Of a DNA stretch of 64,000 bases, positions 1-64,000 are shown in pieces. The position numbers and the translations under genes were made by a program. The notes below the pieces were generated by a model. It made no database searches. It saw nothing but the letters and a program-made list of their open reading frames with translations, and was not told the DNA's origin. How positions within the stretch are numbered: the stretch's first letter is position 1; the number at the start of each line of letters is the position of its first letter. The stretch covers positions 3,102,501 through 3,166,500 of the forward strand of contig OZ019759.1 of the NCBI GenBank assembly GCA_947034885.2. The letters are read 5' to 3'. Origin of the DNA: Thuidium tamariscinum (lineage: Eukaryota > Streptophyta > Bryopsida > Hypnales > Thuidiaceae).

Positions 1-1606
1 ATCTGCTGAAATCGACGGTCCTGCAACTCCATCCATTCTCCTTCAAAAACTTGACGAATCACAAACTGAGAGAGACAATACGGGGAGCCCTTTTTGTTTT
101 GCCGAATACTATAGAGTGCTTACCGGCTCGAATCAAAACATTCCCAAACGCAGTGAGGAACTTCATTTCAACACATGCTTGTCAATAACAAATATATTAA
201 CTGAAACAGAGTAATAACATACGTGAAGTAGCTCTTACATGACAGAAAAGAAAACAACACTACTCACGTTTCAAGAAAACAATTAAATAACTACCTTTTT
301 GCCTTTTTTTAGCCGTAGTATATTTTCTCCCTCCGCTACAAACAAAGATAATAGGAACCAAACTTTGTTTCTTGTCACCTTCAATCTCGTGAATCTTCTG
401 CACCAGAAAACCATTGTCTTCACCTACACAACCAATAATAAGCAAACCCATTAACAATGTCAAAGTGTTATATTCCCTGTATTCCTAACAAAAAAGAGCT
501 GCTCTGTACGGATGCAAAGCGTATTCAATTAAAGGAGCACATTCTACTGCAGACAAACCCAAACATAGACACCACAAAAAGAACAAAACCCTATGACTAC
601 ATATTCTGTCAGCACTCACGATTTCCACACTTTCAACAAAATACCGATAAGCCATGCAAACCTACGGCAACAATTTCAGTACGGGCGTGTTAATTTCAGA
701 TCAGTCCTTGCACAGCAACAGCTACACTTCTTTCTGGCCATCGCTATTTAAGAAACTAATTCTAGTCTCCATGCATGGAATTCTTTGCAATCGTTCATTC
801 ATTGACATAATTTGGACGCTTGGACCTCAAAGATAAAGAACACTTGCCTCTGAGCAATTGACGGTTGGATTGATGTCGCACATCTTCAGAGAAGATTGGA
901 TGCGGGCATGGCATTCTCTGAAGACATAAAAAGGACTTCAATTATTCAACGGAAGAACTTTTAATTATTTCACTCTCACCGACCTCCACAGGGTGCCCTT
1001 CTACCTCGCCCTCGCTCCATCTAAATTCATATTTTTATACTTCCAGCACCAGACAATCACAGTATAATTGAGGTTCAACTAACTCATCCTCTCTTCAGTA
1101 TGAACTTCCTCAAATGTACTACCATGTGATGCCATGATTAAATCCCTTGTCCACGCTCCACCATAACTACTTCGCACTACAACAACAAAGTGGTGGGCAC
1201 ATGCGTCATCCTGTAAACAACAGGCCCCACTTTCACATCCACTAAAAGGTTGATGTATTTTGAAACAGAATTAGAAAATTTAGAAATTGATGTGGACCAA
1301 GCTAGATAGGTGGAGAAGCAATCATACTTTCCTACATCGAACTAAAGGAATGACAAACTTTTTGCACATTCCATCCTATCATGCTGGACATGCTCTCGTG
1401 CAATAATAGTCCACAGCAAAACCATTATGATATCATACCGTATATCCTTCAGAAACCTACGATTGCAAATTTGTTATGAGAGCTCAACTGACGGTTTCAT
1501 TCTTCTCCCGACTGCTTTCCTTCATCGTCGGTGAGAAGCACACTTCTTCCTCATGTACTCCTCTGTGTAACTGTCTGACTTGTTCCCCATCTCCACGTAC
1601 TTTGAT
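1..1606. other. Left flank, possible exon fragments on the - strand
   Basis: No complete gene is recognised here. On the minus strand, about 434-290 reads as a possible internal exon: a TGTGTAG acceptor, about 45 codons rich in lysine, and a possible GTAGTT donor. Another open stretch runs off the window edge at 1-95 on the same strand. Neither matches a family I know. The piece ends at the 10-bp target duplication of the MULE-like element and would have been continuous with 17,844 onward before that insertion. It could be part of the large CACTA element or older host DNA. Confidence 0.3.
1597..1606. repeat. Left target-site duplication of the MULE-like element
   Basis: GTACTTTGAT occurs here and again at 17,834-17,843, immediately outside a pair of matching inverted ends. 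Ten bases fits the 9-11 bp duplications known for MULE elements. The next bases also resemble each other (CAG and AAG), so the true length could be 9 or 10. Confidence 0.75.
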
Positions 1607-1830
1607 CAGGGTTGCTAACATGTGAGCCTGTGAGCCTGTGAGCAGGAACTTTTTAAAAAAAAAAAGTGGATGAGGATCTGTAACCGTGGATTTACCTATG
1701 ACCGTGGTTTTGAAAAATCTATGCTGTTTTTGGATTGTTAGGGTTTAGGATTTAGAAATTCTTATCTAAAAATTTTGAGTTCATCAAAATAGCTTGTATT
1801 TCCAAATTTTGGATGAAAAAAATTGAGTAG
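1607..1830 (+). repeat. Left terminal and subterminal inverted repeat of the MULE-like element
   Basis: The end begins CAGGGTTGCTAACATG, then shows two to three copies of GTGAGCCT, a run of A, and the phrases TAACCGTGG and CCTATGACCGTGG. The same components occur in the opposite orientation at 17,640-17,833. Such subterminal copies commonly serve as transposase-binding sites. Confidence 0.7.
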
Positions 1831-1924
1831 CCTTAGGATCATACGTTTGTTTCCATTCTTCACCTTTTATTTCTTGAAAGTATACTGTATTTCGAGAAAC
1901 ATGAAATATTTTATCCACTCACCT

Positions 1925-2530
1925 ATTATTGAAGACGGAGACATTATAAGAGGTGAATATTTATTTCATTCCCCATTTTTTTTGTCAAAGACATTGTAGG
2001 AAGTCAATATTGATTTCAATCCCCATCTCGTTTAGTGGAGACATTCCAAAAGGTGAATATTTTTTTCTTCATTTTTTTTGGCGGAGATTTTCTACAAGGT
2101 GAATGTCTATTTTAATGCCCATTTTTTGGGATGGAAGCATGGAAGGAGGTAAATATATATTTCACTCCCAATTTTTTTTTCATGAAGACATTGTAGGAGG
2201 TTTATATTTATTTCACTCCCCATTTTTTTTTAAAGATATTCCAAGAGGTGAATATTTCTTTGAGTTCCCCTTTTTTTGGATGCAAATGTAGTACGAGGTT
2301 CTAGGGATTTGACTCCCCATTTTTTTTCATGAAGACAATGTACGAGGTGAATAGTTATTTCACTCCCCATTAATTCCATAGAGACTTTAAAGAAGGTAAA
2401 TATTTATTTAAATCCCCATTTTGTTGGATGCTAACTTTGAAGGATATGAATATTATTTTGTTGACAACTTTTTTTCACGCCCCCTTTCATGGAGTGCAAT
2501 ATTATTTTTTTTTCCATTTTATAAGTGAAG
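1925..2530. repeat. Degenerate tandem repeat, unit about 50 bp, about 11 copies
   Basis: Each unit follows the pattern AGACATTNNAAGAGGTGAATA, then TTTATTTCACTCCCCA and a T-run. Units start near 1,940, 1,989, 2,038, 2,085, 2,134, 2,183 and onward to about 2,480. The reading frames that cross it are by-products of the repeat and I do not count them as genes. It lies just inside the left end of the MULE-like element. Confidence 0.75.
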
Positions 2531-2973
2531 AATCCTTCTCTATTTGAGAATAAGATTTATTGTAAGATGCCGTAAGATATTCAATTAGGTGTAATCCCAT
2601 CAACAAATTGGGCCCAATAATTACCTGGATTTAGGCTGTTTAGTGAAAGGGTTCACATTGGCCTTTTTCAAACTCATAATTTCTATATTAGCACACTATA
2701 CTAAGGGTGAATTTCAAGGTACACCCACATTTCTAAAAATTAAACTTTGCTTCAAAGAAATACAATAATGCTCTTCAATTCATTTTAAAGAAGTTCAAAT
2801 ACTTCATTTGGTGAAGATAAATTTAGGTTTAAGTCTTCTCTGGGATTAAGGCTTAGAATACAAGACTGGATGAGAAAAATCACACAACATATAGCCATAA
2901 AGCACACAAATCCAATCATAATGAAAATCCAAACATACTGATTTGACTTATGAGATACGTCAATCTCATGAGT

Positions 2974-5900
2974 CTAATATGCAGTAGACTCCGCTACAGA
3001 GTCCCTATCACTAGAAGAGTCTGAAGTCTCTCTACCTTCCGATGCTGATCCATCTATGAATTCTAAGACATTTAGAGCGTACGAAGGTTTACGGTGTTTG
3101 GGTTTGGAAGTGCCAACTCCGCAAACGCTGAAGCTAGCTGCTCTGCATAGACTGGAAGATTGAATGGCTTCTCTGGGCTCAAAATGAGTCTTCGTCTCTT
3201 CTTTACTTGGTCCTGCACGATCACTCCCTCGTTGTTGTAAATTCAATGGAAGCATTGTTAGATGTATGAAACATAACAAATATCAAGAATTTGAGAAAAT
3301 TGAATTTAGGAAAAACTTACTTACTAGGTTTAGGGCGCCGAACAAATTTTCGAGGTACTATCACCATGGCCTCTTGGTCTTGTGATAATACAACTGTGGG
3401 CTCCTCCACACTTGGATCTGCGGTCAATGGAGAAGCGGACTTCTTCATTGGCAAGAGGACATGTTGGAAAATCCTCTTATCTTCCTCCAACGCTACAATA
3501 TGCCTCCCGGTAGCACGACAAGCAGTAATAGATGCACCTGCCACAAACCAAGGTTTACATCATCTGCATTACTATTTTCTATAAAAAAATTCAGTGTGCA
3601 AAAGTTATAGAACAAAAACTCACTTGTGGATGTAGTGCAGTCTACCACTATGTCCCCTTCATCAGTGGTGCCCTCGATGATGAATTGAATGAAGCGCGGG
3701 TCCTTCTCTCGAGCTCCTCGCCATGCCATTTGATCCATGTCATTCACCAACATCGTGTCGGGCTTTGGCAAGAAACACTTGTCCTTTTTTTTGTCCCCTT
3801 GACCTTTTGGAGGTAGTTTTTTGCTCATAACTTTTGCATCTTTTGTTCATTTGACTTGAAACTTGACATGAAGGTGCCTACAAAAGTTTTACATTTTGTG
3901 TAATTTTTTCAATTTTTTCAAAATTAATTTACTATTTTTAAACTGCCCCCGATTGGGTGTCTACCATGGCCATTTGGGGGGTTTTTAGTCCTTTTTTTGA
4001 CCCAAAAATGAAAATTTTGAGCTGAAAATTAGCATGCAAGGACCTCACCTAAAGTTACACAATACCACGAAGAGATTTTTTGAAAATAATATATTCTTCA
4101 ACCTCCACATGTCGTCAAAGTGGCTGACTTTGCACAAGTGTAGAGAATAGAATTTATTTTTTCCAAAGATGAAATTTGTTGGAAAAGAAAGACCTTTACT
4201 TGGAGAAAAAAAGTATTTTTCATTTTCATTTTTTGAATTTTTTTACTATTTTTACCAAATTAGTGAAAAAGAGCTATTTTCATTGTATTTTCCATTGTCT
4301 ATAACATTTAGAGAAAAAATTTCTTAGGGCTGAATTTCAAGAGACATGATATTCTCATTGCTCTTCAAATTATCCATATTTTTTTCTATTTAAAAAAAAA
4401 TTATTTCAAAGGGTCACAGGATTCACAGGACTCATTCATTTTGAGCCATTTTGAGACAAAACCGGTAAGTGTTTCTTGCCACGACCCTGTCCTCCGTGGT
4501 GTAGTTCATGAGCAAGTCATCACGCCGAAGGCATACCTTTGCCTTCAGCATGGTCTGAGAGCACCTGAATTCAAAGTTTGATTTTCCCTTGGCTCCCAGA
4601 TGTTTGACAAAAAGGGTGATGCCAAACTTCAATGTCTGCAAGCATAATCAAAACTCACATGAGATTAGGTAACAATAAAAAACAACAAATTCAAATATAT
4701 TAAATTATTATAATGAAATGATAAAGTCTTACTGTTTGGTCGGGGTTAATTGCCGATGTAAGGTGCATCCAATTCATGCCCATCTAGTCCTTCTTCTTCT
4801 TGATGTTTGGATACTCCCGAAGAAATCCTGCAATGGTTTCCAAGGAGTCCTGGCCCCAATAATGAAACACTACAAGGCACCCATCGTCCTGCAAATGTTT
4901 GTGTGCAAAGTTGAAAGCCTGAAAAATTATAAAGTAGTCCTTATCTGTATTCCAATAAGGAATGTACTTCGACCCCCCTATCTCTGGCACTAGCAAGTTC
5001 TCCTGGCAGTCAAAGATCATGAGATCAAATCCTGGCTGTCGATTGACCACCCCATTATACACCCTGGCCTTATCTACGACCATCTGCAAGAACATTTCTT
5101 TAATACATGAGTATTTCTAAGAACAAGTTAAGAAAATAAGCGCTTGTTAGTCAAATAACAATCTTCATTTCTAAAAGAAAGAAGAATATTACCTTTTGTA
5201 GAAAATCCATGACCTCTGTATAAGAGTTTGGTCCCCAGACTCCTTCGTTGTCGACCACCTCTGAAATTGAGACATCAAGAAGCAATTCCTCTGAGGTGAC
5301 ATCATCGTCATCTCTAAGAGCAATGACTTGTGTCTCTTGTGTTATAACCTCCTCCGAGAAGTCTGGAAGTACAGCCTTCCTCTTCAACCTACCTTGTGAT
5401 GCACCCTGCATTTGGGAGCCCTCATCCACTACAGACGACGTTGGAATGCCACTTCCTTCTTCCTTCTTCTTTCCTTTATCTTTCTCCTTCTCCTTGTCCT
5501 TCTCCTCCTTCTCCTTCTCCGCCAATTTGGCCAAACGCTCCGCCTCCTTCTTCTCCTTGTGCTCCAAAGCGAGTTGAATCCGTGCTACCTTCCTCCTGTC
5601 CATGGTCTCCCTCTTTGCAATAGCCCTCTTCCTCTCATTCTCACTAAGTCATGGAAACTCGTCAACGTCCATGTTGTGGTGCCTTATCCTTCCAAAGAAG
5701 CCCGCAATTCTACCTCTGACGGATGCGTGTAGGAGATTGGGTAGTCAATGTACCATCCACCACCACTGAGATGTGAGGTAGTGAAGGTCTTGAGCTGAGT
5801 CGGAGTATACATGCAGTCTTTGGAGTTGCGGTCTAGAAAATTCTTCAAGAAGGTAGGTAGGTCCTCACTCTTGATTGCTTCTTTACCTTCGAGCTCATAT

Positions 5901-8490
5901 TTGAAGTACCTGCAGTTTCAAGAGGATTCAATAAATACAAATGATAAAATTCAATCTCAACTACCAAATGATTTGACAACCTCTTTGAAAGGATACCAAC
6001 TACCAAGTATTATTTTTAAATTCTCAATTTGAGATGGAAAATTTTAACTTCAAAGTCTGCAAGGGACAAGAACTAGGGGGGTCCTTGAGCAACATCCGTG
6101 AGTTAGCTCGGATCCGAGCTAACTCTTGAAGGTAGGTGAAGGACCCCCCCAGTTTATGATATCCTACATGATTTTTTTATTATCATGAAATTTTTTTTTG
6201 GTGATCACATGCAAGAATGGACTTTTCATTCCTCATAATTCACTCTTAAATCGCAGTTTGAGATGAAAAAAAATCAAACTTTGAGACTTCAAAGTTTGCA
6301 AGGGGCAAGAACTGGGGGGGTCCCTGATCATTCTCCTCAACATAGCTCGGATCCGAGCTATGTCTATGAGGATGCTCAAGGACCCCCCTACTTTTTCATT
6401 TCCTACTTCAATTCAAGATTTTTTTGAAATTTTTTTTTGTGCCCCAATGCAAAGATTGACTTATAGGACATTCAATAACTATAATGACAAACATGAGCTA
6501 TGATTTTTAGAGACTCACCGGAAAAGAACCCTTCTTACTGCCTGCTTTGATCCCTCAAAGGTGTTGAAGTTATCGCTTTTTTTGAAGTAGTTAGCTCCAC
6601 GAAGGGGAGCTAAAAATCCTTGATCCCAGATCTTTGTTCTCCAACCTTCCAAATAGTCAAGGAGAGTCTTTGGTTTCTGTGGAACCTTCATATCTATAGG
6701 TATGTTGTCATGCCTCACAACACCCTCAAAGATATCCAGCACTGCATCCTCAATCTGGATCAAAGAAAAAAATATTACAATTCACATGATTAAGAGCACT
6801 ATGCCTCATGATTATAAAATTTAAATTATTATAAACATCAAATACAAAAATTGTTAAACTTGAAAACAAACTTCTAAGTAAGTTACTTACCCCAACATAC
6901 CAAACACAACAGTTTAGAAATGGTCCAAGTAGTGTCTCAGACATTGGCCTAGGTGGGAAATACCTTGCATCACGTGAGGGAATAGAAGAGTTCCACCACT
7001 GCAAGAATTTGATCTTGTGAGCTGCCGTTGTATTACACGTTGCAACCATTTGGAGTTTCTCAAGAGTCATCTCGGGAACCTCATTTGTAGTCCAGTGCTT
7101 CTCAACCTGCAAAAAATGATGTGAGATTCACACTTCCAATTTTCAAGGTATAAACCATTTTTTTAATTTTTTGAAGTATGCAAAGTAGTTACCTCTTTTA
7201 AAAAGTCGGGCTCATTAGCCGGATTAACAACGGAGGCCAATTTTGACATCTTTACATTGAGTTTTCCAGTCCTCTCTTTTGCTGCAGATCTCATAGCGTG
7301 AGTAAGTCCCTTCGCAGTTTTCTCTTCCTTTGGCGTGATCTTGTTGTACTTTCGTACTGCAGCATCTGCGGCTTGAGCAATCTCTTGCTGCACAATTCCA
7401 AGGCCAATCAAAGTGAACAAAAGCTTTAAGAACAAAACTAAACATACTAAAATACATTGTATTGAAAGGAAGAATTACCACAATAATTTCATACCCGAAA
7501 AACAAAGGATGTGAAGACCTCTAGTGGCATAGAATACCACGTCTTCTTCAATTTCTGTGCAGTACAGCGTTTAAGCTCAGATGGCCTCAACATTTCGATG
7601 AAGCGCTCTATGGGTAAAAGCCCATACTTCTGAACCCTATAAAGGGTATGAACCAAATTGGTCTTCACGTGTGAGCCCTCTGTAGACTTGAAATTCAACA
7701 AGGCTTTATAAGTATATGCATTTCATATTATATAAGTGTAGATGAAATAGTTTCAAAATTTTCTAAAAACATAAAACAAAACTTTAAAGACAAAATTCAA
7801 GTAAACAACTTACTTGTTAATGTCATGCATGACATGCATAGCAACCTCGATTTTGCCCTTCGTGTCCAACACAATTGAGTCCACTGCATAGTGCCAAGTT
7901 ATGTCCTTGGAGTGCAGCCGGGAAATATGATTCATCCATGACAACAGGTGGTGATTCCCGTCACACACAAAGAACTTTAAGTTCTTTAAGAACCTCAATT
8001 CGGGAACAGACTGGACGTGGGCTTCGAAGATCTCATTCTTCTCTCTCCATAAAGGCCCCCATTTCTCTATCTCCTCCTCTGTGAATTTGGAGCTTTCTCC
8101 GGCTTCATTTGTGGTTGTGACGTAGAAAACTACTGCTCCGTCAAGGTAGCCCTTTGCAAATTCGTGTTCAAGCAATTCAAGATTGCAAAACAAAGTAGGT
8201 CTTACCATGGGCATTGCTACCATCCGGCATAAGGGAATTTGAAGCCGAAACAGATGATCAGGCTTCATCCTCAAGCCTGCAATGGTATTTACAAAGTCTA
8301 CCTTGTGATATTGGCAGAGGTCATCCTCCAACAAGTCCTTGTCATCTTCATCCATGAATTCCTCCACCACGTCTTCTCTTGTGACACCTCTCCTCACTTC
8401 ACCACCAATGGAGGGTTGAGTTGTATCATCCATATTTTGGGTTTCCATGATAGTTTCTTCTTGGGAAAGAACTACTGGAGACACTTCCAT
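2974..8490 (-). CDS. ParB-like / beta-class N4-N6 DNA methyltransferase-like protein (multi-exon, decayed)
   Basis: Reads as about eleven exons with good GT-AG borders: 8,490-7,814; 7,678-7,495; 7,387-7,193; 7,106-6,891; 6,755-6,519; 5,909-5,193; 5,083-4,731; 4,635 to about 4,432; about 3,828-3,625; 3,537-3,325; and a last exon ending at 2,974. Exon 1 holds a ParB-like signature (DGNHHLLSW near residues 177-185; family DGNHRL.A). A lysine/glutamate coiled coil lies at 5,590-5,440. The DPPY position reads DCQE in the exon at 5,083. The C-terminal part has the motif-I block: IVVDCTTSTSAS, then ITACRATGRHIVALEED. The order ParB, motif IV, motif I matches bacterial and phage ParB-methylase proteins (PF01555). 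Both catalytic motifs are degenerate. A frame change near 5,690 and stops in the exons at 5,909 and 5,083 suggest a pseudogene. The ATG at 8,511 is an alternative start. Confidence 0.65.
6070..6153. repeat. Hairpin H1 with GCTCGGATCCGAGC core
   Basis: Imperfect inverted repeat centred at 6,111/6,112. The arms run from AACTAGGGGGGTCCTT to AAGGACCCCCCCAGTT around the core AGCTCGGATCCGAGCT. It lies in the intron between the methyltransferase exons at 6,755-6,519 and 5,909-5,193. The surrounding 240 bp is tandemly duplicated, giving H2. Confidence 0.85.
6310..6393. repeat. Hairpin H2 with GCTCGGATCCGAGC core
   Basis: Centred at 6,351/6,352, exactly 240 bp from H1, with the same outer arms (AACTGGGGGGGTCC and GGACCCCCCTACTTT) and core but a diverged inner arm. 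Inner-arm changes are partly matched on both sides (for example CATAGCTCGG and CCGAGCTATG), which keeps the stem paired. It lies in the same intron as H1. Confidence 0.85.
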
Positions 8491-8681
8491 CTGCAATAAT
8501 AAAACACCCATAAATGCTTGACCACAAGCCTACCTTTATAATGCAAAAATGCAAAGAAGAATTCAAGTTGAAATCAGAGATAAACTTTCAAAAGATAGAG
8601 TACATAAGTAATACATTAATTTTGAAAGATGCAAGGCTTTATAGTGCCATTTGAATATAAAACTTTTTGGAGAAAGAGAAC

Positions 8682-11600
8682 CTAGTCAATCTCTACATCT
8701 TCCTCAGAGTTTGAGCTTAGGTGAATGAAGACTGGAATGTGTGGACCTATAGGACCACTGCAAGCACAAGTACATGTCTCTTGTAGTAGTGGACCATCAA
8801 TAGTGATGGAGACCTGCGACTCAGAGCTATACTCAGTCTTTGAGCTCTCTAAAGACAAGCACCTAAATCCCTTTCTTTTAGCAATCTCAGCAAGCCTCAA
8901 GGCATGCCTTCGCCTTCCGGCATTTGGGTCACTGACACAACTAAGCACGGAACTCTGGAAAGCATCTACCGCACGCTCAGCGGCATCTATGACATCTCCA
9001 AAACTTACCAAGTCTAGTCCTCCTGCCTCCCCCTTATTACTGGAGACCTCCTTATTTGGGTGCCTTGATGTAGGAGTCTGTGAGGGTCTTGCTTCATGAA
9101 CAATAGGGCCTCTTGGGGGCTCTACTATAGGTGAAGATGAGCCTGCACCATCACCTCTTTGTTTGAAATACAAAATACAAAACAATACCTCATATTAGCT
9201 CCCAATACCATAAGTAAGAAGCATGCAAAGAATTTTGATCGAAATAGTTTTAAAAAAATATAGAGGTTTTATAATGGAAACTAATGAATTGCAAAATTGA
9301 AATTGCATCACAACTGAGAATACTGTGACTGCTTTCTGTACGTGATCAACTCATATCTTTAAGTAAAACCACAATTGCAATAATTCAATTTTCCAAACTA
9401 CCAATGTCACTTACGTGGAGCAACATAATCCAAAAATCAAGGCTTCCTCTTGTTCTAAAATCATACAATTCACATGAAAAACTTCTTGAAACTCGTTCCA
9501 ATTAAATATTGTTAAGATTTACACAAAAATCTTTCAAAATTTTAAAAATCAGCTCTGGATGGCTGTTCGCGTAAGATTTTTTTTAAATTAAGAGGTTAAA
9601 AAAGAAATTTTTTTATAAGTGTCCAGAAGTTTGGGGGTGCTCTCAATTCTAGTCTGACGTGGCTCGGATCCGAGCCACGTCAGACGGGAATTGAGAGCAC
9701 CCCCAAACTTCTGGACACTACTGGATTCAAAATCCAATAACTGGAGCCGCTGGAGCCAAGTTCGGAAGACTGTCGCCACTGAATACGAATCAATCAAACT
9801 CTGTACAAACGCAAAACTATGAAGAAATCGATGCCCTCAGGAATCAGAGCTTGGGGTTCTGGAATCTCGGCAGCTCATGGGGCAAAAAAGTCTTACGAAA
9901 TTTGAAAAATCAACTCCGGATGGCTAATCGCGTGAGACGCTTTAAAAATTAAGAGTTTGAAAAAGAAAATTTTTTTATACGTGTCCAGAAGTTTGGGGGT
10001 CCTTGCAATTCCCATCTGATGTGGCTCGGATCCGAGCCACGTCAGACGGGAATTGCAAGGACCCCCAAAATTTTGGACATTGCTGGAATCAAGTTGCAAA
10101 GACTCGAGTCGCTGGAGTCAAGTTTGAGGCCACTTCCGTCATGGGTCCGCAAGACTCACCATGCACCATGTTAGAATCTCAACAAGGAACAAACAAAAAT
10201 CTTAGAACTCCCCAAAGAGAGAAGAACTGCGGGGGTCGTGCCGAATCTGGAGAATGTTTGCTCAGATCCGAGCTAACTCGGCCGAGTCCGACCAAGACCC
10301 CCTCACTTTCTACTTGGCGATGGATTTGCAAGTTCGGCCAGGGAACACCACCTACCGCACTGCTAACTAGCTCTACATGCACGTCGTGAATCCACATTCA
10401 CAAACAACTATAAACACACTCATCGAATCGACGAATCTCGACAAGGTGAGTATCTGGTTTTTCTCACGAAGACTCATGGAGCTACTGTCCTAGAGGCTCG
10501 AAGAATCAAAACCTCACGTTCACGCGGCTGCAAGTCTCTTGACTATAAAGTAAATGAAAGAAAACAAGAAGCTTATGAATGTGCACCTGCTTTGTCTTGC
10601 GAGGCTAGCTTGGAGGTGGAAGCAGTTCTGGTGTGCCCTGCCTAGCTCAACTCCTCATCGACCTCTTCATGTTGGATTCCTACTCGCACAAGAGAACTTC
10701 GTATGAGATTACAAAACGAAGAATGAAAATTCATGAGAAGGGCTGAGGGCCACATGAAGGTAGTGGCTTGAGGAATTTGCCACGCCGCCACAACTTCTAG
10801 CTTTACGAGAAATTTCCAATTCAAGTCTGTACACCGCAATGCGTGGTCCGCCAAGCGTTGGAATCCAGGTACATTCTCGATAACAGAAAGAATGTAGGTA
10901 CATTCTACCTGGAGCTTTTGGGGAAAGTGGCGCGCAGGTAATTCTACACGCTTTTGACGTCGATCCTAATTCCAAGTCATGAATCAAATTAAGTGTACTT
11001 AGTTTAGAGCCAAAACGGCGCGCAATGCCATGGCAAGCCAGGCAGACAGATAATCCCGATGATCCAGGATTCCAAGCTGCCTGGCAGATAATCTTGATGA
11101 CCCAGTCTAGTTGACGTGGCCCTTTCCAGGCCAAAGCGAAGTTCCAGTAAGGACACGTGGCTGCTAAGGATTTGTGTTGACACTTGAAATCTGGCATGGC
11201 GATTCTGGACCTCAAGGGCTTCTCGGACACGTGGCGGTTTAAGATTTGCCTTGAAGCCCTGAAATATGACATGGCGATTCCCGACCTCAAGGCATTCTCG
11301 GACACGTGGCAGAGAATGATTTGTCTTCGAACCCTAAAATCTCCCGTGGCGATTCCAAACTTGGGGGCCTACTTTGACACGTGGCTGAAAATTATTTGTC
11401 TTAAAACCCTGAAATCTGACGTGGCAATTCCAGACTTGAAGGTGTCTTGAAACACATGGGTTCACTTTTTGAGAAAGTTTCAGCCACCAAATAAAATTAA
11501 TAGAACAAAATTCTAATGAGATTCTCACTATAAATAGAGAGTATTTTGAATTTGAAGTCGAATTTCATAAATGGAATGTAGTTGATGATTGGATATGTGG

Positions 11601-12502
11601 CTTTCAATCCTATTTTATTTTAAAAGTCATTTTTTCCCCAAATTCAAGTATTGACCATCTACTTGATAGCAAGTTGGAAATAGTAAATGATTTAAAAGGC
11701 TTTCATCTATAGTTACTTACAACAAGGAGTCTACATTTATTCTTAGCCCTAGAATAAAACATAGTGCCTACTTCTAATGGAAAGATGCCTACTTCAAATA
11801 TTCTATAGTATCAAGTGCATCTTATCTCACAGTGATTGTTTTCATCCTCTCGTTCTCAAAAATGGCATTTTGTCTATATAACAGGACTACTACTGGAAGG
11901 ATCACGTCTCACTTGTCTGTTGAAAGCTTTTCTATTGTGAACACTCAAGCATAACACTCATGTGCTTTCACTATGTACGTTCTAAAGACCCTTGGTCATC
12001 TCTCTCAGTGCGTAATTGCGTATATAGGTCATGGCTATGAAACATCACGGTTTTGATTATTGTACTCTATTCTTAATACTTCAAATGGAAGAAGTACTCT
12101 AAGTACTTAAAAAATATCAAAAGCTCTACTGCCCTTTCATCACTAGTGTATATAGAGGACTCGTGATACTAAGAGGAGTATTTGAGAAAATCTTACATTT
12201 TCAGAATTCGGCGCCCCTGCATCTTGTTGTATACTTCTGTTGTCCACCACCGTCTCCTCGACTCTGTCATTACTGTCGCTCGGAACATCGTCTTCCCCGA
12301 TAGTACTCCCTCCTTCAAAACGCAAGTTTTGACGAAGATCTCCACCTCTTGGTTGAGTACTCTTTGGTGCCCCTCTACTTCTTTTCGTCATTCTAGCCCT
12401 GTTTAAAGCCTTTTTAGATGAGAAATACAATAACCTACGGCGCTTTTGTGTTCTTCCTTGTTCCAAATTAAGGAAAGAAAGTCTCCTATCTTCTACAAGC
12501 AT
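8682..12502 (-). CDS. Possible second minus-strand gene of the MULE-like element
   Basis: Two candidate exons. The 5' one runs from ATG 12,502 to a GTAAGA donor near 12,195 and encodes a basic segment (QKRRRLL, TKRSRG) followed by an acidic tail. The 3' one runs from about 9,165 to a TAG stop at 8,682 and encodes a serine/proline-rich protein with a helical stretch (VIDAAERAVDAF), a CTCACSG cluster and an acidic end. I do not recognise a family. Joining them needs an intron of about 3 kb holding hairpins H3-H5 and the G-box repeat, so they may be separate genes. The stop lies only about 190 bp upstream of the methyltransferase start, on the same strand, so the 3' exon could also be a broken 5' part of that gene. 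Confidence 0.3.
9618..9719. repeat. Hairpin H3, near-perfect 102-bp inverted repeat
   Basis: The arms begin AGTGTCCAGAAGTTTGGGGG, meet at CTCGGATCCGAG (centre 9,668/9,669) and differ at only two or so positions. Folded, this is a stem of about 50 bp with essentially no loop. The flanking sequence is duplicated about 362 bp downstream around H4. Confidence 0.92.
9982..10079. repeat. Hairpin H4, near-perfect 98-bp inverted repeat
   Basis: Same family as H3, centred at 10,030/10,031: TGTCCAGAAGTTTGGGGGTC at the left, core GTGGCTCGGATCCGAGCCAC, mirrored right arm. It differs from H3 mainly in the inner arm (CCTTGCAATT instead of GCTCTCAATT), matched on both sides. Confidence 0.92.
10229..10312. 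repeat. Hairpin H5, degenerate copy
   Basis: Recognisable from the outer arms (GAACTGCGGGGGTCG and ACCAAGACCCCCTCAC) and the core GCTCAGATCCGAGCTAACTC. The arms pair less well than in H1-H4, so this is an older or partial copy. Confidence 0.6.
11151..11459. repeat. 75-bp tandem repeat carrying G-box/ABRE motifs
   Basis: GACACGTGGC recurs at about 11,152, 11,226, 11,301 and 11,376, with a mutated fifth copy (AACACATGGG) at about 11,451: a period of 74-75 bp. Each unit also has a mid-unit phrase near TGGCGATTCC preceded by CATGG or CGTGG. ACACGTGGC is the classic plant G-box/ABRE sequence bound by bZIP factors. A long open frame on the minus strand here simply reads the repeat. Confidence 0.85.
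11529..11536 (+). promoter_or_regulatory. Candidate TATA box (TATAAATA) downstream of the G-box array
   Basis: TATAAATAGAGAG lies about 70 bp after the last G-box unit, on the strand of the transposase. A second TATATAAC lies at about 11,875. The transposase coding region starts 1.7 kb further on, so a 5' leader or intron would be needed. The promoter call is inference from motif arrangement alone. Confidence 0.45.
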
Positions 12503-13263
12503 GAAGTGAGAAGCAAATACATGATAGCTATCAGTCTCTTGCGCAAGTGGTAAACAGAACTACACAACACATGTGAAGAAGCTCGTTTGTGCCTCCCTCT
12601 TATGGCAATGTGGACAGTTCTAGTGAATACGCCACGTTAGGGTGAGTTTAATGGAGGAACGTGGGAGTGTGGTGTCACATGTGTGAAGGAACCTAGCTGT
12701 AGGGGCGCCGCCAAAATTCAATTGGAAAATGAAGTACTATCCGTCTCATCCTTGTCAATTTCTTTAAATTTCCGCGATACTGGAATTCAAAAGTGCTTCT
12801 GCGTTGGTTGTGGAGGCTCAGTCATGTCAGTTCTTAAAGGAATAATGATGTAGGATTCTGCTGGCGGCCCGGCGCTATACAATCCTGCACATTTGAAAAT
12901 ACAAATTAAAAATCCGATTATAGACGCCATTTCTAGTGTACTGGTCTTTAATTAATCACAAGTGCCTATCCTTTTTTTTGAATGTTTGATCTTATAGAAG
13001 TGCTTATATTAGGTAGGGACGCCTTCCTATTAGGATAGTAGATTTAATTATATATATTGTTTTGAGCTATAGCAAAAGATGGTAATAATTGAAGAATCTC
13101 TAGTAATTCGGCGGACATTATTATCTAAATTTTGAATTTATACAAGAGGGAGAAAACATGGTGAAGCTCAAATGACGTGATTGTTGTATTCCTTCTTACT
13201 TTGTGTGCTATGTAGGTTTCCTTGTCTTATCCTTGTCTTCCAATCCCTCAATAAGATTCAACT
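12503..13263. other. Stretch without recognised gene
   Basis: Mixed sequence between the possible minus-strand exon and the transposase. No convincing open frame, repeat or RNA gene was seen. It may contain the leader of the transposase gene. Confidence 0.5.
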
Positions 13264-16200
13264 ATGGCTTCCATTCGAGTAGATGGGCATGATGTTCCTA
13301 TTGTGTTTCCGGTAGTAGACGGTGGATGTGCTAGAATGGCCAGCCACCTTCTCCATGTCCGATTTAAGTTTGTAGAAAACTCTATATGTTGAGGAAGAAA
13401 AAATGTAGGAATCAAGAGAAGTACATCAGTCTGTCCCTGTTGACATGTCTATAGAAGATGGAAGACGTTGCTGGCAGCTTCCTCCGGGAAACTACAGAGC
13501 ATATGGGCTTCCATTGTCTGCACTCAGTGCATCTACTGAAATCCTTAGTCGCCAATCAGATAATTCCACTGTAGATATGCCTAAACCACCACATGCCGTT
13601 GCACTTAGCCCACCTCTACATACTCTACCAATGAATGAGATGCATACAGTCCTTTGTAAGGTGAAAGTAGAGAGATTAGATACTATCATAGAGTTGTCTT
13701 CCGATTCCGAAGGAGAGCCTGTAGATTGCAAGTCCAAGAAGCCTCATGCCTTTGTTCCCCTTGCATCATGCAAGATGGAAAGACTAGAATCATTTTCCGA
13801 TATTCCATCTAGAAGTCCCTCAACTTCGTCACTACCACTTCCTCTTGTACACCCGTATGTAGCAGGGAGAGAAAGCATTATGGAATGTTTAAAGAAAATT
13901 GCTACAATGCGCCAGTCTCGCAATGAACTGTCGACAATGGATCTAGATACCCTTAAGCACCTTCAAGTTCCATACCTTCCAGCAGTATTTGACGGAGATG
14001 TCATCTTTGAACTGCCCCCGTGTCACTCATCTTCTTCCTCGACTGGTGCCCGAAACTTGGAGGGAATGGACAAGCGGTATGACGGACATTCGTGGTGCAA
14101 GCTCATGACCACGAACATCCACAACTCTGCCAACTTAAAATTCCGTAAGTCCTACTGTGCTGGCCATCTCAGTTGTGAAAATCCGAATTGTGATTATTTG
14201 AAGAGAGCTTCTAAGAAAAATGAAATAGAGTGGACTGGCTATACTGTATTTCCTTTTAGTCCAAGAGAGTGTCCACCAGTAGATTCAACTCTAGTATGCA
14301 AAGTCTGCAAAACTTCACCATCCTGTCTTAGCGAATGCAAGGCTAGGATTTACTATGCATATGCTGATAACCCAGAACTTAGTAGGGCTGCAATTCACTT
14401 TGGAAAGCATGAGCACCCTGTTGCTAAGGGGATGTATAAGGATTCCGCGAAAAAAATTTGCGGACTCATAGCAGAGCAAGTGGAAAAGACACCCATGGCC
14501 ACAAACTCTGCTATTGCTCTTTCTGCTAGTAAAGAGTTCTTAACGAGCTACTTGTTCTACAATGGAGAGGGCGAGAAAAAGATGTTGAGGGAGGAAGAAA
14601 TGGAGGAGGTCATGGATCGCTTTCAATACCTAAGTAGTCCAAGTATTCGCAATGTTATTTCTTCTTTCCGTTCTAACAACTGAGGAGGAGTAATCGACAA
14701 CATTATGACTATGAAGAGAGAGTCCAAGTTCGAATTCATACACGACAGTGTCTTCCCTGGGCAAGGGAAGGAGAAGGTATACATCTTCAAGATGCTTACT
14801 GAAGGCCCAGGGAGTGGGGTGGACCTCGTGAAGCGCATGCAAGAAGGAGGTGATCTTCAGAATGCTTGGTTGATGTTTGACCACGTGAAGCGCGTGAAGG
14901 ATTGGACCACAATGGCTTGCCACGTATATGATACTCAATATAAAAAGGTGATGACCATTGGAATATGCGATATGCAATCCGAAGACACCAAGATTCAAGT
15001 ACAGTTTTGGAGAAGCTTGAATATGGTGATGCATCAACATGGAGTGACTAATCCAAACTTCAAGGGATTTATGGCGGATAGTGCCATGGCCAATTGGAAT
15101 GCGGTACGAATTGTGTACGGAAACGATTCAGCCAATGTTGCCATGGAGAATCGAGAAAGAACATGTTTGCTGCATTGGAGTACCTCTCTCCATAAGCATA
15201 CACAGAAGTACATCAAAGAAGCATTCCATCAACAACACATTTCATTGTGCAAGCAATACAAGGACTCAAAGAATATGGACCAAGCAGAGATACGGTACCT
15301 AGCAATACGGTCATGGTGGCTATCATCTGGAGCTGCCAATGAAGGTGCACTTCATCACTTGGACCATTGGCTAGCTTTTTGGCATTTCCGTTACCAACAA
15401 TGGGGAGGCTTCATGGACATGGTACGTTCAATCATTAATTGCAATTTGTATACCAATTTGAAGTTTTAATTTACATTCTCTAATACAAAGTTCAGTTCAA
15501 TGTAAAATGTGATTTCTATTAAAGTGGAAGTGTAATTTTCTTTTTGAGGTTTTTTTTTAATTTTTTTTTTTAATTTTGTACTTCAAGATATGGAAAATAG
15601 GGGGTCCGGGTAATACTAAATGTACATGCCTCGGATCCAACGGTTCTCATCCGAATATCAGCATGACCTCCTCAATTCTATTGCTAACCTCCAAAAATGA
15701 ACATCAGTAGGTATGCAATTCAAATATATTTGTCTATTTAGACTAGGCTTTTTTCAAATTAGTTTGATTTTTAGTAATTCAATATGGATATATCTTTCTA
15801 CAATGAGAAGTCCTTGTAAGTCGTAATTACTATTACAATGTGTATTGAATCGTGACCCTAACATTATAATCTGAAAGTCTGTTGTCTTAGGACTATAAAT
15901 TTCTTACTATTTTGGGATTTTTTGTTCATTTGTAGAAGTTGAATCTCGAAGAGATGTTGGACTTACCATCGTGCAATCTATCTGAAACGGTGCATAACAA
16001 GTGGCTGCAAATGTCTGGAAAGTGAGGGAACAACTTGTTCGATGCAACATGTGATGACAGTATCCATGCTTGGATGCAAATGACAAACTATCGTGCCTAT
16101 TTGAGAGGTCATGCATCAGGATCAAGGCCATCTAAGGGTGAGTTGAAGCTCAGAGCTGCTAGAAGGAGCGGGGATCCCAAAAAAATTGCAGATGCTTTGA

Positions 16201-17325
16201 ATGAATTGCCTGGTTCAAAAGGTGTTGGAACTAGAGTACCGCATTTAGAGGGGGAAGAAATATTTGGGAGTATGAAGAGGAAGTTGGATGTGCCCATCGG
16301 CGATGCAGGAGATTCACATAGACCGAACAAAGTGAATTTTTCTCAACCCCGTGTTCGAACAAGGTCCACAACAACTTCTTCACCTTCTTTGCAAAATAAG
16401 GGTAAAGAATTAGAAGATTCTAGTGCAGGATATGTTACGATTGCATTTGAAAGCGACTGCGACATATCTAAGTGGCACATAGCAAGGATTAGCCACAAAT
16501 CCAACGCAAGATGTCAAGCTCAACAACAGAGATCCAACATAAAGTGCACCTCCAAAATTGCAAGAGGAAAGAAGGGAACTCCAGCTCCTACCTATCGTGG
16601 ACGAAAAGAGGATTATGGCAGTAAGCGAGAAGTTGTCGCAGATTTCTGGTTTTGTTGGGACGACATTGAGCGATGTGTGAAAGGTACAAAGCGGAAGTGG
16701 GTAATTGATTGGCCACAGGTCCCGGAGGTATGGCCTGTTCTGAGTGGAACCAATCTCAACTGTGAAGAGACTTTGCTCTTGCAGCATGCGGGATTCCACC
16801 TCCAAGTACGTCCAACATTATCACCACGGCGATTGTTCAGCATGTCAAAGATTTTCACCACTGTTTTGTATGACGAACCTTCACCGAAGAACCTAGACAC
16901 ATATCCTACAGTCAAGAACAACCGAACCATTCGAAGGACGGTAAATGCACCAACTACAGGAACAACAGAATAAATGGGAAAGTGCAGGGAATGTCAGAGG
17001 ACAAATTCTGGAGGTCACATTACTCCCTTTTCCTGGACTTGGTGCAATTTTGGTACTTGAGACAGGGTCAGATTCTAACAGGAATGCATATCGGATTACA
17101 ATAGGGATGTTCCCAACGTGCACATGTCCAGATTTTGTAAATATGGTTGTTTCAGCTATTGGTGATCGTCAACAGTACGTGCATTGCAAGCACTTGTACT
17201 ATTTGTATAGGTACTTCTGCAAGATGGATGTCCACGAAGACAAATTCATTCATGCACCAAGTTATAGCTTCAATGAGTTGAAGCTACTTCTACTCCGAGC
17301 GGGAATTATTGCAATTCCAGAATAG
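13264..17325 (+). pseudogene. MULE-family transposase with GCM/WRKY-like zinc domain and SWIM finger
   Basis: A likely start is the ATG at 13,264 (MASIRVDG...), in another frame from the main body that opens near 13,445. The body has an acidic, serine-rich N-terminus and a Cys/His region at about 14,080-14,420 (NIHNSANLKFRKSYC, CKVCKTSPSC, IHFGKHEHP) resembling the GCM/WRKY-GCM1 zinc fold. An RNase H-like core follows (KGFMADSAMANWNAV near 15,070; TCLLHWSTSLHKH). A 514-bp intron lies at 15,422-15,935. The SWIM finger is at 17,118-17,200 (CTCPDF ... HCKHLYYL). MULE transposases are known to pair such zinc domains with a DDE core and a SWIM finger. In-frame TGA stops lie at 14,681 and 16,023, and the frame changes near 16,950, so this copy is inactive. 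I did not place all catalytic residues. Confidence 0.8.
15598..15675. repeat. Possible hairpin H6, strongly degenerate
   Basis: Inside the transposase intron: AGGGGGTCCGGG at the left, CCTCGGATCC in the middle and GACCTCCTC at the right recall the H1-H5 arms and core, but pairing is poor. Weak evidence. Confidence 0.35.
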
Positions 17326-17639
17326 GCATGGCTAGATATGTTGGTCTACTTGAATTGCATTTATAAATATATATTATGATTTCCATTTGAAGTGAATTCT
17401 CTCGTATTACGAAAGTATTCAAAACTATTAATGCATTCGCAAAGTGTCACAGAATGTTTTATCAAAAAAATTTGTTGAATTAAATTGAGATGCATGAATA
17501 CAACATGTTTTCTTATAAATCCTTTGCTAGTTTTGTAGATAATGCATAAACTACATGCTGAAAATTTTCCCCTAAACCTTGAAAGGCCTCACCCTTTAGC
17601 GAATAAAAGTTCAACTAAAAAATATAACATTTCACCTAA

Positions 17640-17833
17640 ACCACGGTTATAGGTGACACGGTCATAGGTCATATATTTCACTATTTTCCGTAAAAAAATC
17701 AACTTTTCAACCAAAAATATAGGAAAAAAAAAAATTTCCAAAAAAATGGAATTTTTTTGGGTTTTCAGGCTCACAAGCTCAACGCTCACAGCTCACAGGC
17801 TCACCGCTCCAAGCTTGCACGCTAGTGTCGTTG
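17640..17833 (-). repeat. Right terminal and subterminal inverted repeat of the MULE-like element
   Basis: On the minus strand from 17,833: CAACGACACTAGCGTGCAAG, several GTGAGC-type repeats, an A/T-rich run, then CCTATGACCGTG. This mirrors 1,607-1,830. The 10-bp duplication GTACTTTGAT follows at 17,834. Confidence 0.7.
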
Positions 17834-18521
17834 GTACTTTGATAAGCTCGATAGTTTCCTGTATGACTTGATAACTCAGTCGTTGCCTGCAAAATCTGAC
17901 TCCAAACATGTGAAGGTGTCGTCTACACAATGCATTCCGTAAAAGTTGCTCCAACTATAAACGCAATGTCATTGGCATCGGCAGAAGTCGTTGTCACTGT
18001 TAATGGAAAGAAGAATGATAAAATTTGCATAACTTCATGTGAGTGCCTCGAATTCAACCGCCAGAAACGCACCTTCAAATGCAATCGTCACCTGTGGATA
18101 GGCATTGCTGAAAGCCATGCCAGTCAGCAAAATAACCTCATTCCATTTCCAATGCATAATTCATTTACGGCATACATGAAGGCTCACTAAACACAAGCTT
18201 CACCCCTTCTGGTCTTCACAATTGCAATCTTATTATTTTCTTTCTAGAGACATTACTAATAGCATACGCCCAGAAACGACTATATACCAGAACAAGGAAT
18301 ATGTCTTTTATCATTTCATCAAGCAACAGAAAATAACTACTTCAAGTATAACGGTCGCTAGTCTTTCTTTGCAAACATCTTCCACCTAAAACAAAAATAA
18401 AAACAAAAAACGCAATACTTAAACTTGAAGTCAGCATTGACTTCATGAGTTCGTACTCTAAAGACCTGTCTCATACATCTCTCGCACCTTCGCTACAATC
18501 CTCTCTTCATATTTAATTTTT
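17834..18521. other. Flank between the MULE-like element and the TNP1-like gene
   Basis: Begins with the right target duplication (17,834-17,843). A short plus-strand open frame at 17,930-18,190 (86 codons, Cys/Lys-rich middle) has no recognised relatives. The rest is unremarkable and may be the 3' region of the TNP1-like gene. Confidence 0.4.
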
Positions 18522-21500
18522 TCAGTCATCGTCATACTCAGGAACACTTTGCCTTTGAGGACCTTGAACCATATTCATTTCCACATGCCTAGTCCTTGTT
18601 GCTGTTGATGTTTCTATTGCGTGTGGATCTCTGTTGCAAGATTTAGACCCCTGTCCAAAAATGGGTGTCAAATACAAGAAGAAGAATTATGTGAAAAGAC
18701 CAGAGTTGTACATAAGGTACTAATATGTACAAAAGTGTCCAGACTATATACTTTCATGGCAAGTACTTCAAATCTTACCGGTTGTCCACCACCGCTGTCA
18801 CGTACAAGTGCGCCGGAGTCATACACGAGTACTGCCTGAGAGGATGACCTCTTCGCTATTGTATCACCTTTCATTCTTCGAAGTTCAGCTTCAAGCCGCG
18901 CAATGTAGTCATCTTTAGATTCCATAGGAGCTTCTTTTCTTTTCCCTCTATCACTCCCTCGAGAAACCCTGTTTGTAGGGTCGACCTGCGTTTCCCAAAA
19001 ATAATCCCCATTTCAAATAACAATTACCTTATCCTATTGTAAGTTTTTGAAATTATTCAACAAAGTCTACAATGGGTTCTTCTACAATTGATTTTCAGGA
19101 GCAAAAAACGTACTATAAGGCGTCCTCCATGCGATGAGCGTCCACTGTGGTATTGCACTTCTTCATTACAGTATTGCTGCACTGCATTGGAACGTGGTAG
19201 AATTTGCATTGACTCCTCTTCCATAACAAAGTCATTGCATCCCTTACTGCGATGCCTTGGAATTTCACGTGATTCCAATGTTTTCTTCACATATCCTTTA
19301 TCACGTTGCACTTCTTCTGCAACTTCGTCTGGATCTGGTGACCTGTCGTAAAAATCGTGTAGTCTTTGGCGCACTCCCTCTATCTTGATTGAGCCGGTCC
19401 TTCCTTCTGTTCGATGGCAAGAATTTGCATAGCGTCCATGCTTTGTACGGTTATCCCTCTGCTTACTGAAAGCTAACTTTTCCAATTTCTCCCAAATTTC
19501 TTTATCCAAATTCAGTGGTTGCTTAGCATCTTCTCCATATTTCTTGATCAACGATATAAGTTCGGTCCTCCGACGTGTAACAGCCTTCCCAAGCACAGCT
19601 CTCAAGTGGTCTTGATTCAAATCTCCAGAGTACTCGAAACGATCATTCAAACGGTCCTTCAATATGCACATGTCCTCATGCGTCTGCTTCCTTATGTGGG
19701 TGCATGATGGATCTAGCCTTGTAGCTAACTTCTCCACTTCAACTACCCATGCTGGTTTTCTTGGTCCATAAGGTATTCCTTCAGCATTCAAAGTCAAGTA
19801 GAAAGGCTTCTTGCCTTCTTTCCCTCGTTCCATTCTCTCCGCCTCACGAACGGATTGCTTGTACCGTCTCATTCTTCTTTCCGGTGAGATAGATGATAAC
19901 GCCAACTCTAAGTTCCGCATAGTGTTCTCTTCCCTCTCATCTCTTAAGACTAAATCTTCCGATGGTAGCAATAACGGAATAGAAGGTGACCTGCGTTTCT
20001 CATAAGAGGGACTCTTCCGAGGCCTGCCTTCTAGTTCTATCTCCTGAAATAGTCCGCTAACGTTCAAACTCCCTGTTGCTACAAGATGAATCCCTCCTAG
20101 TGGGTCGATGTCGTTCCTCTATATACCGTCTGCCCTGATCTCTGACATTTGGAAACAAATTGGGCAAAAAATTCTCAAAATCAAACAATCTCAACCTCAA
20201 ACATCAATGACTTCTTCAATTACAAAGATTTAAACTTCTCAGCACGCATACTACTAGGCAATCCAATTCATTCCACATGCAACCAGTTTTACTACTGGAA
20301 ACTGCTTGGGTTCGGTTTCTGTCATGCTTGCATTTATTTATGGAACGTCTGATAATAGTCTAGAATCATATTCCATGCTTTTCACTATGTTCAACCTATG
20401 CACCCCTAAGTGAAGTGTTCAAAAATTTAATGATATTATAATCCAGTACTACTCTACCACCATGCACTGTAATTCACAATTGCTATGAGGTTCATAAGAA
20501 GAATTCAGTGACATGCAGTCGGTTCACTTCCCTAGATTGACTGGGTAAAACAACATTTACAAAACCAAACTAAAACCAGAAAGTAACTCCTCTATGAAAA
20601 CATCAGTCAATACAGGCTTTTGGAAGAATTGACCAGACATGATCCTCTCTGGAAGACGACGTGTACCATATTCTTGGTCAGAGTTTCTAAAGTTCCGCAA
20701 ATCAACTTCGTTGCTCTCCAATCTTGCACTTCTGACTGGGCTCTATCGTGGACTCAATGATCTCACTGTCCGACTTCTCTTGGCTGGATGCAGAGAAGGG
20801 CTCTCCCATTCAGAATTATGAGGGGGTTCACCCTAACTCCATTGAGGTGGATGTCTCCGTGCATCGAAGTCGTTCAAAATACTCTCTCTCCTTATGGAAG
20901 CCTTCACGTACAGTACCACGTGAAATTAACTTCATTGCAAATATAATTTCCATAACCACTTAATCAAAAGTCAGACGGGTATGTCAACATAAAACTAATT
21001 GGATAAAGTTCATATGAGAACACATTCATCAGTAAGAAATGCTAACTACAATGACTGTTACTTGATATTGCATTGCCAAAACACTTAAAATGAAGAACTT
21101 ATCATTAGTACAATAGAACTGACAGTATCACACCAAAAACAGAAAATTCTCTGAGCTCGAGGCACTTCCTATACACTACCTCAATGTCATTGATAGAACA
21201 CTACTTACCCAGAAGGTGAGGAGAATTGCTCGGATTAGTCATCTTGATCTTCCATAAATCAAGAATTCCAATTCAACCTCTTTAATTATTTGAGGTATAA
21301 TTTTAGAATCAGGTACTCCCATTACATTCAGCATTGCACTTGTAGCATCTTCTCTTTTTGGCAAATATTGACGGTCCATAAAACTAGCAAATGCAGATCA
21401 TTTTGAATATACAGTACTTCTGGACAACCAAGTGTACTCACAAAATTATATGTCAAGATTTATTGGAACTTCAATTAAGCCCACTGTTTCCCGAAACTGG

Positions 21501-23590
21501 TTCAATGCATGTCTTCTCCCCTAATACACTAATTCATTTTTTACATATAGAAGTTCAAACTGAAATTGCACGACACTTGATGCAAAATGGGAAGTTCGTG
21601 ATACAAACTCACGTTGCTCCGGTTCCTCTCCAGAGGTGATTGACCACGCAGAAATTGTTCTTGATCATCCATCGCCGTGACGGAGTCATGGAAGTCTGGA
21701 GCTTCAATGTCAACCTGCATTGCTGATGCCCCCATGAGCCGCAATACGTGGCTTTCGAAACCCACTGGGATTCTCCCTAGTTCGTTTACTTCTTTTGGAC
21801 CGGACTCTTCAAGAACTGTGTTGGCAGCCCTAGGACAGAGCGGAGTGAGCGGGTCGTTCTCGTCTTCATCAACTGCCAGCACTGCCTTCTGTTGTGTCCG
21901 TCGGTTCTAAAAGTCTGTGAAGTTGAAACCAACTCATAACAATCATCAGTGGAACTTAAATTTCTTCATCCCAGTAAGGAACTTGAAGGCATTGAATAGT
22001 TGACAATGAAATGGCCTCACCAGTGGGTAATCGTGTTGGTGATGGGCTACGGTGCAGCCTGCTTGGTTCGAGTGGCATGTTTTTTGGGATCTCCTTTTGC
22101 AAACTAGTGAGATCTGAAGCACCTTCTGTCTCCTGAGGGTTTAGGCTCCTTATTGATGCATTTCCAACAGTTCTTACCACTCTACCACATTTCAGTGCAT
22201 CAGCTTCTTTCTTCCGACGAAGTTCATTGACATCTGCCACAGAGTTCTGTAATCCTCCATATACGACGTCAGCTATTGCATTGGAGAGAGATTTCCCTTT
22301 TTTTTTCCCTTCACCAGATTAGCTTCCTTGAGTGTAGACTTCTTCTGTCGAGTGCTTTCCGTTGCCATAAGCGGAACTTCCTTCACGACGTTTACCTCAA
22401 CAACAACAAGAGATACTTTCGTTGCTGCTCTAGATTTCCCTCGGGTAGATGCTGCTGGATTGCCGTTGGACTACCCCACTTCAGTGTCTTCTTCATTTGT
22501 GGCTGCCGTTGTCAACTTCAACTGCCTGCCACTCTCTTATAGGAGACCGTAAAAAAATCCCATAAATTATCACTGAAATACAATGAGTTGTTTGACTATC
22601 CGTAATTAAAAACGCACAATTATTCAGGAATGCAATGCTTCTTACAAGTTTATACAAAACTCTATCGGCATGACAAGAGTACCCACCGTTTTCAATTTCA
22701 CGAAATAGCAGGGTTCTCAAAAAGGAACATGATGTTCATCAAAGGTTTACCAAGTTTGCATCCTTCAAGAAATTTAGACACATAATACCTAATATCTTCA
22801 ACTCATTAGTTCCCACTGCTTTATCTCCATAATATACCTTTGCACAGCCAACGAGATTGTTGCTACTTCAAGAACCTGTCGTATAGTTTTTTTCATTACA
22901 TACCTGGGAATGCACTAAAAACGAAAGCCTACTCTTATGTGAAGAAATAGTACTAAACACTCTCATAAATTTCTTTAAAAATAATGTGGAAAAAACTCAC
23001 TTGTTTAGCGTTTCTCCTCTAGGACTAAATCGTGGTGGTTGCCTTCATAGTCTGCGGTCTTCTCCGCAAAAACTGGCAATCTCTTTCCACAGAGGCTTTC
23101 ATGCTAATTGCCAGTGGTTTATCCTCTTGTCTCTGTATGTACTTTGTAGAAGTTCCACTGCTAATGCTCTCCGTGCTCTCCGTATCAGAGTCGCAGTCAC
23201 TTGCATGGAAGTCGGAGTCGGTGTCTGCCGTAGTGTCGTCACTAGAATTGGCTGAACGGTCTTCAGTAGACTCTCTCTGTTTGTCCTTCTCGCACTGCTT
23301 CAGGGCTAGACACTGCTTACACCCTTCCCCGCACTGACAGAATTCTTCGTCAGTATCACTAGGGAGTGAAATGGGCACTTCCGATGATGGTATCTTAGAC
23401 TTCCGCTTGATATGATGATCAGCAATAGGCTTCTAGGTTTCGGCATCGACCCCTATGTCTCCTGTGGTTCCCTTGTCAAGCTCGCAAACATCCCCTTCTG
23501 AGTCAGTTGTAGGAGTAGGTGAAGGACTTCTTACTCTACTCGTCCTCGTATATAGCTCAGCATCCTGCATAGCCTTTTTGTTGATTTGGT
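18522..23590 (-). pseudogene. TNP1-like CACTA protein (Transposase_24 / Ptta-En-Spm type), multi-exon, decayed
   Basis: The best-preserved exon is about 20,042-19,115. It has an arginine-rich N-terminal part, a helical region and a block KEIWEKLEKLAFSKQRDNRT followed by HRTEGRTGS. That pattern (W..L ... S...NR.K ... T.G..S) is typical of Transposase_24 proteins beside plant TNP2 genes. Downstream exons are about 18,995-18,785 (coiled coil IARLEAELRRMK) and about 18,660-18,522, ending PEYDDD. Upstream, acidic and serine-rich pieces with possible exon borders lie at 21,882-21,625, 22,240-21,956 and 23,590-23,025. Frames break between several of these and a TAG lies near 23,430, so the gene is probably dead. 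Its divergent orientation to TNP2 fits a two-gene CACTA element. Confidence 0.6.
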
Positions 23591-23599
23591 CGTACCTGC

Positions 23600-26500
23600 A
23601 TTAGACAACACTAGAGGACGGTGAAATGGGAGAAAACTACATTCATATTTACTAGACGTTCTTTTCATGTCCTGCTATTAGGGAGAAGCCAGTTCAGTTT
23701 AAAGATACTAAGCATTCACCAGTGGAAATTGGACAGCATTCAAATAATTACACGCACAAAAAGTAATAGCAACACTTGTTTTCACATGTGCTGTAGATGA
23801 AAATGAAAGCCATTGGAGCTTCAGCTCTCTGCAAAAATAGGACATAAGGCGGCGCAGCAGAAGTGAACTCCAGCGTATAAGAAGGAGGACCCCACCGTCA
23901 TTAGAAATAAACAAAGTTTCATCCGTTTATATCAAATTAGGGTTCCACAAGGCACAGGTTACGAGGCGATTGGAAGGTCGACTCCTTTCTCATCGGACGA
24001 CCTAGAAATTGAAGTGCGGTGGCGCATACATCTGCGGAACCTATTTTAGAATGTGTCATTAAACGCAACTATGCCAGGTAATTCCTTTCATGCACTGAGT
24101 TCCAGGCTTCCCTGTTAATTTTGGGAGACAAACTGCTCTATGAATGCTTCACTGACAAATTTTCCATTTACAAACACAAGCGGCAGCATGGACGGTCTGT
24201 GATGCGGGCCAGCCGCCCATCGTGCATGATGTGTTAGCTTTCTATAGATGGCACTTAGTTATGAAATTCCTTGCATCGAGGCTTTACAGATTTTCGCGGC
24301 GGCTTAGTGGATGATGAAGTTACTGAATTAGCCGCCATGGCCACCAAAAAAAAACATCAGACGAACAGTTGGTAACTGTACGGTCTACGTGACAAACGAA
24401 TTCTCCGGAACTCCGCCAAGTAACGACTACCCTTCATTTCCATGTGCGTCAAAGAAACATACACTGAGTTCTCGTAGTGGAGGGCGTCGTTTAAACGTTT
24501 CTGGTTGTAGACGATGACTTGTAAACGCAGAACTTCAATTTCTGAAGGAATCAGCATGTCGTCCTTCTCGACCTGCTAGCGCCTTCTCACCGCGGAGTAC
24601 TACACTACACACAGTGTGCCCACTTCAGAGGAGTAGCGACGGAGGTCCTGACCACCCGAAGAACGTCTCTTGAAAATGCGAAATCGAATTGCAAGTTCTC
24701 TTGAAATTGCAGGTGAGTACTGTGTTCCTCAAACTTCCCTACTTGTGAAGTTGAAGACGCAATTAATGCCCTGCATAGCAAGCTGTTTACATCAATCATG
24801 ATGTGCAACTTAATCAACCTAGGATTTCTCGTCATTGCAGTAGTAATGACAATTTCAATTGACTTAGACAGTGCAAAGGTATGCCGTCCCTATTATTTAA
24901 AAGAGCGGATGATAATGTCGAGGAAAACGTATGTAGATTCCTATGCATAACTTTTACCATAGCTACTGCGACTGTTTCTGTTTTGGTACCTGACGTCCCT
25001 AAATACTGTCTTACTGTTGTTTTCGAGAGAGGTAGTTTTGAATCCAAGGAGATGCATCAGTTGATTATGTTCACTTCTATCGTACTCTCAGTGCGGTTCT
25101 TTTCACTTGTCTTTTGTGAATCCATTACACACTTTGTTGCAGTGCTAGGGTTGACGAGAGAGGGGGAAATTTTCTTCTTCTGAATTGCTTAGGTCAAAAT
25201 CAAACTACGTAGATTACTGAAAGGAGAGACAAAGTTAGACCACGGGACGCTCTGATCTTTATTAAATTATGAATCAATTCTTCGTTAGACATATGTATTA
25301 TTCATTTGCCACAATCTTTAAGGTGTTCCTGTCTTCAGAAGCGCGAGTTGTTCAACTAGTCCGTCTTTTGAGTACTAAAGCCTTCAGTTCTTCTAGTAAT
25401 GAATGATCTACAATTACAAATTATATTACAGACTTTGTAGTCATTTACAGAATGAAGATCAAAACAAAGTAAAAACTGAGTATAGAAATGTATTGGGCAG
25501 TTTTCTCAGCTGCTACTTGTAGTGAAACGTATCTTGCAGTTTCAGGTAATGTCTCCATCTACCATGCTGTACTGAATTTCAATCCGATTTTGTAATCAAT
25601 TCGGTTGATCAGATCTTGTGATACTTAATTATTTCTACAAGTCCTGCTTGTATGATTGCAGTTGAATCAAAGACTTCCTAAATGAGGGGGAGACATTCTA
25701 TAGTCACGTGTATAGCACAGAAGAACTAGCCATCTCCAAAACCTGAGGTACGTAACTACCGTATATAATGTTTCAGTTCTTTGAACATTGAACAGGTGCA
25801 CACTTCGTTTGTGTCGTTACTATTTATTCAAAATGCTACAAAATAATGGTGAATCTGAATTCCAGGAATTTCTGTTAAGGATGACTCTATTCATACAGAG
25901 AAGGGTGTATAGGACTTGACGTTATTCTTTACTTTAAAGCATTCTGCCTTCTTGTGGTATGAAGTGGAGTTGCTGTGGAAGCTGCACATAGTAATGTTGT
26001 TTTGAAGAGTACTTACAAGCATTGAAGTTGCGTACATTAAATTTGAGAGGTCTATATTAGAAAGGGTATTCATAGCACGACCTTCGGTATTGTGACATTG
26101 TATTGTTACTGATTGCTAGTCGACCGTGCTGTCTGTACCAATTGTAGAGGTCATTGTTGAACGCGGGCAAGCCTATTGTGCAATTTTCCATCTTTTTTGC
26201 AAGATGAAGATAATAGCAATTTCCTTTATCATCTAAGTTGTTTTGACATACTACTGCATGTGCAATTCTTTGACCGAGGACGTCTGTAATTCCTTAAGTT
26301 ATTTAAGTGAAAAAGAATTTAATTAACCTAAATTGATGTTGGTGGCTTCTTTTTTGACTTACTGGAATTCCACCTCTTGTTTCTTATAGGTACGTTTGAA
26401 CGGTGTAGAAGACTAGAAAGCACGGAAGGGCAGTATTTGACGTGTAGACCTTCATCCTCCTTGTAAGTACTTTTTCAACCGTGTCATGTAGATAATGAAC

Positions 26501-26665
26501 TGGTCACTGAAGTATTTGTTTCTAATGGAACATAAGGTGAAGAATTGAATTCCAAAATGAAACTTCGTTTTCAAATCTCTCCACTGCATAGTGGCTGCAG
26601 CTACAAGGAATAAATAGCTGCAGTGATCGTCAGACATTATTTTTATTCTTCGAATGTGTTGCTAA
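23600..26665. other. Intergenic region between divergent CACTA genes, no gene recognised
   Basis: Lies between the 5' side of the TNP1-like gene and the first plus-strand open frame, so it probably held the divergent promoters. Short open frames on both strands show no recognisable domain and poor exon borders. Confidence 0.5.
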
Positions 26666-27181
26666 TTGAGGAACACATCCTTCTCTCAATTGAAGCAGTT
26701 TCTAGTTTTTCCATTGCTTAGTGAAAGCAAACTACAGAGTTCTAACGAGCAATTGATTTGGTTGAACACTTGGCGATTGAAGGTCAACGAATTCATGGAC
26801 TGCTTGGAATTCAGTGGTCCCAACGAAAGTACAAATTCAGAAAGCGATGAGAAGAAGGCAAATTCGACTGTGGCAAATGAAAATTGCCACAAGATTTGTG
26901 AAGTCATACCGCACTCACAGTATGCCTTAGTGCGGTCTAGTTGTCCGCTCTTGGACAATGTCATGATAGGAGTCATAGGACGCCCCCAAGGGAGAGGTTT
27001 CTGTCAGAAGAAGAAGACAGAAATCAGGAAGCAACTATTAGATATGCTTAGGGAGTCAAACATCATCTTAGAGAAGGTTCATCTTCTCAAAGATCAGTCT
27101 AGAGTTGCAATTGAAGAGTGCAGCGAATACAGTGATGTTGCCCCAAGCGGCAGTGAAGGAAACAAATTTCCTCATATGTAA
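26666..27181 (+). CDS. Unknown open frame in the CACTA element
   Basis: A 171-codon open stretch beginning after a stop, without an ATG at its 5' edge, so perhaps an exon. It encodes a serine/glutamate-rich segment, a basic stretch (KKKTEIRKQLL) and a helical part (LRESNIILEKVHLLKDQS). I recognise no family. It lies upstream of TNP2 on the same strand and could be a degenerate accessory gene or 5' exon. Chance openness is possible. Confidence 0.3.
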   Translation: MRNTSFSQLKQFLVFPLLSESKLQSSNEQLIWLNTWRLKVNEFMDCLEFSGPNESTNSESDEKKANSTVANENCHKICEVIPHSQYALVRSSCPLLDNVMIGVIGRPQGRGFCQKKKTEIRKQLLDMLRESNIILEKVHLLKDQSRVAIEECSEYSDVAPSGSEGNKFPHM

Positions 27182-28834
27182 CAGATTAAAGACTCTCAAT
27201 ACGTGGGTAGGGTCTGCTTTTGCAGTGAAGACTTTTTATGACTGTACGAGTGTGTGGATAGTAGTGGTTTTGTATATTTCCTCTTCGAAAATCTGATGCA
27301 TACTGTGTTCTTTTGCATGTGTTTGGACAACATAATAGCTATTGTCTAGAGAAATCTGGAGCTGTGATTGCTTCTATAGTCCAGGTATTTATTTTCATCT
27401 TCTTTGTTTTTTTAATTCATGCTTACAAGATTTGTAATCGTGTTCCACTATTTTGGAGAGATTGGGAATTTGCTTTTTTGGCACTATAATTTCTCATGGT
27501 GATGTTGGGAATTTATTCCCACGTTTAAGTTTAATCTCATATTGAGTCAGACGGCAATGACGGGTTTAAAAAGGATGTAAGGAATAGTGAACTCTTCTGG
27601 ATTAAGTCATTCACATATTAATATGCATGTTTTAACTATTGTTTTCAGGAAAGGCCTTGACGTAATGAGGTTTACAAGAAAAGCCTTTAGTTAATTAGGT
27701 TTACGTATGTATAATGTAATCAGACAAGAAAAAACTCTCATAAGCAATATGACAATGAAATTGAGACCGGGGAGTGTGGAAAAGTCATTGTCGTGCATGA
27801 TTTTCTGTTTCCTTGAATCCAGAGACTATGAACTTGATAAATTTAATTTTTCGAAAAATAGAGAGTATAACAAAATTGAAGTAAGGCAGTTCATATTAAT
27901 CCAATTATTGACTTCATGGCATTTTTGTTTCATTCTAAGAATGTACATGAAAGCCAGGACTTCCAAAATACAGAGTCCCATTTCAGTTGCAAAGTGTTTT
28001 AAGAAATGTAAGCCCATGTTAATGTAAGAATTATATTGTCCATATGCATGCTCCTAGGAATATTTTGAATGTGTGCGTGGGGGAATTAGATGAAACAAGA
28101 AAATGACATATTAATAACTGAGGTAGTAGTTCCTAATTGTAATGCAATTGACATTGTTTTCGGATTTTTGGGAAGTTGAAATAGCCTACTATGGTTTTCA
28201 ATATTGAGTCATGCAGAGGAAAAAGAAATTGATAGAGAACCTAAGTTGTTTCTTTCTTTATGGGCGTTTCAGTGATTATCATCAAATGATTATAGTTCCA
28301 GAAGAATACTTTTCAATGAAAATTTCCAAAACTCAATAAACAAAACGTACAGCAGTTGTACATTGCAAAGTGCAAAGTGTAACGCAATAGCATGCTCCAT
28401 TCTTGTTACTTCTGAGTTTGATGACATTCTGACTCATAGCAGAGTCCTATGAATATGACCCTTCTGTTAGCCTAAGCAGTGAATAAAGGGATTTTATAAA
28501 AAAATTTAGATGAGGTTCAAAAATCCTAACTTCTATTATTCTCCTGAATTGTTTCACGAGTAATATGCGAGTATGTCTTGAGTAGGCATTTTAGGTATGA
28601 TAGAATATTGAACTAACATTTTCAATGGTTGGATTATTATGTTATTAGAAAGTGGAACAAATACTTTGGGACGGTATAATTTCAATGAATCCACATTGAT
28701 CAATGTTGCAGGTAGAGAGGACTTCATAGTTTCTCTCAGGAATTGATGTATACATATATTTGCATCGGCCATTTAATGACTGAAAGTTATTTTTTTCTGC
28801 CTTCATCTTCTAAGAGATATTAAAATTAAAAAGA
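27182..28834. other. Stretch without recognised gene
   Basis: AT-rich DNA upstream of the first TNP2 exon. An open frame at 27,707-28,027 lacks domain features. Nothing else was seen. Confidence 0.5.
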
Positions 28835-30819
28835 ATGTGCAGGATGCGTCGCAGGTTGAACTCAGCTTACCACATCGAGCGGTCTATTGCCAACAGGTTG
28901 GGCTTGTCTGAATACCCATGTGCTTGCAATCGATGCCGAGGAGGCCTTGTTCAGAAAGTGGAGATAGTAGCAAGGCATCACATGACAAATGGCAGAGACC
29001 CTTATTTAATCTATCCAGTCATGGTGAGTTATGCTACCTAAAGTTAAATGTGGAATTTGTTTTAATTGTTATTCTAGAATTACTCTATTAATGGTCTTCC
29101 AAATATTTTGTGCTTTTCAAAGAACTTCAATCTGAATTCATATAGGTGGAAAAAAAGTCTGGAATATGTGTTAGTTCGTTTCTGAAGGCTGAAGCATGTC
29201 CGAAGAGGCTCATGAATATTGAGCATGTAAATTGAACTTAGTCTGTTTTTTCATAATTGGAATGGTAAAGGACTGGAAATCTCTGAGCTCCAGTTCATGA
29301 AATTAAACCATTTATCAGTGTGTGAGGTACTCATGAGTCTTACATTGCCATATTGCAAATTGTTGATGGAAGGAATGTTAGAGGTCCTGCTATGCCCCCA
29401 AACCAAGAAGAAGAGTAGTATCGACAGACAGAACAGGAAGATGTCCCTGGAGAGTTCACATGGCCCGAGACAAACACAGTTGATGTTGAGAACATGGCAC
29501 GCGATGCATTCACACGAATTGATGAAATTCACCATAATGTACTCCATGACGATGGACCAGAAGGTCCTGAGGCTGTCAATATGGAGGGGAATGAGGAGAA
29601 TGAAGATGCAAATGTGGAATTCTTGTTACGACAGTCAAAAGAAAGAGTGTATGAAGGTAGCAACCTGAACCGCCTCCAATGTTGCATCGTTTTGTATTCC
29701 CTGTGTACCCTATATTCAGTGCCATATACATTTGTGGATGCACTTCTGACATAGGTAGCCGGAGATTTATTGCCAACATCAAATTGCTTTCCTAGAATGG
29801 CATATGAGTTGAAGAGTGTCTTGATGAAGTTTGGGCTAAACCACAGACAAGTACATTGCTGCCCTTATGGTCATGTACTGTATGAAGGAGAGAATGAAGG
29901 ATTAGAGGAATGTCCAACTTGCAATCAACTGCGGTATATTGAAGGTTCTAATAAAGTTCCTAAACAAGTGGTGAGATACTTTGATACTATTCAGCATTTA
30001 TTGAAGATGTTCAAATGTCCAAAGATAGCCAAACACATGATTTGGCATCAGTCTCACAAATCTCGAGGACGGAAAATGCGATCTGTAGTGGACAGTGAGC
30101 AGTGGAAGGCATTTGATCGAGCTTATCCAGATTTTACTGAAGTTCCCACAAATTTGCGGCTTGGACTAGAAGGCGATGGCATTAACCCATTCAAGAACAA
30201 TTCGTTGAAGCATTCGACATGGGTTCTTCTAATTACCATTTACAATCTACCCCCATGGTTATTGACATAGAAATTTTTCATATCCCTAGTAGTCCTAATA
30301 CCAGGGCCAAAATCTCCCACTACAGAAAATATAGATGTATTTCTAGGTCTTGTAGTGAGAGACTTGCAAAAACTATGGACAGGTGTACCAGCAATGAATA
30401 TGTCCAAACCAGCTAGAGAAAGAGCATTCACCCTACGAGCTATGTTGATGTGGACCATCAATGATTTCCCTGCTTACGGACTTTTTTCAGGACAACAAGT
30501 GCATGGATATAAGGCATGTCTTCTGTGTGGTCCTGAGACTTGTACAGAGCATGCCTCATTGCTGGGAAAAATGATATATTTGGGTGGCAAATGGTACCTT
30601 TCCGATGATCACAGGTTTCGTAGAGCAAGGGCTTCTTTCAATAACCAGCAAGAGTGGCAAGTGGCACCAGAAAGAACGACGGGGGCTGAAATTCTTCAGT
30701 GGGGTTCACAGAGGACAGCTTTTCTTAGGAATGGCGGGATTGAAAATTCAGATGATGATCCTGTGAAGCTGCACGGAGTGAAGCGTTGAAGTATATTTTT
30801 TGAACTCCCTTACTGGAAG
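28835..30819 (+). pseudogene. tnp2: TNP2 transposase of the CACTA element, 5' half
   Basis: Exon 1 (28,835-29,023, GTGAGT donor) encodes the transposase-associated region: LNSAYHIERSIANRLG, YPCACNRCRGG, ARHHMTNGRDPYLIYP. The next exon, from about 29,382, contains an acidic segment and the TNP2 core: LPTSNCFPRMAYELKSVL, the zinc-like HCCPYGHVLY ... ECPTCNQLR, LRLGLEGDGINPF, YNLPPWL, PGPKSP, then DFPAYGLFSGQQVHGY and CLLCGPET, ending FFELPYWK with a GTAAGA donor at 30,820. In TNP2 proteins this region carries the DDE-type transposase. In-frame stops occur (about 29,425, 29,752, 30,268 and 30,787) plus a frame change near 30,280, several at positions where the family has tryptophan. The gene is dead. 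Confidence 0.9.
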
Positions 30820-32477
30820 GTAAGAATTAGAAGTGGTTAGTGCAATAATGGAATTTGTTTGAGTCTGGAAATGTTATGAGAATAATTTAGAATTATCAAA
30901 GTGAATGATAACATGAAGAGATTGGCTTAACATTTTTCAGGAATTTAAAGGAGTAGCCTGATGAGAAGTTGTAACCTTTAGAAAAAAGATCTTCTGAATT
31001 CAATGCAGGAGTTCATGATAGAAGGTTGAAATATGTTCTAATTTATAATTTGACATATAGTATGTAGTTTAACTTGAGATTAAGTAGGGCCACTGTTTCC
31101 CTGAAGTATGTCATTGCGATTTGTCAGAGATACTGAAGTCCAAATCTTTGTTGATTAGTTAGGAGCTGTGTTTCTGCCTATAGTACAGAAGAGTGAAGAG
31201 ATGTAGGTGGACTTCAGTTATATGGCAATGTGTACAGATATTTCTAAAGGAAAATGAAATTATGAATGGTAATGTTCCCCAAAGATAGTGATGACATGAG
31301 GTAAGAGTTAATGAGGTTGCTGAGGTAGTACTCTAAAATAATTTAATTGGAGGATAGTGAAAAAAATCTGTCATGGTTGTGCTGAATTTATTTTCAGAAG
31401 TGATGTTCTGTAAGCCCATGTAATTAATTCAACCTGAACTCATCTTTCACCTAGGATATTGAGGAAGCACATGTATGTGTTCAAACTATTTAAGAGAATA
31501 TTTATATTTAAAAAAAAAACAATCTCAATTGTATTTGTGAATTACAATTTAAAAAAGGATTTGGAATTTACAAACGGTAAAAGAATTTGTCATATGCAAA
31601 TAATGTAGGAGTATGGTCAAAGAGAAGTGAAATGTATGGTGACTTCATTAATGCAGAGAATGCAATATCAAAATTAACAGAATGTATAATGGCCCTTGAT
31701 CATGCCTTCTGCATTCTTTTCATATGGTTGAACAGGACAAGAAACAAACCATGAAGTCGCAGAAATGTTCATTTGTTGCACTACGAAGTCTTTGAACATG
31801 ATTATGAACGAGGATCAAGGAGAATGTGAAGAAATGTTTGGATTGGAATTTGTTAGTTTTTCATGATGTGGCAGATGTACATGCTTATCTAATTGGTGGA
31901 GGCTGGGACATGTAGGAAATATTCATTTCTGTGATTCTGTACTGATGAGTCAGGTTTTTTTGTATTTGGTTTTTTTAGTTCTGTTTTAAAAGGAAGGAGG
32001 AGTTACCTGAAGAATAGTTAACTGTATTTTTTGCAAGACGGAGTGACTGTAGAGACATGAGGGAGAGTTTTAGTTGCTTCAATTTTATCTAACATAGATG
32101 AAATAGAATTTTAAGATCATGAGAGCTTCCACTGAAGGAAAGATATTTTTTTGATCGCTAAGGTATTATTAACTTCATGGTCACAGAGAAGGGAAATGAG
32201 ATCCTTATTTTTAGTGTCATTGTGATTAACCACACTGGTCATGGTTTCTGAAGAGATTGGTGCAGCAAACTGAATATATGAACTGGATGGGAGGCAAGAG
32301 TTTGTGGTGAGTTGTCTTGATAAATGTTAGAATACTAAGGTTTATATTTTGCATTTTTGAAAACATGATCATCTTGTACGTCATGTTTTGGATGTAATGC
32401 ATTGCGAGAAAAACATTTCAGAGAACATATTTGTCGTAGCACAGGAAAGCACAATTCCTTCTCTAAGGCGTTAGAAT
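30820..32477. other. TNP2 intron region, nothing recognised
   Basis: Follows a good donor site. The conserved TNP2 segment around LRHNLDVMHIEKN should lie between here and 36,338, but I could not find it. It may have been lost or decayed. No other gene or repeat was seen. Confidence 0.45.
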
Positions 32478-35400
32478 GTACTAAATTAGCCTTAAAGTGA
32501 CTCGTGTATCGTTCCCAAAGGATTTGGTCAAAAGTTGACAAAAGACCGGAACACGTTAGTGGTTACCACAACAAAACCCAAGCAAAAGATCAATCCGGTC
32601 CGGGTCTCAAAGGTTCCTAAGATTGCCTTAGGCCTGATTACCAGATCAATCTTTTGTATTTCAAGACTTGTACATCTGTTTATACCAATATATGTATCGC
32701 CTTCATACTTATCCTTACTAGATATGGGGCTAAAGACCGAACACTAGGAGTTGGTCCAGTCCCTAGATTAGTAACCAAATGTAAGTTTTACCTCGATAAT
32801 AAGAGGGATCTACTTGTTTGGGCGTTTAGGAAGGAAGCTTACTCCTATCCTTCAAGTTTTAAAGTGTCAGAAGTTCCACTTGCAAGGAAAAAGAAACTAT
32901 TACTACAACCAGACCGGAATACCTCACAACTGGACCGGGACTAATCCTGCCCAGCAGGTCACGCAAGCACTCTTGCCTAGTCCTAACAAAGACTACAACG
33001 ACAGATTACCCAGTTAGTCTAAGTCCTGGTAGAACAAGGGCGATAGCTTATGCAAGAGAGCTGAATTTCCTCACTAGTCCTTCTTTCTTCTACAAAGACC
33101 GGATCACCATTCAGTTGGCATTTGGCCGGGTACTTCCCAATCTCAAACCCAGACTCTACAAGTGTCTATCCCTATCGAGTACTCCCTAGACCTGTTCCAA
33201 AAAACACTGTGAGATCCTGCACAAATTCCCTATCAAAACCGAATTCACTTCAAGTCCAGAGACCGGATAAACTGAACATCCGGGCACACACTTATCCACA
33301 CAAGGCTGCAATCCTAACCATCACCATAAGACTTAGACAAGGTCCCATGCACATAGTCCACTCCAGAGTGAATCAGAAAGGCTCTGACTTGTATTTGCAA
33401 CACAAAAACTTGTGAAAGTAAGATAACATAATGCGCGCCCGGATTCAATTACAAACCGGGTTTAAATACTAAACTACAAGTAAACCTAAAAGCGCAAATG
33501 GAATCAACACTAGCTGCCAAGAATGCCACTTAACATTCCTCCACAACTTGGGCGGGTTGACTTCCACAAAACTACAAAAATACCAACAAAATAGGATCCC
33601 AGATCCTACATATCTGGATCCGGTCTAAGTTCAAAAATTCCTAACCTAAATATATCCTGCCTTAGCCGCCTTTCTATCTATCTGGCGTTAATGCTCCCCT
33701 ATTTTCTCGCTCGTTTGATCGGCGATGCACCCTTCTGGGTTGGCTGTTTCTTCGGGGACCGGTACATCTTGACGGGTTTGGGTTTCGGCTTGGTCTTACC
33801 CCGCGCCTTGGCCCTGGTCTGCTTGGTCTCCGCCAGTGCTTGGTCTGCATCCGAGTACTCGTCCGACTCATCACCGGAGTCGGTCTCCCCCTCCGAGTCC
33901 TCATCTTCCTCTTCTGACTCCTCTTCCTCTTCAACCCGGGCCTTCCGCTTCACCGTGGGTGTCTCCGTGGTCCTCTTCTTGAATCCGGTGATGAGCGGAT
34001 GGTGCACTGTCTTGCTCTATGGGGTCTGCTCTCCCACTCTCTCGGCAATCCGGGCTGGTCCCTTGCTTGGTGAGCCAGATCCAGATCCGGTCTTCAATAT
34101 GGAGCGGACCTGCACCATTGCCTTTGCTTCCCCTACGGTCTTCGGTTGTGTGATGACCGTGGGTGATGACTTGCTTGGAGAATCGTCTAGCAAGTTGATG
34201 AATTTGGTCTTCTCCCTTGGCGGTGTCGTTCCCCGGATAATCTCCCGCAACACGATCGGCTTAGGTTCCGGCTCCCTGGTCTTCTCGGGTTCAGAAACCC
34301 TGGGCTCTTCAACCCGGGTCTGTGGGACAGGTTCCTCTGCCACGGCTTCAGACCTGATCTCCTCTTCCTTTGCCGGTTCGGACATGCCGGCCTCTACCTC
34401 GACTGCCGCTGGTGGTGGTTGCTCCCTCGGCTGCTCCTCCTCCATCTTCTGCTCTTCCAGTCTTGAGACCGGTACAGAGCTAGCCTGGACCTCCGTGACC
34501 ACTGCTCGCCACTTCTCCAACGTTGCCTCCATCTTCTTGTTGTAGGCCACCAAAGCTGTGAGCATCTGGGGACCTACCATCTTGCCTGCTTCCAACACCT
34601 TCTTGTCGAACAGCATGGCCTTGTTGACGACCTCGCCCGGATGTGTGATGAACTCTCGGATTTCTCCGAGAGTGTTCCGGGCCTTCGTGGAGAGGCGTCT
34701 CTCTTCGTCCAACTCCTCCTGGGCGTGATGGAGATCCCTCCTCAAGGCTGAGACTTGGTTTGTCAGCCGGAGCACTTCCTCTCTGTCCTAGCTCTCATGT
34801 GCCTCCTGAATTAGTTCTCCCAACACCTCCATGATCTTGGAGGGTGGAATGGAGCCTAGGGCTCGGCTTATGCCCTGCAACAACCCCCTCTCCTCTAGGT
34901 GGTGTCTTCTAAAGTCATCCAAGTCTCGCAGGATCCTTAGCAAGGGATCCTGTTCCCAGACCGGATCTAACCTCTGGGCTTCTCTTACTACCACGGGGGT
35001 TTCTAGAGGCGGATTCTCTCTTCCTACCTCTGGGTCTTCCTTTCCCTCTTGTGTGCCCTCTTGTTGCTCCTCCTGACTCTCCTCTTCGGAGTCCTCCTCA
35101 TCCTGGTCGTTCTCAGCTTACGGGTTCGCAATTTCGTATTCTATCATTGCTGCCCCTACCTCGTAAGCTTCCCTCTCTTTCTCCCTCAAGAGGTCTAACG
35201 AATGATACAAATGAAACAGGAATGGTGAAATGGGAGAGGGTTTAGACTTCCCAATTCCCTTCACCATTCGGTCCATCCGGTCCCTCATGACTAACCCCCA
35301 ATCTATCTTTCGGTCTCCCGACAACGCACCAAAAATGGTGTTGGCTACGGTGACCGTAATCCTACTAGGCCTATCCGGGTTCAAGATAGCCATCATAAAC

Positions 35401-36290
35401 CACAGCAACCTCTTGTGTCTAGCGGACACACACTCGGCTACCGTGAAGCCATCCTTCGGGTTGGTGGGCTTGCGGAACTTACCCTGGTGGAATTTATCTG
35501 TCCGGGTGCCCGTCACATCTCCGCCTTGCTCGAAGGCGTACACCTTGCACCACATAGCCGCACTCCACTCCCTTGGCAGCGCCCGGACCGTCCCCTTCCA
35601 CTCGTTGGTCTGATTGTCCAGCAGCTCCTCCACCATCGCCTCATCCTTCAGGTTCCAGGGATGAGCCATAAACCCCTCGCAGCCCATCTGCCTGAGGTCT
35701 TCCTCCAGCTCCCGCTTATCTTGTGCATCAGTTGGTACAACCGGATTGACATTCCGGAAGGCTAGAATTAGCCCTTCCTGCACTTCCCCTACCATCGCTC
35801 ACTTGACGCCTACACAATCTAGGCGCGGTCCAACTTGACTGAACCTCCCGCGCTCAAGAACCTCTCAACTAGCTTAGTGCTAATCGCTCAACTATGCGCC
35901 AGACCGGATTGACAGCTTCTCTATTCCTTCTCCCTGTCTGTAGACCGAATACTCTCTCTCCTGCCGGAAGACCCTTTCTCGAATTGTGTGCAAGAGAGTG
36001 GCAGGACCTGGCCCTGCCTTCCTGGTCTTATACTTTTCCCCCAGCATTAATTACTGACCGTTAGGTTTAAACTAGTCTGGTCATGTGGGAGAGTTCCCGA
36101 CGATCTCTAGGCTCGGTAGCCACTTATTGCCTATCCGGTCTCGGTCGCTACGTGGGCTGAATCCGGGTTTTCTTACGCTGTTCCTTAGCGTAGTTTTCTG
36201 CTTCCGGTCCGTAGTTTTCCGGTTTCCGGTCTTGGTCCTAATTGTGAGTCAAACTAAGAAAACAACAAAAAAAATGGGGATTGAATAGAT
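32478..36290 (-). mobile_element. Fossil LTR-type element with gag-like region only
   Basis: Minus-strand remnant of a retroelement-like family, about 3.8 kb, with borders approximate. It contains gag-like open frames at about 35,795-35,118 (alpha-helical, resembling the plant Transposase_32-type domain), 34,994-34,788, 34,775-34,017 (coiled coil then proline-rich) and 34,007-33,699 (acidic then basic tail). No reverse transcriptase or integrase was recognised, so it looks non-autonomous. Its left part shares LTR-like sequence with 57.8-58.4 and 60.7-62.2 kb in the opposite orientation, including a block around 32,945-33,015. CCGG-rich repeats are frequent. It lies in the gap between two TNP2 exons, so it is younger than the CACTA element. 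The element is broken. Confidence 0.55.
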
Positions 36291-36337
36291 CCCTTTTTCC
36301 CGTATTTTGTTTAAGAACCTACTTAGGTGAATTCTAG

Positions 36338-36413
36338 GTTGCCACAATATTGAGGACATCCTTTGGGGAAAAAGACTCTGCAGCTGTGAGAGCGGACATG
36401 CAAGCTCGGGGCA
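36338..36413 (+). pseudogene. tnp2: TNP2 exon fragment left of the hAT insertion
   Basis: Begins after a TTCTAG acceptor and encodes ILRTSFGEKDSAAVRADMQA, matching the TNP2 stretch just before the ..GIRP.LH.. motif. It ends in the hAT target site TCGGGGCA (36,406-36,413). The same codons continue without loss at 53,285, which fixes the insertion point inside this exon. Confidence 0.85.
36406..36413. repeat. Left 8-bp target duplication of the hAT element
   Basis: TCGGGGCA, repeated exactly at 53,285-53,292. Eight base pairs is the hAT-superfamily duplication length. Confidence 0.95.
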
Positions 36414-36423
36414 CAGGGTTGTC

Positions 36424-36960
36424 TATCCTGACGTGACGTGGGCTTTTCCCGTCGGGATGTCATGACGCGGCAGTCGTGACGCGGCAGGACGCGTCAGAGG
36501 CCGTCCCAAATGCTGACGGCGTCGTCGACAGCGCGGATGAAGTCCGTCAACAGCGCGTAGACGGCCTGTCGGCCGCCTCGACGACTGGCCGTCGCGTGGA
36601 CGGACAGAGCGTCCGCGGCTTTAGGGTTTAGGCGCGACGGCCAGGCCGTCGCCTCGACAGTTTTCTGTTCAGCGGACGGTCACGGCGTCCAGAGTCCGTC
36701 CACGCAGCGGGGACGGCCAGAGCGTCCGCGGCTTGTGCACTTCGACGGGACGGCCAGGCCGTCGCCTCGACAGTTTTCCGTTCAGCGGACGGTCACGGCG
36801 TCCAGAGTCCGTCCACGCTGCGGGGATGGCCAGGCCGTCGTCTGGACAGCGGGACGTCCGCTGGACGGCCAGAGCATCTGCGGGGACGGCCACGACGTCC
36901 CGTCCGCGGCTGTCCACAGTGCGCCAACGGACAGGCCGTCGACTGGACGACTGCTGCCAG
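36424..36960. repeat. GC-rich repeat array 1 (left subterminal, upstream of transposase)
   Basis: Dozens of GGCCGTC/GACGGCC-type words. A longer unit of about 118 bp is repeated (for example GACGGCCAGGCCGTCGCCTC at about 36,638 and 36,756). It lies just before the TATA box of the transposase and just inside the left end, where hAT transposases usually bind subterminal repeats. Confidence 0.9.
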
Positions 36961-36970
36961 GCCTTCACAG

Positions 36971-36977
36971 TATATAG
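36971..36977 (+). promoter_or_regulatory. TATA box of the hAT transposase gene
   Basis: TATATAG directly after array 1. It is followed by a short 5' leader with a likely intron (GTAAGT donor at about 37,109; TTTGTGCAG acceptor ending at 37,164) and the ATG at 37,191. Confidence 0.65.
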
Positions 36978-37190
36978 CACAAGCCGTGTATTTGAAGGTC
37001 ACTTTTCCTTGCTGATCTCTGCTCTTATGACCTGGTTGGCACACAGCCATTGCACTAGAGTGAAGTCCAAGAAGAGTGTGTGGGAGGAACACTTGCTGTG
37101 AAAGCAGTAAGTGTTATTTCCACATCACATCCAAACAGAATACTAACCTGTTTTGTTTGTGCAGTTTCAAGTGAAGAACCAGTGGGAGCA

Positions 37191-39575
37191 ATGGGAGGGG
37201 GGAGGACACAATGGGAACCCTGGTACAGGCTACAAGAGGATGGGAAAGTGGAATGCAAGTTCTGCAAAACGAAGAGTAGTTACCGCAAGGATCGCTTGCT
37301 TTTCCACTTGGGTTATACACGAAATGACACCCTCCCCGGAGTGAGAATGTGCAACAAGGCTAGTGCAGCAGTGAAGGCTATGTTTTTCAATTGTGGGGGG
37401 AATGTTCCTACGGTCTCCGAAGACGAAGAGGAACATGATGTGGAAGTGACATCACCGTCATCGAATCCAACGAGGGTGGTACGTGATCAAGAATTACCCA
37501 ATGCTTCAATCTCAATTAGTGGAGGGGGAGGAAATACTTTGGGCCAAAATTCTCAAGTTCGATCATCAGAGGCGCCTGTCCCTTCTTCGACCCATAGTCG
37601 ACCGCTGAGGCAATTATCCGTACAAGAAGGGATGGACACATCCAAAAAGCAAGTACTAGACAAGAAGTGGGCAAAGTTTTTCTACGAAGCAAATATCCCA
37701 TTCAATGTGGTGAGACACCCCGCTTTTGTGGATGCCGTGAAATCAACCTCCGAGTCCAGAGTTCTTTACAAACCTCCACCTTACAATGCCATACGTACGA
37801 AGCTCATGACATCAACAAAGGAGGAAGTGGCTGCACTGGTAGCGGAGAAGACAAAGGGGCCTATCCACAAGTACGGTGTCACTATATGTTCTGACGGATG
37901 GGACAATGTCAGCCATCGGCCATTGATCAATGTAATGTTGTCGTGCACGAGTGGAGAAGTATTTTTGGGATCGGTGGACACTACAGGCGAAAGCAAAGAC
38001 GCTATTTATGTGGCTAATCGCATGATCGATTACATTGACGCGGTGGGGGGACAGAATGTGGTGCAAGTTTGTACGGACAATGCGCCAAACATGCGTTTGG
38101 CTGGTACTCAAATTACTCGCGAATTCCCTCACCTATATTTCCAAGGTTGTTCCGCGCATGCACTTGACCTTCTACTTGAAGATTGGGGCAAGCAACTTTG
38201 GGTGGTCAAAATGGTGAAGAAAGCAAAATCAATCGTGAAATTCATTCGCACGCATCACATGCCACTCGCCATTTTCCGACGACATTCTCCTAACCTCATG
38301 TTGAAGAATCCCATTGAGACACGTTTTGCGACCATGTTCCTCATGATCGAGCGTTTGGCCGAGGTCAAGGAAGCCGTGGAATCTACAGTCCATGATCCGC
38401 AGTGGAACGAATATGTGAGGTCCTCGAACGCTGCAATACACAATAAGGCAGAAAAGGTTCGACGTAGGGTTCGAAAGGACGAGTTCTGGAGGAGGTGTCT
38501 CAACTTTGTGCATATGGTAGAGCCTGTGTTGGTGGCTCTTCGAGAGTTTGATGGAAAACATCCGGTCATGGGCAAAGCATGGATCGTGATGAAGAAGCTA
38601 GAAAAGCATGTTTTGGCTTTGAGGAATCGACCATTTTCATTGGAGGCAAATTATGCGGACCGTGCTGAATACGCGTTTTACGAACGATGGGATTTGATGA
38701 AGACTGATTTGCACTACGCAGCTGCCCTGCTCAATCCATTCCTCCTTGATGAAATTATACTAATAGACGATAACGAGGCAAAGGAGGCCATTCTTAGAGT
38801 ACTACGCAAATTGGCAGTTGGAGGGTTGGGATATGCAGCCGCTTTGTTTGAGTACCAATCCTTTCGAGACCGCCGAGGCATGTTCGCTGGACTTCCCGAT
38901 GTGAATACTTTGAATTTGGAGCCGCATGAATGGTGGGATCTTCTCGGAGCCGCTGCTCATACGCTTGCACCTATTGCAAGAAGGATCCTCGCACAAGTAT
39001 GTTCCGCATCATCATGCGAATGCAATTGGAGCATGTATTCATTTGTCCACAGCAAGTCTCGCAATAGATTGACATCTGAGCGCGCGGAGGAATTGGTTTA
39101 CATTTATACCAATTCGAGGACTCTCAGGGAAAGGGGTGCGGCGGATGCAGCACGATGGTACACTGAGAACATGTTGTCCGAAGATTCCATGACAACTGAA
39201 TCAGATGGCTTGGATCGTGGTTCAGTTATGTCAGACGCTAACAACGATGACTCAGACGACAGTTCCAATGGCGATGATGATCCACCATTTCGGCCTTTGG
39301 GTGAAAGGCAAGAAAGGGGTCCCCTAATTGACGAGTCCGTATTTGACTTTGATGGCGCGGATAATGATGGAAATGACCACGGGGGAGATGAGGATGGAAA
39401 TGACAACGGGGGAAATGATGGCAGTCCGTCATGGATGCCACGTACATCGATTGCGAGGTCAAGTGGTGGAAATCAAAACGAAGGGGTTGAAGCCCCACCT
39501 TCGCCGGTTATAGGGCCGATTGAAGAAGAAATGCGTACCCGGAGACATGAACATGTCGTTGTGGTAGAAAGATAA
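37191..39575 (+). CDS. hAT-family transposase (BED-like finger, DUF659, hAT dimerisation region)
   Basis: Starts at the first good ATG after the leader intron (MGGGRTQWEPWYRLQ). Order: BED-like zinc finger (VECKFCKTKSSYRKDRLLFH), serine-rich linker, and DUF659-like region (KKWAKFFYEANIPFNVVRHP, YKPPPYNAIRT). The RNase H-like core has the first Asp in ICSDGWDN (nt about 37,893) and the second in CTDNAPNM (about 38,076), followed by CSAHALDL. The C-terminal dimerisation region has Glu in SCECNWS and FVHSKSRNRLTSERAEELVY (about 39,015-39,110). All three acidic positions and the RNRL motif are present and the frame is open throughout, so it may be functional. It moves the element by cut and paste in the nucleus. 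A single TAA separates it from an in-frame extension. Confidence 0.93.
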   Translation: MGGGRTQWEPWYRLQEDGKVECKFCKTKSSYRKDRLLFHLGYTRNDTLPGVRMCNKASAAVKAMFFNCGGNVPTVSEDEEEHDVEVTSPSSNPTRVVRDQELPNASISISGGGGNTLGQNSQVRSSEAPVPSSTHSRPLRQLSVQEGMDTSKKQVLDKKWAKFFYEANIPFNVVRHPAFVDAVKSTSESRVLYKPPPYNAIRTKLMTSTKEEVAALVAEKTKGPIHKYGVTICSDGWDNVSHRPLINVMLSCTSGEVFLGSVDTTGESKDAIYVANRMIDYIDAVGGQNVVQVCTDNAPNMRLAGTQITREFPHLYFQGCSAHALDLLLEDWGKQLWVVKMVKKAKSIVKFIRTHHMPLAIFRRHSPNLMLKNPIETRFATMFLMIERLAEVKEAVESTVHDPQWNEYVRSSNAAIHNKAEKVRRRVRKDEFWRRCLNFVHMVEPVLVALREFDGKHPVMGKAWIVMKKLEKHVLALRNRPFSLEANYADRAEYAFYERWDLMKTDLHYAAALLNPFLLDEIILIDDNEAKEAILRVLRKLAVGGLGYAAALFEYQSFRDRRGMFAGLPDVNTLNLEPHEWWDLLGAAAHTLAPIARRILAQVCSASSCECNWSMYSFVHSKSRNRLTSERAEELVYIYTNSRTLRERGAADAARWYTENMLSEDSMTTESDGLDRGSVMSDANNDDSDDSSNGDDDPPFRPLGERQERGPLIDESVFDFDGADNDGNDHGGDEDGNDNGGNDGSPSWMPRTSIARSSGGNQNEGVEAPPSPVIGPIEEEMRTRRHEHVVVVER

Positions 39576-40325
39576 GGCGAAGATGAGGTCGTTGCCACAG
39601 ATCCCCGAGTGGCGCGGAACACTCGTAGCCACAGATCCCCCATTGGTGTCGAGATAGACTTTCGCACATTGCTTCGAGACACGATCGGCGTGCGACCACA
39701 AGCGCCTAGCTTGGATGATCCACCCGTCCAAATTTCAGCACGGCCTTCATCTTCTAGAGTCCGCCCCAACCAAGAAACTCCATCAGTCGGTACACGATTG
39801 GCCGGTCTCTTCCCAACTCTAAATATGACCGAGCGAAGGAATGCACCTCCATCCTCAGAACAACCCGTTGCACCGCCTACACGCACTACTAATCGACGCC
39901 CGCGGCCACGTGAAGAAAGCCCTACCAATGAACGAGTGAGTAGAAGAACACGTAGAAGGCTAAGAAGGGAAGAAGCGGCAAGTATACCATTTCTCCGCGA
40001 AGGTCTTCTCCCTGGACCGACGGGGCCCAGTGTGGATACCGCTGGAGATGGAGTAGGAGGGCGAACAATCCGCAGATTGGCTTCTATAGTAGGTGAAGGC
40101 TCAGACAGCCCTGACAACTCACCAAGCGAAGTCGGTAGGGCAACGTCCAATCATGATGATGAATCCATGGGTCCTAGTATAGGTGAAGATGGTGAAGTTC
40201 CGGGAGATAGTGATTATAGAGGGACTCGTAGAGGTCCTCCACCTGCACCTCAAGACAATCAAGCAACCACGCGAGAGGCTGCTGCAAGGAGCATGGCTCC
40301 TAATCGTACACGTGCAAGACGTTGA
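39576..40325 (+). other. In-frame C-terminal extension after the transposase stop
   Basis: After the TAA at 39,573-39,575 the same frame stays open for 249 codons, to a TGA at 40,323. It encodes a disordered, arginine/proline/serine-rich segment with basic clusters (SRRTRRRLRRE). It has no good ATG near its 5' end. Either a recent nonsense change shortened a longer transposase or some read-through occurs; the acidic, serine-rich character continues smoothly across the stop. A separate gene is less likely. Confidence 0.6.
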
Positions 40326-40706
40326 GAGCATCTAGGGAAAAAAATGTCTCCATGTCATCTTATGTAATATTGTGTAAGGCTGAATACCTTGCATGTGAAA
40401 TTCGGCATTAATTATAAATACTACACATGCTTCCTGTGCTCATGTAGGGCGCATGGGTAGAAATTTTTTATCTTCACATGTCACAAATTCTACAACGCAA
40501 CAACGGATCCATTTATGGATATTTGTCCCAAGAAATGGAAATATTTGCTTTGTCGTTTGCCATGTGTTCTATACTCTTAAATTTGGATTCATTCTTCGAA
40601 GCTGGTTACCTACATGCTTGGATATTTTGAGATCATTATGAATTTTGCCATGTACAAGAAAACAAATGTAATCTGGAATATGGAGAAAATGATTGAAAGT
40701 ACTGAA
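40326..40706. other. 3' region of the transposase gene
   Basis: AT-rich DNA after the coding frame. No gene was seen; probably the 3' untranslated region. Confidence 0.45.
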
Positions 40707-40710
40707 TTAA

Positions 40711-41629
40711 CCCCTAAAGGACCAAGAGTCCCCTCGGGGAACTTTAAGAATTAGGACAAGTACTTGTGACTTCAATTTTTAATGAATTTTATTGAAATTT
40801 TCACATAAGATAAAAAAACTGATTAGCTCCGTAGAAATATTCATTTTTTTTCAATTGGTGACCGGGAGCAAAAGTTATGCCATCATAAACATTATTTTTA
40901 TGTTGCCGGGCAGAAAAAAAATCTACAGAAACTTCAAAATTAAAAAAATAATTTTTTTTTCTTATAGATTATATTTTTGTCTACAAGTAAAGCTTTGATT
41001 CATTCCATTTGGATTAGTAATGTGAAAGTTATGAACAATCTTGTTTTTCGGGCAATCTAAGCATCTTCTTGAAAAAATAACTTCTAGGATTCATTTGTGA
41101 ATGCAATTTCCACAATTTAAAAAAAAAAATTGTTGGACAAGGTTGATTTTGTTTTCTAGAACAATCTCACCATTGGGATTATTGTGTTTCAATTCCATCT
41201 ATGAGATATTTGCAATTTAGTTTTTCTTTCAATCTTGGACCTACATCTACTTGACAATTTTTTAAAGAATGACAAAAAGTCTTTATTTTGTGAATTTTTT
41301 TTCCTAAGCTCTTAGCTCAATTTCTCATTAAAAAAATTTTAATTCAAGGTCTGTAGTGCAAAAAGATTACATAAATGGAGGACAAAGTCATTTGAAGTTG
41401 CAAACTAGTGTTTAAGAAAACTTTGTTTTCCAACTTTGAATGCTCATATCTTCCTATCTATACGGTCAAACTTCATGAAATTTTCACCACATCATCTTAG
41501 TTAAGTAAAGTTCAAGATCCTATGGTTAGATTCTAAAAATTTAGTTTTTTTGTTTTTCATGGATGAATGGAACAAAAATGGCAGTTTTGAGTGGTTTTGG
41601 GTTGAAAAACGGCCGTGGTCCTTTAGGGG
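40711..41629. mobile_element. piggyBac-like MITE, 919 bp
   Basis: The perfect inverted ends CCCCTAAAGGACCA and TGGTCCTTTAGGGG are flanked on both sides by TTAA (40,707-40,710 and 41,630-41,633), the target site used by the piggyBac superfamily. The interior is AT-rich with no coding region. It sits between the transposase and kinase genes of the hAT element and so inserted into that lineage later. Confidence 0.85.
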
Positions 41630-41845
41630 TTAACATGGCATTCAGTCCAAAATTTACGAAGGGACAGAACTACTCACAAATCCACTCACCGGAATCATAC
41701 TCGAATGGAACAAAAAGATTTACATATATTTATTTCAAAAAGGAGTTAGTACAAAATTCAGTGACGCAAAGTTCGTGGACTATACTGTGGTAAAAGCAAG
41801 TACTAAGGTACGTCTACGATTACATTGCCACTAAAATACTATTCT

Positions 41846-43507
41846 CTAATCTTCATTCCTTGCTTGTTCTTGTAGAAGTGCTTGCTCCTTGCGGGCCTCG
41901 CGGTAGCAATCAACGGGTGGAGTCCAAAATAAGGGGGCGCCACTAATTCGTCCCACGGCGTACGTTACCGTGCGTCGTTGTAGTGGGTCCTCTTTGCACA
42001 ATTCGCCCAATGTGGCTTGAAATGTACCAAACGCTGTATGGTCGGGAAGCATTTCCGTATTTTCGCGGTCTTTCTTCCATATCTTCTCCGCAAGCTTCCC
42101 AACAGCATATCCGTCTGTATGTATACTAACACACGGTGCCCCATCTGCACGAGTGGGGGATACCGAAGTGCCCGCCTCTCCAGGAACATACATCAATTCA
42201 GGGGCCACCCACCAACGTTTCTGACGTGTAGCCCGCATTTGGCTTGCACATTGAAACTGGTACAAAGAATGGGTTTCTTCATTGATACGACTAGCCATTC
42301 CCCAATCACATAGCCCAATCCACACTGTTCGCCCATCATCATTCGGAAAATGCAACATGATGTTTTCTGGCGTGATGTCGTTGTGGAGCACCAAAGATTG
42401 TTGCACCGCATCCACGATGCAAATTAACGCCCATGCAAGCTCGGTGCGGTTTCTACGATAAGCCAAGAGTCTTTTGGCTTCTTGCATCGTCTGTGGAGTT
42501 GCATGGTAGGCAAGCTCCCCGATCTCAGCATAATCTCGGTTTTTTTGGTCCAATGCGAACATGGCTCCCAATGTTCCTCCATTCCACCATTGAGAATAAC
42601 ACTCCATGGTCATGTCATTTATAGCAAAAAATTTTATGACCCCTGGATGATTACATGGACAAACCAAAGCCTCGATGGACAACTTCTCCCGCGACTTCTT
42701 CAATTGATCCACATATAGGGCTGTCTTGCCCGCCAATTCCATCATGGGGGGAATGTGCCTTGAATTTTGGAGGCTCACTTTACGCACCCTCCCGTGCCCC
42801 CCTTGTTTGTTGTGGCCTGACAATGGAACCACCACCACTCCTCGTTCAAGAAATACCACTCCTCCCGCACCCGCTTGGCCTAGGGACAAGCTTTGGCTCT
42901 GCTGAAACCATGGGGCAGAGCGGATATTGCTGGAAGACAGCGCTCGCATTGCGTCATGCCACCAATACACCTTTTTGTGCAACAAATGCAATGCTTGTTG
43001 CTTCGGCGCTACATCTCGTTTGAAGCCCTTTACCGATGCGGCGACTTGGGCGATGTTGAAAACACAAGTTTGCACTTGTTCGTCAAGCCAACGACGGAAG
43101 TGTTCCTTTGTGCGATCTTCAAGCCACTCATCCTCGCCCATTGTTGTCCAAAACATGTGGGTGAATTTTTTTTTAATTGTCTCCACCCCTTGCAATCCAC
43201 GCGAGACGTAGGTCGTATTCAATTGAGCAATCGTATATTGCTCCAAAAAATCCAATGCTACTTCCTGCACTTTCCTGGTCGCAACCTTCCTTGGCCAGTC
43301 GTCTGTATTCGTAGCCTTGTGCCTCCGCCTGCTCTTTTTTTTCTTGGCCCCCGAAGATTCTCCTCCAGCCGCACCACCGACCCCTTCTCCGGCCAATACT
43401 GCCTCTGATACGCAGTCAATGGATTCTGGAGACTGCTCACCAACAGGATCTCCGATGCCTGAAAACCACTCATCAACCTTGCGCTTCGACGCACCTCGCC
43501 CGTCCAT
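41846..43507 (-). CDS. Atypical protein kinase-like cargo of the hAT element
   Basis: Uninterrupted 553-codon frame starting at an ATG about 200 bp downstream of its TATA box. The N-terminus is basic (AKKKKSRRRHK, residues 54-64, a likely nuclear signal), followed by a helical region of about 150 residues. The kinase-like part begins near residue 225: glycine loop GGHGRV (236-241), catalytic loop LHNDITPENIML (HND 375-377 with Thr in place of the usual Lys; Asn 382 kept), DWG (401-403) in place of DFG, WWVAPELMY (APE 435-437) and HTDGYAVGKLAEKIW (helix F-like). The catalytic Asp and metal-binding Asp are present, but HRD and DFG are altered and I could not place the beta-3 lysine with certainty. 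It may be an active divergent kinase or a pseudokinase. Its partner is unknown; the element's own transposase is a reasonable guess. Confidence 0.8.
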   Translation of the reverse strand: MDGRGASKRKVDEWFSGIGDPVGEQSPESIDCVSEAVLAGEGVGGAAGGESSGAKKKKSRRRHKATNTDDWPRKVATRKVQEVALDFLEQYTIAQLNTTYVSRGLQGVETIKKKFTHMFWTTMGEDEWLEDRTKEHFRRWLDEQVQTCVFNIAQVAASVKGFKRDVAPKQQALHLLHKKVYWWHDAMRALSSSNIRSAPWFQQSQSLSLGQAGAGGVVFLERGVVVVPLSGHNKQGGHGRVRKVSLQNSRHIPPMMELAGKTALYVDQLKKSREKLSIEALVCPCNHPGVIKFFAINDMTMECYSQWWNGGTLGAMFALDQKNRDYAEIGELAYHATPQTMQEAKRLLAYRRNRTELAWALICIVDAVQQSLVLHNDITPENIMLHFPNDDGRTVWIGLCDWGMASRINEETHSLYQFQCASQMRATRQKRWWVAPELMYVPGEAGTSVSPTRADGAPCVSIHTDGYAVGKLAEKIWKKDRENTEMLPDHTAFGTFQATLGELCKEDPLQRRTVTYAVGRISGAPLFWTPPVDCYREARKEQALLQEQARNED

Positions 43508-43702
43508 TCTGAAAAAAAATATGCGATGGTAAAACCAAGGAATTAGGGTTCAGTACTCACAAATGTGAAAACTATCCCCCCTTCCTCAGCCGAGCCTCCT
43601 CGCAAGCACCCGCGCTCCCAAGCAAGGACTGCAACCAATCCAGGGCAAGAGAGCACCGTCAGAGCAGGAGAGACTCGTGCAGAGTGGGGGACCTGGCCCA
43701 CC

Positions 43703-43709
43703 TTATATA
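43703..43709 (-). promoter_or_regulatory. TATA box of the kinase gene
   Basis: On the minus strand CTATATAAGG lies about 195 bp before the ATG and directly downstream of GC-rich array 2, the same layout as for the transposase gene. Confidence 0.65.
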
Positions 43710-43719
43710 GTCGTTGGCG

Positions 43720-44165
43720 AGCCGTCGCATGGACGGCCGATTCGTCCAAGGAACTCGAAAGCCGTCGAGGGGTGTCGGGAACTCCGAGACCGTCGAGGGG
43801 ATGCGTTGAAGCCGTCGAGGGGAATGTCGAGGACGATGAGGCCGTCGACGGGACGCACCCATCCGTCCCGGGAATTTCGAAGCCGTCGTGGGGACCGTCG
43901 AGGAACTGCGAGACCGTCGAGGGGACGCGCTCGCCGTCCTCAGAATTGGGAAGCCGTCGAGGGGAATGTCGAGGACGATGAGGCCGTCGACGGGACGCAC
44001 CCATCCGTCCCGGGAATTTCGAAGCCGTCCAGGAAACCGTCGAGGAACTGCGAGACCGTCGACAGGACGCACAAGCTGTCCTGGGAATTCGGGGGTCCGT
44101 CGTGGAACGAGGCCGTCCACGCGACCCCACAGGGCGTCCCGGGAATTCTGAACCATTAAGGGGAT
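43720..44165. repeat. GC-rich repeat array 2 (upstream of kinase)
   Basis: CCGTCGAGG/GGCCGTC words with a larger direct repeat of about 141 bp (the phrase GACGATGAGGCCGTCGACGG at about 43,832 and 43,973). Long open frames appear on both strands, but they only read the repeat and I do not accept them as genes. Confidence 0.88.
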
Positions 44166-44341
44166 CGTCGGGGAAGCACAGGGCGGTGAAGATGCCAGCG
44201 AAGACTTAATGGCAAGCCTCGTGCAACTGAAATTCCTCTACAAGGTAATAAGGTAACAGGCCAGAAACCGCCCATCTAAGGGCTGACACTGAATTTTGAG
44301 AAGGTCAAAAACCCAGCCTAAAGCCCTTGCCCAACCGAAGG

Positions 44342-44376
44342 TTTTAGGATTTAGGGTTTAGGGTTTAGGGTTTAAG
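44342..44376 (+). repeat. Short interstitial telomere-type repeat (TTTAGGG)
   Basis: About four units of TTTAGGG, three perfect, lie just beyond array 2. This is the plant-type telomere unit; it also occurs as the telo-box in plant promoters. Confidence 0.8.
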
Positions 44377-44379
44377 TTC

Positions 44380-47300
44380 CTTTTTACTTTTGCGTAAATG
44401 AGGGTAAAATGTCTAGTTTAGTAATTTAATAACTTAAGAAGTGCATTATAATTTGTATTCGGTAATTGATCTTTCTTTTCCTAGCGTCAATCTAATTTTG
44501 CAAATTTTGAAGTAATTAAAAGAAATAACATGAAATGATTAAACTTATTGGTTCTAGTCTAAACACATACCTCTTCGGTTGATGCGTATCCGTTCTCAGT
44601 TGTGTCGTCAAAAAGCTCTACTTCCTCCCTTTCCATCTAATTTCATTCTCCCCCGTAAATTTAGGAAATAGGAGCTAATTTTAATAATTTAATCCGGCTT
44701 AATTAGCATTTGCTATTTGATGGTCACACTATAACTCCTTGAGGAACTTAAATCATTTCCGTACAATGACTTTGCCTAAATCTAATTCAAGCGTACATAC
44801 ATCTATTTTACAAAATGGGGTCACATAAAATGCCTAATTGAATTCTTCAACCCAATTATATTGTTGTAACTTACTAGGAATCTAGGATGTTTTTTGGTAT
44901 GAAAGATGTGCATATGGATGTTTCCTACATATCTCCTCTTTGCAAATTAATGCTAATTCATCACCAATGTTTTATAATCAATTATCATGCTAAACCATGA
45001 GTTTTGAATGAAACAATTCACCAAATACTGAATTTGACTTATGTGAAATCCACATTTGGTATGCTTGATTATATTATGCAAAATTTGTTTCAATGGCAGA
45101 ATTGGATGATCCTAAACTTGTTGGTGGGTAGTGTGTAATGTACACGGCTAAAATTTTACATTGCCTTCCAGTGCTTCATCTCATATCGAGAATGGCTGAA
45201 GTGATGGACCCTAAATTTTAGAAGTTGCCCTACGGATATGTAGGGATTTAAACTTCTCAATTTTAAATTCGGGAGCCATCCGACTAGGCATGTATTTTTT
45301 AGGAAATTAGATTAGTACTACATGTACATATTAGTATATTACTATATTGCATAATATTCTGGTCATGTAGTCATGTACTCTACTTATGAGTTATGAAACT
45401 ATGAGTTATGAAAGTATAAGTGAATGGCGAGCACTAATTAGGAGTTTAGGACGGGGGCACTGGCAAGCAAGACTCCGTTAGTGGGCACCAACCAATTTTC
45501 AGAATTCAGACTCTTCTGCGGAACCCTAAACCGCTCTAATCCTCTCTTTGCCGAAGTGTATGATAAACCCTAGAAGAAAGAGTTAGAATTCCGCAAGTGT
45601 GTTAATGGTTTGAACCAAAAATACACGTCAAAGGGTTAAAAAAGTTACCCCAAAAAAATATAGAAAGGGTTTGGAAAGAAATTGTCGAGCCCTGTTCGAA
45701 TAAAAAAAATGTGGAAATGGGTTGGAAAAAAATGTGTTAATGGTTCAATTAAAAAAAATAGGGAAAAGGTTTGAATCCCCAAAATGGAAGTGGTGTGAAT
45801 AAAGCAAAACGTTAATGGTTTCGGGTGTTGGGCAAAAATATATAGAAGGGATTTGGACCAAAAAATGGGTTAATGGATCGACTAAAAAAATATGGAAATG
45901 ATTCGGTTTGGAAAAAAATGTGGAAATGGTTTGAATAAAAAAAATGGGAATGGTTTGAATAAAAAAAATGGGAAAGGTTTGAATAAAAAAAATGGGAATG
46001 GTTTGAATAATAGACTTGGGGGTTCACCCCCTTTATCTTTTGGTAACCACGTGCGATAATGGGGTATTTAATGGGGGGGTATTTATGTCCTTCTCATGTT
46101 TTTTTCCCTCCCTATTAGTAGAATAAAGCTACCGGAGTGTATTTTAGAGTACCCTATTTTCTTTTGTAAATTCTTTGAAGGACTATTTTTGAACACCCTA
46201 TTTTTTTTCTACATTTCATAATTACAAAATATTGAGAAGATCAAAAACATTGTATACAAGGAAACGTGTGAGCTTCAAGGATTTTGATGAACTAAGAACA
46301 TGGTGAAACGCACAGCATATGTTATCTATATGCCACTAAAGAGTTTGAAAATCAAAAATCAAAGCTACAACTATTTATATTTCACCATTTATAAGAAAAC
46401 AAAGCACACAATAGAGAAATTAAACTATAGTATACAATCCTAATTAATGCAATATTTAAAACCAATTTAAAGGCACAAGAGCATATTCACATTCATTTAT
46501 ATAATAAGGAAAACTTAGGGAATTTAATAAGCCGATTGTGTTTAAAAACACAAGTATCAGTAAGTCTGCAAATCCATTCTAACATTTAAAATGAAGAAGT
46601 TCAAGGACCTCTTGCTCTCAAATCAACTATTATGGTAGGAAGCTCACACGGAGGTTAATAAACTATGCAGGCTTTTTTATCTGCTTAATAGGACTATAGG
46701 AGGGTCTGAAATCTGAATTGGAAAGCTCATTGTGAAGAAACTAATTGTGGATTATATTGAAGCATGCTAAGATTTGATTTTTACTATATGAATGGATGGT
46801 TTTAGAGTTACAATGGATTCAATCGTAACTAAGTGTACTTATAGGTGTCTACTAATTTTATTCAAAATAAAAAATGGTTGTTAAACTACCTTCTTTCAAA
46901 TGTGAAATTGTTTTGAAATAATGATTAATTGAAGAATTCATTTCAGATTTTGAAAGGGACACATTTAGAAACCATTTCAAACCATTTTTTACATGTTGCA
47001 TTACTAGTTTATTCACCAAACCAGATTCTTTTAGAAACTGTGCATGTATAGATTTTCAAGGCTTACTGATCACAAATAGGGTCCTATGACAAATTGTGTT
47101 TGAAAATTAATAATTAATTCAATTTTTCTTCCAAAAAATATGAAACAACTTGTATTAGATTCCTCATCTATTTCTCCTTGACTGAAAAATAAACTAAAAA
47201 TATTTTCATCTAAAGACATACACGAAAAAGGCAAATCAACTCTTAATTTAAATAAGTGCAATCTTTGCCTCCTACCATGCATACATGGCTAACACACTTG

Positions 47301-47620
47301 TCACAATCATGAATCCCAAAAAAATTTAAAAAGAAATACAAGATCTGAATGAGTCACACACTTGTCACAACCATGAATGAATCCCAAATTTTTTTAAAAA
47401 GAAATGCAAGCTGTGAATGTTAACTCACTGAGCTCCAATAAAAATTACAGTATACAGGTACTGCATTGGCAATCTTCACCAGTTCACCCACATTAAAATT
47501 CTGCTGTCTTACAGCTTATTGCATCTCAACTGCCTAAATGAATACCAATTGCGTAATTGGATCTTGGCTGTCTAATTGGATTCCACCTACCTAATTGAAA
47601 TTCAGTATATATTAGGCCCA
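44380..47620. other. AT-rich spacer of the hAT element, no gene recognised
   Basis: Contains a degenerate minisatellite at about 45,600-46,020 with units such as AAAAAAATGGGAATGGTTTG. Its reverse complement resembles the larger array at 51,400-52,640. No coding region, RNA gene or transposon end was recognised in the remainder. Confidence 0.55.
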
Positions 47621-47624
47621 CCTA

Positions 47625-48420
47625 TTGGGCCCGTCCAGGACCTGGGCAGGCCGTCACGGAGACGGAGAGCGTCCAGAAAACCGTCCAGGAAGACGGGCCC
47701 GTCCAGGACCAGGGCAGGCCGTCACGGGGACGGAGGGCGTCCCTAAAACCGTCCAGGAAGACGGGCCTGTCGAGGACGGCCAGGGAGGACTGACCCCTCT
47801 ATTGCCCCTTTTTTACCCTTGTAGAAAACCCTGGAATTTCTTTTATTTTTCACACAAATTCTTTTTTGCAAATTCTGAATTCTTATTTGGAATCAGAGAC
47901 CTCGATTTAGCTAGGGGACGTGTTGAAATCTAAAATTTAATCGGCACAAATTAGGGGGGAATTTTTTACATTTACCCTCTGGAGGGGCAATAGAGGGGTC
48001 AGTCCTCCCTGGCCGTCGAGGCCCTGGGCAGGCCGTCACGGGGACGGAGGGCGTCCAGAAAACCGTCCAGCAACACGGGCCCGTCCAGGACCTGGGCAGG
48101 CCGTCCGCAACGAATTTGGCTGCGGGCCGGAGCGTCGACCTGTCCGGGCAGGCTGTCCACAGCGGAACAGTGGCCGTCCAAGACCACGGGCAGGCCGTCA
48201 CGAAGAGCCATTTTTGGCCATCGAATTTGCAATTCGGCGGAGTAATTATGGATTTTCGAACTCATGAGTGTTTTCGAACTCGTTGACGGCGCCGGACCTG
48301 TGGACGGCCTCTGTGACGTCATCCCGAAGCTGTCGACGGCCTCCCGAACCTCCGTCGACGCTCCTTGGACGCCCCAGCCGTCGATGGCCGTCCGCATCAA
48401 CGGCTCCAGGTGGTGCATGG
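47625..48420. repeat. GC-rich repeat array 3 (upstream of RING gene), split by a foldback
   Basis: Units of about 70 bp (CCGTCCAGGACCTGGGCAGG, then CGTCACGG and AAAACCGTCCAG) occur at 47,625-47,790 and continue at 48,010-48,420. The two halves are separated by an AT-rich loop between perfect 32-bp inverted arms. Array 3 precedes the TATA box of the RING gene. Confidence 0.85.
47778..48014. repeat. Foldback with perfect 32-bp inverted arms
   Basis: The arm at 47,778-47,809 (starting GGCCAGGGAGGACTGACCCC) is the exact reverse complement of 47,983-48,014, with a 173-bp AT-rich loop between. It could be an inserted small element or a rearranged array junction. Confidence 0.85.
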
Positions 48421-48472
48421 CGATGTGATTAGACACAAATTAACACTCCTAACGAGGCTTGGTAATGGGGAG

Positions 48473-48479
48473 TATAAAT
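48473..48479 (+). promoter_or_regulatory. TATA box of the RING gene
   Basis: TATAAAT lies after array 3 and about 200 bp before the ATG at 48,674. A GTGTGCAG just upstream of that ATG could be the acceptor of a leader intron. Confidence 0.6.
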
Positions 48480-48673
48480 CCCAAATTGAGCCACAATTAA
48501 CCTTGCTTTCTCTCTTGAGTTGCTCTGTCCTAGCTTGAAAAAAGCTTTGCATTGCAATTCGGGAGGAAGTCAAGCATTTAGCTATTGCTTTGCCACATTC
48601 CAGTTGCCCTCACGCAACAGGAGGCAGAGCATAGTCATCTGTACATACATACCGTGTTGTGGCATTGTGTGCA

Positions 48674-51043
48674 GGTAGTATGGCCTTAAACCCTGGAGAG
48701 ATGGTACTACATGTAGAGAACCCCCCCATGGCAGAGAACCAGGAGGTGGTAATTGCTGGAAATCACCCCCCAGTGGTAGAAAACCAGGAGATGGTAACCC
48801 ATGAAGGTGAACCCCCACACAAGAGGCGTCGTGGGAACAGGAGCACTGTAGACTAGGCGACTTTCAACACTGGAGAAGTTTTGGCCGGGCACGGGTGGGA
48901 ACAGGCGCTTGAGCCATGGACCCGCACCACATGTCAGAGATACGTGGACTGGGCCCACATCAACCGCCATTTTCCACGGGAGAGAAATGAGACGCAAGTG
49001 CGATCTGGCGTTGCATTGATCAAGTATTGCGTACACCCAACGTTCAAGAAGCGGTTGACCGAGGTGGCATTGGCACTTTGGGGGACCCTCTTGAAGAAGG
49101 ATGGGACCCTCGCATTGTGTCAAATGGCGTATGCGGAGGTTTTTTTGGGCAAGGACGTGGATTGGAACACGTATCCGGCTAAACAACGGGGCGGCCGTTT
49201 CCCTACTAAAAGCCGTAGAATTCCACCAAATCCTGAAGTGCAATTGGAAGGCGAAGGAGTGGCTGGGGCACAAGGGGACGAAGCGGCGGCCGCGGACCCC
49301 ATGGAGGTCGACAATGCACCTCAAGGCGCCAACGAACAAAATCCGGTGGCTCCCGAATTGGAGGCGCCCATTGCCGGTCCAAGCGAGCCTATGCCACTCG
49401 CCATTCACCCAATTCCCCCGTCCATGACAATTAATGAAGTATTTGGAGCAAATGGGGAATTAGAGGCATTACGTGCATTGGTGATTAAGCTGCGTGAGGA
49501 TGGTGCAAAAGCTGAGCGAAGGCACGAGATGGAGGTACAAGCCCACAACGCACAAGTGAAGGCTTTGGAGGAAACGAATGCTAAGTTACTAGCAAGTAAC
49601 ATTGACTTGCTTGAACGTGAACGTCGCCAAAGCACGGATGGCACTCCACCATTGGATGAGGTCGTGGAGCGGGCCACATATGGTCTAATTGAGCCAGCTG
49701 ACCCATTGACGGTGCGCCGGGTGCGGCCTCATGGTATATTCCCAACACCACATTTTCGTGGTGAGAGTTCAAATGCGGCAACCCAATCAACAGATGCATT
49801 GGGCCAAGAGTTCATAAGCGTTGAGCGCGTGGCATACGATGCCCTTGTGGCACGAGCGGAGCGTGCAGAGGGCGAGTGCAATGAGGCCAAGGCCAACATG
49901 GAGACTGTATCAGCGGCTTTGGAGGGACTACAGGACGAGTTGGCATTTGTAAATGCCATGAAGGATAGATTGTTGCAACAAACGTCAACTACGAGGGAGC
50001 AAAAGTTGCTTGCCATGAGCAACATGAGATTGGCATGCACTTTGGCTATGAACGAGGTCGCACAACTGCAGCGTGAAGTCAGGAGAATAGCTGCAGAATT
50101 TAGAGATGGTAGCCAACGTTATTTTGGCTTGACATCGTGGGCCCGACTGGAGGATATGTTTCCAGTTACATTGCCCCAAAATCACGATAATGCAAGCATT
50201 GATTGGGACGGGCATCCGCATCTAGACTTCCAATTCAACATCGCGAGATATCGATACGGGCCCGTGGATAGAGAAGGCAATGCCCCCTTACTGTGGCCCA
50301 TAGTTCCCGAGTTTGTGAAGGATGGAACGACGTGTACGATTTGCATGGAACCGTTTGGACCCGAGGGTGGATTTTGCCTTGGAACGTGTGGACATATGTA
50401 CCACCCCGGATGTCTCATTCCGCACATGGTCACAAGAAAGCGGTGCGCACAATGCAAGGCTCCTTTGCACCGGCGGTTGTACGTCCAATTTGGGTTGGAG
50501 GATTACATGCCCCCACACTTCGAGTTGAACGAAGAGAACTTGCCTGGCGATGAGAATAGAGGGAGTTGGGGTAATGACATGATATGGATGTGGAAGTGGG
50601 GCCATGACAGTAGACACCTCGCCGTGCGCAGCGTGCAAGACATTCCGTGGAACGATGATGCGGAGATTACGGAGGTGTGCAAGAAGCTGATTAGTGCGGG
50701 CGATCCAGGGCGGCGAGTATTTTTTGGCCAACTTGCTGGTGGCCATTGGGACTTGGACCGACAAGAGTTCGTGCGCCAACCACATCCAGAGAATGTGGTT
50801 TTTGACTCCAGTGGAAATCCTATCGGAATACTCCAAGACATGGATCATGAGGCACAAATGAGGTTCATCGAAGACACTACGTTCAATGAGGTGCAAATGT
50901 TGTCAACCATTTCTTCCTACTTGCACGATCGATATGATCGGACCGTAGTGGCTACGTTGAACAGTTTGCAATCTAGAGAAGGATTGCAAGATTTTTTGAG
51001 AAATAGTATAGGCAGAGGCATTGTAGAACCAGAACAAGGTTGA
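48674..51043 (+). CDS. RING-H2 protein with coiled coils, cargo of the hAT element
   Basis: The likely start region is near 48,674 (MALNPGEMVLHV...), with a basic patch HKRRRGNR. A TAG at 48,854 interrupts the frame, which then stays open for 729 codons to TGA at 51,043 without a nearby ATG; the stop looks like a recent lesion, or the real start lies further in. Order: N-terminal helical region (WTRTTCQRYVDWAHINRHFP), proline-rich linker, coiled coils (about 49,450-49,630 and 49,800-50,100), then a RING-H2 finger at 50,333-50,455. That finger has the spacing C-x2-C-x14-C-x-H-x2-H-x2-C-x10-C-x2-C, and a conserved-looking C-terminal region follows. RING-H2 proteins are usually E3 ubiquitin ligases. 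The target is unknown; the transposase, kinase or a host silencing factor are guesses. Confidence 0.82.
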
Positions 51044-51399
51044 ATACCTTCTGGTGATGAGTTAGGCCATTAGACGGATGTATAGTATATTAGTATTGTA
51101 AATAGTATTTGGCTATGACGACCATTTACGAGCGTTTGTTGCTCATGTTGCAAAAGTACATTTTTTGGGCAATGAAGCATTTTCATTTTTCTCGTACAAC
51201 TGTATTGTTTGTTAAACACTTAAACTGAAAACTTAACCATGAACAAATGAAAAGAATACTCAATACGTTTGCTTGAAATGTATGTGCAACAAGTTCATTT
51301 AAATCCAATGCCATACTTTCACTTAAAGTAGATTTTGTAAGTTCACTTTTAAAAATTTCCAAAATTCTATTTTTTACATATGCCACAAGTATATATGCT
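51044..51399. other. 3' region of the RING gene
   Basis: AT-rich sequence with no gene seen; probably the 3' untranslated region. Confidence 0.45.
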
Positions 51400-52640
51400 T
51401 TTGTTTTTGATTCCCACCATTTCGAATTTTTTTAATCAAACCATTAACCCAAGTTTTTCCCACCGCATTTTTCCACATTTTTTTTTCCACATGTCAAACC
51501 ATAACCATTTTTTTACCCTAACCCATTTCCATTTGTTAGATTCAAACCCTTTCCATATTTTAGATTGAACCCATTTCCATATTTTTATTAGTCGAACCAT
51601 GAACACATTTTTTTAAACCATTTCTATATTTTTTTGTCGTCCACATTTCAAACCATCAACGTTCTTTTTTATTCAAAGCATTCCCATTTTATTGATTCAA
51701 ACTATTTCCAATTTGAGCCTTAACCATTAAGGCATTAACATTTTTTTTCCAAACCATTTCTAAATGTTTTTTATTCAACATTTCAAACCATTTCCATATT
51801 ATTTTTAATCAAACCCTGAACACATTTTCTTTCCAACTTATTTCCATATTTTTTTTAGTCAAACCATTAACACATTTTTTTTCACGACCCTTTCTATAAG
51901 TTTTTTTCCAACCTTTCAAACCATTGCCTTTTTTTTTATTCAACCCATTTCCATATATTTTTTTTATTCGAAGCATTTTCATATATTTTTTAGTCGAAAC
52001 ATGAACACATTTTTTTTCCAAACCATTTCTATATTTTTTTGTATTCAACATTTCAAATTATTAACTTTTTTTTAATTCAAAGCATTTCCTTTTTCTTTTT
52101 CTTTGATTCAAACCATTTCCATATTTTTTTTAGTTGAACCATTAACCCATCTTTTTTCCAAACCATTTCTATATTTTTCTTTCTAACACCCTATACCATT
52201 ACCGTTTTTCTTTACTCAAAACTTGGCCATTTTTTTACCCTAAACCATTTCCATATTTATTCTAGTCAAACAATTAACACATTTTTTCTCCAAACCATTT
52301 CTAAATTTGTTTTTCCAACATTTCAACCCATTTCCATATTTCTTTTAGTCAAACCCTAATCACATTTTTTTCCCAACCCATTTCCAAATTTTTTTGGTCG
52401 AGCCATTAACACATTTTTTTCCAAACCCTTTCTATATTTTTTTTTCATTCAACATTTCAAACCATTAACGTTTTTTTTATTCAAACCATTTCCATAATTT
52501 TTTTATTCGAACAATTAACACATTTTTTTTCAAAACCAGTTTTACATTTTTTTTAATTCACAATTCCAAACCATTAACGTTATTTTCATTCAAACCATTT
52601 CCTTTTTTTTGATTCAAACCACCAAAACCTTTTTTTTAAA
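51400..52640. repeat. AT-rich degenerate minisatellite
   Basis: About 1.2 kb of units of the form AAACCATTTCCATATTTTTT and AAACCATTAACACATTTTTT in irregular alternation. A shorter inverted relative lies at 45,600-46,020. No coding potential. Confidence 0.9.
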
Positions 52641-52794
52641 TACAAAATATATATTATATTTAGACTATGGAAGGCCTAAAATACAAAACCATGGGAAATT
52701 ATTTTTTGAGAGATGGTTAAACCTCATAGACTAATGAGAAAATTTTGATTGCGAATATGAACTCAGACTTTTAAGTCTTACAAATAAAGAGTTC

Positions 52795-53270
52795 CAGTCC
52801 ACGGAGCCCAGGCCGTCCATCCTGACCGTCGACGGCACGGCCAGGCCGTCCATCGAACCCAGGCCGTCCAACCTTCCTCTCAATCCAAGCCGTCCTTCCC
52901 AAGCGTAGACCGTACCCAGACCGTCGATCTGGAGGCGTCCGTCCAGGCCGTCCACTGGACGTCCTGTCCATCGGGGCCGTCCATACCCCGCGAGCGGGGC
53001 CGTCCCCTAAAACCGTCCACCGGATCCGGACCGTCCGCAGAACCTAGAGTGTCCATCCAAGCCGTCTAGTCAGCCAGGACCGTCCATCGGAACTGTCCAC
53101 CGAGCACGTCCTTCCAGGCCGTCCACGGAGGTCGTCCGTGAGGGCGTCCACGACCGCTGTCACGATTTTTCATCCTCTGTCGCGGATTCTGTCGTGAATT
53201 TCATCCTGACGGACGCTCGGCTCCCCGTCACGTCAGCGGACGGACATCCTGACGGACGAACGTGACGCGA
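52795..53270. repeat. GC-rich repeat array 4 (right subterminal)
   Basis: CCGTCCA and GGCCGTCCA words at short spacing, then TCCTGACGGACG and CGTGACGCGACGG next to the right end. These last words recur near the left end in the opposite orientation. A likely set of transposase-binding sites. Confidence 0.88.
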
Positions 53271-53284
53271 CGGAAGCAACCCTA

Positions 53285-53292
53285 TCGGGGCA
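53285..53292. repeat. Right 8-bp target duplication of the hAT element
   Basis: TCGGGGCA, identical to 36,406-36,413, followed directly by continuing TNP2 codons. Confidence 0.95.
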
Positions 53293-54059
53293 TACGACCG
53301 CATCTTCACCTGCAAGCACTAGGTCCTAATCGTAATCGATTTCATATGCCACATGCATCTTATGTACTATCAGTAGCTGACAAGGCAAAGGTTTTGCAAG
53401 TGTTGAAGAAGTTGAGGACACCAAGTCATTATGTGTCAGCCCTTTATACAAAAATCAGCAAAGGAAAATTGAGTGGACTGAAATCTCATGACTTTCACAT
53501 CCTTCTTCAACAAATTTTACCTTTATGTTACAGGAAAGTGTCAAACAAAGCTCTTGCAAGTGCAGTTATACACCTTAGTAGAGTATTCAGGAAGTTGTGT
53601 GCAAAAACAGTGAACATTGATAACAAGGCACAATTGAAGGCCGATGCAGCTGAAACGATGTGCATGTTGGAAAGAGAAATGCCTCCTTCTTTTTTGACAT
53701 CATGTCCCATTTGCCTCACCACTTAGTGGAGGAACTCTTCCTTTGCGGACCAGTGCATACAAGGTGGATGTATCCATATGAACGTTATTTCAAGACATTG
53801 AAAGGGTATGTCAGGAATTTAGCGAAACCGGAAGGGTGCATTGCCCAAGGTTATCAATCAGAGCAAGCATTGGGATTCATCACCGAATACATGTCTGACT
53901 ACAATTTGACATCATGAAGAGTGTGGGATGACAAAGAGGAACCCACAATGGTCGACGAAATATTAGAGGGGAAGGGGAAGCGGAAGTTGTTGTCCCTAGA
54001 ATTAAGGAACACAATGCATGAGTTTGTATTGGACAATGCATCACACATTGAACCTTATC
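53285..54059 (+). pseudogene. tnp2: TNP2 continuation with DUF4218-like region
   Basis: Encodes ..GIRPHLHLQALGPN, then MPHASYVLSVADKAKVLQ, KLSGLKSHDFHILLQQIL and VEELFLCGPVHTRWMYPYER with FKTLKGYVRNLAKPEG: the DUF4218-like part typical of TNP2 proteins. The frame changes near 53,695 and a stop follows at about 53,915. It ends at a GTGAGT donor at 54,060. It continues directly from the fragment at 36,338-36,413. Confidence 0.88.
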
Positions 54060-55318
54060 GTGAGTAAGTATTTCTAAACCTAAAGGAATCTGAGTATGTA
54101 TTGGCTATTAGTAGTTGTATATGTTCCATTTTGGTTGTGCACAGGTGTGTAGTGTTTTGCTTTCTGGTGTCTTGTTTATAAACCCTAAATAATATTTTTC
54201 ATCATCATTAAATTGTGAAGTTCTCAAGAATTAATTGTTTATTCAAAATTTTAGTTTATATTTGATAACATTTTAAAGTATGGCTGCTAATTTGAAAGTA
54301 GAATATATTGATGTAATCAAATTTAAAAAAATCCTAAGAATATGAGAGTAGAATCAGTTTTTCATGAAAATCATTGAGTACGAGAACATGGTCCAGTGGT
54401 AGACAGAGGTTAAACCATAAGCATCATTGGAACTTTTGGAGTACTCCTTCTGTCACAGTAAAGGATTCCCATATTGTTCCTGCAAAGACTGCAAGTAAGT
54501 CATGTCTGAGTAGAACTCTTTCAGAGGGACAGAGTGAGTAGTTGTGGGTCTCTTCGTTGCAATGTTCGTTTTAGTGTATAAAAGTACTGTGCATGAAGGT
54601 AATTGATTATGAGGAGGATGTAAATGAAGATGTGTTCAATTTCAGTGTAGGTAGATGTGTTTTTTTCTTGAAAGAAATAAGCAGGAGGGGAACATGGAAG
54701 AAGAACTAAATACATGTAGAACTAATGTATTGGAAACATGGAGTTTGCTTTTTCTTGTTCTTGAATTAATGAGAACTACATGTAGAATGAATTTAGTGGA
54801 TAGAAATGAAGTTATTGATTTCGAAGATTGGCAGCCATGACATCTTCCAAGGTACTGAATAGGGAATTCTGAGGAAGGTGATTTAATGTGAGACATTAGT
54901 GTAGTGTAATATAAAATGGAGTGGAAGATGAAGAGCTGATATGTATGCTTGGATTTCATGTTATTGTTTGTTTTTTTCCAAATTCTGGACTCAAATTCGA
55001 AGGGAATTTTATTTAAAAAAATGTGTGGTCATAATAAATTTTGGTATCTATTAGTGGTGGGCATATATGTTTAGGTTACATTGAAGGGAAAAAATAGGAT
55101 GGTTGAGTAGCACATACCGAGTAGAAGTTGAAGAGCAGGTGATGAATATGAGGATTTGTAATTATGCCAACATCATAGAAAATTACTTTTGAACAATGTA
55201 GTGCATTGTATGTAGATGGGAATATGGATTAGTTCATGTTGGATGTGCTTGCATGATATTAATCAATTGATGTATGACCTTCAGAACACAAATTGCTAAA
55301 TTTTTTATTTTTTGCAGG
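54060..55318. other. TNP2 intron, nothing recognised
   Basis: AT-rich, between a GTGAGT donor and a TTTTGCAG acceptor. Only short open frames were seen. Confidence 0.6.
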
Positions 55319-56200
55319 AGGTACCAATTGATGTGGCTTGAAAGAACGAATGAGAGAACTCAGTTTCGGAGGAGGCATCCACATAGAAATGGAAGGAGGG
55401 GTGCACCATTTCCAGCTGGAATGGAGGAACTACCTCCTTTTCCTGTATGGCTTTAGGAGGATGTGCAGAATGCTATACTGCAAGGACATGAAGTAGCTGA
55501 AGAAATAGTCGACTCCTCTAAATTACCTTCTCTTGAGGCCCAAAAATTTCAAAGTGTGTACGCATATGGACAGCATTTTCGAGTGAAAGGTGCAGAGACA
55601 AGTGAAACTAGCACTTGTGATTCAGGAGTGGCTGCTGTGTTTCGACAACCATGTCGCTCAGGAAGACAGGACAACAACATTGTGAATGTGGACTTGGAAT
55701 ATATAGGCCAGATATCAGAGATTGTGGAGCTCAACTATAGAGGGCACTGTATAGTGTTGTTGATATGTGATTGGGTGAAGGCAAACTATAGAGGTCGAAA
55801 TGCAACAGTGAAGAAGGATGAATGGGGTTTTACACTAGCAAATTTTGGGTCAATGGTGCCTTTCGGTTATGAATCTTTAGCATTTCCAGTTCATTGCAAG
55901 CAAGTTTTTTTCTTAGATGATGAAGATGAGCCTACATAGAAAGTAGTATTACGCACTGAAGTTAGGGGACGAAGAATTGACAATGAGATGGAAGAAGAAG
56001 AGGATCCGGAAATGTTTGCAATGGGAAGAGATGATGATTTCGATGGTCTATGAGTGCCAATGGACATCCCAGAGGCTTTTCCTAATGTTGTTCCAGGAGG
56101 AAGGAACATTGAAGCACATGCGGTGTTCAACAAAATGAGAGACGGGAACTCTGCAATGTTTGACAGGGATATAGGAGAATCGTCAAAAGATGAGGAGTGA
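55319..56200 (+). pseudogene. tnp2: TNP2 3' exon with DUF4216-like region
   Basis: Starts at a TTTTGCAG acceptor. It encodes VYAYGQHFRVKGAETSETST, VDLEYIGQISEIVELNYRGH, LLICDWVKANYRGR and FGYESLAFPVHCKQVFFL (DUF4216-like), then an acidic tail ending at TGA 56,198. In-frame TAG/TGA codons at about 55,454, 55,937 and 56,051 show decay. Confidence 0.88.
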
Positions 56201-57786
56201 AAATGTTGAAGATTATGTGGAGCAGGTAAGAATTCAATTACCAATTGTGTGTAGAACTTGGGAAGACTGAACAAGTATTTTAATACAGAATTAAAAAGGA
56301 TAAGGTCAGGGTTAGTACAGTAAACCAAGAAATTAAAATAAGGTTTAAGTACAGAAATCAAAAAAAAAAGGAGAAGGGAAACAAAGCACACAAGAATTTC
56401 AGGTAGATGTAATGCAAAAATGAATTCGAAGTTTTTATTGAGGGAAGGTGAAGTTTGCACTGCATATTCGGAATGCAGAGGATATTAAACTAAAAATTGC
56501 TATGGTATCCCCCTACATCCTAATACACGAGTTGAAAGTGACTCTGCCTGCAGGAAAGTGACAACTCAAAAGGTTTTTGCTGTCAGACATGCAACATTTT
56601 AGTGTTCTGTAATAGAGAACTGTTTTGTAATTTTACTAGACCAGAACAGTGTTTATAATCTATGTTGTATGTTAGTTTCATGTATGAAAAACATGTAGAG
56701 GTCATAGAAGATAATGCTGAAGAAGAATAAAACATAATTGAAGGTCCCCTATGCCAGTGGTAGAAGGTAATGCAGGTGCTGTGTAGTGGAAATAAGTAAG
56801 TTTTGAGTCCGTGGTCACATGGATAAAGTAATGCAGTATTGTGTTGAATGTGAGAGGAGGAACATATTAGAAAGTTTTAGAGGATAGATGTATTACATGT
56901 GAATTTGTGAAATTGATGTTCAATGAGAATTTGAAGTACCTAATGAAGATAAATATGTGTATAATGGCCATGAAGTCCCCTCTAACTTATTTTTCTGTCT
57001 TCTTATGTAAAGCAGGGAGGAATTGCAGCAAGTATTTATACATGTTAGTCTAGTGGATTTTCAGTGCATTTAGGGGTTGTAATCAAAATCAGTATTTCTT
57101 AATGGTGGGCAAAGTTGAGCTGTAGACTCAGTTGTAGGAGCACATGGGTCCAAGAATGTCAATGTCAGAGGCATTTGCATTAGGCAGGACTGGAGCAGGA
57201 GTTTGGAATTGGAATCCGAATCTGACAACTGAATCTGGTTTGTTAAAAAACAAATCCCTTTGAAGGTAGCAACTTTGTATAGATTATGTAGAAGGTAGTA
57301 GGAAGTTGTAGGGTAATTGCTTGTTATTGCTTTTGTTTGCATGTTGCCAAGGTATAACCCAATACCTTAAATATATTTTTACAAAAATTACTCAGTGTTT
57401 TCCTGGATCTCAAAGAAGCACCATTCATGATGAGTAGTGAATGTATGTCTTCCATGTGGGGGAGGGAAGAAGGCATACATTGTGCTTTGTGATTTGTGAG
57501 AATGTGCCCTCTGAATTGATGTTTGCAGTAAGAGCTACAGCACTTTGGAATGCTAATTGTAGTTATTTAAAGCAGGAAGGAAAAATAATATTCCAATAAA
57601 CAGTATCACAATTGAAAATATACATTGAAGCATCACAAGAAGCTAAAAGGTGAGTCCCAGAAAAGAACAAAAATCTAGTGCCACAATCAACAAAAAAACA
57701 AGCAGTGAGTTCATCTGAATTAACAAAAACATGTGGACTTCATCATTAATGTCATTACAGTGCCCCCATTAACAAAAAAGTGTTGA
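56201..57786. other. 3' non-coding region of the CACTA element
   Basis: AT-rich sequence with scattered short open frames on both strands, none with a recognisable domain. Near the end, CATTAACAAAAA occurs in direct and inverted copies, as expected for CACTA subterminal repeats. Confidence 0.6.
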
Positions 57787-57821
57787 GTTTTTGTTAATGT
57801 TGGCAGTTTTTTCTAGTAGTG
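57787..57821 (-). repeat. Right terminal repeat of the CACTA element
   Basis: On the minus strand from 57,821: CACTACTAGAAAAAACTGCC. CACTA at the end, followed by an A-rich stretch, is the superfamily hallmark. The adjoining trinucleotide outside is GCA, a candidate 3-bp duplication whose left partner was not found. Confidence 0.8.
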
Positions 57822-57824
57822 GCA

Positions 57825-58400
57825 GCCGCCTTAGGAAAGTTTCCGTCCACCGGAAGGTTTGCCAACCACTGAGTCGATCCGTGGAACTAGGGAAGTACGT
57901 CCTTTCAGGTTTTGGCGGTCTTTTGATCTGTCGTTGTAGTAAGGGCAAGTGAAGTAGTCCTGAGTGACCTGCTCACCGGATTGGCTTAGAGCTATCTGGA
58001 AAGTTGTGAGGACCCGGATCCGCCTCCACTACAAAACCGGATATATTTGGGTGTCTTTGTGTATTTTGTCTATTTTATTTGAGGGAAGAGAGTGTGAGGT
58101 TTATGAGTGGTGAGTCCCTACCCCTCTAAAGATCAAGAGAGGACCCCCTGAGGGTAAAACAGGGGTATCTAAAACTGATAAATCGAAGTGATGGAACTGG
58201 AATCCGGATTGAGACGGATCCGGGTAGAAGTGAATTCCGGATCCGGGAAGGGAATCCGGCAATAGTTGGGATACGGATCCGAAGAGAGGTGACGGATCCG
58301 GGAAAAGGATTCCGGAAAACTAAGTAGTATTCCGGATTGAGAGTAGTAACTTGGGTGTTTTTGCACTGGAAAACCTAGAAACCGGAAAATACAACTATTA
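57825..58400 (+). mobile_element. LTR-type fossil fragment, first piece
   Basis: CCGG-rich sequence directly outside the CACTA end. It shares a block (around the phrase GTGACCTGCT and the preceding TCGTTGTAGT) with 61,700-61,800 and, inverted, with 32,945-33,015. I read it as an LTR fragment of the same non-autonomous family. Borders are approximate and the piece is broken. Confidence 0.45.
58187..58345. repeat. Cluster of ATTCCGGATCCGG-type repeats
   Basis: About seven irregularly spaced copies of GGATCCGG / GGATTCCGG words within the LTR-like fragment. No coding function is apparent. Confidence 0.75.
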
Positions 58401-58759
58401 AGTAACGTCTAGAATCTCCTGGGACGATATTCCGTGTCATATTATCACGTTTGGGTGTCATAAAGGTGCTTTCTGCTAGACTGCGCGTATGACATCTAGT
58501 ACGATGCTGGTTCAGTGTTTAGAGTTTTGTTGTTCCATTTCTCTCAATTTTTTGATTTCTACAATAGGTTTTCGTTCGTTGATTCCATTTGTTATGCAAA
58601 TGCAGAATTTGATAGTTTACAAATTCTAGGTCTGCTCGTTCAACGTGTTTGTTTAAAAATGTGCATGCATACAAACTGCAGTAGTGCTGCACGATTGTCC
58701 CAACAATAGTGTCCTATAACCGCGCAGCCATGGTAGATCGCAGAAGGTAGATTTATGGT

Positions 58760-59620
58760 TTAGGGCGCGCGTTCTAAACCATTCCGCAGCTAGCAAAGAG
58801 AAAACCTAATTCAGTGGCTGATTAGAGTCCTTGTAGTGACCTTGAGGTTCAGACCACGCGTTCTGAACCATTCCGCCATTACAAATGCTAAAAGGACCCT
58901 CCCTAAATGATAAAAATCCCTGAAATGACCATAAGGATCATAACGCGTGCTCTGAACCAAATGCGGATACAACGAGGGCAGATATGGACGAATTCATAAA
59001 TGGAAATTCGATGATCCTAGACAGAAACCTCGACTTGACTAAAAAGCAAAGACCCTGAGGCTCAAACCGCGCGGTCTGAACCACTAAGTCAATGCAATAT
59101 TTGAGGACTGTGAGAACAATTCGTCATTGAAACGTGCGAAGACCATGAGGTTCAGACCGTGTGGTCTAAACTTAATGACCATGAGTCCTGTTTGTCGTCC
59201 CACATTCAGACCTCGTTGTCTAAACATCATTGTTAATGGAATAGTAAAGGAGCCCCTAACACATAAGGACCTCAAGACTCGGATGGACCTCGAGGTTTAG
59301 AACGCATGGTCCAAACCACGAGATAACTGGAACATTTGCGAGGACCTTGAGATTCCAATGAGCTTGATAGTGAATGGGGAAGCCCAATTGGCCGCACTTT
59401 CAGACGTATGTACGAATTGATGGGATGGGGCCCACATGGTAAACAGCACAATAAACTAGATGACCAGAGTTGACCCCAAACAATGAACGAATCATAAGCG
59501 TCCCAATGGACGATGTCCCAAACTAGTCCACGCGGTCTGAATATCTCGTGCGATTCTCCATCGTCCATTCTGAAATGCATGCTTCTGGTAGTTCAAACCG
59601 CACAGTCTAATTTGTTTGGC
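58760..59620. repeat. Array of palindromes related to TTCAGACC-CGCG-GGTCTGAA
   Basis: At least nine variants, near 58,764, 58,848, 58,930, 59,062, 59,150, 59,205, 59,292, 59,525 and 59,595, usually after GAGG. Three more occur at 62,247, 62,358 and 62,505. Each is a near-palindrome of about 20 bp with a CG-rich centre. Spacing is 60-100 bp or more, so this is not CRISPR. They resemble subterminal binding sites of a DNA transposon. Confidence 0.8.
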
Positions 59621-59709
59621 TTCTTGTGGACAGTGAGATGGAGGACTTTGTCAAAAATAACCCTGCTCTATAGGACTACCTAGAAGAAACACTATAACAA
59701 AATCTAGTT

Positions 59710-59748
59710 AAAAAGACCGGCAGTCGCAATGCGACTGTGGGTCTTTTT
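59710..59748. repeat. Near-perfect hairpin
   Basis: AAAAAGACC..CAGTCGCA pairs with TGCGACTG..GGTCTTTTT around a one-base centre. It lies just upstream of the broken ParB-like gene. It could be an element end or a structured leader. Confidence 0.8.
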
Positions 59749-59840
59749 GCCACGTTTTTGTGCAGGCGCGCGTAGTAGACAATCACGGTTTTTTGCAATT
59801 TTCCACTGCAATTTTTGGAATTTTGGGGCGTGTAATATAC

Positions 59841-59873
59841 CATTGGAAAGGTATTCAAAATACCTTTCCAATG
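59841..59873. repeat. Perfect 14-bp inverted repeat with 5-base loop
   Basis: CATTGGAAAGGTAT and its exact reverse complement are separated by TCAAA. It sits at the start of the open region of the next gene. Confidence 0.9.
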
Positions 59874-62800
59874 TGAACAAGGCGTTCAAGGAATTGTCGT
59901 CCTACATGTACATTTTTGGGCGCGGCAAGTACTTTGAGTTGGATGTCGACGAAATGGTGAACGTAAAGTTGAGTTCCGGGATCATTGTGAGGCCCTTGGA
60001 GCCGGAGGGCGTCTTCTATGTCTTGAAGTGAATGGTGCTCGATCGTGAACTACATGAAGCAGATCCTGACCATGAAGCCTGACACGACCACGCGTCCAAG
60101 GTGCTGGAAGGAGTGTACGACGGTTGGCAAGTTCAAAATCATCAATAGTCAACAGACGTGGAAGGCCGCGAAAGAGATCCTCTCAAGGGAAACGACGGTT
60201 GATGTCGAGTCCGTCATTGCCCGGTTGCAGAAGTGGACATGCGAGATCGTCTGGTCGGACAAGTCGCACCACCTGCACATGTTGTCTTCCATGTACAACT
60301 CGGGAAACATGCTCGCTTTATTTCTGTCTTTGCTATCTGCCACGATCAAGTATTGCAAGGAGATCTGGGAATGCGCCGGCAAGTCGAACCAATATCGGAG
60401 GAATACAAGGCAAACGAGTCAGAGCAAGGATTACCATTGCTATGAGGTATGACGTGACCTTCTAATTCAGATTGTGCGATTTGATCTGCCAGACCCTACC
60501 ACATGTGACGAAGGCCTAGGATTTTGTTTGCTTACCTTTGCCAGTTTATCGCTATTAGCTGGAGGCAAATTGTCGCAACCTGGAAAGTCATCTTTAGTCT
60601 AGAAAGTATAAATTAGGTTTTAATTCTTTTGATTTGTCATATAAATTTGTGATTTACTAGTCTAAATCCAGATTTATAGTATAGTAATGAAAACCGGAAG
60701 ATCGGGAAACAGTAAAGAGATAAATTTGCTAAGAGAGAAATTTTCTTTTTACCGGAACCGGAACCGGAATACCTCTTTAGAGGAGGAGGAGGATGAAGAG
60801 TCCACCTTTGGATCTGGAAGCGAGGAGTCAAAACCGGATTCTAATCCGGATGCCAAGTTGGCCATGATACGGAAGGTCAAGGCCCAACTAAAGGCAAAAT
60901 CATCTCAGGCGAGGAAGCGCAAGAACACTTCCGGTTTTGCCCGGAAACATCCGCCAAGGAAGGGCGCCGCCAAGATGGGAGAGACTCCAGGGAAGCGGCC
61001 AAGGAAATAGGTTTAGAGTTAGGTACAGCAGTAGGTAGGCGGCTGAAAACCTAAGTTTTTGGTAGAAAGCACTTTTCAAGTTGCTTTTAGGTGAGTAGGT
61101 AAGCTTGACTCCACTGGATCTGGATTTTTCGGATCTAAGATCCACTTTTTATAGACAGTGTTGGCGTTCAGTGAAAGTCAACTCAGAGTTGGATAAGGTG
61201 AATGGCACGTGTCATTCCCTTGTGGTTGGCTTGGATTTCCCTTGGGCTACAGTTTCCCTCGGGTTGTAAAGTATTTAGGTGTTAGTTTTCAGTTTGTTAG
61301 TGGGGCATTTTCATACCTTGTTTTCCTAGCATTGTGCAATTCAAATCAGCTTTTCTGGTTCACATTGAGGTGGTGGCGTGTATTCCAGTGGGTGACCCTG
61401 TTGGTGTATGTTCTGTAGAGTTGCAGGAATAGGTAGGGAGAGAGTGTGCCCGGATATTGGATTTATCTGGATTCTTGGGAGTGTAAGTGCAATCTGTGTG
61501 TGATGGTGGATTCCTAATCCCTTAGTGCGATTGGTTCCAGTTTTTCGGTATCTGAAGATAGTCCCAGTCACTTGGAGCTATAGCCGTTGATGATTCTGGA
61601 CAACTCCAGTTCAAGTGGTAGATAAGTTCTTTGGTGACCAGAAATGTGTAGGGAAGGTGACGACTTCTCAATCCGCCCGTCCCGGATTCTGCCCAGAGTT
61701 TAGACTAACCCAGTAGGCCGTCGTTGTAGTGTAAGTCAGATTTTGACTGAAGTTCCTTGCGTGACCTGCTAGGCCAGATAGCTATCCGGTTTAGTTGTGA
61801 GGGAAACTAGGTTGAATAGGATTGATGTTGTTTTGTTTGTTTCTTTATTTAAGTGGCACTCTTGACACTCTAAAACGCAAAAGGTAGGTTGTAAGCTTCC
61901 TTCCTTAATCACAATACGCAGATCCCTCTTTGTTCAGAGGTTAAACTCGATTCTGGACACTGGTTACTAGGAAAAACCGGAAAGTATCTTAGGATGTAGA
62001 AGAGCTGGACTTGCTAACCACTCTTTGTTCTGGTTTCGATTCTGTAAGTTTGTAAATAGGGGAGTCTGTAGAGTTTTAGAGTATGATTAGGTAAGATTAG
62101 ATAAGTGTGCTTGGTGTTTTTGTAGTAATCCTTGTTCTGATTTCCGGATATTAGTCATCTAGCAACCAAATCTCTGTGGGAAAGATAAACGAGTTACTTT
62201 AGGGGCATTTCCGATCTTAGAGAAGCAACTTGACTTTCCTGTGCTACGACACAAATCAAACCGCACGGTTTGGTTTCTCCGTCGTGTAGCTTGATTGTGA
62301 TGTGAAGGATTTTTTTGATTCCTGCATGCAGTCGTAGATTTCATGGGCAAGACACTTCAGACCACGCGGTCTGATGTGAAGTACCTTGTAGCCTTGCCTC
62401 GTGGGTCCGGGACAAGGTATGTTGGCGGCGACTGGTTTTCCAGAGAGAGAAATGAGGGTGTATGATCTGGTCTCGTATGTTCATTTTTTGAGAGGACACG
62501 AATCAGGGCGCGCGCTCTAAACTTCATTTCTGATGTAGCTCTGTCATTTCGCAGGAGTTCAAGGCCAAGTGCGAGGAGAGCTTCTAGTTGACCGGGACTT
62601 CGCACAACCCTAGCGGATCAAAGACGAAGAATGTGGACTTCGACAAATTGGGGGAGCGCAAGATCATCATGGCCTCCGATGAGACTTGGGCCCTCTGGAA
62701 GAAGCTCTTCAACAAGTACGAGTTGGACGCCTTGTACGACGTTGACAACAATTGCTTGTTCAACGAGTTGGATACCAAAGCGGGTGAATCCAAAGCGACG

Positions 62801-63953
62801 AAGTTGCCGCCCTTCAACCAGAACCAGATGCGGAACTTGCAAGGGATGGACAACTTGGCCATGGAGGAGTTGGCGAGCAAGATGATGCAAATCCCTCCCA
62901 AGGTCTACGTGAAGAGGCCGACGTGTTGGTGCTCAGCCTTGCCCTTCACCATGTGGTGCATGTGGAAGAAGCACAAGATGAAGCTCGCCAGTGACATCTT
63001 GGACTAGGTAAATGGGCAGAACTTGCCCACGGCGAAGAGATTCTTTAACGAGTTTGGCAAATTCAAACCCGCCCAATGGAAGGAACTGAAGGCGGCCTTG
63101 TGTATACATGGCTTTCATATGGTAGTCATGGAGCGTGTGGGAGAAGAGTACCTGAAGAAAGAGTGCAAATCGAGAGTCACCAAGAGTGCGAGTTCTGAGG
63201 TGGACCTCATCGTGTTATACGAGTGCGTGGTAGCCAACATGAAGTGATTCTACATCGTGAGCAAGTGCGCGTCCGCCTCCGTCTGCATGTGGCTTTGTCC
63301 ATCGTTGTCCTTCCATTTGTAGTTGTCTACGAAGCTCCCTTAGGGGTGGTTCAGCGTGAGAAAGGATCCCGCGCTCCTTGAATTCTATGAGGTGGGAATC
63401 ATGGACTTGTGCATGTTTCCGAAGGTCGCCAACACGAAGATCACCCATGGCTACAATAAGATCCTAGAGAAAGTGAAGAAGGTGTCCAAGGATTTCATAT
63501 CGAGTTGTGTGCACACTTGGATGATCATTTACGGCATAGAGAGGGCTTCTGCGGTAGATCACATAGTAAAAGCATTATTTCCTCGTCACCGTCTCCGCCG
63601 CAGTGCCGTATATACATGTGCGAAGGATGAGCCCACCTATGCCTTGAAGAACACGGTGCAGGTGGAATACTTGTAGCGACACGACATTTCCTTCTTCAAC
63701 TCCCATCTCGTGGATAGGAATGGATCGATTTTGCTAGTGACGGTCGAGGAGGACGTGATCTTGGAGATGAAGGCCTCGATCTACAAGCAACAAGAGACGT
63801 GTCATCACGATTTTCCGCGAGTCCTATTGCTAAAGGAGCTGCGATACAAGGTCTACTTGCGATTCATTGACAAGTTCTACAAAGACCAAAGAACCGTCAT
63901 ACTCGTCTTCGCAGGAGCAAAGGTAGTCTCAGCCTGCGCGGTGAGTTCTGCTC
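59849..63953 (+). pseudogene. Broken gene with a possible ParB-like motif, runs toward the right edge
   Basis: 5' part at 59,849-60,452: a frame with FELDVDEMVNVKLSSGIIVR, then, after a frame change, KFKIINSQQTWKAAKEIL (ParB-like pattern: ..II.GQHRW.AA..L), ending at a GTATGA donor. The 3' part starts at a TTCGCAG acceptor (about 62,554) and continues with frames at 62,588-63,007, 63,023-63,247, 63,356-63,676 and on to 63,953. Those encode a helical, Trp/Cys-containing protein (WCSALPFTMWCMWKKHK) and finally VFAGAKVVSACA before a GTGAGT donor. That last phrase could be a methyltransferase motif I (FAG.G), but this is weak. Stops separate the frames, so the copy is dead. An LTR-type fossil piece lies in the gap between the two halves. 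Its transposon of origin is unknown. Confidence 0.4.
60660..62215 (+). mobile_element. LTR-type fossil fragment, second piece
   Basis: Same family as 32,478-36,290, in the opposite orientation. It includes a short gag-tail-like open frame (60,687-61,010, acidic then basic) and an LTR-like part (about 61,000-62,215). The end at 62,160-62,205 matches 32,480-32,530 inverted. It is broken, with approximate borders. Together with the piece at 57,825-58,400 it may derive from one insertion later split by another element. Confidence 0.5.
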
Positions 63954-64000
63954 TCTGCAAATTGATGAATTCATCTTCCTGCGTTAATCAGAATGTGAAC

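Follow-up and report, generated by a model that had tools for sequence, protein, structure and literature searches.

Transposons of the hAT superfamily usually carry only a transposase gene, and they usually end in terminal inverted repeats of the CAGGG/TAGGG type. In Ac, the two ends match save for a C/T difference at the terminal base, as in the element described here. VANDAL elements belong to the MULE superfamily. According to the available part of PMC3260210, the Ac transposase binds subterminal AAACGG repeats in the Ac ends. In VANDAL21, the VANC21 protein binds motifs arrayed in the non-coding regions of the element, including upstream of VANA21, and these motifs are arrayed in one orientation, as stated in the available part of PMC5735166; a partly available later paper reports loss of silent marks at the VANDAL21 arrays (PMC10398659). 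Pack-TYPE elements, as PMC8903248 defines them, are non-autonomous and transport fragments of captured genes. DNA transposons can encode a RING finger, as in the Chapaev/Transib and RAG1 case, where the finger is part of the transposase and where the RING of RAG1 has ubiquitin ligase activity (PMC4411706, in part). That publication, of 2015, stated that a RING was not known from any other transposable element, and among the entries of a 2019 table is a MULE of Phytophthora with a C3HC4 ring finger (PMC6446971, in part). Among the papers listed from the openly licensed literature, and judging by titles and the first lines of abstracts, none describes a hAT element that carries a kinase gene or a RING gene, which does not prove that there is none.

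The window considered here, that is, the whole 64-kb stretch of DNA that was analysed, contains a single hAT insertion carrying a transposase gene, a kinase-like gene and a RING-H2 gene. It occupies positions 36414-53284 (16,871 bp, with exact boundaries; Table 1). This element resembles Ac and other plant hAT elements, as described in the sources at hand, by its 8-bp target-site duplication (TSD), its hAT transposase with a dimerisation domain and its subterminal motif containing ACGG (AAACGG in Ac, GACGG here). It differs from them by its length, 16.9 kb against the 4.6 kb given for Ac, by its two further genes and by motif arrays that also stand upstream of the internal genes. Arrays of a short motif, also placed upstream of genes, recall the VANDAL elements. 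However, the transposase is here of the hAT and not of the MULE type, the orientation of the motif is mixed and the accessory proteins are kinase-like and RING-H2; no Pfam match of the element's proteins suggests a VANC-like one. With Pack-TYPE hAT elements, in the available description of these (PMC8903248), the insertion shares extra coding DNA between hAT ends, but it has its own transposase frame, interrupted by one in-frame stop, and long frames preceded by arrays of the element's type. Unlike the situation in Chapaev and RAG1, as far as PMC4411706 describes it, the RING is encoded by a separate gene, in another superfamily. Assignment to the Pack-TYPE class was considered and rejected, since that class is non-autonomous and a transposase frame is present; assignment to the VANDAL/VANC class was also rejected, since the transposase is that of a hAT and not of a MULE.

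The sequence-only reading had placed the ends at exactly these coordinates, with matched termini and a perfect 8-bp duplication, and all three features were reproduced. The duplication TCGGGGCA is found on both flanks, with a perfect match at this offset only among the seven tried. The ends, CAGGGTTG and the inverted TAGGGTTG, show a C/T mismatch at the first base and then seven matched bases, past which the inverted repeat does not continue. The window counts 77 hAT-like starts, of sequence CAGGG or TAGGG, and 103 ends of the hAT-like kind; of the pairs 300-20,000 bp apart, 36414-53284 is the sole one whose TSD shows no more than one mismatch. Shuffling of the window (first-order Markov, 1-kb blocks) produced a pair of 5-bp hAT-like ends with a perfect 8-bp duplication at such distances in 13 of 300 cases, and such a pair with seven matched terminal bases in none of the 300. 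The features that place the insertion among hAT elements are the 8-bp TSD, the short terminal inverted repeats of the CAGGG/TAGGG type and the dimerisation domain accompanied by DUF659. Furthermore, when the flanks are joined without the insert, an open frame (...VRADMQARGIRPHLHLQ...) leads into a DUF4218-like stretch that stays below the Pfam threshold, and the earlier claim that a flanking CACTA (TNP2) frame resumes across the insert thereby holds. Because of the perfect TSD, the matched ends and this read-through, the element is regarded as one unit. The proposal that the three genes belong to a single mobile unit is therefore supported, and it is strengthened by four common motif arrays which the sequence-only reading did not include.

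Table 1. Positions, in the window, of the features of the hAT element and of its target-site duplication.
Feature	Coordinates	Strand	Remarks
Left target-site duplication	36406..36413		TCGGGGCA
Left terminal inverted repeat	36414..36421	+	CAGGGTTG
Array L, left subterminal region and putative transposase promoter	36414..37000		22 CCGTC/GACGG; CpG observed/expected 1.27
TATA-like box on the inner margin of array L, past the last motif copy	36971..36977	+	
Transposase reading frame	37059..39572	+	838 codons stop to stop; first in-frame ATG 37191
Same-frame continuation of the transposase frame	39576..40322	+	249 codons after one stop; no Pfam match
Kinase-like gene	41849..43507	-	Uninterrupted over 553 codons, beginning with ATG
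Array K, upstream of the kinase gene	43700..44180		21 CCGTC/GACGG; 71/142-bp tandem units
TATA-like box of the kinase gene	43703..43709	-	
AT-rich array, in opposite orientation to that at 51.4-52.6 kb	45595..46032		
Array R, upstream of the RING gene	47625..48400		25 CCGTC/GACGG; 68-bp units in part; 238-bp gap inside
TATA-like box of the RING gene	48473..48479	+	
Codons from ATG in the frame of the RING ORF, ended by one stop	48680..48853	+	58 codons; no Pfam match
RING-H2 gene	48857..51040	+	728 codons stop to stop; first in-frame ATG is codon 90
AT-rich tandem array	51396..52640		
Array E, right subterminal region	52790..53284		21 CCGTC/GACGG
Right terminal inverted repeat	53277..53284	-	CAACCCTA, inverted TAGGGTTG
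Right target-site duplication	53285..53292		TCGGGGCA

The three genes named in the sequence-only reading are indeed found inside the element, with a weak match for the kinase and RING models that fall short of their thresholds. The transposase contains an N-terminal zinc-finger-like stretch (C..C...H), a DUF659 domain (PF04937, E 2.4e-36) and a hAT dimerisation domain (PF05699, E 1.4e-8), the latter two over their cut-offs. Its match to Hermes is weak, with a whole-sequence E of 7e-4 that comes from two stretches non-significant alone (i-E 0.49 and 9.7). Acidic residues occur in the motifs SDGW at 278, TDNA at 339 and CECNW at 653. Within these individually non-significant stretches, a D, D, E series of the transposase stands opposite the D, D, E of Hermes, which we take to be the catalytic triad of that enzyme. 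The continuation of the frame past its stop probably belongs to the transposase protein or to a further exon, because an open run of 249 codons has a chance of about 3e-5.

The gene on the opposite strand would encode a divergent kinase-like protein whose kinase activity is putative. The motifs GGHGRV, HNDITPEN, DWG and APE can be recognized in it, and the Pfam Pkinase match is weak (E 2.6e-8, 34 bits against a cut-off of 31.7). No PDB chain matches this protein at E 0.01 or better; the closest chain for its C-terminal part is IRE1, with E 0.031 over 69 residues. Between stops, the frame counts 567 codons, a run with a chance of 6e-11. A likely splice acceptor, TTTTTTTTCAG, read by eye, ends one base ahead of the start codon. 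As for the third gene, its product is predicted to be a RING-H2 protein and a putative ubiquitin ligase. Its residues 493-533 show the C3H2C3 zinc-ligand pattern, and it matches the PDB chain of RNF24 (E 8.6e-5). The zf-RING_2 model is 0.2 bits short of its threshold (E 5e-6, 27.1 bits against 27.3), no RING model in Pfam reaches its own cut-off, and all Pfam matches with E below 0.05, each under its cut-off, are confined to the RING stretch. The chance of a 728-codon frame is 1e-16. The short open run of 58 codons ahead of it is not unusual by chance (P 0.08), and a possible splice acceptor, GTGTGCAG, was seen by eye shortly ahead of the RING ATG. AlphaFold2 models made from the single sequences of the kinase-like and RING proteins (pLDDT 36.6 and 41.0, respectively) are too poor for a fold search. 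Each of the transposase and RING frames contains one in-frame stop, which points to decay or to introns, and this copy may be decaying or not fully functional.

Within the element's own set of proteins, BLASTP at E up to 1 revealed no common domain, and no Rfam match reached the gathering threshold anywhere in the 64-kb window. Relatives of the element's proteins were also searched for in other collections. In viral contigs, pattern scans with the RING, kinase and transposase proteins gave 0, 6 and 2 stretches and core-domain scans 47, 4 and 20 stretches, respectively; in prokaryote genomes, a pattern scan with the RING protein gave 4 stretches. In none of these scans was a relative confirmed by tblastn, and a search of plasmids with the RING protein found nothing. 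Because such single-protein scans find close relatives only and the collections are non-plant ones, these negative results carry little weight.

A new observation concerns the distribution of the short motif CCGTC/GACGG. The window holds 154 copies of it, 103 inside the element and 51 in the 47,129 bases outside. Among the 103 copies of the element, 89 fall in four arrays, two of them terminal, a third immediately ahead of the kinase gene and the fourth immediately ahead of the RING gene. The arrays, whose bounds were drawn by the analyst after the motif density had been seen, are 481 to 776 bases long and together cover 2,339 of the 16,871 bases. Each contains 21-25 copies, where 2,000 first-order Markov sequences per array gave 2.7-4.9 on average and never more than 14; since the arrays are partly tandem, copies within one array are not independent. 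The densest 500-base stretch of each array holds 16 to 22 copies, and no 500-bp stretch clear of the arrays, in the whole window, holds more than three. More weight than to these counts should be given to the existence of four separate arrays with different units, a common core and such positions. Indeed, the tandem units measure 113 bases in L, 71/142 in K and 68 in R, and the core AGGCCGTC is found in every array (6 copies in L, 3 in K, 7 in R and 5 in E). All six pairs of arrays align with scores above those of each of 100 first-order Markov shuffles, the narrowest margin being that of K with E (score 36 against a shuffle maximum of 32). The GC content of the arrays is 0.58-0.67. The 3.4-kb spacer of the element holds a single copy of the motif and the 1.5-kb intergenic stretch none. 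The ratio of CCGTC to GACGG is 11:11 in L, 18:3 in K, 16:9 in R and 16:5 in E, with no consistent direction relative to the genes.

Each of the arrays L, K and R has a TATA-like box next to it, on the side that faces the gene and in the sense orientation; these boxes begin 35, 13 and 85 bp, respectively, from the nearest motif copy. Such a box is found on a given strand in 5.8% of the 120-bp stretches of the window, with a pattern picked after the sites had been seen. The distance from box to start codon is 220 bp for the transposase gene, 202 bp for the kinase gene and 207 bp for the RING gene, taking the ATG at 48680. The start codons of the kinase and RING genes are the first ATG past the box; that of the transposase gene is preceded by an out-of-frame ATG at 37027. 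One extra motif copy, at 43656, stands between the kinase box and its gene.

Considering these features, the following model may be proposed. We think it rather probable that the insertion is a single three-gene hAT transposon whose kinase-like and RING-H2 genes are resident, and not host genes gained by one copy. All three putative promoters bear the motif array of the element ends. A protein that binds these ends, most likely the transposase via its N-terminal zinc-finger-like region, would also occupy the kinase and RING promoters, and once bound it would determine the output of the element as a whole. The action of the other two proteins would be post-translational, with the transposase or the silencing machinery of the host as its most likely target; the sequence-only reading had already suggested that they might control the activity or turnover of the transposase, or counteract silencing. 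The two genes are regarded as members of the element because an element protein, probably the transposase, would bind a motif that recurs at their promoters and at the termini. By analogy with the VANDAL/VANC arrays, the layout argues for resident genes in a common regulon against chance capture. It is from the one copy examined that we infer a motif-binding protein, the co-regulation of the genes, their residence in other copies and the roles of the kinase and RING proteins. A more specific version is put forward tentatively, as it seems to us to fall short of probable: in this three-gene regulon, a single motif, present in the termini and in the promoters of the two accessory genes, would be read by the transposase, and the products of these two genes would tune the activity and the turnover of the transposase, or disarm host silencing, so as to form a self-carried circuit of post-translational control. 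The in-frame stops, the ATG at 37027, the orientation of the motif, which is mixed unlike that of the VANC21 motifs, and the copy at 43656, past the TATA-like box, count against the model as a whole.

Other origins of this arrangement may be envisaged. In one of them, one copy would recently have gained two genes of its host, for a kinase and for a RING protein, in a transduplication resembling that of Pack-TYPEs, and these genes would have no function there. That plant TIR elements, hAT included, capture genes is reported in the available part of PMC8903248, and a single copy was examined here. However, the two genes are not short fragments, their open frames running from stop to stop over 567 and 728 codons, with the chances given above; both are only weakly similar to known families, the kinase having the Pfam E value of 2.6e-8; and the element's own motif array precedes each of them. 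Because array and TATA-like box stand in the same geometry before two unrelated genes, a recent capture would be unexpected, and we hold it to be unlikely. The same arrays could also be viewed as the old ends of related one-gene hAT elements, each with its own subterminal arrays, that would have merged by fusion or nesting. The resemblance of the internal arrays to the terminal ones fits such an origin, as do the two AT-rich arrays between which the RING gene lies, which are inverted copies of each other, and four internal end pairs with two TSD mismatches. No nested hAT element was detected inside 36414-53284, in that every internal hAT-like pair has at least two TSD mismatches and that the four pairs with exactly two each share at most six end bases, in a search which decayed ends would escape. 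Moreover, arrays K and R adjoin TATA-like boxes, and a merger of this kind appears quite unlikely.

It may also be imagined that the arrays are GC-rich minisatellites that spread neutrally within the element, the motif having no regulatory meaning. Such a spread, compatible with the other readings, could be the source of part of the array pattern: the arrays are partly tandem, in units of 113, 71/142 and 68 bp whose copies are not independent, and they are GC-rich. Yet the units differ among arrays while the core is kept, and the spacer and intergenic stretches are nearly or wholly devoid of the motif; as the explanation of the arrays, neutral spread is considered rather unlikely. Finally, a join of unrelated fragments during assembly is highly improbable: although one contig was examined, the perfect TSD, the matched ends and the frame read-through speak against it, as does the recurrence of the same motif array at 36.4, 43.7, 47.6 and 52.8 kb.

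To come back to the three-gene transposon with resident genes, should the kinase and RING genes prove constant in a hAT lineage, such transposons could control the activity and the lifetime of their own protein. The logic of this control would be comparable to that of the VANC system of VANDAL elements, with different enzymes. In that case, similar kinase-like and RING-like genes in plant gene sets might need to be relabelled as transposon genes.

The observed/expected ratio of CpG is 0.98 to 1.38 in the motif arrays and 0.81 to 0.91 in the coding frames and the AT-rich array, against 0.56 to 0.58 in the flanks, 0.46 in the element spacer and 0.55 in the intergenic stretch. High CpG is limited to the motif arrays, the genes and the AT-rich array; the spacer and intergenic stretches are as CpG-poor as the flanks. 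This pattern fits either unmethylated promoters or merely the presence of CpG within the motif. Because the spacer and the intergenic stretch are CpG-depleted like the flanks, the youth of the insertion cannot be deduced, and the element need not be young or unmethylated. The AT-rich arrays that flank the RING gene are about 77-80% identical to each other. A TTTAGGG-type repeat is also present in the element, at 44339-44374; taken with the CACTA domains and the DUF659 hAT transposase, it makes a land plant the probable source of the element.

The gene around the insertion is, from its domain matches, that of a CACTA transposase. Transposase_21 matches are found at 29755-30267 (E 9e-21) and 30271-30786 (E 3e-35), in the same frame and with a stop codon between them, 5.6 kb upstream of the insertion and separated from it by other ORFs. 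On the other side, the DUF4218-like stretch at 53253-53723 (E 0.0018, 18.5 bits) remains under the Pfam cut-off of 27, and a DUF4216 match at 55457-55936 is just under its own (29.9 bits against 30.6). Because a stop splits the Transposase_21 pieces and ORFs lie between these and the insertion, the host TNP2/CACTA gene was probably already broken or inactive before the hAT element inserted. Further downstream, six copies of a 31-base motif (GACCTTGAGGTTCAGACCACGCGTTCTGAAC type), spaced 89 to 145 bases apart, occur at 58749-59316; these are possibly subterminal repeats of the CACTA element.

Other features were observed upstream of the element. The minus strand of 33677-35798 is GC-rich with long reading frames which, by eye, look like those of a retroelement gag; among them, 34020-34787 has no Pfam match and 35121-35798 has only a sub-threshold match to DUF5575_C (E 0.027). 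Long plus-strand frames at 13409-17322, in which no Pfam match was obtained for the four frames scanned, include a SWIM-like stretch recognized by eye (CTCPDF...CKHLYYLYRYFC) and resemble a MULE-type transposase. A direct repeat of about 240 bases with 83% identity is located at 9525-10124, each copy of which holds a palindrome of about 100 bases that is 96% self-complementary in one copy and 92% in the other.
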